From the NCBI GenBank assembly GCA_900315425.1, contig OMZA01000015.1, positions 1 to 39,861 of the forward strand: a stretch of DNA of 39,861 nt. The letters are read 5' to 3'. Of this stretch, positions 1 to 39,861 are shown piece after piece. This DNA comes from an uncultured Eubacteriales bacterium (GTDB lineage: Bacteria; Bacillota; Clostridia; Lachnospirales; Lachnospiraceae). How positions within the stretch are numbered: the stretch's first letter is position 1; every line of letters begins with the position of its first letter. The notes under the pieces were generated by a model. That model saw nothing but the letters and a program-made list of their open reading frames with translations, ran no database searches and was not told the origin of the DNA. Both the position numbers and the translations under genes were made by a program.

Positions 1-133
1 AGGGTGTTGTCAACCACCCTATAATGTAACGCCACTTTAGGTAATACCTATTGGTGTCAAAGGTCGGAGGCATAAGCCGTTACTACGACTGGGCAGTTAT
101 AAGCCCATTACCTTTAGGTGATGGGTAGTTGAC
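1..133 (+). mobile_element. Right end of an IS200/IS605-type element with TnpB guide-RNA (omega/reRNA) scaffold
   Basis: The stretch ends in a strong hairpin: CCCATTACC, a TTTA loop, then GGTGATGGG, flanked by AAG on the left and GTAGTTGAC on the right. This 'AAGCCC-hairpin-GGGTAGTT.AC' layout is the usual right end of IS605-group elements, where it also forms the 3' end of the guide RNA used by TnpB. Another hairpin lies at 1-20 (AGGGTG / CACCCT). All three forward frames close within the first 40 bases and no tnpB reading frame is visible, so the gene is either left of the window or absent. The guide segment would start near 134. The family call rests on pattern memory and was not searched. 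Confidence 0.55.
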
Positions 134-263
134 AAAGCACCTACTTTCTTAATATATCCTTGCTGTGTTGTATGAACCAGCCTCGACTTCTAATTATAAT
201 ATTCATGTAAGAAAAAAGATAGTTTAAATTACTTAGTAAATATTTATTTAAAGAAAAATTACG

Positions 264-410
264 TTTGTGCAAGATGTATAATAAAGGACCGATGTTGGCT
301 ATTTTGACTGAGATTTTTGTGCACAATTTCTAGAGTGATTATTTTATTTATTGTAAAATTGCTTAATGAAAGAATTTTGCACAATTATGATATTGTAAAA
401 TTGTGCAAAA
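264..410. promoter_or_regulatory. Cluster of TTGTGCA-type motifs with a perfect 12-bp inverted repeat
   Basis: The AT-rich gap between the IS end and the first gene holds repeated copies of TTGTGCA or its complement: about 265-272, 318-326, 379-386 and 401-407. The last two form a perfect inverted repeat, TTTTGCACAATT (375-386) and AATTGTGCAAAA (399-410), with a 12-base spacer, ending 14 bases before the putative -35 of the CBM21 gene. A direct repeat of about 13 bases (TATTGTAAAATTG) also occurs near 348 and 391. This looks like an operator for an unknown regulator or an mRNA-independent DNA signal. Nothing else convincing is seen between 134 and 424. Confidence 0.4.
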
Positions 411-424
411 TGTACAAAGAATTC

Positions 425-453
425 TTGATTTTGTAATATTCATATGGTATTAT
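425..453 (+). promoter_or_regulatory. Sigma-A-type promoter of the CBM21 gene
   Basis: TTGATT at 425-430 and TATTAT at 448-453 are separated by 17 bases. The predicted start of transcription is about 40 bases before the start codon at 499, and the inverted repeat at 375-410 sits just upstream. Confidence 0.5.
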
Positions 454-498
454 CCCGATTGTAAAAAAATAATTGAGTTAAGAAATAGGAGAGAAAAG

Positions 499-990
499 AT
501 GAATTTAGTTAAAAATCTAAAAAAAGTGATGGTAGCTTTATTAACAGTAGCAACAATTTTTACATGTGTTTTAGCAGTAAACACAAAAGAGGCAGACGCA
601 TATTATTGGGATAAGCCGGTAGAGTTCGTTGGATTAGGTGCTATGAATGTTGCAGCATATGTACATGTTGAGAATCCATATGCAGTAGTTGGTACAGAAG
701 TATATATTCAGGTTGAGAATAGTGCATATAATAAAGATATCACATTATGGTATACAGATAGATCTAATAATGGTGAATGGCATTCATCTAGCAAAGCAGA
801 GTATGTAAAATCTCTCGGAAATAACAGAGAGTTATGGAAAGTTAAAGTTTGGTTCTATGGAGTTTCAACAACTAAGTTCTGCGTACACTATCAGTCAGAT
901 ACAGGTATTGATGTATGGGATAACAACAATGGTAATGATTACAACCTTGCTGATTACCCAGCAAATCAAATTGATCCAAATACATATTAA
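499..990 (+). CDS. Secreted single-domain CBM21 (starch/glycogen-binding) protein
   Basis: A 163-residue exported protein. The start at 499 is chosen because AGGAGAG lies seven bases upstream and a signal peptide follows directly: Lys-rich n-region, hydrophobic core at about residues 10-27, A-D-A cleavage site at 32-34. An in-frame ATG at 403 would place the start inside the upstream inverted repeat and promoter. The mature part, about residues 40-150, resembles carbohydrate-binding module family 21: a VENSAYNKDITLWYT-like first strand, an A-YV-S segment, and the diagnostic WDNNNGNDY at 140-148 after FCVHYQ. In this family that block contributes to binding alpha-glucan. No catalytic domain or sortase motif is present. 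It is monocistronic, with a promoter and a strong terminator. Its neighbour also carries alpha-glucan-type binding modules, which suggests a shared role at starch granules (inference). Confidence 0.75.
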   Translation: MNLVKNLKKVMVALLTVATIFTCVLAVNTKEADAYYWDKPVEFVGLGAMNVAAYVHVENPYAVVGTEVYIQVENSAYNKDITLWYTDRSNNGEWHSSSKAEYVKSLGNNRELWKVKVWFYGVSTTKFCVHYQSDTGIDVWDNNNGNDYNLADYPANQIDPNTY

Positions 991-1004
991 TATATAAGTA
1001 GGCT

Positions 1005-1050
1005 AAAAATACCCCAATCATAATCTAAGGAATATGATTGGGGTATTTTT
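1005..1050 (+). terminator. Rho-independent terminator after the CBM21 gene
   Basis: A perfect 18-base inverted repeat (1005-1022 with 1033-1050), core TACCCCAATCATA, with a 10-base loop; the 3' arm ends in TTTTT. It separates the CBM21 gene from the protease gene, so the latter needs its own promoter or read-through. Confidence 0.9.
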
Positions 1051-1085
1051 GAGAAGAATATAGATAATACCATGAATTAAAAAGG

Positions 1086-3062
1086 GTGAAGGTAAGTGAT
1101 GAATACAAGATAGATTCAGTTGACGAATATTACGAAGAAGTTGCGAAAGAAGAGATTGAGGAAAATGGATATGTATCAGCAGATACAGCAGAGGCAATGG
1201 CTGATACACAAGAGGCTACATCTTCACTTCCAGCAGCAGTTGATAATAGTACATCTAAATATTTCCCTGCAATTGGTAATCAGGGTTCAATTGGTTCTTG
1301 TACAACATTTGCCCAGGTTTATTATCAGATGTCTTATGAAGTTAATAAAAATCTTGATAGAGCAGCAACTGCTGAAAATACATTGGCTCCATTATTTGTA
1401 TACAGCCTTATAAATGGTGGTGTTGATGAAGGAAGTTATACTACAGACTGCTATAGTGTTTTACAATATATCGGTGCTGTAGAGTACGGTGATTATAACA
1501 ATGATTCTTGTTATACTAATTGGAATGCTTCTGAGAAATTATGGTCAAAGACTTCTAACTACAGAATTTCATCTTATAAATATTTTTCTCATAACATTGG
1601 TACAACAGGATATGAAGTATCAAGCAATGACGATAGTGACTTAGATCTTATGAAAACAGCACTTTCAAATGGTGAAATTCTCACTCTTTCTACAACATCT
1701 CGTGGTTGGAGATATACAAGAATATTAAAAAACAGCAAAGCTCCTGAAAATAACAAATATTTAGATGAATGCGCTATCTATAGAGTAGACCAGGCTTCAG
1801 GTGGACATAGAGTAGCTATTGTTGGTTATGATGATGACATTTGGATTGATATAAATGATAACAGCCAGGTTGATGACGGAGAAATGGGTGCCTTTAAAAT
1901 GGTTAACTCATGGGGAGAATCTTACAAAAATGATGGATTCTGTTGGGTAGCCTACGATGCCTTCAATGAAGTGTCAGAGGTAGAAGGTGTAAATCCAAAT
2001 TATGAAACATCAAGAATCCGATATGCAACAATGATTGCTAGAATAACAGTCGAAGATTGTAATAGTGATTCGAATATAAAGTTGGTATATACATTAAATA
2101 CTGAAGACAGAAAAGATATTATGGTTAGTTTATGTGCACAAAATAACGTAACAGGAGAAATGAATGGCGCACCAGTATATCCGGATTTTGTGTCATTAAA
2201 GGGTACTCGTTATTTGGGATTTAAAGGTGAAGCTCAGGAAAATGATGGTACATTTGCATTTGATTTAGATAGAGTAGCTCCTGAAATTAATAGTGATAAT
2301 ATTTCTGACTATACATTTTCAGTAACATTTTGGGATGAGTATGCAGGATATTCTACAACAATTAAAGATGTTCACATAATTGATGAAAATAATGGTAAAA
2401 TATATAGTATAAAAAATGCTTCTACAGCATTTCCGAAGACATTTAATAATACAGGTAGTTCATATACATTTGAAACAACAGAAGACACTAACTATATGGA
2501 AGTTTACTATGATGGTTACACAGCTCCATACATGCATTTTATAAATTCAAGTGGAACATGGACAACAGCTCCTGGTGTAGAAATGGCTGAAAGTGATATG
2601 CAGGATGGATATTCATACAGAACATTTATCTACATGGATGAGAATAAGGGTTCAACTTCAGCATGTTTCAATGATGGATACGGTAATTGGGATAATAACG
2701 GTGGAAGTAACTACTCAATTCCAACTGGAACTTGTGGTGTTAAAAATGGTTCTGTTACAAAAATTGGAGGCGGAAATAGCCAGCACAATTACACAACTAT
2801 TTACTACAAAGGATATAACAATCCAAATATCCACTACAGTGTAGGTGGAACATGGACAATAGTACCTGGAGTAGCTATGACAGCGTCAACAGCAGTAAGT
2901 GGATATCCATTTGAGTACACAATAAATCTTAACGATGCTACATATGCAAATGTATGTTTCAACAACGGAAATGGTACTTGGGATAGTAAAAACGGAGAAA
3001 ACTATCACTTTGAAGCAGGAAAATACACATACTCTAACGGAACAATTACAAAAATAAGCTAA
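1086..3062 (+). CDS. Papain-like (C1A) cysteine protease with two C-terminal CBM25/CBM53-type modules; N-terminus possibly truncated
   Basis: 658 residues. The papain-like catalytic set is visible: NQGSIGSCTTFA (Cys72, with the Gln at 66 as possible oxyanion residue), GGHRVAIVGYDD (His241) and MVNSWGESY (Asn274). A DINDNSQVDDGE loop at 255-266 looks like a calcium-binding insertion. Residues about 320-435 form a beta-rich linker domain. Two repeats follow, about 468-562 and 569-658; each has an aromatic YYDGY or YYKGY strand, a GTWTTAPGV-like turn and a GNWDNNGGSNY or GTWDSKNGENY end, as in starch-binding families 25/53. The only start is a GTG with a poor ribosome site, and no signal peptide precedes the acidic N-terminus, which is odd for a protein built for extracellular glucan. 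The 5' end may be lost. The M18 peptidase gene follows 10 bases later. Confidence 0.8.
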   Translation: MKVSDEYKIDSVDEYYEEVAKEEIEENGYVSADTAEAMADTQEATSSLPAAVDNSTSKYFPAIGNQGSIGSCTTFAQVYYQMSYEVNKNLDRAATAENTLAPLFVYSLINGGVDEGSYTTDCYSVLQYIGAVEYGDYNNDSCYTNWNASEKLWSKTSNYRISSYKYFSHNIGTTGYEVSSNDDSDLDLMKTALSNGEILTLSTTSRGWRYTRILKNSKAPENNKYLDECAIYRVDQASGGHRVAIVGYDDDIWIDINDNSQVDDGEMGAFKMVNSWGESYKNDGFCWVAYDAFNEVSEVEGVNPNYETSRIRYATMIARITVEDCNSDSNIKLVYTLNTEDRKDIMVSLCAQNNVTGEMNGAPVYPDFVSLKGTRYLGFKGEAQENDGTFAFDLDRVAPEINSDNISDYTFSVTFWDEYAGYSTTIKDVHIIDENNGKIYSIKNASTAFPKTFNNTGSSYTFETTEDTNYMEVYYDGYTAPYMHFINSSGTWTTAPGVEMAESDMQDGYSYRTFIYMDENKGSTSACFNDGYGNWDNNGGSNYSIPTGTCGVKNGSVTKIGGGNSQHNYTTIYYKGYNNPNIHYSVGGTWTIVPGVAMTASTAVSGYPFEYTINLNDATYANVCFNNGNGTWDSKNGENYHFEAGKYTYSNGTITKIS

Positions 3063-3072
3063 AGGATTAACT

Positions 3073-4332
3073 ATGACTATTCAAGAATATTTAGATAAAG
3101 GTATTTCATCATTTCATGCAGTTAAAATAAGTAAAAACATCCTTGAGAAAGCAGGCTACGCAGAACTTGCCATTGATGACAATTGGAATTTAGAGCAGGG
3201 TAAGGGATATTTTATAAGTCCTTATCCATCATCTTTGTATGCTTTCTACATAGGAAATAACAATGTAAGGATGATAGCAGGACATACTGATTATCCTGTT
3301 TTAAAATTAAAACCATCTCCATCCATTAATCGACAGAAAAATATTGTGGCAAATGTTGAGTCATATGGTGGAATGATTCTAAATACTTGGTTTGACAGAC
3401 CTCTTGGATTGGCTGGAAAAGTAATATGTAAGGGAAGTAATCCCTTTAATCCGATAGTTCATCTTTATGATAGCAAGACACCATTGGCAGTTATTCCAAG
3501 TCTTGCTATTCATATGAATAGAGATGTTAATAAGAAAAATGAATTAAATGTGCAGGAGCATTTGTTACCTTTAATTGCCATGGGGGATGAGGATAATACA
3601 GATGTTCTTATAAAATATATTGCTAATGATTTAGGGATAGACATAGAAGAAATCCTTGATTTTGATCTTGTTTTTTATAATATGGATAAGCCTACCCTTA
3701 TAGGGTTAAATAAAGAATTTTTAGTTAGTCCCAGATTAGATAATCTCACATCATGCTATTGTTGTGTTGAAGCTATGTCTAAAAAGAATGGTGGAAGCAC
3801 CGCAGTCATGGCATTATTTGATAATGAAGAAATAGGGAGTAGAACAAAACAGGGAGCAGACAGCACTCTGTTAAAAATGATTATAGAAAAGTTGGTTAAA
3901 AATCACCCAATTAATGCTGAAAATGATGTATTAACTATGGAAAGTCTTGTAAATAAAGGATTCTTTGTATCATTAGATGTTGCCCATGCATATCATCCTA
4001 ATTACAGTAGTAAAAGTGATATTACAACAAAGACAATTATGGGAAATGGTGTGGTATTAAAGATAAGCGGTTCCCAAAGATATAACTCTGACAGTTATTC
4101 CAATGGAGTTGTTAAGGGACTGTGTAAAGAATATAATATTCCTTTACAAATGCAGATAAATAATTCAAACATAGCAGGTGGAACAACTTTAGGTCCCATA
4201 GTTTCGTCGTATCTTCCGGTATACGGAACAGATATGGGAGTAGCAGTACTTGCCATGCATTCAGCTTGTGAAACCTGTGCTTTAAAAGATATTGAATCGC
4301 TAGGTGAATTTACAAAAGTATTTATTCAATAA
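3073..4332 (+). CDS. apeB: M18 family aminopeptidase (aspartyl aminopeptidase-like)
   Basis: A cytoplasmic di-zinc exopeptidase of 419 residues, the usual family size. Family M18 removes N-terminal, often acidic, residues from peptides as a large tetrahedral oligomer. The zinc and catalytic signatures are present in order: AGHTDYP (His71), a LVSPRLDNLTSC segment with the bridging Asp, FDNEEIGSRTKQGADS with the Glu pair, SLDVAHAYHPNY, and AMHSACET near the C-terminus for the last His. The start has AAAGGA eight bases upstream, overlapping the stop of the protease gene, so the two are probably co-translated. A secreted protease feeding peptides to a cytoplasmic peptidase would make sense, but that link is inference. 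The convergent gap 4333-4452 shows only a weak ATCTAATG/CATTAGAT inverted repeat and no clear terminator. Confidence 0.9.
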   Translation: MTIQEYLDKGISSFHAVKISKNILEKAGYAELAIDDNWNLEQGKGYFISPYPSSLYAFYIGNNNVRMIAGHTDYPVLKLKPSPSINRQKNIVANVESYGGMILNTWFDRPLGLAGKVICKGSNPFNPIVHLYDSKTPLAVIPSLAIHMNRDVNKKNELNVQEHLLPLIAMGDEDNTDVLIKYIANDLGIDIEEILDFDLVFYNMDKPTLIGLNKEFLVSPRLDNLTSCYCCVEAMSKKNGGSTAVMALFDNEEIGSRTKQGADSTLLKMIIEKLVKNHPINAENDVLTMESLVNKGFFVSLDVAHAYHPNYSSKSDITTKTIMGNGVVLKISGSQRYNSDSYSNGVVKGLCKEYNIPLQMQINNSNIAGGTTLGPIVSSYLPVYGTDMGVAVLAMHSACETCALKDIESLGEFTKVFIQ

Positions 4333-4452
4333 GTCATGTGCCAGATGGTATCATTCAGCTCATAATATAATCTAATGGTTTTCTTGACATCAAATGTTCG
4401 GTTTTGTAAATGCTATTTTCAAAAATTCATTAGATATAATTTGGGAAATATT

Positions 4453-5301
4453 TTATGCTGTTGGTGTAAAAAATCCAATAGCTATAACGCCAGGTCCCCC
4501 GTGGGTTCCCACGGAACTTCCCATTTGGGAAATGTATAGGGAATCAGTTTTATCCTGATACATATCTTTGTTTTCTTCTAGGTATGCATCTAGTCCTTCG
4601 CTGGAAGTTCCACTATATGCGAAAGCAATAGGCTTATTATAATCAATTCCCCCGGCTTCAGTAATTAATTTTTTAAAAAGTGTGTTGGCATTTTTCTTTC
4701 CACGGGCTTTTCCTACAATGGTTGCCAAACCATTTATAGTTGTGAGTATAGGTTTGATTGAAAGGAGTCCTCCGGCAACTGCAGCAGCAGATGATATACG
4801 ACCACCTTTCTTTAAATATTCAAGGGTATCAACGATGGCAAGAACTCTGACATTATCCACGTTTTTATTAAGTTTGTTTACGATTTCTTTGGCGCTTAAT
4901 CCTTTGTCCCTTAGAGTAGCTGCGTATCTAACAAGACACTGCTGGGCAACAGTAACGGTGCTGGAATCAACAACATACACATTGTCGTAATTTGAGGCAG
5001 CAAGGTGAGCACTTTGGAATGTTCCGGAGAAATTGCTTCCTAAAGTTATAATTATAACGTCATCTCCAGCCTGGGCATATTTTTTTAACACTTCTTTAAA
5101 TTCAAAGGGATTTACCTGACTTGTAATTGGAAAATCATCACTAGTGGTAAGTCTTTCATAGAATTCCTGTGGTTCGATTTCATATCGATCTTTAAAAGAT
5201 TCTTTTCCAAATTCAATAGTCATTGGTAACAAAGTAACATCCAAATCTTTTGCATCCTGAATACTAAGATCAGATGCTGTATCAGTTATTATTCTTATCA
5301 T
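4453..5301 (-). CDS. DegV family fatty-acid-binding protein (FakB-like)
   Basis: 282 residues from the preferred start. DegV/FakB proteins bind one fatty acid and, in Firmicutes, present it to the kinase FakA for phosphorylation. Seen here: the N-terminal IRIITDTASDLS block, the EFYERL.....ITSQVNPFEF segment with the conserved T-S pair, GSNFSGTFQSA, VVDSSTVTVAQQ, LEYLKKGGRISS and the C-terminal GTHGGPGVIAIGF with the conserved His. The ATG at 5301 lies seven bases after AAGGAG; an ATG at 5307 abuts the ribosome site too closely. The start overlaps the end of the MarR gene by 20 bases, so the pair is probably translationally coupled. No fakA homologue is in the window. Confidence 0.88.
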   Translation of the reverse strand: MIRIITDTASDLSIQDAKDLDVTLLPMTIEFGKESFKDRYEIEPQEFYERLTTSDDFPITSQVNPFEFKEVLKKYAQAGDDVIIITLGSNFSGTFQSAHLAASNYDNVYVVDSSTVTVAQQCLVRYAATLRDKGLSAKEIVNKLNKNVDNVRVLAIVDTLEYLKKGGRISSAAAVAGGLLSIKPILTTINGLATIVGKARGKKNANTLFKKLITEAGGIDYNKPIAFAYSGTSSEGLDAYLEENKDMYQDKTDSLYISQMGSSVGTHGGPGVIAIGFFTPTA

Positions 5302-5755
5302 TGTCATTCTCCTTAGAATATTTAGATAGTATATCAGTAATGTAATATAAGTCTTTACACAGGGAATCTACACGTTTATCGGTTAGTTTCGAGGTAACAG
5401 TGTCTAATAGTTTAATTACTTCGTTATGCTCAATTTCATACATTTTCTTTCCGGTCTCAGTAAGAGTTAGTATGAATTGGCGTTTATCCTTGGGATTTCT
5501 TTTCTTGGATATATAATCTTTTTTAATCAAATCATTTAAAACCTTATTAGTCTGAGATTTTAACATTCCAGTAAAAGTTGTTATGTCAGTTGGCGTTATA
5601 AATGTATCCTTAGGTGCATTGTAAATAATGTGACATATAGAAATTTCTCTAAATGTAAATCCGGAAACAAGTCTTTCGTTACGTAAAATACCCGAAAGAG
5701 CAAGCCATGCCTCTAAGAGTTTCTCACTTTTTGTGGTTGATTTTAGATCTGTCAT
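5282..5755 (-). CDS. MarR family transcriptional regulator
   Basis: A winged-helix repressor of 157 residues from the ATG at 5755, which has AAGGAA about nine bases upstream. The ATG at 5764 (three residues longer) is only two bases from that site and is less likely. Family features: helical dimer region at both ends, an ITPTDITTFTGMLKSQTNKVLNDLIKKDYI recognition helix region and a KNRKD-like wing (KKRNPKDKRQFILTLTETGKK, here with D-K-R). The gene heads a two-gene operon with the DegV protein, and two palindromes cover its own promoter, so autorepression is likely. A fatty acid or related lipid as ligand would fit the DegV partner, but this is inference. Confidence 0.85.
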   Translation of the reverse strand: MTDLKSTTKSEKLLEAWLALSGILRNERLVSGFTFREISICHIIYNAPKDTFITPTDITTFTGMLKSQTNKVLNDLIKKDYISKKRNPKDKRQFILTLTETGKKMYEIEHNEVIKLLDTVTSKLTDKRVDSLCKDLYYITDILSKYSKENDNDKNNN

Positions 5756-5778
5756 ACACTTCATTTCCTTAAAAAAAA

Positions 5779-5820
5779 TAGTTCATAAAATGAACAAGTA
5801 AATGTTCACTTTATGAACTA
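5779..5820 (-). promoter_or_regulatory. Twin palindromic MarR operator
   Basis: A 17-base inverted repeat with one mismatch (5779-5795 and 5804-5820, spacer AAGTAAAT). Each arm is itself a 15-base palindrome of the form GTTCAT-AAA-ATGAAC (5781-5795 perfect; 5804-5818 with one mismatch). The centres are 23 bases apart, about two helix turns. The right-hand palindrome overlaps the -10 box and the left one the transcription start region, which is the expected place for a MarR repressor to block transcription. Confidence 0.75.
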
Positions 5821-5845
5821 TATAACTGTTACTAAATTTTGTCAA
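5817..5845 (-). promoter_or_regulatory. Promoter of the marR-degV operon
   Basis: Read on the minus strand: TTGACA (5840-5845) and TATAGT (5817-5822), spaced by 17 bases. The -10 overlaps the GTTCAC...ATGAAC palindrome. Confidence 0.75.
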
Positions 5846-5850
5846 GAATG

Positions 5851-7008
5851 TTATTCTACATCGATTTTAAATGATGCAGATTGTTTTGTTCCATTTCCGT
5901 CGTAATCGCTTACATACAATACAAAGCTTCCCGGATTATCCAGGGCAATTCCAACCTCTGCCTCACAAGTTTCTCCAACAGGCGTTTCCAAAGGTTCTTT
6001 ATCAACGGATATTACATATGGACGACCAAGACTGCCAGTACTATCGACAATAACATCATCCATAATAAAGTACAAACCATCCATTATTCCATCAGAATCA
6101 ACATATCCAAGATTTTCATAAGTATATGAAACAATGTAAGCAGCAGCTGGTTCGGTGGTTTCAAATGGACTCTTTTCAGTCGCTTTTCTAACACCGGTAA
6201 CTGTGAGTTTCCACTGTCCATCTATTGTCCAGGTTTCGCCTATATTGTAATCTCCCTGTAGCTGGAAAGATGAAATAGCTGTTGCAGCCTCAGGACTCTT
6301 GCTAGTAATAGTTGCTACCGGGTCCTCGACAGCTTTAGCAGTAGGTTCAATATTAAATAAAGCTCCAACCTCATTGCCATTTCCATCGTACATATCTACT
6401 AATATGCTAAAAGCTCCTGCATTATCTACACCAACGCAGGCTTTTGCGTTGCAAGTTGCTCCGACAGGGGTATTACTTGAGAGACAAGATACATCATTTA
6501 CATAAGAATATCCTGCCACACCCTTTGAATCAGTTATATTTTCGTTAAGGGAAATGTTTAGTCCACTAGAGACCCCTTCACTGTCAACGTAGCCAATATT
6601 TGTATATGTATATTCTACTTCGTAAACAGCAGCAGGGTTACTTCCTGATTCTCTATAATCAGTTTCCTTAACACTAGTGACAACCATAGCCCACTGACCA
6701 TCAACTGTCCAAACATCACCTACATTGTATGTATTTACATCTGTTGATTTTAAGTTAGCTGGACTGGTGGAGGAAAATGTGTTCTCATCATCAGAATCTC
6801 CTTCATCGTCAATGTTTAAAACAGTCTCAGTTTCTACTTGCTCATCGTCAGATGCGTCGTCATCACTGGAGCTTCCGGCTTTTTTTGTGCTGGAAGTTTC
6901 TTTTGAGGAAGTTTTGTCAGAAGTTTTCTTTTTCTTGCTTCCACAACCAGTAACTAAAGAAACACTGAGGGCTATAGTTAAAATAATAGCCAATTTTTTT
7001 CTAATCAT
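5851..7008 (-). CDS. Lipoprotein with two tandem copies of a beta-sandwich domain (DUF4352/DUF5067-like)
   Basis: 385 residues. The N-terminus has a lipoprotein signal peptide with lipobox L-V-T-G-C (Cys at 22), then a Lys/Ser/Asp/Glu-rich linker to about residue 95. Two homologous domains of about 130 residues follow. Each begins NVGDVWTVDGQW or NIGETWTIDGQW, continues with EYTYTNIGYVDSEG or SYTYENLGYVDSDG and ends with a TPVGATC/TPVGETC turn, a VDNAGAF/LDNPGSF strand and YDGNGNE/YDGNGTK. This looks like an internal duplication. The fold guess comes from resemblance to predicted immunoglobulin-like lipoprotein domains of Firmicutes and is not firm. A GAGAGG ribosome site precedes the ATG. 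The gene starts only 41 bases after nrdD with no terminator between, so it may be read from the nrdD promoter. Function unknown; it is anchored outside the membrane. Confidence 0.75.
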   Translation of the reverse strand: MIRKKLAIILTIALSVSLVTGCGSKKKKTSDKTSSKETSSTKKAGSSSDDDASDDEQVETETVLNIDDEGDSDDENTFSSTSPANLKSTDVNTYNVGDVWTVDGQWAMVVTSVKETDYRESGSNPAAVYEVEYTYTNIGYVDSEGVSSGLNISLNENITDSKGVAGYSYVNDVSCLSSNTPVGATCNAKACVGVDNAGAFSILVDMYDGNGNEVGALFNIEPTAKAVEDPVATITSKSPEAATAISSFQLQGDYNIGETWTIDGQWKLTVTGVRKATEKSPFETTEPAAAYIVSYTYENLGYVDSDGIMDGLYFIMDDVIVDSTGSLGRPYVISVDKEPLETPVGETCEAEVGIALDNPGSFVLYVSDYDGNGTKQSASFKIDVE

Positions 7009-7049
7009 GGTAATACCTCTCTAATAAGTAAATATAATAAAGTTTTAAA

Positions 7050-9251
7050 TTATAAGTGTAACACGCGGTCTCGTATTTCCTGAGTTCTACCCTGATTCCA
7101 ATATTGTGTGCCGATGTAGCCACAAGTTCTTCTGGCAACATTCATCTTGTCCTGATCTCTGTTGCCACAATTTGGGCATTCCCATACAAGTTTTCCATCA
7201 GCGTCATTTACGATTTTGATTTCTCCATCATAACCGCACACCTGACAGAAATCACTTTTGGTATTAAGTTCCGCATACATAATATTATCATAGATGTATC
7301 TCATTACAGACATTACTGCATCCAAATTATCCTGAAGATCAGGAACTTCAACGTAGCTAATAGCTCCACCTGGAGAAAGTGCCTGAAATTCTGACTCAAA
7401 TTTTAATTTAGAAAAAGCATCTATCTGTTCTGTAACATGTACATGGTAGCTGTTAGTAATGTAATTTCTATCTGTAACACCTTCGATTTTACCAAATCTC
7501 TTTTGAAGGGATTTGGCAAATTTATAAGTAGTGGATTCCAATGGTGTTCCGTAAATACTAAAGTCTATATTTGTGGCAGCCTTCCATGAATTACAAGCGT
7601 CATTTAAGCGATGCATAACTTTAAGTGCAAATTCTTTTCCTTCTGAATCAACATGTGAGTGGCCGGTCATATATTTTGTACATTCATACAAACCAGCATA
7701 TCCTAAAGAAATAGTAGAATATCCGTCATACAACAGTCTGTCAATGGTTTCGCCTTTCTTTAGTCTTGCCAAAGCGCCATGCTGCCAAAGAACGGGTGCT
7801 ACATCAGAAGGAGTTCCCTTAAGTCTTTCATGTCTGCACATAAGGGCTCTATAGCATAGGTCAAGTCGTTCATCCATAATCTGCCAGAATTTGTTTTCGT
7901 CTTTAAAAGAAGAACATGCAACATCTACGAGATTAAGAGTTACAACCCCCTGATTAAATCTTCCGTAATATTTGTGTTTATTATCCTGATAATTTTTTGC
8001 ATGGGCAATATTTCCAATACCTTTATCTGTGAATCTATCAGGAGTAAGGAAACTTCTACATCCCATACATGGATATACATCTCCTTTAAGTTCCTTCATC
8101 ACCTTTGCAGAAATGTAATCCGGTACCATACGTTTTGCAGTACATTTAGCAGCAAGTTCGGTAAGGTAGTAGTATTTACTATCCGGGTTCACATTGTCTT
8201 CATCAAGAACATATATAAGCTTAGGGAAAGCAGGAGTAATATACTGCCCATTTTCATTTTTAATTCCCTTTATACGTTGCTTTAAGACTTCTTCAATAAC
8301 CATTGCCAGGTCATCTCTTGCCTGTCCGGGAGCTACCTCATCCAGATACATAAATATTGTAATGAAAGGTGCCTGTCCATTGGTTGTCATAAGGGTTATA
8401 ACCTGGTATTGAATCATCTGGACACCTTGCTTAACTTCTCGTTTGACACGCATCTCAGCCATGGTGTTGATTTTATCTTCATCAATAGGAAGATTAGTAG
8501 CCATCATTTCTTCTCGAATCTCATTACGAATCTTCTGACGACTAACGTCAACAAAAGGAATCAAGTGAGAAAGAGTGATACTCTGTCCTCCATACTGGTT
8601 AGATGCAATCTGGGCAATGCTTTGGGTTGCCACATTACATGCAGTAAAAAATGAACGAGGTTTATCAATGGTAGTTTCACTGACAACGGTTCCATTTTCC
8701 AACATATCTTCAAGATTTATAAGGCAACAGTTGTGCATATGCTGTGCAAAATAGTCTGCATCATGAAAGTGAATAATTCCTTTTTCGTGAGCTTCATAAA
8801 TATCCTCTGGTATAAGGAATCTCTTTGTTATATCCTTACTAACTTCCCCAGCCATGTAATCACGCTGAACACTGTTTACCATAGGATTTTTATTGGAATT
8901 TTCCTGTTTAACCTCTTCATTGTCAAATTCAAGAAGACTAAGAATCTGTTCATCAGTGGTATTAGATTTTCTAACTAAGGCATGTTTATATCTGTAAGTA
9001 ATATAATTTCTAGCTACCTTATAGGCCTTTTGCGCCATAATCTCGTTTTCCACAATATCCTGAATTTCTTCTACGTTAAGAGCCCTGTCTACACTACGGC
9101 AGGCAGATTCAACATTCCTTGAAATAGTATCAACTTGTTCATCCGAGAGACGATCACTAAAAATAACACTATTATTAGCTTTTACAATAGCTGCAGTAAT
9201 CTTTGATAAATCAAAAGGTACCTCAGCCCCACTTCGTTTAATAATCTTCAT
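7050..9251 (-). CDS. nrdD: Anaerobic (class III) ribonucleoside-triphosphate reductase
   Basis: A 733-residue glycyl-radical enzyme that reduces ribonucleoside triphosphates to deoxynucleotides under anoxia. Seen: an N-terminal ATP-cone (about residues 1-95, starting IIKRSGAEVPFD), the HMHNCCLINLEDML and YPCMGCRSFLTP core segments, a C-terminal zinc site with CQVCG and CPNCG pairs, and the radical loop RRTCGYIGT with Gly711 as the radical residue. The radical-SAM activase NrdG that must install the radical is not encoded in the window, although it is often next to nrdD. The gene has its own promoter, an NrdR-like box just upstream of the -35 and a structured leader shared with topB. It is divergent from yfbR, another deoxynucleotide gene. 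Confidence 0.97.
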   Translation of the reverse strand: MKIIKRSGAEVPFDLSKITAAIVKANNSVIFSDRLSDEQVDTISRNVESACRSVDRALNVEEIQDIVENEIMAQKAYKVARNYITYRYKHALVRKSNTTDEQILSLLEFDNEEVKQENSNKNPMVNSVQRDYMAGEVSKDITKRFLIPEDIYEAHEKGIIHFHDADYFAQHMHNCCLINLEDMLENGTVVSETTIDKPRSFFTACNVATQSIAQIASNQYGGQSITLSHLIPFVDVSRQKIRNEIREEMMATNLPIDEDKINTMAEMRVKREVKQGVQMIQYQVITLMTTNGQAPFITIFMYLDEVAPGQARDDLAMVIEEVLKQRIKGIKNENGQYITPAFPKLIYVLDEDNVNPDSKYYYLTELAAKCTAKRMVPDYISAKVMKELKGDVYPCMGCRSFLTPDRFTDKGIGNIAHAKNYQDNKHKYYGRFNQGVVTLNLVDVACSSFKDENKFWQIMDERLDLCYRALMCRHERLKGTPSDVAPVLWQHGALARLKKGETIDRLLYDGYSTISLGYAGLYECTKYMTGHSHVDSEGKEFALKVMHRLNDACNSWKAATNIDFSIYGTPLESTTYKFAKSLQKRFGKIEGVTDRNYITNSYHVHVTEQIDAFSKLKFESEFQALSPGGAISYVEVPDLQDNLDAVMSVMRYIYDNIMYAELNTKSDFCQVCGYDGEIKIVNDADGKLVWECPNCGNRDQDKMNVARRTCGYIGTQYWNQGRTQEIRDRVLHL

Positions 9252-9334
9252 AAAAACCTCTCCTATATGTAGTCGACCTTTGGGCGACTACCCGAATCCA
9301 CCCCGGCACAAAGCACAAGAAATGGGTGGAGTTT
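9252..9334 (-). promoter_or_regulatory. Structured 5' leader of nrdD, homologous to the topB leader
   Basis: On the minus strand this leader holds two palindromic parts. The first is a CCACCC/GGGTGG stem (9292-9330 region) around a GC-rich loop. The second is a hairpin at 9269-9291 with arms GTAGTCG-CC and GG-T-CGACTAC and a CAAA loop. The hairpin ends four bases before AGGAGAGG (9257-9264), which is five bases from the ATG. The whole block, including the spacing to the ribosome site, aligns with the leader of topB at 10556-10731. It begins close to the predicted transcription start near 9349, so it is almost the entire untranslated leader. It resembles no riboswitch I know. Confidence 0.6.
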
Positions 9335-9355
9335 ATTACGACCTAGAATATAAAA

Positions 9356-9384
9356 ATAATAACATTATGTAGATATTCAGTCAA
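9356..9384 (-). promoter_or_regulatory. nrdD promoter
   Basis: On the minus strand, TTGACT (9379-9384) and TATTAT (9356-9361) are separated by 17 bases. Predicted start near 9349, giving a leader of about 98 bases. Confidence 0.65.
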
Positions 9385-9391
9385 TGAAAAA

Positions 9392-9407
9392 ACACAATAT
9401 ATTGTGA
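9392..9407. promoter_or_regulatory. NrdR box upstream of nrdD
   Basis: ACACAATATATTGTGA fits the NrdR consensus (ACAC-A/T-ATATAT-A/T-GTGT) closely and is palindromic in 7 of 8 pairs. It lies eight bases upstream of the nrdD -35 box. NrdR is the dATP/ATP-sensing repressor of ribonucleotide reductase genes. Confidence 0.65.
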
Positions 9408-9459
9408 TTTTATAAATTTAGTTCATACCAGCATACAGTTGCCGTTACACCTTGGATAT

Positions 9460-9475
9460 ACACTGTATATAGAGT
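9460..9475. promoter_or_regulatory. Possible second, degenerate NrdR box
   Basis: ACACTGTATATAGAGT resembles an NrdR box with two deviations. It is 68 bases from the first box, whereas NrdR pairs are usually about three helix turns apart, so it may act for the divergent yfbR gene or be chance. The rest of the gap up to yfbR (9476-9618) shows only a TATAAT at 9566-9571 that could be the yfbR -10 box, without a good -35. Confidence 0.3.
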
Positions 9476-9618
9476 TTGTTTGCGGTCGAAAATTAAAAAA
9501 AAGCTTGTAGATTATATTAATAAAATTAAATAAAAAAGCATATGGAGTTATTTTACAAAAGAAGTTATAATAAAAAGTCGAGACTATTTGTTTAGCATTA
9601 CATGGTATTGGAGAAGAT

Positions 9619-10242
9619 ATGGATAATAAAAAGAAAGATTATAAATTTTTTGCAATGGTTTCTAGAATGAGATATATAAACAGATGGGAACTCATGCGAA
9701 ATACAATAGAAGAAAATATAGCAGAACATAGTTTGGATGTAAGCATTATTGCACATGCTTTAGGGGTTATTAATAATGTTTATTTTGGTGGAGATGTATC
9801 ACCAGATAAACTTGCAGTAGTAGCATTGTTTCATGATGTTCCGGAAGTTCTTACAGGAGATCTTCCGACACCTGTGAAATACTACACAGAGGAAACAAGA
9901 CATGCATATGCAGAAGTAGAAAAGTCAGCTGTTAGCAAGCTTCTTAGAAAATTGCCATCGGAAATGCAAGATTTGTATGCTAGTTATTTAGATGCATCTT
10001 ATGTTGATGACTATTCAAAAAAACTTCTGAAAGCTGCAGACAAGATATCTGCACTTATAAAGTGTGTAGAAGAAAAAAATATGGGAAATAAAGATTTCAT
10101 AAAAGCAGAGAAGACAACTAGAGATTATGTAGAAAAAATGAATTTAAAAGAAGCTAACTATTTTATGGAACACTTCTTTGGAGCATATAGTCTTACAATA
10201 GATGAACAATCGGAGACAGAAAGTACATTTTACAGTATTTAA
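9619..10242 (+). CDS. yfbR: 5'-deoxynucleotidase of the YfbR type (HD domain)
   Basis: 207 residues. YfbR removes the 5'-phosphate from deoxyribonucleoside monophosphates in the cytoplasm and helps balance dNTP pools. The HD-domain metal and catalytic residues are all present: His37 (ENIAEHSLDV), His72-Asp73 and Glu76 (ALFHDVPEVLTGD) and Asp141 (KAADKIS), together with the family stretch SRMRYINRWELMRN at 15-28 and TGDLPTPVKYY at 79-89. Spacing matches the E. coli enzyme with a constant four-residue shift. GGAGA lies seven bases before the ATG. Being divergent from nrdD with NrdR-like sites between them suggests shared dNTP control. The last codons run into the first unit of the 72-bp repeat array. 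Confidence 0.9.
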   Translation: MDNKKKDYKFFAMVSRMRYINRWELMRNTIEENIAEHSLDVSIIAHALGVINNVYFGGDVSPDKLAVVALFHDVPEVLTGDLPTPVKYYTEETRHAYAEVEKSAVSKLLRKLPSEMQDLYASYLDASYVDDYSKKLLKAADKISALIKCVEEKNMGNKDFIKAEKTTRDYVEKMNLKEANYFMEHFFGAYSLTIDEQSETESTFYSI

Positions 10243-10546
10243 GGGAAAAATCATAAATATACTGTCCTGCGTTAGATTGAGAATTAGCTTGTTTTGTGAA
10301 TAGTACAGCATATTGACAAAAAGTTCAAAATATACTGTTCTACTTCAGGGTTAGAATTAGGAAAGGTACAGTATTTAAGGTAAAAACTTCTAATATGCTG
10401 TCATACTTCAATATATATATATAATTAGATTACAAGTTAAACAGTAAAATTGTAAAAAAAACTTGATGTGCTGTAATATTTGGATTTATTTAGATTAGAA
10501 TAAAAATTTTAAACAGTAGAATTACAAAAAAATGTAAAAATACTGT
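10232..10546 (+). repeat. Five-copy degenerate tandem array (~72-bp period, 34-bp palindromic-ended cores)
   Basis: Five 34-base cores at 10232-10265, 10305-10338, 10368-10401, 10441-10474 and 10513-10546. All start with ACAGTA (second copy ACAGCA) and all end in CTGT, usually TACTGT, so the ends of each unit are complementary and could pair as a hairpin. The middle is A-rich. The gaps are 39, 29, 39 and 38 bases and share a TTAGA(A)TTAG-like motif, so the true unit is about 72 bases. The first core overlaps the yfbR stop codon and the last overlaps the probable topB promoter (TTACAA near 10522, TGTATA near 10544). No coding potential seen. Confidence 0.75.
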
Positions 10547-10555
10547 ATATATGAG

Positions 10556-10731
10556 GAACTCAACCCATTTAATGCGCTGTGCGCAGGGTGGAGCAAGGCA
10601 GTCGCCCAAAGGTCGACTACATAAGTCAGGTAGTCGCCCAAAGGCAGACTACATAAGCCAGGTAGTCGCCCAAAGGCGACTACATAAGCCAAGCAGTCGC
10701 CCAAAGGCGACTACATATACGGGAGGTCTTT
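10556..10731 (+). promoter_or_regulatory. Structured 5' leader of topB with four tandem hairpin repeats
   Basis: The first part (10556-10597) is an ACCC...GGGT stem enclosing a TGCGC-TGT-GCGCA hairpin and aligns with the start of the nrdD leader. Four tandem units of 31-32 bases follow at 10598, 10630, 10662 and 10693. Each is a hairpin with arms GTAGTCGCC and GGCGACTAC and a CAAA loop, then ATAAGCCAG as linker. Units 3 and 4 pair almost perfectly; units 1 and 2 have a one-base change or insertion in an arm. After the last hairpin comes CATATAC and the ribosome site GGGAGG (10721-10726), as in nrdD. Both strands read through as short repetitive peptides, which I regard as non-coding. Confidence 0.6.
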
Positions 10732-12744
10732 TTGGGAAAATCAGTTTTTATTGCTGAGAAGCCAAGTGTTGCAAGACAATTTGCGGATGCACTTAAGGTT
10801 TCAGGCAAAAGTTATAATGGATATATAGAAAATGACAATTACATTCTTACATGGTGCGTTGGTCATTTGGTAACTATGAGTTATCCGGATGCCTATGATC
10901 CGGCTTTGAAAAGTTGGAGCCTAGAGACGATTCCATTTATTCCAAAAGATTGGAAGTATCAAGTAATTGATGCTGTGAAAAGTCAATTTTTGGTTGTAAA
11001 AAAGATTTTAAATAGAGATGATGTAGATACTATCTATATTTGTACTGACTCGGGAAGAGAAGGAGAATATATATACAGGCTTGTAGATGCCATGGCTGGT
11101 GTAAAAGATAAAACCAGAAAAAGAGTATGGATAGATTCTCAAACTGAGGAAGAGATTCTCAAGGGTATAAAAAATGCCAAAGATTGGTCGGAATATGATA
11201 ATATCTCGGCAGCTGCATACTGTAGAGCAAAAGAAGATTATCTAATGGGAATTAATTTTTCAAGGGTATTGACCTTGAAATATGGTTACAGTATTAAGAA
11301 TTATTTAAAAATAGAAAAAAACATGGCAATATCTGTGGGACGAGTTATGACCTGTGTTTTAGGAATGATTGTCAAAAGGGAAAGAGAGATAAGAGCTTTT
11401 GAAGAAGTGCCATTTTATAGGGTTTTGGCGGACTTTAAGTGTACAGATGATTTCAATATAGAAGCGGAATGGAAAGTAAATGAGAATTCTAAATATTATA
11501 ACTCGCCACTTTTATATAAAGATAATGGATTCAAAAAAGAAGAGACAGCCAAAGAACTTATAAAGGCCCTGGAAGAAACGGGTAATATTGGAACAGTTAG
11601 CAGCATACAGAGAAAGCAGGAAAAAAAGAACCCTCCTTTGTTGTATAATCTTGCGGAGCTTCAAAATGACTGTTCAAAGTTATTTAAGATAAGTCCAGAT
11701 GAAACTCTTAAGGTGGTTCAGGAGTTATATGAAAAGAAATGTGTAACTTATCCTAGAACAGATGCCAGAGTTTTATCCAGTGCCATTGCCAAAGAGATTG
11801 ATAAGAATCTTAGAGGAGTGGGAAATCATCCTATGTTTAAAGAATACACAAATGAAATATTTGAAAGTGGTTCTTACAAAAATATAGGGAAAACAAAATA
11901 TACAAATGATAAACTAATTACAGACCATTATGCTATAATACCAACGGGGCAGGGCCTTAATAATTTAAACAGCATGCCTCCATTAAATGTTAAAGTATAT
12001 GAAGTTATTGTAAGAAGATTTTTAAGTATATTTTATCCGCCGGCGTTGTATTCCAAGGTAGCTCTTACATCCATAATGCCTATAAAAGAAGAGGAAGAAA
12101 AAAAATATACAGAAACCTTTAATGCAAACTTTAAAGTGCTTTCGGATAAAGGTTATTTGAAGGTGATGGAGTATTCATTTATAAAAGACAAGGGTGATGA
12201 AAAAAATGATTCAAATGCAGACATGGCAATTATCGAAAAACTAAAGAAACTTAAGAAAAACGATAACTTAGAATGTCTTAAAATGAGTATAAAAGAAGGA
12301 AAGACATCACCACCTAAGCGATATAATTCAGGAGCATTGATTCTTGCAATGGAAAATGCAGGACAGCTTATTGAAGATGAAGAGCTTAGAGAACAGATAA
12401 AGGGAAGTGGAATAGGAACAAGTGCTACCAGAGCTGAGATTATAAAGAAACTTGTAACGATAAAATACTTAAATCTCAATAAGAAAACTCAGATTATAAC
12501 TCCGACACAGTTAGGAGAAATGATATATGAAGTTGTTGATTGTTCTATAAAATATTTGTTGAATCCTGAGCTTACAGCATCTTGGGAAAAAGGACTTACA
12601 TATGTAGCAGAGGGAAGCATATCCTCAGAAGAATATATGGAAAAATTAGAGGGGTATGTCACAAGACGAACAAATGCGGTAAAAGCGGCTAATAATCAAT
12701 ATCAAATGAGACAAAGATTTGAGGAAGTATCAAAATATTATTAA
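10732..12744 (+). CDS. topB: DNA topoisomerase III (type IA)
   Basis: 670 residues. It relaxes and decatenates DNA through a transient 5'-phosphotyrosine break. Seen: the N-terminal TOPRIM domain with SVFIAEKPSVARQFA at the start and CTDSGREGEYIYR (DxD-like acidic motif), the topoisomerase body with EDYLMGINFSR and SVGRVMT, and the active-site motif VTYPRTDAR with Tyr340, then GIGTSATRAEIIKKL. It ends after the core fold, without C-terminal zinc ribbons. The start is a TTG at 10732, fixed by GGGAGG five bases upstream and by alignment of its leader with that of nrdD. It is first in an operon with the beta-helix protein and prfC. Plasmid copies of topB are common, but the neighbours here look chromosomal. 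Confidence 0.93.
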   Translation: MGKSVFIAEKPSVARQFADALKVSGKSYNGYIENDNYILTWCVGHLVTMSYPDAYDPALKSWSLETIPFIPKDWKYQVIDAVKSQFLVVKKILNRDDVDTIYICTDSGREGEYIYRLVDAMAGVKDKTRKRVWIDSQTEEEILKGIKNAKDWSEYDNISAAAYCRAKEDYLMGINFSRVLTLKYGYSIKNYLKIEKNMAISVGRVMTCVLGMIVKREREIRAFEEVPFYRVLADFKCTDDFNIEAEWKVNENSKYYNSPLLYKDNGFKKEETAKELIKALEETGNIGTVSSIQRKQEKKNPPLLYNLAELQNDCSKLFKISPDETLKVVQELYEKKCVTYPRTDARVLSSAIAKEIDKNLRGVGNHPMFKEYTNEIFESGSYKNIGKTKYTNDKLITDHYAIIPTGQGLNNLNSMPPLNVKVYEVIVRRFLSIFYPPALYSKVALTSIMPIKEEEEKKYTETFNANFKVLSDKGYLKVMEYSFIKDKGDEKNDSNADMAIIEKLKKLKKNDNLECLKMSIKEGKTSPPKRYNSGALILAMENAGQLIEDEELREQIKGSGIGTSATRAEIIKKLVTIKYLNLNKKTQIITPTQLGEMIYEVVDCSIKYLLNPELTASWEKGLTYVAEGSISSEEYMEKLEGYVTRRTNAVKAANNQYQMRQRFEEVSKYY

Positions 12745-12783
12745 ATGCAATTCAGTAAAATGAGGTTGTATGAGGAGGATATT

Positions 12784-13443
12784 ATGTTAGAAATAAAAGA
12801 TTTGTTGGATTTGGATAAAACGATAACTAAAGATTTTTTTGAGGGACTTACATATCCATGGGAAGTATTTGATGGATTAGAGGAAAAGATTATTAAACTT
12901 GGAAAATCTTTGCCAAAGGACATTTTCCAGGAAGTTAAAGAAAATGTATGGATTGCCAAAAGTGCTACAGTTGCAGAGTCTGCAAGTATAACAGGACCTG
13001 TGATTATAGATGAAGGTGCAGAGATAAGACATTGTGCGTTTATCAGAGGAGTGGCTGTTGTGGGAAAAGGAAGTGTGGTTGGCAATTCAACTGAATTAAA
13101 ATCAACGATTTTATTTGATAATGTACAGACTCCTCATTATAATTATGTAGGCAATTCGGTATTATCATATAAGTCCCATATGGGAGCAGGTTCTATTACT
13201 TCTAATCTCAAATCAGATAAGACATTGGTTAGTATAAAAACCAAGGATGGATATGTAGAAACAAATCTTAAGAAATTTGGAGCAATCCTTGGAAGTTATG
13301 TGGAAGTGGGATGTAATACTGTGATGAATCCAGGTACGGTTATTGGTAAGAATACTAATATATATCCGGTTTCAATGGTAAGAGGTTATGTGCCAGCTAA
13401 TTCAATATATAAGGGACCAGAGAATATAGTAGAAAAGGAATAA
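12784..13443 (+). CDS. Left-handed beta-helix (hexapeptide-repeat) protein related to the GlmU C-terminal domain
   Basis: 219 residues from the ATG at 12784, which follows GAGGAGG by six bases; the in-frame ATG at 12745 has no such site. After about 60 helical residues come hexapeptide turns of the [LIV]-G-x-x-x-x type: VWIAKSATVAESASITGPVIIDEGAEIRHCAFIRG..., GKGSVVGNSTEL, then GAILGSYVEVGCNTVMNPGTVIG near the end. Such beta-helices form trimeric acyltransferases or nucleotidyltransferase tails, and database entries often call this family UDP-N-acetylglucosamine pyrophosphorylase-related. No nucleotidyltransferase domain is present, so substrate and even catalysis are unknown. It lies 39 bases after topB and ends 4 bases before prfC. 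Confidence 0.75.
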   Translation: MLEIKDLLDLDKTITKDFFEGLTYPWEVFDGLEEKIIKLGKSLPKDIFQEVKENVWIAKSATVAESASITGPVIIDEGAEIRHCAFIRGVAVVGKGSVVGNSTELKSTILFDNVQTPHYNYVGNSVLSYKSHMGAGSITSNLKSDKTLVSIKTKDGYVETNLKKFGAILGSYVEVGCNTVMNPGTVIGKNTNIYPVSMVRGYVPANSIYKGPENIVEKE

Positions 13444-13447
13444 TATT

Positions 13448-15049
13448 ATGTCAGATTTAAAATCAGAGATTACAAAGAGACGAACATTCGCAATCATTTC
13501 TCATCCGGATGCGGGAAAAACTACGTTAACTGAGAAGTTCCTCCTTTATGGAAAAGCAATAAACACAGCAGGATCCGTAAAAGGAAAAAAGACTTCAAAA
13601 CACGCAGTATCGGACTGGATGGAAATAGAAAAGCAAAGAGGTATTTCAGTAACTTCTTCTGTATTGCAGTTTAATTATGATGGATTTTGTATAAACATTC
13701 TTGACACACCGGGACATGAGGATTTCTCAGAGGATACTTATAGAACATTAATGGCTGCAGATTCGGCGGTTATGGTAATAGATGGATCAAAGGGTGTTGA
13801 GAAACAGACAATAAAACTCTTTAAGGTCTGTGTAATGAGACACATTCCTATATTTACATTTATAAACAAAATGGATAGAGAAGCTAAAGATCCATTTGAT
13901 TTAATTGAGGATATTGAAAATGTACTTGGTATTGACACATGTCCTGTAAACTGGCCAATAGGCTCAGGAAAGGCATTTAAGGGTGTTTATGAAAGAGGTA
14001 CAAATTCGGTTACGACATTTACAGCAACTCAAAATGGACAAAAGCAGGTGGCTAAAGATGAGATTGCGTGGAATGAGGAAAATCACGACGAGCTCATCGA
14101 ACACATGGGTGTAGAGTTATATGACAAGTTGACAGAAGACGTGGAATTACTAGATGGAGCCAGTGCAGAGTTTGATTTGAAACGAATACAAGGTGGAGAT
14201 TTAACACCGGTATTCTTTGGGTCTGCGCTTACTAATTTTGGTGTAGAGAATTTCTTGAAGCATTTCCTGGATATGACCACATCACCATTGCCAAGAAAGT
14301 CTAACAAAGGGATAATAGATCCTTTTGACAAGGATTTTTCAGCCTTTGTATTCAAGATTCAGGCAAATATGAATAAAGCTCATAGAGATAGGATTGCTTT
14401 CATGAGAATAGTATCAGGAAAGTTTGATGCAGGTATGGAAGTATATCATGTTCAAGGAAAGCGTAAAGCAAAATTATCCCAGCCACAGCAGATGATGGCA
14501 GAGGAAAGACATATAGTTAAAGAAGCCTATGCAGGAGATATTATAGGTGTATTTGATCCGGGTATTTTCTCTATAGGAGACACCTTGACCTCATCAGATG
14601 AAAAGTTCGAATTCGAAGGAATCCCAACGTTTGCACCAGAACATTTCGCAAGAGTTCGTCAAGTAGATACCATGAAAAGAAAACAGTTTATTAAGGGGAT
14701 AAATCAGATAGCTCAGGAAGGTGCGATTCAGATATTCCAGGAATTCAATACCGGAATGGAAGAGATAATCGTAGGAGTTGTAGGTGTCTTACAGCTAGAT
14801 GTATTAAAATTCAGATTGGAAAGTGAATATAACGTAGAAATAAGAATGGATCAACTTCCTTATGAGTACATAAGATGGGTTGAAAATGCAGATGAAGTGG
14901 ATTTAAACAGTATAAATGGAACGTCAGATATGAAGAAGATAAAGGATTTAAAGGACAACCCATTGTTATTGTTTGTAAATGCATGGTCACCAAATATGGT
15001 ACAGGAAAGAAATCCGGAATTGAAAATGTCAGAATTTGGAAAAGCATAA
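13448..15049 (+). CDS. prfC: Peptide chain release factor 3
   Basis: 533 residues, the normal RF3 length. RF3 is a GTPase that frees RF1/RF2 from the ribosome after termination. The G motifs are clear: ISHPDAGKTT (residues 18-26), a switch I with RGISVTSSV, DTPGHEDFSEDTYR, and INKMDREAKDP for guanine. The RF3-specific SGKAFKGVY, TPVFFGSALTNFGVE and the C-terminal VGVLQLDVLKFRLESEYNVE segments follow. AAGGAA precedes the ATG by about eight bases. Last gene of the topB operon and followed by a terminator. Confidence 0.97.
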   Translation: MSDLKSEITKRRTFAIISHPDAGKTTLTEKFLLYGKAINTAGSVKGKKTSKHAVSDWMEIEKQRGISVTSSVLQFNYDGFCINILDTPGHEDFSEDTYRTLMAADSAVMVIDGSKGVEKQTIKLFKVCVMRHIPIFTFINKMDREAKDPFDLIEDIENVLGIDTCPVNWPIGSGKAFKGVYERGTNSVTTFTATQNGQKQVAKDEIAWNEENHDELIEHMGVELYDKLTEDVELLDGASAEFDLKRIQGGDLTPVFFGSALTNFGVENFLKHFLDMTTSPLPRKSNKGIIDPFDKDFSAFVFKIQANMNKAHRDRIAFMRIVSGKFDAGMEVYHVQGKRKAKLSQPQQMMAEERHIVKEAYAGDIIGVFDPGIFSIGDTLTSSDEKFEFEGIPTFAPEHFARVRQVDTMKRKQFIKGINQIAQEGAIQIFQEFNTGMEEIIVGVVGVLQLDVLKFRLESEYNVEIRMDQLPYEYIRWVENADEVDLNSINGTSDMKKIKDLKDNPLLLFVNAWSPNMVQERNPELKMSEFGKA

Positions 15050-15096
15050 TAAAATATAAAATTAAAAATAAATCAGGAAAATCATAGTAAATATGT

Positions 15097-15143
15097 ACTC
15101 CAGCCTAAAAAAGATGCAGTTAGCATTAGAGCTGGAGTTTTTT
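15097..15143 (+). terminator. Rho-independent terminator after prfC
   Basis: ACTCCAGC (15097-15104) pairs with GCTGGAGT (15131-15138), followed by a T-run to 15143. The T-run directly abuts the -35 box of the GntR promoter. Confidence 0.8.
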
Positions 15144-15144
15144 G

Positions 15145-15181
15145 TTGACATTTTTTATAAATAAATGTACACTAAGTGTAC
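15145..15181 (+). promoter_or_regulatory. Promoter and GntR operator of the ABC operon
   Basis: TTGACA (15145-15150) and TACACT (15168-15173) are 17 bases apart. A perfect 15-base palindrome, GTACACT-A-AGTGTAC (15167-15181), covers the -10 and continues to the start site. This is the expected layout for autorepression by the YtrA-type GntR encoded next. Confidence 0.7.
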
Positions 15182-15228
15182 TAGTTGTAACAGTACAGTT
15201 AGGTAAAACGAAAGAACGGAGGTGTCAG

Positions 15229-15609
15229 ATGTTTATAGTAGATGTAATGTCAGGAAAACCTATATATGAACAGTTGATTGACCAGGTTGAAAAGTTTGTT
15301 CTATTAGGAGTTTTAAAAGAAGGAGATAGGATGCCTTCAGTGAGAAAATTAGCCACTGAGCTTTCTATAAATCCGAATACAATTCAGAAAGCTTACTCAG
15401 AGCTTGATAGCAAAGGTGTAATATATTCAGTTCCAGGTAGGGGATGTTTTGTATCTGATAAGGCGAAAGATGTATTGAACAAATTCAAACGAGAAAAGCT
15501 ATCTGAGCTTGAGAGTTTAGTTAGAGAACTTTCTATGGCAAATGTCACAAGAAAAGAACTGATATCGTGTATAGATAAGGTTTTAAAGGAAGGAGAAAAT
15601 GAAAAATGA
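15229..15609 (+). CDS. GntR family regulator, YtrA subfamily
   Basis: 126 residues from the ATG at 15229, six bases after GGAGG. The N-terminal winged helix (about residues 10-76) has the GntR pattern: PIYEQLIDQVEKFVLLGVLKEGDRMPSVRKLATELSINPNTIQKAYSELDSKGVIYSVPGRGCFV. The short helical tail of about 45 residues, with no large ligand-binding domain, marks the YtrA subfamily, which usually controls an adjacent ABC exporter and itself. Its stop overlaps the start of the ATPase (ATGA). Confidence 0.9.
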   Translation: MFIVDVMSGKPIYEQLIDQVEKFVLLGVLKEGDRMPSVRKLATELSINPNTIQKAYSELDSKGVIYSVPGRGCFVSDKAKDVLNKFKREKLSELESLVRELSMANVTRKELISCIDKVLKEGENEK

Positions 15610-16523
15610 TTAGTGTGACGAATCTTACGAAAAAATTTGATGAATTTACAGCACTTGACAGTGTAGATATAGAAATCAAAGAAGGTGTAATATATGGAGT
15701 CGTAGGTTCTAATGGAGCTGGTAAATCCACTTTGTTAAGACTAATGTCCGGAGTATATCAGCCAGATAATGGTGAAATACTAATTGATGATAAAAAAGTA
15801 TGGGAGAATCCAGAGGTTAAGGAAAATATAGCATATATTCCAGATGATTTATATTTACAAAATGGAGTCAGTATGGATAGCATGGCCAGGTTACATGGAG
15901 CTATTTATAATAACTTTGATAAAAAAAGATTTAATGAGCTAGCAGAACTTTTTAAGTTAGATACAAAAAAATCCCTGAACACATTTTCAAAGGGAATGAA
16001 AAGACAGGTGGTCATAATACTTGCACTATCCAGACATCCTAAATATATGTTTTTTGATGAGACATTTGATGGATTAGATCCTGTAATACGTGCATTGGTT
16101 AAGAAATTGATATCTCAGGAAATACTTGAAAATAAAGCAACAGTTATATTAACATCACATTCTTTAAGGGATTTGGAAGAAACCTGTGATCAATTGGCCC
16201 TTCTTCACAAGGGAGGAATTGTATTTGAAAGTGATATTTATAATATAAAAACATCACTGTTTAAAGTACAGGTTGCATTTGAAGAAAAATATGAAGAATC
16301 GGATTTTAATGACTTGGATATAATGAATTATAAAAAGAATGGGTCTGTAATAAACATGATTGTAAAAGGGGATAGAGAAAAGGTACGAGAATTACTAAAT
16401 TCAAAGACTCCACTTGTATTAGATATTCTTCCTTTGACTTTAGAAGAGGTATTTACATACGAAATGTCAATGTTTGGGTATTCTTTTGACGATATTATAA
16501 AGGGAGGCGAAGAAAATGAATAA
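15606..16523 (+). CDS. ABC transporter ATP-binding protein (YtrB-like)
   Basis: 305 residues. Walker A VGSNGAGKST (about 34-43), the signature TFSKGMKRQ, Walker B YMFFDETFDGLDP and the switch His in LTSHS are all present, so it should hydrolyse ATP. The signature reads FSKGM rather than LSGGQ, typical of YtrB/GntR-linked exporters. After the nucleotide-binding domain comes a C-terminal extension of about 80 residues, as in ABC-2 type exporters. It overlaps the GntR gene by 4 bases and the permease gene by 8, so the three are translationally coupled. Transported substrate unknown; relatives are linked to cell-wall antibiotic stress. Confidence 0.9.
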   Translation: MISVTNLTKKFDEFTALDSVDIEIKEGVIYGVVGSNGAGKSTLLRLMSGVYQPDNGEILIDDKKVWENPEVKENIAYIPDDLYLQNGVSMDSMARLHGAIYNNFDKKRFNELAELFKLDTKKSLNTFSKGMKRQVVIILALSRHPKYMFFDETFDGLDPVIRALVKKLISQEILENKATVILTSHSLRDLEETCDQLALLHKGGIVFESDIYNIKTSLFKVQVAFEEKYEESDFNDLDIMNYKKNGSVINMIVKGDREKVRELLNSKTPLVLDILPLTLEEVFTYEMSMFGYSFDDIIKGGEENE

Positions 16524-17913
16524 AAAAATATTTGATAAACGACTATGTTTTGAAGGAATAAAAAGTTTAAAACTAGTGGGAATGGTATTTTTAGTTTTAG
16601 GAATAATAATATCGTTTTTAATTCCCTTTAATACCGATAAGAATCTTGTAGATAAAATTTATACTATTTCCAGATATCTACCACATATAATGGCAATTCA
16701 TACAGTAATAACGCCGTGCTTAACGCTATACATGTTTTCATTTTTACTAAAAAGAAATGCCAGTGATTTTTACCATTCGATACCACATAAAAGAACTTGC
16801 TTGTTTCTAAGCTTTTTTGTATCGGTGGTAGCATGGATTATCATTATAATTACAGCTATAACATTGAGTAGCATGTTAGCTTCCAAAATCATGATAACTG
16901 GAATAAAAATAGATATTGGTAATATAGTGTTAACGACGATTGGATTTTTTATTGCTTCAATTACAGTGGCAGCAGGAATATGTTTTGCTGAAACCATAAC
17001 AGGAAATATCATCTCAAATATAGTTGTTTCCGGATATATTTTGATATTGCCTAGAGTTATATATAATTTTGTATTGTATGAAGTATGTGAAAATTCATAT
17101 GAAATATTTATTTATGATAAATATCTTCTAGAATCATTTATTAATAAAAACTTAAGTACAAGGATAATAGTTTATGATTATTATGCATATCAGAATCCAT
17201 TTAAATACTGGCATAATTGGTTATATACAGGAGTTATCTTTTTACTCTTTTTAATACTAGCTATAGTATTTTTTAACAAGAGAAAAAGTGAAGCGGCAGG
17301 CAATCCCTCTACAAGTAGAGTATTACAAAATGTATACAGAATATTGTTTGCAATGATAATATCATTAATTCCAATAAACCAGTGTGTAAATAGGGTTTCG
17401 AATAGTTATTTGCCATATGGAAAAGTTGATATAAAAATTGTAATCTCATATTATGTCCTAGTGATTTTTGGATATTTTATTTTTGAAATATTGATGACAA
17501 AGTCATTTAAAACATTAGTAAAAACAATTCCTGGTTTGGGAATAGTAGCAGTATTAAACATACTTATGATAACAGGTATAATATTCGCCGGAAATAAAAT
17601 CGTTGATTATAGTCCAAGTCCAAAAGAATTAGACAGAGTAGTATTTTATGTAGATACATATGATGTTAATAATAGATATAAAGAGATTGAATACGTTACG
17701 AAAGATGAAAAAGTAATGAAGGTATTTTGTGATGCACTAAAAACAGAGGTGAAATACTATGAATCTGGAGGAGTACCAGATATGGGCTATATGCATGATA
17801 TTTGTTTTGTGGAAAAAAATGGAGTAAAACATTTCAGAAGAGTGTGTATAGATGAAAATGTAATAAATGCTGCTATATCAAAAGTGAAGGACGAGTATGA
17901 ATTTAGAAAATGA
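16516..17913 (+). CDS. ABC-2 type transporter permease partner of the GntR operon
   Basis: 465 residues with about nine hydrophobic segments (near 18-37, 56-78, 95-120, 135-158, 162-182, 237-254, 270-287, 308-330, 343-362). The cytoplasmic loop NASDFYHSIPHKRTCLFLSFF is the hallmark of permeases paired with YtrA-type regulators. The C-terminal 90 residues lie outside the hydrophobic core and are probably extracytoplasmic. GGAGG lies about eight bases before the start, inside the ATPase gene. After the stop there is an 8-bp hairpin (17935-17961) but no T-run. Confidence 0.8.
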   Translation: MNKKIFDKRLCFEGIKSLKLVGMVFLVLGIIISFLIPFNTDKNLVDKIYTISRYLPHIMAIHTVITPCLTLYMFSFLLKRNASDFYHSIPHKRTCLFLSFFVSVVAWIIIIITAITLSSMLASKIMITGIKIDIGNIVLTTIGFFIASITVAAGICFAETITGNIISNIVVSGYILILPRVIYNFVLYEVCENSYEIFIYDKYLLESFINKNLSTRIIVYDYYAYQNPFKYWHNWLYTGVIFLLFLILAIVFFNKRKSEAAGNPSTSRVLQNVYRILFAMIISLIPINQCVNRVSNSYLPYGKVDIKIVISYYVLVIFGYFIFEILMTKSFKTLVKTIPGLGIVAVLNILMITGIIFAGNKIVDYSPSPKELDRVVFYVDTYDVNNRYKEIEYVTKDEKVMKVFCDALKTEVKYYESGGVPDMGYMHDICFVEKNGVKHFRRVCIDENVINAAISKVKDEYEFRK

Positions 17914-17934
17914 ATTAAATAAAAAAGATTTAAT

Positions 17935-17961
17935 ATTTATCAATCAAAGCAAGTGATAAAT
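17935..17961 (+). terminator. Weak hairpin after the ABC permease
   Basis: ATTTATCA (17935-17942) pairs with TGATAAAT (17954-17961) over an 11-base loop. There is no T-tract, so it may only stabilise the mRNA 3' end. The following 70 bases are AT-rich with no feature until the 6S promoter. Confidence 0.25.
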
Positions 17962-18032
17962 CTAAGTATTTATCTAGGGTTAGAACGTATTTAAAATAAT
18001 AATTTTTCAGGTAAATTTCACGTAAAATCTTA

Positions 18033-18061
18033 TTGAAATTTTTAATCAATTAGTGTATATT
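18033..18061 (+). promoter_or_regulatory. Promoter of the 6S RNA gene
   Basis: TTGAAA (18033-18038) and TATATT (18056-18061), 17 bases apart, give a start near 18068-18070. Confidence 0.7.
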
Positions 18062-18068
18062 AAAGATA

Positions 18069-18275
18069 CATAAATGAGGTTAGTGATTATCCTGAGATGT
18101 GCGATAACTCCTGTTTAATTTGAACCTACATTTTTTATAAGGGATTCTTATATCTCTGTACTTAATGTGAAGCCTTGTTTATCTTGGTACACAGCGAATC
18201 AGATGCGGAAACCCACTTTGTTGAGCTAGGACTCAACTTGCAGGAGCCGCCATTTCGGCACATTAACAGAATTTT
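18069..18275 (+). ncRNA. ssrS: 6S RNA
   Basis: A stretch of about 200 bases with its own promoter and terminator and no reading frame. The two ends pair: GTTA and ATGTGC near 18079-18102 with GCACATTAAC near 18258-18266, then CTCCTG (18108-18113) with CAGGAG (18241-18246). These enclose a long central region, as in 6S RNA, which mimics an open promoter and binds RNA polymerase. The 5' CCTGAGATGTGCG matches the CUGAGAUGU-CG start of E. coli 6S RNA, and GTGAAGCC and the GTTGAG-CTAGGA-CTCAAC hairpin occupy the matching 3' positions. Mature ends are approximate. A riboswitch for the downstream speD was considered and is less likely because of the closed long-range fold. Confidence 0.8.
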
Positions 18276-18304
18276 AAGGTGGTACTTTTGTACCACCTTT
18301 TTTT
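18276..18304 (+). terminator. Terminator between 6S RNA and speD
   Basis: AAGGTGGTAC (18276-18285), TTTT loop, GTACCACCTT (18290-18299), then continuous T to 18304. A perfect stem. It ends 18 bases before the speD start, so the polyamine operon has no obvious promoter of its own. Confidence 0.92.
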
Positions 18305-18322
18305 GAGCAAAGGGTAAATAAG

Positions 18323-19057
18323 ATGAGCAAAAAATTGAAACTCTATGGGTTTAATAACCTTACTAAATCTTTAAGTTTTAATATCTATGATGTGTGCTAT
18401 GCCAAAAGTGAAGAATCACAAAAGAAGTATATTAGTTATATTGATGAACAATATAATTCAGATCGACTTGTAGGAATTATGCAAAATATTGCTGATATGA
18501 TTGGTGCCAGAGTACTTAACATTTCCAAACAGGACTATGAACCTCAGGGAGCCAGTGTAACAATTCTTATGGAAGACGAGACAATAGCACATTTGGATAA
18601 GAGCCATGTTACGGTTCATACCTATCCGGAATATCATCCGGATAAGAATATATCTACCTTTAGAGTAGATATAGATGTGGCAACTTGTGGTCAGATTACA
18701 CCACTATCCACTTTAGATTACCTTATTGACAGCTTTGATTCAGACATAATAACCATGGATTATAGGGTAAGAGGTTTTACAAGACAGCTAAATGGTAAAA
18801 AAGTATTTATAGATCATAAGATAAAATCTATACAAGACTTTATTGATGTAAAAACCTTGAAAAAATATAATGCCATTGATATAAATATTTATCAGGCGAA
18901 TCTTTTTCATACAAAGATGATTATAAAGGATATAGATCTCCAGAATTACCTTTTTGACATTGATGTTAATGATTTACCGGAGGAAAGAAGAAAAATGATT
19001 ACAGAGAATCTCAGAGAAGAGATGATTGAAATATATAGTGGAACAAACGTGTTCTAA
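18323..19057 (+). CDS. speD: S-adenosylmethionine decarboxylase proenzyme (E. coli-type)
   Basis: 244 residues. The pyruvoyl enzyme makes decarboxylated AdoMet, the aminopropyl donor for spermidine. The self-cleavage site is [15 protein letters not shown], with Ser94 expected to become the pyruvoyl group; this is the class of the E. coli enzyme rather than the shorter Bacillus/Thermotoga type. [10 protein letters not shown]-like (here [18 protein letters not shown]) holds the catalytic Cys. AAAGGG lies eight bases before the ATG. First gene of a six-gene operon in one direction with gaps of 40 bases or fewer. Confidence 0.95.
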
Positions 19058-19094
19058 TTATTGATTCTAGACATTTAAAAGGGGAATTTATACA

Positions 19095-20531
19095 ATGGAT
19101 CAAAATAGAATGCCTGTATATGAAGCGTTAAATAGATTAAAGGCAGACAGAATACTGCCTTTTGATGTTCCGGGACACAAGCATGGAAAGGCTAACCCGG
19201 AACTTACTGAATTTTTAGGTGATAAATGTATGGTTGTAGATGTTAATTCTATGAAGTCTTTAGATAATTTGTGCCATCCTGTGTCTGTTATTAAAGAGGC
19301 AGAGAAATTGGCAGCAGATGCTTTTAAGGCTAGCCATGCTTTTTTTATGGTAGGAGGAACTACATCAGCGGTTCAGGCCATGATTATGTCTGTGGCAAGA
19401 GAAGGCGATGAGATTATTTTGCCAAGAAATGTGCACAGAAGTGCCATTAATGCTTTAATTTTAAATGGTGCAATTCCGGTGTATGTTAATCCGGACTCCA
19501 ATAAAAAATTGGGAATATCCTTAGGAATGACTGTGGATGAGGTTAAAGATGCTATTAAGGCACATCCAAATGCCAAGGCTATTCTTATAAATAATCCGAC
19601 TTATTATGGAATATGTTCCAATATTAAGGCTATAACAGAACTAGCTCATGCTCATGGTATGAAAGTTCTTGCAGATGAGGCCCATGGAACACATTTTTAT
19701 TTTAATGACAAATTACCTATGTCAGCTATGGAAGCAGGGGTGGATATGTCTGCTATTAGCATGCACAAATCAGGAGGAAGTCTGACCCAAAGCTCCATGC
19801 TTCTCATTGGTAAAAATGTAAATGCTGATTATGTCAGACAGATTATAAATCTTACACAAACTACAAGTGGAAGTTATTTATTAATATCAAGCCTTGATAT
19901 GTCTAGAAAAAATTTGGCTTTGCATGGAAGAGAAACCTTTGACAAGATTATGAAAATGGCAGAGTATGCCAGGGATGAAATCAATTCAATTGGAGATTAC
20001 TATGCATATTCTAAGGAACTTATAAATGGTAATTCAGTATATGATTTTGATACCACCAAGCTGTCAGTAAATACGCTGGATGTGGGACTGGCAGGTATCG
20101 AAGTGTACGATCTTTTAAGGGATGAATATGATATTCAAATAGAGTTTGGAGATATTGCAAATATTCTTGCATACATTTCCGTAGGAGACAGGGAAAGAGA
20201 TATTGAAAGATTAGTGGGTGCCCTTTCGGAAATACGTAGAAAATTCAAAGGGGACAAAGCAGAATTATTTGAAGATGAGTATATTTCACCAACGGTGGAA
20301 ATGTCTCCAAAACAGGCATTTTTTGCTGAAGCTATAGCATTACCTTTAAAGGATTGTATTGGAAAGATTTCTACGGAATTCGTAATGTGCTATCCTCCGG
20401 GAATTCCAATCTTAGCTCCTGGTGAAAAGGTGACAGAGCAGATATACGAATACATTATTTATGCAAAAGAAAAGAATTGTACCATTTTAGGTACAGAGGA
20501 TATAAATACAGAGTACTTGAAAGTTATTTAA
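19095..20531 (+). CDS. speA: Fold-type I Orn/Lys/Arg decarboxylase, probably arginine decarboxylase
   Basis: 478 residues, PLP-dependent. Seen: FDVPGHKHG at 23-31, the GGTTSAVQAM cofactor-phosphate region near 87-97, DEAHGTHF at 194-201 and the Schiff-base lysine in SMHKSGGSLTQ (Lys225). The size and lack of an N-terminal response-regulator-like wing fit the Bacillus SpeA-type biosynthetic enzyme rather than the large inducible decarboxylases. Motifs cannot separate arginine from lysine or ornithine, but an agmatinase two genes downstream makes arginine to agmatine the natural reading. GGGGAA lies eight bases upstream of the start. Confidence 0.88.
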   Translation: MDQNRMPVYEALNRLKADRILPFDVPGHKHGKANPELTEFLGDKCMVVDVNSMKSLDNLCHPVSVIKEAEKLAADAFKASHAFFMVGGTTSAVQAMIMSVAREGDEIILPRNVHRSAINALILNGAIPVYVNPDSNKKLGISLGMTVDEVKDAIKAHPNAKAILINNPTYYGICSNIKAITELAHAHGMKVLADEAHGTHFYFNDKLPMSAMEAGVDMSAISMHKSGGSLTQSSMLLIGKNVNADYVRQIINLTQTTSGSYLLISSLDMSRKNLALHGRETFDKIMKMAEYARDEINSIGDYYAYSKELINGNSVYDFDTTKLSVNTLDVGLAGIEVYDLLRDEYDIQIEFGDIANILAYISVGDRERDIERLVGALSEIRRKFKGDKAELFEDEYISPTVEMSPKQAFFAEAIALPLKDCIGKISTEFVMCYPPGIPILAPGEKVTEQIYEYIIYAKEKNCTILGTEDINTEYLKVI

Positions 20532-20546
20532 TGAAAGAGGAAGCTT

Positions 20547-21407
20547 ATGGAATTGTGGTTTACGGAAAAGCACACGGAAAACGTTAAATTATCCATTAAG
20601 GTTGATAAACAGCTTTACAGCGGACAAAGTGACTATCAAAGAATAGATGTGTTTACTTCCCCAGAGTTTGGAGTGTTTTTAACACTGGATGGATATATGA
20701 TGCTTACGGAAAAAGATGAGTTTATTTATCATGAAATGATGGTTCATGTTCCCATGGCAGTGCATCCGAATGTTAAAAATGTTTTGGTAATTGGCGCTGG
20801 AGATGGCGGTGTTGTAAGAGAACTTACGAAATATGATACCGTTGAAAATATTGATATGGTGGAAATAGATGAACAGGTTGTGGAGATTTGTAAAGAATAT
20901 CTCCCATTTACGGCTTGCAAATTAGAGGATTCAAGAGTCAATATCAAATATCAGGATGGCCTAAGGTATGTAAGAGGTTGTGAGGATAAATATGACCTTA
21001 TTATAGTGGATTCTACAGATCCTTTTGGTCCGGGGGAAGGTCTTTTTACTAAGGAGTTTTATGGTAATTGTTTTAGAGCTTTGAAAGAAGATGGAATAGT
21101 TGTCAATCAGCATGAAAGTCCATATTATAGTGATGATGCACTGGCTATGCAAAGAGCACATAAACGTATAGTACAAAGTTTTGATATAAGCAGAGTTTAC
21201 CAGGCTCATATACCAACATATCCGTCAGGACATTGGTTGTTTGGTTTTTCATCAAAGAAGTACCATCCTGTAAAGGATATAGATGAGGAAAGATGGAACA
21301 GTCTTGGTATTCAAACAAAATACTATAATACAAACCTGCACAAAGGAGCATTTTATCTCCCTAATTATGTGGAGAATCTTTTAAAGCATGTGGAAAATGT
21401 TGACTAA
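20547..21407 (+). CDS. speE: Spermidine synthase (polyamine aminopropyltransferase)
   Basis: 286 residues. Transfers the aminopropyl group of decarboxylated AdoMet to putrescine. Seen: SDYQRIDVF and LDGYMMLTEKDEFIYHEMMVH in the N-terminal strand region, the cofactor loop VLVIGAGDGGVVREL (GAGDGG 83-88) and the catalytic DSTDPFGPG (Asp155, Asp158), then PTYPSGHWLFGF. GAGGAAG precedes the ATG. It follows the decarboxylase by 15 bases. Confidence 0.96.
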   Translation: MELWFTEKHTENVKLSIKVDKQLYSGQSDYQRIDVFTSPEFGVFLTLDGYMMLTEKDEFIYHEMMVHVPMAVHPNVKNVLVIGAGDGGVVRELTKYDTVENIDMVEIDEQVVEICKEYLPFTACKLEDSRVNIKYQDGLRYVRGCEDKYDLIIVDSTDPFGPGEGLFTKEFYGNCFRALKEDGIVVNQHESPYYSDDALAMQRAHKRIVQSFDISRVYQAHIPTYPSGHWLFGFSSKKYHPVKDIDEERWNSLGIQTKYYNTNLHKGAFYLPNYVENLLKHVENVD

Positions 21408-21419
21408 GGAGTAAGATAA

Positions 21420-22271
21420 ATGTGGAATAGAAATGTTGAAACCTTTATTGGGTGTGAATGTGAGTTTGATGAAAGCGATATAGTAATGTTTGGTGTACCC
21501 TTTGATTCAACAACATCCTACAGACCGGGTACCAGATTTGCCAGTCATGCCATTAGAAGTGAATCTTATGGTTTAGAAACATACAGCCCATATCAGGATA
21601 AGGATTTGGAGGATATTAAGGTTTACGATTATGGTGATTTGGAACTACCTTTTGGTAGTAGTGAGAAAGCCTTAGATATGATTGGAGAAGTGGAAAAGGA
21701 TATTTTAGACGCCGGTAAATTTCCATTTATGATAGGTGGTGAACATCTTGTTACGCTAGGTGCCTTCAGGGAAGTTGTCAAGAAATATCCGGATATAAGA
21801 GTTATTCAATTTGATGCTCATACAGATTTAAGAGAAGATTATCTGGGAGTTAAATTAAGTCACGCCTGTGTTTTAAAACGTATCTGGGATATTATAGGTG
21901 ATAATAAAATATATCAGTTTGGCATTAGAAGTGGTATGCGAGAAGAGTTCTATTGGGCAGAGGAACACACCACTTTAAATAAATATAATTTTAATAATTT
22001 AAAAGAGGCTATTAAAGAATGTGAGGGACATCCGGTTTATTTAACTATTGATTTGGATGTGTTAGACCCCTCGGTATTTCCTGGTACAGGAACTCCAGAG
22101 GCAGGTGGCGTAACATTTACGGAGTTATTAGAAGCGATTATAAAGGTTTCCAAGCTTAATGTCGTTGCCTGTGATGTAAATGAGTTAGCACCTAATTTAG
22201 ATACCAGCGGTGCTTCTACAGCTTTAGCCTGTAAAATAGTTAGAGAATTATTACTTGCTTTAAATAAATAA
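21420..22271 (+). CDS. speB: Agmatinase (ureohydrolase family)
   Basis: 283 residues. Hydrolyses agmatine to putrescine and urea at a di-manganese centre. All ligands are present: GGEHLVT (His109), FDAHTDLRED (Asp132, His134, Asp136) and TIDLDVLDPSVFPGTGTPE (Asp211, Asp213). The N-terminal VPFDSTTSYRPGTRFAP-like stretch (here FASHAIR) is typical of agmatinase rather than arginase. AAGGAG lies seven bases before the ATG; the gene follows speE by 12 bases. Confidence 0.94.
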   Translation: MWNRNVETFIGCECEFDESDIVMFGVPFDSTTSYRPGTRFASHAIRSESYGLETYSPYQDKDLEDIKVYDYGDLELPFGSSEKALDMIGEVEKDILDAGKFPFMIGGEHLVTLGAFREVVKKYPDIRVIQFDAHTDLREDYLGVKLSHACVLKRIWDIIGDNKIYQFGIRSGMREEFYWAEEHTTLNKYNFNNLKEAIKECEGHPVYLTIDLDVLDPSVFPGTGTPEAGGVTFTELLEAIIKVSKLNVVACDVNELAPNLDTSGASTALACKIVRELLLALNK

Positions 22272-22311
22272 GTATATGAAAATGCTACGCAGTAGTAGTT
22301 AGGAGGATATA

Positions 22312-23514
22312 ATGGGAAAAGCGTTAATAATAGGATGTGGTGGAGTTGCATCGGTTGCAATACATAAATGTTGTCAGAATAGTGATGAATTTCAGGAGAT
22401 TATGATTGCCAGCAGAACTAAAAGTAAGTGTGATGCATTAAAAGAAAAATTAGAAAACACAACTAAGACTAAGATTTCAACAGCTCAGGTGGATGCTAAT
22501 AATGTAGATGAGTTAATAGAATTAATTAATGGATTTAAACCAGATGTTGTTCTTAATCTTGCTTTACCATATCAGGATTTAACTATTATGGATGCATGTC
22601 TTGCTACAAAGACGAGTTACGTAGATACAGCTAATTACGAGCCTGAAGATACAGCGAAGTTCGAATATAAGTGGCAGTGGGCTTACAGAGAAAAATTCAA
22701 AGAGGCAGGCATAACGGCTCTTTTGGGAAGTGGCTTTGACCCGGGCGTAACAGGTGTTTTTTCAGCATACGCATTAAAACATGAGTTTGATGAAATTAAT
22801 TACATAGATATTCTTGATTGCAATGGAGGAGACCACGGTTATCCTTTCGCTACGAACTTTAATCCTGAGATTAATATTCGAGAGGTTTCAGCTAATGGAA
22901 GCTATTGGGAAGATGGTCATTTTATTGAGACTAAACCTATGGAAATAAAAAGAGAGTACAATTTTGATCAGGTAGGAATGAAGGATATGTATCTCCTTCA
23001 TCATGAAGAATTAGAATCTTTGGGAATAAATATACCAGGAATCAAGAGAATCAGATTCTTTATGACCTTTGGTGAAAGTTATCTTACATATTTAAAATGT
23101 CTTGAAGATGTTGGTATGACTTCCATTGAACCTATTGAGTTTGAGGGAAAACAGATTGTTCCTTTGCAGTTTTTAAAAGCGGTTCTTCCGGATCCTGCAA
23201 CTTTAGGTCCAAGAACTGTTGGTAAAACAAATATAGGATGTATTTTCCAAGGTAAAAAAGACGGAAAAGATAAGACATACTATCTATATAATGTTTGTGA
23301 TCATCAGGAATGCTACAAGGAAGTTGGTTCTCAGGCAGTTAGTTACACAACTGGTGTTCCGGCTATGATTGGAGCGATGCTTATTATGAATGGAACCTGG
23401 AAGGGTCCTGGAGTCTTTAATATTGAGGAGTTCGATCCGGATCCATTTATGGATGCCCTTAATAAATGGGGTCTTCCTTGGATAGAGAGTTTTAATCCGG
23501 AGATGGTGCCATAA
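22312..23514 (+). CDS. Carboxy(nor)spermidine dehydrogenase (LYS1/saccharopine dehydrogenase family)
   Basis: 400 residues. In the alternative spermidine route this enzyme condenses putrescine with aspartate semialdehyde and reduces the imine with NADPH to carboxyspermidine. Seen: an N-terminal Rossmann motif, LIIGCGGVASVA (5-16), MIASRTKSKCD at the end of the second strand where NADP is bound, LALPYQDLTIMDACL, SGFDPGVTGVFSAYA and NGGDHGYPFATNFNPEINIREVS, which are family blocks. AGGAGG precedes the ATG. It overlaps the decarboxylase start by one base. Substrate is inferred from the partner gene. Confidence 0.9.
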   Translation: MGKALIIGCGGVASVAIHKCCQNSDEFQEIMIASRTKSKCDALKEKLENTTKTKISTAQVDANNVDELIELINGFKPDVVLNLALPYQDLTIMDACLATKTSYVDTANYEPEDTAKFEYKWQWAYREKFKEAGITALLGSGFDPGVTGVFSAYALKHEFDEINYIDILDCNGGDHGYPFATNFNPEINIREVSANGSYWEDGHFIETKPMEIKREYNFDQVGMKDMYLLHHEELESLGINIPGIKRIRFFMTFGESYLTYLKCLEDVGMTSIEPIEFEGKQIVPLQFLKAVLPDPATLGPRTVGKTNIGCIFQGKKDGKDKTYYLYNVCDHQECYKEVGSQAVSYTTGVPAMIGAMLIMNGTWKGPGVFNIEEFDPDPFMDALNKWGLPWIESFNPEMVP

Positions 23515-24719
23515 TGGATGAAAGATTGCTACAGGTTAAAACACCTGCATTTGTAATTGATCAGGAAAAATTATTAAACAATCTTTTGATATTGAAAGAG
23601 GTTCAAGATGATACAGGATGTAGAATTCTTTTGGCTCAAAAATGTTTTTCTACGTATTCTCTTTATGAACTAATGGGAAAATATCTTGCAGGTACAACAG
23701 CCAGCGGTATTTATGAGGCAAAGCTTGGCAGTATAATGGGAAAGGAAAATCACGTTTTTTCCCCGGCATACAAAGATGAAGATATGGATGAGTTGTTAAA
23801 AATATGCGACCACATTGTCTTTAATTCCTTTAGTCAGTGGATTCATTTTAAAGAGAAGTGTCTTAAAGCGAAAATGTCCAGATCCATTGAATTTGGCCTT
23901 CGCATTAATCCTGAGTGTTCCACCCAAGAAGGACATGCAATTTATGATCCATGCAGCCCTTTTTCAAGAATGGGAATTACACTTAAAGAGTTTGAAAAAG
24001 GTGTTGCTTCTTATGGGCTTCATGGTATTGACGGTTTGCATTTTCACACTTTATGTGAGCAGAATGCAGATGATTTAGAAATCACGCTCAATGCTGTATT
24101 TGATAAATTTGGTAAGTATTTAAAGGAAATGAAGTGGTTAAATATTGGTGGTGGTCATCACATTACAAGAAAAGACTACAATATTTCCTTACTTAAGAAA
24201 TGTATAAAAATGGCCCAGGATGATTATGGGCTGAATGTTATCTTAGAACCGGGAGAAGCGGTGGCTCTTGATGCCGGATACATGGTAAGTACTGTGTTAG
24301 ATATAGTACATAATGGGATTGATATTGCTATTATGGATACTTCAGCAGCCTGTCATATGCCTGATATTATAGAAATGCCTTATACACCACAGATTTTTGG
24401 TGGAAGGATTGCTGATAAAGATGATTTTAATAATATATCTTTTGACAGTGGGAATATAGAAAGTCAGAAGTCACATGACCAATACTTATACCGTCTTGCA
24501 GGACCTACTTGTCTTGCAGGAGATGTTATTGGCGATTATATTTTAAATAGTCCTTTAAATGTTGGGGACAAAGTGATCTTTAAAGATATGGCTATTTACA
24601 CAATGGTTAAAACAAACACCTTCAATGGTATGCCTCTACCAGATATTGTTAACATGACAAAAGATGGTCCAAAAACCATTAGAAAATTTAATTATGAGGA
24701 TTTTAAAAATCGTCTTTAA
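23514..24719 (+). CDS. nspC: Carboxynorspermidine/carboxyspermidine decarboxylase
   Basis: 401 residues, PLP-dependent with an alanine-racemase fold. Removes the carboxyl group of carboxyspermidine to give spermidine. Seen: TPAFVIDQEKL at the start, the Schiff-base lysine in ILLAQKCFS (Lys43), GLRINPECS, GLHFHTLCEQ, WLNIGGGHHITR, LEPGEAV and LAGPTCLAGDVIGDY, which carries the conserved Cys-Asp of the second half-site. The start codon shares a base with the previous stop (TAATG), and GGAGATGG lies just upstream, so the two are translated together. Last gene of the operon; no terminator is visible after it. Confidence 0.94.
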   Translation: MDERLLQVKTPAFVIDQEKLLNNLLILKEVQDDTGCRILLAQKCFSTYSLYELMGKYLAGTTASGIYEAKLGSIMGKENHVFSPAYKDEDMDELLKICDHIVFNSFSQWIHFKEKCLKAKMSRSIEFGLRINPECSTQEGHAIYDPCSPFSRMGITLKEFEKGVASYGLHGIDGLHFHTLCEQNADDLEITLNAVFDKFGKYLKEMKWLNIGGGHHITRKDYNISLLKKCIKMAQDDYGLNVILEPGEAVALDAGYMVSTVLDIVHNGIDIAIMDTSAACHMPDIIEMPYTPQIFGGRIADKDDFNNISFDSGNIESQKSHDQYLYRLAGPTCLAGDVIGDYILNSPLNVGDKVIFKDMAIYTMVKTNTFNGMPLPDIVNMTKDGPKTIRKFNYEDFKNRL

Positions 24720-24721
24720 GG

Positions 24722-24750
24722 TTAACAAAAACATGTCTTTATAGTATAAT
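24722..24750 (+). promoter_or_regulatory. Promoter of the DHH phosphoesterase gene
   Basis: TTAACA (24722-24727) and TATAAT (24745-24750), 17 bases apart, starting two bases after the nspC stop. Leader of about 55 bases. Confidence 0.65.
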
Positions 24751-24813
24751 TGTTATAGTGATTTAGTGGAGAAGTGAGTGGAGGATAGATTAATATAGGG
24801 AGGTGCGGATTGT

Positions 24814-25812
24814 ATGATTTATACCAACTTTCGTGAATTGGTAAAAAGTATAGATCATAGTCATGTTTATATTCAAGCCCATAACTTTCCTGATCCAGAT
24901 GCTATTTCTAGTGCTTATGCGCTACAATATTTGCTTAAAAAAGAACGAATTGAAAGTACCATAATTTATAGTGGTAAAATTGATAAATATAGTACTAATA
25001 AGTTGATATCTGAATTAGGAATTGAAATATTTGAGCTGGGAAGCGTTGATGAGATAAAACCTTATGATGAGATTATAGTGGTTGATTCTCAAACCGGTAA
25101 TCCCAATGTTAAGGATGTAGGAGGGCATTATGTTGCCTGTGTTGATCATCATCCGATTTTTGAGGAACATGAATATAGGTTTAAAGATATAAGACCTAAG
25201 GTAGGAGCGTGTGCTTCAATATTAGCGAGTTATTTTATTGAATACGGAATTCCGTTTCCTAAGAATATAGCTACAGCTCTTATGTATGGTTTGAAAGTTG
25301 ATACTGCAACTCTTTCAAGGGGAGTATCAAACCTTGATCTTAATATGTTTTACACTTTATATAGTTTATGCGATATGGATCTTATTAATTCATTGGAATC
25401 CAGCATAATAGAATTTGACGATTTGCAGGCATATGCCAATGCTATTTTAAGTATTAAAGTGTATGACAACCTGGCATTTGCTAATACCGGAAACCATTGT
25501 CCTGAGGCATTAATTGCCACAATTTCAGATTTCATGATGTCAATCAATGGTGTTAATATCAGCATTGTATATTCAATAAAGGTTGATGGTATTAAAATAT
25601 CTGTAAGATGTGATGCTAACAAGTTTGATGCAGGTTTGCTTACAAATGAAGCTTTAAAGGGACTAGGTTCCGGAGGAGGTCACAAAGCAATGGCTGGTGG
25701 ATTTGTTCCGTATAGAGAGTCTAGAGAAAAACTTGGAGAGTTATTAGAAAATATAGAAAATAGATTTATAGATAATGTTATACGATTGGAAAGATATAAT
25801 TTAAATAGATAA
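24814..25812 (+). CDS. DHH/DHHA1 phosphoesterase, NrnA-like
   Basis: 332 residues. This family cleaves nanoRNA, pAp or cyclic dinucleotide products with manganese. Seen: the N-terminal metal motif HNFPDPDAISSA (Asp27, Asp29), IIVVDSQTGNP (Asp91), the DHH motif ACVDHHP (Asp111-His112-His113) and, in the DHHA1 domain, the substrate-binding glycine loop GLGSGGGHKAMAGG near residues 285-298. The length fits free-standing NrnA-type enzymes; no PAS or GGDEF domain as in GdpP is present. GGGAGG lies eight bases before the ATG. A terminator follows. Confidence 0.88.
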   Translation: MIYTNFRELVKSIDHSHVYIQAHNFPDPDAISSAYALQYLLKKERIESTIIYSGKIDKYSTNKLISELGIEIFELGSVDEIKPYDEIIVVDSQTGNPNVKDVGGHYVACVDHHPIFEEHEYRFKDIRPKVGACASILASYFIEYGIPFPKNIATALMYGLKVDTATLSRGVSNLDLNMFYTLYSLCDMDLINSLESSIIEFDDLQAYANAILSIKVYDNLAFANTGNHCPEALIATISDFMMSINGVNISIVYSIKVDGIKISVRCDANKFDAGLLTNEALKGLGSGGGHKAMAGGFVPYRESREKLGELLENIENRFIDNVIRLERYNLNR

Positions 25813-25820
25813 CATTTGAC

Positions 25821-25847
25821 GCCTGGATGATTAATCCAGGCATTTTT
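25821..25847 (+). terminator. Terminator after the DHH gene
   Basis: GCCTGGA (25821-25827) pairs with TCCAGGC (25835-25841) over a seven-base loop, followed by ATTTTT. Confidence 0.85.
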
Positions 25848-25891
25848 AGTTTGGGTTATAAATATTTTCATATTTTTAGGTATAAAAATAA

Positions 25892-25964
25892 AGCTAGAAA
25901 TGGGACTCGAACCCACGACCTTCTGATTACGAATCAGATGCACTACCAACTGTGCTATTCTAGC
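25892..25964 (-). tRNA. tRNA-Thr (anticodon CGT)
   Basis: Read on the minus strand, a complete cloverleaf: 7-bp acceptor GCTAGAA/TTCTAGC, D-arm with AGTTGGTAGT, anticodon stem TCTGA/TCAGA around TTCGTAA (anticodon CGT, codon ACG), and T-arm with GTGGG-TTCGAGT-CCCAT. Discriminator base U at 25892; CCA is not encoded. It lies alone between the DHH gene and asd, and has its own promoter. Confidence 0.96.
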
Positions 25965-25980
25965 TTAAAACAACGGATTT

Positions 25981-26009
25981 ATTATACAATGTTGACATTT
26001 ATTTTTCAA
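25981..26009 (-). promoter_or_regulatory. Promoter of tRNA-Thr
   Basis: On the minus strand: TTGAAA (26004-26009) and TATAAT (25981-25986) with 17 bases between them, 17 bases before the tRNA. Confidence 0.75.
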
Positions 26010-26048
26010 GATTTATGGAAAAATAAGTGATTTGATAAAAGAAACTAC

Positions 26049-26076
26049 TTGCAAAATAATTTTTATGTGGTATAGT
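26049..26076 (+). promoter_or_regulatory. Promoter of asd
   Basis: TTGCAA (26049-26054) and TATAGT (26071-26076) spaced by 16 bases. The leader of about 110 bases (26083-26195) contains repeated ACGGACA elements (near 26097 and 26111) and a CTGCA/TGCAG pair, but I do not recognise a riboswitch. Confidence 0.55.
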
Positions 26077-26195
26077 TATACATGCTGCACGGACAAGTGT
26101 GCGTGTGATACGGACAGATATAAAATAATGAGCCGTTGATAAGTTTTGTACACTGCAGACAAAGATAAAAAAGATGAATATATGAGGTGAATGAC

Positions 26196-27281
26196 ATGAG
26201 TCAGAAATTAAAAGTAGGAATTTTAGGTGCAACTGGAATGGTAGGACAGAGATTTATAGCTCTTCTTGAGAATCATCCATGGTTTGAGGTTACAACAGTA
26301 GCAGCAAGCCCACGTTCAGCAGGAAAGACATATGAAGAAGCTGTAGGTGGAAGATGGAAAATGGATACACCAATTCCTGAATCAGTTAAGAACCTTACAG
26401 TATATAACGTAAATGAAGTAGAAACTGTAGCAGCTACAGTTGATTTCGTATTTAGTGCAGTAGATATGACTAAAGAAGAAATCAAAAAGATTGAAGAAGC
26501 TTATGCTAAGACTGAGACACCAGTTGTTTCAAATAACAGTGCTCACAGATGGACACCTGATGTACCAATGGTAGTACCAGAGATTAATCCAGAGCATTTC
26601 GAAGTAATTGAATCACAGAAGAAGAGACTTGGAACACAGAGAGGTTTTATTGCAGTAAAACCTAACTGTTCAATTCAGAGTTATGCTCCAGCACTTACAG
26701 CTTGGCTTGAGTATGAGCCATATGAAGTTGTAGCTTCAACATACCAGGCAATTTCAGGTGCGGGAAAGAATTTTGATGAGTGGCCAGAGATGGTAGGAAA
26801 TATTATTCCTTACATTGGTGGCGAAGAAGAAAAGAGTGAACAGGAGCCATTAAGACTTTGGGGTAAAGTTGAAAACGGCGAAATTGTAAAATCTGATATA
26901 ATGAATATTACATCACAGTGTATCAGAGTACCAATTCTTTATGGACATACAGCAACAGTATTTGTTAAGTTCAAGAAGAAAGTAACTAAAGAAGAACTTA
27001 TTGAGAAATTAGTAAACTACAAGGGTGTTCCTCAGGAACTTGAGCTTCCTAGCGCACCAAAGCAGTTTATACAGTATCTTGAAGAAGATAATAGACCACA
27101 GGTACAGTTAGATGTTAACTATGAAAATGGAATGGGAGTATCTATTGGACGTTTAAGAGAAGATAGCATCTACGATTTTAAATTTGTAGGACTTTCTCAC
27201 AACACAATCAGAGGTGCAGCAGGTGGAGCTGTAGAATGTGCAGAACTTCTTAAAGCACAGGGATATATCCAGGCAAAATAA
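26196..27281 (+). CDS. asd: Aspartate-semialdehyde dehydrogenase
   Basis: 361 residues. Makes aspartate semialdehyde from aspartyl phosphate for lysine, threonine, methionine and peptidoglycan precursors. Seen: NADP-binding GILGATGMVGQRF (8-20), the catalytic cysteine in KPNCSIQSYAP (Cys158), YQAISGAGK and the proton-acceptor region RVPILYGHTATVF. The length and the HPWFEVTTVAAS start fit the archaeal/fungal-like branch also found in Clostridia. The ATG at 26196 follows GAGGTGA by five bases; the GTG at 26187 lies inside that site. The product is also the co-substrate of the carboxyspermidine dehydrogenase 3.9 kb upstream, though the two are not one operon. Confidence 0.95.
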   Translation: MSQKLKVGILGATGMVGQRFIALLENHPWFEVTTVAASPRSAGKTYEEAVGGRWKMDTPIPESVKNLTVYNVNEVETVAATVDFVFSAVDMTKEEIKKIEEAYAKTETPVVSNNSAHRWTPDVPMVVPEINPEHFEVIESQKKRLGTQRGFIAVKPNCSIQSYAPALTAWLEYEPYEVVASTYQAISGAGKNFDEWPEMVGNIIPYIGGEEEKSEQEPLRLWGKVENGEIVKSDIMNITSQCIRVPILYGHTATVFVKFKKKVTKEELIEKLVNYKGVPQELELPSAPKQFIQYLEEDNRPQVQLDVNYENGMGVSIGRLREDSIYDFKFVGLSHNTIRGAAGGAVECAELLKAQGYIQAK

Positions 27282-27350
27282 TATGGCATATGACCACATG
27301 TTAAGTGGGACCAAATACGTAATTGAATATTAAAAAATATGAAGATAAAA

Positions 27351-27377
27351 AAAGAAGACATAAGGTCTTCTTTTTTT
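27351..27377 (+). terminator. Terminator after asd
   Basis: AGAAGAC (27353-27359) pairs with GTCTTCT (27365-27371), extended by A/T pairs, and is followed by seven T. Confidence 0.88.
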
Positions 27378-27402
27378 ATTATAGTTTTAACTCTTCATCT
27401 AT

Positions 27403-27432
27403 TTGACAAAAAACATGTAAAAATGTTACAAT
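27403..27432 (+). promoter_or_regulatory. Promoter of the YD-repeat gene pair
   Basis: TTGACA (27403-27408) and TACAAT (27427-27432) with 18 bases between them. The leader of about 75 bases is AT-rich with no clear structure. Confidence 0.6.
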
Positions 27433-27514
27433 CCCATGGTATTTGTGTCTATTGAACATAATACATATTTTCAAATTATAAAATAAATATGCTATACAAA
27501 ACAGAGAGATTATT

Positions 27515-28234
27515 ATGAACAAAAAGAAATTAATACTGCCGTTGGTGGTTTGCTTTATTGCTTTATCCACACCGGCAGTTTCGTATGCCCTGGATTATGA
27601 ATATGATGAATGGAACAGAGTTGTAAAGGTTACATATGATGATGGCAGTTATGTTACATACGAGTATGATAGTAACGGTAATATAACCGATATTGATGTA
27701 CATAAGGCAACTAAAGAAACAGAAAGTCATGTGGAAGAAAAGGAAACATCTGATAAAGATGTAATGTCAGGAGAAGAAAAAGAAACATCCGACAACAATG
27801 AAGAAAGCGGTAAGTATAATGAGACTACCGAAACAGATAATAGTTTGGAGACCACAGACAATAATTCCAATGAGTCGCAAGCAGATACCATAAAAGAAAA
27901 AACAACAAAAGAAAATACAGAGAAAAACACAGAGATTACAACAAAATCCAATAGTAATCATAACGATTCCGATAATAAAGAAACAAAGGCGGTTATTTCA
28001 AAAACAGAGAATGCTTCGGAAAATGAAAAAATTTCAAAAGATGAAAATTCTTTAGAAGAAGAAAATACTTCAAAAGATGAAAATACTTCAAAAAATGAAA
28101 CTGAAATAAAAAAAGAAAATAAGGATAAAAATATTTTTGTAAGAATATTTGAAAGTATCGTAAATTTTTTTAAGAAAATATTTAAAGCCATTGCAAAATT
28201 TTTTAGTAAATTATTTAAAGGAAAGTTATTATGA
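27515..28234 (+). CDS. Small secreted YD-repeat protein with amphipathic C-terminal helix
   Basis: 239 residues. A signal peptide (hydrophobic at about 6-19, cleavage after VSYA at 25) is followed at once by one to two YD repeats: DYEYDEWNRVVKV and YVTYEYDSNGNITDI (27-60). Residues 61-200 are a low-complexity Glu/Thr/Ser/Asn/Lys linker with near-repeats such as EEKETSD and SKDENTS. The last 35 residues alternate Phe/Ile with Lys (IFESIVNFFKKIFKAIAKFF...), which would form a strongly amphipathic, basic helix able to lie on a membrane. The stop overlaps the start of the giant YD gene (ATGA), so they are translationally coupled. I know no named family for this arrangement. It could be an accessory or anchoring partner, or a displaced fragment of a larger YD gene. 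Confidence 0.75.
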   Translation: MNKKKLILPLVVCFIALSTPAVSYALDYEYDEWNRVVKVTYDDGSYVTYEYDSNGNITDIDVHKATKETESHVEEKETSDKDVMSGEEKETSDNNEESGKYNETTETDNSLETTDNNSNESQADTIKEKTTKENTEKNTEITTKSNSNHNDSDNKETKAVISKTENASENEKISKDENSLEEENTSKDENTSKNETEIKKENKDKNIFVRIFESIVNFFKKIFKAIAKFFSKLFKGKLL

Positions 28235-31200
28235 AAAGAAATACACTTATTATGTTAAAGCGTATAATTGCAGTTATTTTATCTGTGATTATGCTTCCTA
28301 TCAGCTCTTATTCAGAGGGAATTACCAATTTAGTATATGCCGGTGAAAACTTAACAGTTGGAGAAACATCGGATATAACTGCAACGGATGAAGAATCATC
28401 TGTTGAAGGTTCAAATGAAATATCAAACGATGAAATTATTAATGAAAATGAAGACAATGACGATACGCTCAGTGAAGAAAATTCAGAGGCCTCGCTTTTA
28501 TCTGTTACCGGACAGATAAATGAGGCTTCTTGTGTTGTATTAAAATGGTTTGCATTGGATTCGGATGATGTTTCGTACAGAGTAATAAAAAATAATGTGC
28601 TTATAGACACACTTACATCAGACGATATAGATGAGAATAATTATCTTGTTTATAAAGACAGTGATACTGAAGCTTCAAAAACATATACCTATTACGTTGA
28701 AGCAGTCATATCGAATGAAACCGTTATTGCAAAAAGTTCGGATTTGATCATGGAAACTGCAGAAGATATGACTATTTCGTCTGATTATACGCTCGAATCT
28801 GATCTGACGGTTTATTCATTAAATCACACAGGCGGAACGATTGATCTTAACGGATATACACTAACGATATGTAATGATTATATAAGTTCAGGTAATACAT
28901 GTATTTCTTTTAATAAAGGTGCATTGATGTGCTATGGAAATTTTAATATTAATTATTACATAGGGCACATAATTATGAATAATGCCAATGATTATATGTA
29001 TGTCAGAGGTAATATCATAATGAGTAATTCCGGGTATAATACACTTAATAACGGACTTATTGAGGTTGAAGGGGACATTAATGTTAATCAGTTTGCTGCA
29101 AGTGGTTATCATACGGTTGTTTTATGCGGTGCAAAAAAACAGACTGTAACTATGCCGAAGGGTGCATATTTTAATACATTGGAGATTTGTAATTATTCCG
29201 AAGAAGGTATAAGTTTTACCAATGCACCTGATTATAACAGTCTGGTGTATACGGATGATGTAAATATCTCAATCTGTGGAACAAAGGTTAATCAGGGCAA
29301 AACACTATATGAGGACACTGTTATAGAAGGGGATTATGTTCTCGGTTACGGAACACTTAACCTTAACGGATACAGTTTAAGAGTCACGGGAAATTTGTAC
29401 CTTGCAGGCGGAAAACTTGAAGTCGGTGCCGGTAGTCTTAACGTAGATGGAGATCTTGTGGTTGCCGCTATATCATTTAATGAAGATGGAACTATCGATA
29501 AACAAAAAAGTTCAGCTATTTTGGATATGTCGGACGAAGAGGGATATGTTTTGATAAAAGGGGATTTTGAGACATATTCCGATAAAGATCATTCAGGGAG
29601 TTTATCTGCCGGTGTTATGGAGATAATGGGGAATATAAATGTAAATGCCGTTTATAATTCAAAGAATTTTTATGCATCCGGTACACATAAGGTATTGTTA
29701 TCGGGAGAAAAAGAACAGAGTATTTCTTTTAGTAATTCATCAGGCGATACAGGACACTTTAATAACTTAGAAATTAAAAACGTAAGTCAGGAAGGCGTTG
29801 TATTTGAAAGCAATAACGGAGTATACCCTTTGGCAACGGGCCTTGTAACAGATAATGGGAATAACGTATCGGGATTTCTTTCAATCAACGGATCCACGAC
29901 ATTTGCGGATGAACATTTCACAGGAAACGTGATCGTAAGGGAGAATTCCACACTTTCTCAGACCATGGCGGTTGACGGAGATTTTGTATTCGGTACAGAA
30001 TCTACAACATTTAACGGAGATATAAGTATCGGTGGAGATTTTACTTTTAACAGCATGTATTACTGGAGCTGCTATGTTTATTTCAATGGCGGTACAATAA
30101 AAGTAGCAGGAAATGTATATTCAAATAAATCATCGTATACTGCATGTTGGTATATGAATAACAGTGATGATGCAGAGCTTGACATAGAAGGGAATTTTAT
30201 AACCACAGGAGGATTTTCTTTTTCCGGATCGAAGGGAAAAATCTGTGTAGCAGGGGATGTATCTGTAAGCGGTACGCTTTCTTTTAGCGGAACAAATACA
30301 TTTATTTTGGATGGCGATAAACTTCAGAATGTAACAGTTTCAACAGGTCAGTTTTCTACGCTGGATATCAGAAATTACAGTGATGAAGGAATATTGTTTA
30401 CAACAGTGTATCCTGTAACAACTCTTATCAGAAATAACTGTAATATCAGCTATGGAGACGCAGAGGGTGTATTTGGATGGACTCTTGAAAAGGATGAGAT
30501 CATAGACGGTGATCTTATCATTCTTGATGATGTTTTGGATCTTAACGGACATACACTTACGGTAAAGGGAGATTTCATACAATATTCCGGAAATCTTATT
30601 ATTAACGGAGGAACTTTATATGTTGAAGGGAATTTAAGGCTGCAAAAAAGAACCGTTAATGATGAAGATAATGATAAACAATATGAATATTCAGATTCCG
30701 CAGCATCGCTTATAATGCAAAATGAAAATGACAGAGTATATGTGGGTGGAGATTTTATATCACAGACATCTGTTAACCAGAATGGAAAGATCACAGCGGG
30801 TATATTGGATGTTAAGGGTGATTTTACAGTCAATACCGTTAATGGTTTTATAGCAACAGAAAACAATAAAGTTATCCTGTCAGGTGATGATGAACAGACA
30901 GTAAAATTTAAAAGTTCATCAAGCAGTACTTCAAGATTTTTAAATCTCGAGATAACAAATAACAGTGAGGCAGGAGTAGTATTTGAGGGTAACAATGACG
31001 TATACCCTTTGGCAATGGGCCTTGTTACGGATAATGGGAATAACGTATCGGGATTTCTTTCCATTAACGGATTCACGACATTTGCGGATGAACATTTTAC
31101 GGGAAGCGTGATCGTAAGGGAGAATTCCACACTTTCTCAGACCATGGAGATTGACGGAGATTTTGTATTTGGTTCAGAATCTACAACATTTAACGGAGAT

Positions 31201-34200
31201 ATAAGTATCGGTGGAGATTTTACATTTAACAGCATGTATTACTGGTACTGTAATGTTAATATTAACGGCGGCTCAATAAAAGTAGCAGGAAATGTATATT
31301 CAAATAAATCATCGTATACTGCATGTTGGTATATGAATAACAGTGATGATGCAGAACTTGACATAGAAGGGGACTTTATAACCACGGGTGGATTTTCTTT
31401 TTCCGGTTCTAAGGGAAAAATTTATGTGGCAGGAGATATTTCTGTAAGCGGAAAACTTTCCTTTAACGGAACACATACCTTTATTTTGGATGGCAATAAA
31501 CTTCAGAATATAACATTTAACGAAAAAGCAGTTTTTTCTGTTTTGGATATTGAAAACCACAGTAAGGAGGGCATATGTTTTAATAAGATGCCGTTATATA
31601 CCACGCTTGTGAGAAATAACTGCAAGGTATCCGTAAGCGATCTGAAAATGGAACTCGGATGGACTTTGGCAGATGATGAAGTGTGGGACGGAGACCTTAT
31701 CATCTGGGAAGATGCTCTTAATCTGAACGGTCATACACTCACAGTATCAGGAAATCTTATCCTTGTCGGTGGTTTATTGGAACTTAACGGAGGAACACTT
31801 AATGTCAATGGAGATTTCAGATGGCAGAGTGTGACAAAGGGAAGTGATGATACTTTAGAATATGGTTCAAGTAATGCAGTGATTCACATGAATGAAAGTT
31901 CTGATAAGATCGTGGTGCATGGTGATTTTGTAATGGCACCGGCTTTATCAACATCCGGCTGTTTTACGGATGGGTTAATAGAACTTTACGGTGATTTTAC
32001 ACAGAGTGGATGTGCTTTTACCGGTACAGATAATAATACCGTTAAGTTTGCCGGTAATAAAACTCAAATAATAACTAATTCAAGTATGAGCACGTTTGCC
32101 AATCTGATAAATGAAAACACAGCCAATCTTCAAATAAACGGTGATATAAGAGCTACGGAAAGTGTGACAGATAACGGCATGGATATATCAGGAACCGGGT
32201 CACTTTACGTAAACAATGTCAATATGATTGAAAACGGTAAGTGGGATGGGAATCTTGTGACAGATGGTTCTGTAACACTTGATCGTTCTTTAAATATTGG
32301 TGGGTCTTTAAATATCAATAAGGATATTCATGTAAACGGGTATGGAATAACAGCAGAAAATATAAATGTCAACGATTATGGGATTCTGTATACGGAAAAG
32401 TCAGATATTATCTGTAGTAATGATTTTACGGTAAACAAATATGGCAGTTTTTACATGATAAATGATGAAGATTATATTTTGGTGGGAGGCAATTTTAATA
32501 TTTCATCACGTTATAACCACAGCGAAATGCTTACGGCCGGAATATTGGAGATACGAGGAGATTTCACACAATCTTCTTATGCTAATTTTATTGCAGGCGG
32601 AAGTCATACGACGATTCTTTCGCGAAAGAATAATACGACCGGAAGAGATTATATTCAGACAATATCATTTAATTCAAATGCGGGAACAACAAGGTTTAAT
32701 ACATTGGTGCTTAAGAAATCTCTTGATAACTATCATTTTAATAACGATATCGATACCATAGCAAATGAAGTGATCTATTCAATAGATGATTCAACATCGC
32801 CTACGGAAGTGTCATATATTGTAACGGAAGAAGTGACGGAAAAAAGCGTAAAAATAGCATTTGGAGGAGCGCAGGACAATGTTGGTATTCTCGGTTACGA
32901 GATATATCGTGATTCTAAACTTATAGGAGTAACAAGCAGCACATATTTTACCGATAACTCTGTGGAGCCTTCTTCAAAGTATACATATACGGTATATGCA
33001 TTTGATGATGAGAGAAACATGGCTTTATCATCACCTTCACTTGCAGTTGAGACTAAGCCAGATACTGAAGCGCCTTCTGTGCCGGGAAATTTATCTCTTG
33101 CTGCAAGGACAGGTTCATCGGTAACAATAACCTGGACAGGATCTTCAGACAATGTAAAAATTGCAGGATATAATGTATATCAGGATGGTGTGTTGGTATC
33201 CGCTCTTCAGTCATCTACATCATATAAAGCGGAAAATCTGCAGGCAATTTCAGTTTATAATTTTACCGTGGAGGCTGTAGATACCACCGGTAATGTTTCC
33301 GGAAAAACAGATGATCTTGAGACAGAGGTTTTTATGCCTCAGATTACAAGTATTACACCGAATGATAACAGTCATATCGGCGGTGAAACTGTTACATTAA
33401 ACGTATATTTTAAAAATGGCGGAAACAGTACCGGTAATAAGGTTACTATTGAAGAAAGTGATGGATTAGGAAAATGGAATGTTATAGCAGATAAACTCTC
33501 ACAGAAGAGATATAACGGAAACGTTTTATATGCAGCATTTACATGGGATATAAGTGATATATCGGGTGAAGAGACTAAAAATTTAAGATATACTTTAGTT
33601 GATGCTGACGGAAATACGGATGTTGAATACAGAACATATATTATTGACAGAAAGGCTCCGGCATCTGTAACTGAACTTAAAACCATTTCTGATAACGGTA
33701 ATGTATCCATCAGTTTTACCGCATCGGTAAGTGCTGATTGTACAAAATATGAGATATACAGAATTTGTAACGGATTAGAAAGTAAGATAGCTACTCTTAA
33801 CAGCAGATTTGAAACTTTATATACAGATTCAGATGTAACAGAGGGAGAGATATATACATACTATGTTTTAGCGTATGATCTGTATGGTAATTGCAGTATA
33901 GCTTCAGAAAGCGTGACTGCAGAAGTGAAAAAAGATGAGCTTCCGCCTGAGATCATTTCCATGACTCCGGGTGCCGGAAGAGTAAATGGAATAACAGATA
34001 TTTCCGTTACAGCCAAAGATAATAAGCAGCTTTTTGCAATAGGATTACAGTTACGGAATGAAGCAGAATCAGAGTGGACAGATATCGGTGAGATACAGAC
34101 AGAATCAGAAGCCACATTTAGTTTTGATACTACAGTGCTTGAGGATGGAATTTATTATTTTAATGCATATTGCATAGATACAAGCGGAAATAAGAGTGAT

Positions 34201-37200
34201 GCAGAGTTTCTCAGAAGATATGAAGTAGATAATACGGGAATATCAAAGATAAATATTAATAATGTTGAAGAAGCATCATCATATGTCAGGATTGAATGGG
34301 ACGATATAACAGAAGAGGATTTCGGATATTTTGTCGTTGAACAAAAAAGAGGAGATGAATACATCAGTATTGCAACGGTTACCGATACATTGGGTTATTA
34401 TGTTAAGGGGCTTTCTCCTGATACGGATTATTCCTTCAGAGTAGTGGGTTATGATAACCTGGGAAACAGAGGAGTTGAATCAGACGAGATAAATGTTAAA
34501 ACTATTGATGATACAATATCACCGTATATTACGGCAGTATATCCTACAGCGTCAAAATACAATTCAAAGCTTGAACTTTCCGTTGATGCAAAGGATAATG
34601 ACAGGATTTCATATGCCGTTTTCAGTGTGTCATTTGACGGAGAGACATTTACGGAATTGGCAAAAGTGGATGCGCTTACAGGAACTTCCAATGAAAAAAT
34701 AAGTTATACATACAGTTTGGATGAAGTGGAAGAAGGCTTAATTTACATAAAATATGAAGTTTATGATGCAAGCGGAAACAAGAATGCGTTAACTTCCGAA
34801 AATGAGGATATTGTAGTTGAATTTGAGGTTGATAAGACGGGTCCTTCCAAGGTAGAAGATCTAACTGTTCCAAATAATAACGGGTATGTGGAACTTTCAT
34901 GGGAGAAATCTGAAGATACTGATGTTGCGGGCTTTAATATTTACCGCGCGGATAATACTACGGGTATTTACAGTCTGTTAAAGGGAAATTTAACAACGAT
35001 CAATTACTATGACACAACGGTTAAGGTTGGAAGTACATATATCTATAAGGTTGCCGCGGTTGATATGGCAGGCAATGAGGGAGAATTCTCAGATGAAATA
35101 ATTGTAACGGTAGATAAGGATAGAGATGTTCCTGAGGTTCTTGGAATAACTCCGAAAGAAGGAAATACTGTTTCAAAAGATGCAACCATTAATGTTGTTG
35201 CGGCTGATAACGCAGGCGTAGCAAATGTCAAGATAGAGTATACCTGTGACGCATTTGATAATATATGGTACGAGATTGATGATGTAAGTACTCAGGGTAA
35301 TTATGTATATGCATCGGCTGTGTGGGATAATTCACAGCTTGAAGAGGGAAAATACAAAATAAGAGCCACGGCAACCGATATTTACGGAAATGTCAGTGAA
35401 ACGAAGCAGGTTACATATGTATTGGATACTACAGCGCCTGAAATCAAGACATTTGATGTAAGTACGGGACATTATGAAGTCATTTTAAATATGCAGACGG
35501 ATAGTGAAGGAGATTTTGATCATTATGAAATTCAGAGAAGAACTCCCGGAGAATCCGGTTTTGTAACATTAACTAAAACTGTTGATGATATATATACCGA
35601 TGCTGACATATCGGTTAATACCAATTATATTTACAGGGTTATCGCATATGATAAGAGTGGTAATAGTTTGGTATCAGATGAGGTTATCGGACATGCAGAT
35701 GATGTAGATACAACGGATCCTGTTGCAGTATTGCCGGAAAATATGGTTGCTCTTACAGGTATGGAGATAAGCCTTGATGGTTCGGAATCTTATGATAATG
35801 TGAGAGTTACTGAATATATCTGGGATATGGGTAACGGAGATGTGATCTACGGAGCACAGCCAAAGTATACATATGAGGAAGCCGGAGATTATACGGTTAT
35901 TCTTACGGTTAAAGATGTTTGCGGAAACAGTTCCAAAGCAAGTACAAGTATCAGAGTAGATGATATGAACGGATATGGACAGACCCTTGTTAAGATTGTT
36001 GACGAAGAGGGAAGTCCGATTCCTTATGCCCTCATATATTTGAAATCAGGTGATTCATCAGCCATGTCATTAAAGGCTGACAGTAAAGGTCTGGTAACAA
36101 TAGTAAACGAAACAGGTATCGCAACGATTGCGGCATATAAGACTAACTATCTTCCTGTTGAGATGGATATAATGATCAGTGAATACGAAGTAAAAGAATA
36201 TACCATGATCCTTAAAAAAGATGAGCTTGTGGTTGGGAGTCTCAGTGTTCACAGGATGTCACTTGAAGAGATGGTAGAGAATGGTGTGGATATTTCTGAT
36301 CCATCTAACTATCATTCGTTTGTATTCAGCCTTGATCTTGTATTTTCAAGACAGAATTACAAGATTGATTATTATTATGTAGGTGGCGGCGAAAGTTATT
36401 ATACTGCCGTAGGTCATGGTTTAAACGGTACTGACTCAAGCGGAGGAGGTGTCGGTGGCGGAAGAACGTTTGATATGCAGGTAATTGCGGGAGAAGAAAC
36501 AAAGCCTGTACTTGCATATTTAAGCACTGTTCAGGGTATAAGCTGGCTTAAGGAAATGTATGAGGTTGAGTTAGGTATTCTTAATCAGGCAGATTCCAAT
36601 TTTTATATTGAAGATTGTATGGCAACTCTTAATTATCCATCCGGAGTATCGCTTGCTGCAACAACTGCCGGTCAGACAAAAACTCAGAGTATGGGAACCA
36701 TTTATGGACAGCAGAGTAAGAGCGTTTCATGGATCTTAAGAGGAGATGAGATCGGAACATACACGGTATCGGCCGATTTTTCCGGTAAACTTATGCCTTT
36801 TGATACAACAGTATCAGCTCATTTTGATGCGGATACATCATTTTCCGTAAACGCCGGACAGGGTGTTAATATAACGGTCATGCCTGAATCCGATGCGTAT
36901 ATCGGAGAAGATTATTACATACAGTTTGCTGTGACAAATGGATCAAAGTATCCTTTGTATAATTTTTCAACAACAATAGGAGCTTATCAGGCGCCTGATT
37001 ATAAATACTCATGGACAGACGTCAGCACAGGAAAAACAGAAGAAAAGGTTGTTAATGTAAATGTCGCAAATCCAAGTAATGTCGGAAGTGCGATAGTGGT
37101 AAGTGACGGGCAGAGACTTACATTTAAAACATTGTATCCGGGACAGACATTTTATGGAACATATAAGACGAATTTTAGTGGCGGAGCTGAAGATGATGAC

Positions 37201-39861
37201 CCCGAAAAACATTATTACAGTCTGATAAAATCAATGGTAAAATACCTTGAGGGAGAAAATCTTGGCGTTACGGTAAGTGTGTCGCCTATTTCAAGTCACA
37301 TATCCAAAACGTTTTACAAAGTAATGGAAATCCCGACATATGTAGGAGATCCTATAGATACAAAAACAGGATTCTTCATGGATAAGCTTACGGCAATGGG
37401 CGTTAACGGAGCAACAGAACTTACATATGATCTGTCATACTGTTCAGGTTATACTGAAAATCAGGGAAGTATGGGATACGGATGGTACAGTGACTATGAT
37501 GTTAAACTGGTTGAAAATAATGGTATAGTACGTTTCTATCCGAATCCTGACAGCAGTGTGCCGTTTATAAGTGATGATGCGATAAGCGGAAAGATATACG
37601 GAACCAAGATCGGAAACAGTTTCATGGTTTCAGAGGATGAAAAATACAGTTACGGAACATATACATGTCTGAATGAGAGTATGAAGGATTATGTTCTTGT
37701 AAAAAATGAAGACGGATATGTTCTGACCATGCCATCAGGTGCAAAGTACGAATTTGATATCGATGGAAACGTCACAAAGATAATTTCTGCAGAAAATAAG
37801 TCCGTAAGTCTTAACCACAGTGAAAATAAGACTGTTATTACGGAGGATATCTCAGGAAAAACGCTTACTCTTACACAAGAAAACGGGTTGGTTGTAAGTG
37901 TCAGTGATGAAACAGGGAGAATTACATATTTTTCATACGACGATGAAAAGAATTTATCAGTGGTAATTCTTCCGGATGGTACTACCCTTAATTATGAATA
38001 TGACAGTATGCACCATATAATTTCAGAAAGTAATGCTGACGGAAAATATGTTATCAATACATATGATGATAGAGGCAGAGTCCTGACACAGTCAGATGCT
38101 TATGAAAATGAGATCAAGATTGAATACGAAAATGACGAAAATGGAAACACAACCATAACGGTAACAGAGCCAAATGGCGGAGTAGAGACGTCTGTCATTG
38201 ATGTAAACGGCAATCTTCTGACTTCATGCGATGCAAATGATAATATCACTTCATTTTCATATGATTCTATGGGTAATCTTACATCAGAAAAAGATGCCAA
38301 CGGAAATGAAATGAGCTTTGAATATGACAGCAGAGGTAACATTACTAAATCCACTGACAAAAACGGTAATATAACAGAATATACATATGACGGAAACGGC
38401 AATGTATCGTCAGTAACAGCATCCGACGGATCAAAAACCACATATACCTACGATGAAAACAATAATATGATATCATCAACAGATCCGTCAGGCATGAAGA
38501 TTGTTAACAGCTATGATGAAAATGGGTTGCTTAAGGAACAATCAATTGACGGTTTGGGAACGACAGAGCATGAATATACTGATGGTTTGTTGACGTCTGT
38601 AACGGACTTTAACGGTAACATAACGAAATCCGAATATGACGCTTGCGGAAATGTTGTAAAAACGATTGATGCTAATGGTGGTGTCACAAGCTGTGTATAT
38701 GATCTTCTCGGTCAGGTAATAAGTACGACAGATTCCATGGGAAACACATACACATATACATACGATCATAACGGTAAATGTACATCCATAACCGACCCTT
38801 ACGGTAACAAAACGGCATACGAATATGATCGTGCGGGCAATCAGACAAAGATTGTATATCCTGACGGAACAAGTACTTCTTATGAGTATGATTCTATGGG
38901 TAACCTTGTTAAAACAATATATGCAGACGGTTCAAGCGTTATAAATACATATGATCCAAACGGAAACCTCATAAAAGTAAATAATTCTGACGGAACATAC
39001 ATGGAATATACTTATAACAAGGTAAATGAGAGGATTTCAGAAACAGATTCCGCTGGCAGGACCGTAAAGTATGAGTATTATCCAAACGGAAATCTTTATA
39101 AAACCATATATCCTGACGGGTCATATGATATGAATACATATGACAACAGATATAATTTAGTCACAGTCACAGATGAAAACGGATATGAAACAAACTATAA
39201 GTATGATGTAAACGGCAATGTAACAGAACTTACAGACGCAGCCGGTAATAAATATAAGTCTGATTATGATGTTTATGGAAGACTGATCTCTGAAACGGAT
39301 CCTAACGGTAACATTACAGAATATACATATGATTCAAACGGCAACTGCGTAAGCAAGACTAACGCAGTAGGAACAACCGTATATATGGAGTACGATAAAC
39401 TTAACAGACTTGTAAGTGCATATTCATATGATAACAGTGGCGAAAAATACGAAGTAACTTATGAATATGATGCACTCGGAAGAGTTGTAAAAACAACGGA
39501 TGAAGAAGGAAATGCCACAACGATAAACTATGATAAAGCGGGAAATATCGTAAGTTATGTGGATGCAAACGGTAAAGAAACAGGTATAACAACCTACGAT
39601 AATATGAATCGTGTATCAACCGTAACAGATGCTCTCGGAAACGAAGTTGTTTATTCGTATGATGTAATGGGTAATCTTTTGTCGACCGTGAAACAGCTTA
39701 GTGATTCAACAGGTACAATAAACACGACAGATTCGATAGAATCAACAAATACGACAAACACTGTAGATTCAACAATTTCAACAGATATGAAATATACAAC
39801 AGAGTACGAATATGACATTAACGGAAGAGTTGTTTCAGTTACGGAAAACTCAGGTATCACC
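28231..39861 (+). CDS. Giant secreted YD-repeat (RHS-like) multidomain surface protein, 3' end beyond window
   Basis: An open frame of 3877 codons without a stop up to the window edge; I read every line in frame. Order: signal peptide (cleavage after VYA at 37); acidic linker; fibronectin-III-like segment (about 90-175); seven beta-rich modules of about 197 residues (about 180-1510); five or six fibronectin-III domains alternating with immunoglobulin-like ones (about 1520-2490, e.g. VTITWTGSSDNVKIAGYNVY); a PKD domain (about 2497-2577, GSESYDNVRVTEYIWDMGNG); a carboxypeptidase-regulatory-like domain (about 2584-2664); an unrecognised region; an RHS-type N-terminal plug (GDPIDTKTGFF near 3040, then GSMGYGWYSDYDV); and YD repeats from about 3220 (YEYDSMGNL and variants). 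In this family the repeats form a shell around a variable C-terminal toxin or effector, which here would lie off the window. AAAGGAAAG precedes the ATG. Confidence 0.92.
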   Translation, partial: MKRNTLIMLKRIIAVILSVIMLPISSYSEGITNLVYAGENLTVGETSDITATDEESSVEGSNEISNDEIINENEDNDDTLSEENSEASLLSVTGQINEASCVVLKWFALDSDDVSYRVIKNNVLIDTLTSDDIDENNYLVYKDSDTEASKTYTYYVEAVISNETVIAKSSDLIMETAEDMTISSDYTLESDLTVYSLNHTGGTIDLNGYTLTICNDYISSGNTCISFNKGALMCYGNFNINYYIGHIIMNNANDYMYVRGNIIMSNSGYNTLNNGLIEVEGDINVNQFAASGYHTVVLCGAKKQTVTMPKGAYFNTLEICNYSEEGISFTNAPDYNSLVYTDDVNISICGTKVNQGKTLYEDTVIEGDYVLGYGTLNLNGYSLRVTGNLYLAGGKLEVGAGSLNVDGDLVVAAISFNEDGTIDKQKSSAILDMSDEEGYVLIKGDFETYSDKDHSGSLSAGVMEIMGNINVNAVYNSKNFYASGTHKVLLSGEKEQSISFSNSSGDTGHFNNLEIKNVSQEGVVFESNNGVYPLATGLVTDNGNNVSGFLSINGSTTFADEHFTGNVIVRENSTLSQTMAVDGDFVFGTESTTFNGDISIGGDFTFNSMYYWSCYVYFNGGTIKVAGNVYSNKSSYTACWYMNNSDDAELDIEGNFITTGGFSFSGSKGKICVAGDVSVSGTLSFSGTNTFILDGDKLQNVTVSTGQFSTLDIRNYSDEGILFTTVYPVTTLIRNNCNISYGDAEGVFGWTLEKDEIIDGDLIILDDVLDLNGHTLTVKGDFIQYSGNLIINGGTLYVEGNLRLQKRTVNDEDNDKQYEYSDSAASLIMQNENDRVYVGGDFISQTSVNQNGKITAGILDVKGDFTVNTVNGFIATENNKVILSGDDEQTVKFKSSSSSTSRFLNLEITNNSEAGVVFEGNNDVYPLAMGLVTDNGNNVSGFLSINGFTTFADEHFTGSVIVRENSTLSQTMEIDGDFVFGSESTTFNGDISIGGDFTFNSMYYWYCNVNINGGSIKVAGNVYSNKSSYTACWYMNNSDDAELDIEGDFITTGGFSFSGSKGKIYVAGDISVSGKLSFNGTHTFILDGNKLQNITFNEKAVFSVLDIENHSKEGICFNKMPLYTTLVRNNCKVSVSDLKMELGWTLADDEVWDGDLIIWEDALNLNGHTLTVSGNLILVGGLLELNGGTLNVNGDFRWQSVTKGSDDTLEYGSSNAVIHMNESSDKIVVHGDFVMAPALSTSGCFTDGLIELYGDFTQSGCAFTGTDNNTVKFAGNKTQIITNSSMSTFANLINENTANLQINGDIRATESVTDNGMDISGTGSLYVNNVNMIENGKWDGNLVTDGSVTLDRSLNIGGSLNINKDIHVNGYGITAENINVNDYGILYTEKSDIICSNDFTVNKYGSFYMINDEDYILVGGNFNISSRYNHSEMLTAGILEIRGDFTQSSYANFIAGGSHTTILSRKNNTTGRDYIQTISFNSNAGTTRFNTLVLKKSLDNYHFNNDIDTIANEVIYSIDDSTSPTEVSYIVTEEVTEKSVKIAFGGAQDNVGILGYEIYRDSKLIGVTSSTYFTDNSVEPSSKYTYTVYAFDDERNMALSSPSLAVETKPDTEAPSVPGNLSLAARTGSSVTITWTGSSDNVKIAGYNVYQDGVLVSALQSSTSYKAENLQAISVYNFTVEAVDTTGNVSGKTDDLETEVFMPQITSITPNDNSHIGGETVTLNVYFKNGGNSTGNKVTIEESDGLGKWNVIADKLSQKRYNGNVLYAAFTWDISDISGEETKNLRYTLVDADGNTDVEYRTYIIDRKAPASVTELKTISDNGNVSISFTASVSADCTKYEIYRICNGLESKIATLNSRFETLYTDSDVTEGEIYTYYVLAYDLYGNCSIASESVTAEVKKDELPPEIISMTPGAGRVNGITDISVTAKDNKQLFAIGLQLRNEAESEWTDIGEIQTESEATFSFDTTVLEDGIYYFNAYCIDTSGNKSDAEFLRRYEVDNTGISKININNVEEASSYVRIEWDDITEEDFGYFVVEQKRGDEYISIATVTDTLGYYVKGLSPDTDYSFRVVGYDNLGNRGVESDEINVKTIDDTISPYITAVYPTASKYNSKLELSVDAKDNDRISYAVFSVSFDGETFTELAKVDALTGTSNEKISYTYSLDEVEEGLIYIKYEVYDASGNKNALTSENEDIVVEFEVDKTGPSKVEDLTVPNNNGYVELSWEKSEDTDVAGFNIYRADNTTGIYSLLKGNLTTINYYDTTVKVGSTYIYKVAAVDMAGNEGEFSDEIIVTVDKDRDVPEVLGITPKEGNTVSKDATINVVAADNAGVANVKIEYTCDAFDNIWYEIDDVSTQGNYVYASAVWDNSQLEEGKYKIRATATDIYGNVSETKQVTYVLDTTAPEIKTFDVSTGHYEVILNMQTDSEGDFDHYEIQRRTPGESGFVTLTKTVDDIYTDADISVNTNYIYRVIAYDKSGNSLVSDEVIGHADDVDTTDPVAVLPENMVALTGMEISLDGSESYDNVRVTEYIWDMGNGDVIYGAQPKYTYEEAGDYTVILTVKDVCGNSSKASTSIRVDDMNGYGQTLVKIVDEEGSPIPYALIYLKSGDSSAMSLKADSKGLVTIVNETGIATIAAYKTNYLPVEMDIMISEYEVKEYTMILKKDELVVGSLSVHRMSLEEMVENGVDISDPSNYHSFVFSLDLVFSRQNYKIDYYYVGGGESYYTAVGHGLNGTDSSGGGVGGGRTFDMQVIAGEETKPVLAYLSTVQGISWLKEMYEVELGILNQADSNFYIEDCMATLNYPSGVSLAATTAGQTKTQSMGTIYGQQSKSVSWILRGDEIGTYTVSADFSGKLMPFDTTVSAHFDADTSFSVNAGQGVNITVMPESDAYIGEDYYIQFAVTNGSKYPLYNFSTTIGAYQAPDYKYSWTDVSTGKTEEKVVNVNVANPSNVGSAIVVSDGQRLTFKTLYPGQTFYGTYKTNFSGGAEDDDPEKHYYSLIKSMVKYLEGENLGVTVSVSPISSHISKTFYKVMEIPTYVGDPIDTKTGFFMDKLTAMGVNGATELTYDLSYCSGYTENQGSMGYGWYSDYDVKLVENNGIVRFYPNPDSSVPFISDDAISGKIYGTKIGNSFMVSEDEKYSYGTYTCLNESMKDYVLVKNEDGYVLTMPSGAKYEFDIDGNVTKIISAENKSVSLNHSENKTVITEDISGKTLTLTQENGLVVSVSDETGRITYFSYDDEKNLSVVILPDGTTLNYEYDSMHHIISESNADGKYVINTYDDRGRVLTQSDAYENEIKIEYENDENGNTTITVTEPNGGVETSVIDVNGNLLTSCDANDNITSFSYDSMGNLTSEKDANGNEMSFEYDSRGNITKSTDKNGNITEYTYDGNGNVSSVTASDGSKTTYTYDENNNMISSTDPSGMKIVNSYDENGLLKEQSIDGLGTTEHEYTDGLLTSVTDFNGNITKSEYDACGNVVKTIDANGGVTSCVYDLLGQVISTTDSMGNTYTYTYDHNGKCTSITDPYGNKTAYEYDRAGNQTKIVYPDGTSTSYEYDSMGNLVKTIYADGSSVINTYDPNGNLIKVNNSDGTYMEYTYNKVNERISETDSAGRTVKYEYYPNGNLYKTIYPDGSYDMNTYDNRYNLVTVTDENGYETNYKYDVNGNVTELTDAAGNKYKSDYDVYGRLISETDPNGNITEYTYDSNGNCVSKTNAVGTTVYMEYDKLNRLVSAYSYDNSGEKYEVTYEYDALGRVVKTTDEEGNATTINYDKAGNIVSYVDANGKETGITTYDNMNRVSTVTDALGNEVVYSYDVMGNLLSTVKQLSDSTGTINTTDSIESTNTTNTVDSTISTDMKYTTEYEYDINGRVVSVTENSGIT
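28760..32760 (+). repeat. Seven tandem ~590-bp modules inside the giant YD gene
   Basis: Each module of about 197 residues ends with a motif of the form F-x-x-L-x-I-x-N-x-S-x-E-G-x-x-F. The motif starts at 29170, 29758, 30352, 30937, 31534, and in weaker form at 32095 and 32695, so spacings are 588, 594, 585, 597, 561 and 600 bases. Within a module the order is LNGxTLTVxGD strands, a GGxLxVxxGxLxVxGDL strand pair, a V-x-V-x-GDF strand, and GxHxVxLSGxxxQxVxF before the motif. The short regular strands with Asn/Gly turns suggest a beta-solenoid stalk. Codon-scale repeats remain in frame. Confidence 0.75.
29822..31514 (+). repeat. Recently homogenised duplicate segment (offset 1179 bp)
   Basis: The segment at 29822-30335 recurs at 31001-31514 with few changes; the offset of 1179 bases equals 393 codons, i.e. 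two modules. One stretch of 82 bases (30095-30176 and 31274-31355) is identical. Other modules of the array are much more diverged, so this pair points to a recent duplication or gene conversion. Confidence 0.85.

Follow-up and report, generated by a model that had tools for sequence, protein, structure and literature searches.

The window, a stretch of 39,861 nt, is the whole of one contig (C28) of a 2.05-Mb genome in 52 contigs (G000). It contains nrdD and topB, two unrelated DNA-synthesis genes that are divergently oriented on the minus and plus strands, respectively, with a yfbR-like gene between them (Table 1). Among 80 of the 589 nrdD relatives, most are from Lachnospiraceae, Butyrivibrio, Lachnospira, Roseburia, Eubacterium, and unclassified Clostridiales. 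The sequence-only reading placed the beginning of both leaders near a predicted transcription start. This stands for nrdD, which has a promoter-like site just upstream of its leader. The same consensus scan, which gave 10 sites where 7.3 were expected for the region, found none directly before the topB leader, where the nearest plus-strand candidate is located at 10398-10425. The nrdD upstream region also has a palindrome that resembles an NrdR box. Elsewhere in the window, a 3877-codon open frame on the plus strand (28231-39861) is internally repetitive and runs off the contig end; the open frame just before it (27515-28234) has an RHS repeat.

Both leaders are composed of an outer hairpin (P1) followed by one or more copies of a second hairpin (H), a linker, and the Shine-Dalgarno sequence. 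The H hairpin is 22-23 nt long. As the sequence-only reading had counted, there is one H before nrdD, and there are four in tandem before topB, which follow each other with a period of 32, 32, and 31 nt. The equal spacing that it had noted between hairpin and start was confirmed as well, the last hairpin base being 17 nt from the start codon in both leaders. The P1-type stem is present in both leaders, with one mismatch in topB. The arms of H are less uniform than described: of the five hairpins, only topB 3 and 4 have bulge-free arms, and nrdD, topB 1, and topB 2 are bulged. The extra base is in the 3' arm, and is a T in nrdD and topB 1 and an A in topB 2. The C.A mismatch of topB 1 and topB 4 is in both cases at the second pair of H.

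Table 1. Features of the nrdD-topB region, and other loci of the repeat array family in the same genome (contig:positions).
Feature	Position	Strand	Basis or remark
nrdD, anaerobic ribonucleotide reductase	7050..9251	-	Pfam scan: ATP cone, NRDD, glycyl radical
nrdD leader: P1, one H, Shine-Dalgarno	9252..9334	-	Alignment to topB leader
Shine-Dalgarno AGGAGAGG of nrdD	9257..9264	-	Read; aligned with topB counterpart
H of nrdD	9269..9291	-	One bulged U; predicted pair probability 1.0
P1 of nrdD	9297..9330	-	Outer arms 9324-9330 / 9297-9303; alignment, pair count
P1 of nrdD, inner arms	about 9313-9316 / 9306-9309	-	With wobble pairs
nrdD promoter-like site	9356..9384	-	Consensus scan; TTGACT-17-TATTAT, TG before second hexamer
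Palindrome	9388..9411	-	Inverted repeat I9
yfbR-like 5'-deoxynucleotidase	9619..10242	+	HD domain
Tandem array of imperfect palindromes between yfbR and topB	10225..10560	+	Repeat searches
topB leader: P1, four H, Shine-Dalgarno	10556..10731	+	Read, aligned
P1 of topB	10560..10592	+	Outer arms 10560-10566 / 10586-10592; one A.G mismatch
H1 of topB	10598..10620	+	Bulged U and C.A mismatch; predicted to form singly, probability about 0.12
H2 of topB	10630..10652	+	Bulged A; predicted probability 0.91
H3 of topB	10662..10683	+	Perfect 9-bp stem, CAAA loop; predicted to form singly, probability about 0.15
H4 of topB	10693..10714	+	C.A mismatch; predicted probability 0.89-0.99
Shine-Dalgarno GGGAGG of topB	10721..10726	+	Predicted mean unpaired probability 0.66
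topB, topoisomerase	10732..12744	+	Toprim and Topoisom_bac domains; TTG start
Array locus	C20:22408-23015		
Array locus	C20:28908-29145		
Array locus	C40:226-600		
Array locus	C10:3202-3566		
Array locus	C47:1006-1663		
Array locus	C25:53869-54244		
Array locus	C25:77953-78427		
Array locus	C19:2-366		
Array locus	C4:1-119		
Array locus	C18:19445-19872		
Array locus	C11:11-82		
Array locus	C24:1-60		

The two leaders are homologous, as the sequence-only reading had proposed. Their Smith-Waterman score is 70, whereas 500 dinucleotide-preserving shuffles scored 14.6 on average and 24 at most. In a search of the genome itself, nrdD 9266-9333 (minus strand) and topB 10557-10623 (plus strand) were 81% identical with an E-value of 9.8e-11, and a repeat scan covering the entire window (at least 26 nt) listed four inverted pairs, of which two are this leader pair. 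The 24-nt block AGTCGCCCAAAGGTCGACTACATA is present without a change at both 9266-9289 (minus strand) and 10600-10623 (plus strand), and the inner 13-mer AGTCGCCCAAAGG is identical in all five H copies. The last hairpin and the ribosome-binding site are 88% identical over 41 nt when a gap is allowed, and match at 26 of the 41 positions when it is not. In the ungapped alignment (pair I2), the TTG of topB falls at the position of the nrdD ATG. Divergence is unevenly distributed. The H core of nrdD and copy 1 of topB agree in 24 of 24 columns, and P1 together with the linker in 31 of 44 (Fisher p 0.0026), a contrast that was framed post hoc, once the alignment had been seen, and that gene conversion could mimic. 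This pattern hints at a constraint on H.

We then inspected the predicted folds. Compared with shuffles, folding is much stronger in the topB leader (z -4.96) and no better in the nrdD leader (z -0.05). In the full-length fold of the topB leader, H2 and H4 form with a probability of about 0.9 or more, H1 and H3 prefer pairing with each other, and P1 in the register of Table 1 has a probability of about 0.17, as alternatives compete with it; the outer pair of the nrdD P1 has one of about 0.83. Folding during transcription may favour the single hairpins. When 31 topB leaders are ranked by their strongest 30-nt hairpin, the one described here comes first. In the ranking of 105 nrdD leaders, the nrdD hairpin falls outside the top ten, and a strong hairpin is thus ordinary at that place. 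None of the nine H pairs shows a two-sided compensatory change among the five copies, a comparison of little power, and the sequence-only reading had named this outcome as one that counts against it. Two of the nine pairs are unpaired in some copies: pair 2 in two copies, and pair 7 in a single copy, which has its bulge at a different place. Between the two leaders, none of 19 pairs changes on both sides, a count from two sequences and likewise of low power; two of the three inner P1 pairs counted change on one side and still pair, while pairing is lost once in the outer part of P1 and once in H. With a C.A mismatch in two H copies and one-base bulges in three, the stem tolerates damage.

The Shine-Dalgarno sequences are predicted to be relatively open, with an unpaired probability of 0.56 before nrdD and 0.66 before topB (0.45-0.56 and 0.55, respectively, with other fold ends). 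These values equal or exceed those of 84 of 100 shuffles of the upstream part for nrdD, a weak excess, and of 96 of 100 for topB. Hence, the leaders look more like freeing the ribosome-binding site than hiding it. The sequence-only reading had suggested that the number of H units tunes translation or RNA stability. When 0, 1, 2, 3, or 4 units were placed before the Shine-Dalgarno sequence in silico, its openness stayed at 0.55-0.57, and a translation dial working through occlusion is therefore not predicted, which leaves protection of the 5' end or no function. A stem closing the 5' end onto the Shine-Dalgarno region was seen in one fold, did not recur in the same form with other ends, and was not retained. 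A terminator or attenuator was discarded as well, since 9240-10760 has no terminator-like site. A 68-codon open frame (10551-10757) across the tandem hairpins of topB was considered as a leader peptide, and was not taken as coding because its ATG precedes the homologous leader by 5 nt and the 31-32 period shifts the frame.

The leader pair is confined to one genome in all the data searched, which were sampled at one genome per species. The exact 13-mer core of H occurs at five sites of the genome, all within the nrdD and topB leaders and at fixed positions relative to the start codons; allowing up to two mismatches adds three further sites, compared with eight for the reversed control. The scatter of genome-wide copies that the sequence-only reading had set against its own proposal is thus not seen. 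The mobile-repeat alternative is unsupported, since there are five H copies at two loci and no other matches above chance level in the family or order genomes searched, and a dispersed mobile palindromic repeat was rejected. A covariance model of H (R1) matched three of 397 family genomes at an E-value of 0.01, with searches over 40 genomes run under stricter filters that lose weak matches. The matches in the own genome have E-values of 1.2e-11 or better; the scan listed three of its five H copies, an undercount presumably caused by overlap of adjacent copies in the model. The matches in the other two genomes (G352 and G264; 0.004-0.005) are at about the chance level for 397 genomes. By eye, a tRNA-like sequence follows one of these, and the other is a hairpin unlike H that precedes a gene resembling one for a secreted protein; both were rejected as relatives of H. 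The latter hairpin, GGTAATACCCCAAAGGGGATTACATA (L166, G264 C108:11172-11206), precedes the Shine-Dalgarno sequence of its gene in an H-like layout, at a chance-level match. A model of P1 and H (R2) matched one of 392 order genomes at an E-value of 0.001, namely the own genome, which was also the only one below 0.1 among nine genus genomes; the match in genome G002 has an E-value of 0.22 and is on another contig. The genome has a second nrdD (C22:52660-54855, minus strand), 66% identical to the nrdD of the window, and this gene is absent from the H and the P1 and H matches.

Comparison of the leaders with 106 nrdD and 31 topB upstream stretches, which include the own genome and one place fetched twice, gave best matches of 12-17 nt with E-values of at least 0.43 outside the own genome. 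In the family, order, and genus genomes searched, the leader is not conserved across species before the same genes. Of the 18 genomes in which both leaders could be compared, the own genome is the only one where the nrdD-topB leader score exceeds those of shuffles, and the sharing thus looks like a single recent copying event. No match was found among 50,697 phage records or 72,556 plasmid records (blastn, E-value 1), and the combined P1 and H pattern was not found in viral contigs. Two exact-pattern hits in viral contigs (L082 and L083) were rejected, as their 120-nt flanks have by eye no P1 or similar layout. A pattern scan of a collection of genome contigs, which may omit this genome and near ones, gave none. 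The sequence-only reading knew of no RNA family with this pattern, and its view holds at the gathering score of Rfam 15, where a tRNA is the sole match in the whole window and the leaders have none. Among the literature matches listed, none has a leader shared by nrdD and topB.

The region upstream of topB has a history of its own. In G002, nrdD is 83% identical and the order nrdD-yfbR-topB is kept in the same orientation, but the leader and the repeat array are both absent, and about 48 nt separate yfbR from topB. Over the eight genomes compared, in nine rows of which two are the same G002 place, this gap measures about -10 to 59 nt in five, 177-191 nt in two, and 493 nt here; the lengths are approximate, as they were measured from where the alignment of yfbR ends. 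The leader and the repeat array at 10225-10560 account for the additional length here. The start codon of 31 topB stretches is ATG in 22, TTG in two (the own one included), and GTG in two; the remaining five show a non-start codon, where the alignment end is inexact. The simplest reading of these sequences is that topB was separated from yfbR and then received a leader and ribosome-binding site homologous to those of nrdD. Copy 1 of topB shares the extra T with nrdD and copy 4 shares the linker, which fits a multiplication of H inside the topB leader or a loss of H from nrdD.

Other leaders in the comparison have hairpins of their own. The last 210 nt before topB in G004 (L053) contain two tandem copies of a different hairpin, with a repeat of 20 nt; the hairpin ends are GTG/CAC in one copy and GCG/CGC in the other, by eye a change that preserves pairing. 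The last 110 nt before nrdD in G017 (L027) form a different leader with a GAACCCA/TGGGTTC hairpin; here the 15-nt tandem repeat GAAGGTGGGTTTAC holds the Shine-Dalgarno sequence twice and could pair with the 5' arm of the hairpin.

The array between yfbR and topB belongs to a family with about a dozen other places in the same genome, several of them at contig ends, and with none in 59 other genomes (E-value 1e-5). Its palindromes have the form ACAGCAT...ATGCTGT and are 34 nt long in 57 of 65 pattern matches, a count that includes both strands and overlapping loci. The periods are often 62-63 and 72-73 bp, near six and seven helical turns. Its linkers are conserved too, and the family is therefore not CRISPR-like. 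Three array loci gave no Rfam match at the gathering score. The family could be an array of protein-binding or recombination sites.

We tentatively favour, at somewhat less than an even chance, a recently copied cassette of 5' UTR and ribosome-binding site that would act as a 5' stabiliser and insulator and whose hairpin was amplified at topB. The cassette, comprising P1, H, the linker, and the Shine-Dalgarno sequence up to the start codon, would have been copied in inverted orientation between nrdD and topB, recently in the history of the species and after, or together with, the separation of topB from yfbR by the array. H would then have been amplified to four copies at topB by tandem duplication, or cut to one at nrdD. 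In its RNA, the folded hairpins would stop 17 nt short of the start codon and keep the Shine-Dalgarno sequence relatively open. As a stabiliser, the hairpins would hinder decay that depends on the 5' end; as an insulator, they would keep upstream sequence off the ribosome-binding site. This is the most likely effect of such a cassette.

A neutral duplication is nearly as likely. In this case, about 80 bp were copied in inverted orientation between sites 1.3 kb apart, H was multiplied by replication slippage, and the copy matters only because it carried a usable ribosome-binding site to topB. The presence of the pair in one genome only and the damage to the stem without compensation are consistent with this, and so is the lack of a predicted effect of H number on the openness of the Shine-Dalgarno sequence. 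Genus mates (L053 and L055) have by eye other repeats or palindromes in the yfbR-topB gap, which indicates that the spot tolerates insertions. However, neutrality accounts less readily for a copied stretch that ends at the start codon with an identical 17-nt spacing, and for the uneven divergence between the H core and the rest. If the hairpins do have a function, it is also conceivable, though improbable, that the one-step copying of 5' UTR and ribosome-binding site made a post-transcriptional regulon of two genes, in which the number of H (one at nrdD and four at topB) would set the dose ratio of the two enzymes via an RNA-binding protein or RNase recognising the AGUCGCCCAAAGG hairpin. We regard it as similarly improbable that H acts at the DNA level, where a protein would bind it as a palindromic operator located downstream of the promoters. 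The period of the topB copies corresponds to about three helical turns and would put them on one face of the helix, and the inner 13-mer is the same in all five copies; but the half-site spacing is off by one base in three of the five, the genome has no further exact sites, and dimeric regulators seldom tolerate a changed half-site spacing.

The remaining explanations are less probable still. The 24-bp exact inverted repeats, which lie inside both leaders, flank a segment of about 1.3 kb consisting of the nrdD promoter, yfbR, and the array, and inversion of this segment would swap the upstream regions while leaving both leaders intact. Inverted repeats are where inverton finders start, according to PMC11892184. 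Nonetheless, recombination at these repeats is very unlikely, as gene order and orientation are unchanged in G002, and no recombinase was called among the 20 window proteins scanned against Pfam, two of which are without any family. About as unlikely, or slightly more so, is a translational switch or riboswitch whose leader hides the Shine-Dalgarno sequence in one state. In some folds the 5' end does base-pair with the Shine-Dalgarno region, but this pairing varies with the fold ends chosen, the Shine-Dalgarno sequence is more open than in most shuffles, and relatives in other species were not found in the family, order, and genus genomes searched. The lowest probability goes to a member or analogue of STAXI (RF01728), which may act as RNA or single-stranded DNA. 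PMC2864571 describes STAXI as a pseudoknot repeated in tandem close to genes for topoisomerase and other DNA-handling proteins, and places it in Enterobacteriales. The leader resembles it in having tandem hairpins near DNA-handling genes, four units before topB, and gave a match of 31.6 bits (E-value 1.3e-4) beside the topoisomerase gene. This match is below the gathering score of 40.5 bits and is on the strand opposite to topB, where the likeness amounts to tandem GC-rich hairpins with CUUUGG loops. Moreover, each of the three later units in the alignment lacks 9-10 nt of the unpaired sequence that connects the arms, and we infer that this sequence makes the STAXI pseudoknot, which the structure line of the model does not show. 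In contrast to the Enterobacteriales, the relatives of the nrdD of this genome are, among the matches listed, mostly Lachnospiraceae and other Clostridia.

The leader pair is known in kind, as hairpins in 5' UTRs, and new in arrangement. In horizontal regulatory transfer, or regulatory switching, the upstream region is replaced and the gene stays. Here, by contrast, the new leader is homologous to that of a neighbouring gene in the same genome. REP- and MITE-like dispersed repeats share with H the short palindromic units in intergenic DNA, but H has only five copies, in two leaders and at fixed distances from start codons. Stabilisers at the 5' end of mRNA include the 5' stem-loops of ompA and papA in Escherichia coli, the aprE leader of Bacillus subtilis, and STAB-SD. 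Such elements, the subject of studies cited in PMC3997798, are reported to lengthen the life of mRNA. The leaders described here resemble these elements in having, in the predicted fold, a stem-loop near a strong Shine-Dalgarno sequence, and differ in that one leader is common to two unrelated genes and its hairpin is repeated in tandem before topB.

If the duplication is neutral, it is a clean example of a gene that, once split from its upstream neighbour, acquired a new 5' UTR. The copied leader may affect how the messages of nrdD and topB are kept and read, a role that is putative. If it is functional, the locus would show, caught in the act, how two unrelated genes are wired together by copying a leader and ribosome-binding site instead of a promoter, with the hairpin number as a possible dial.
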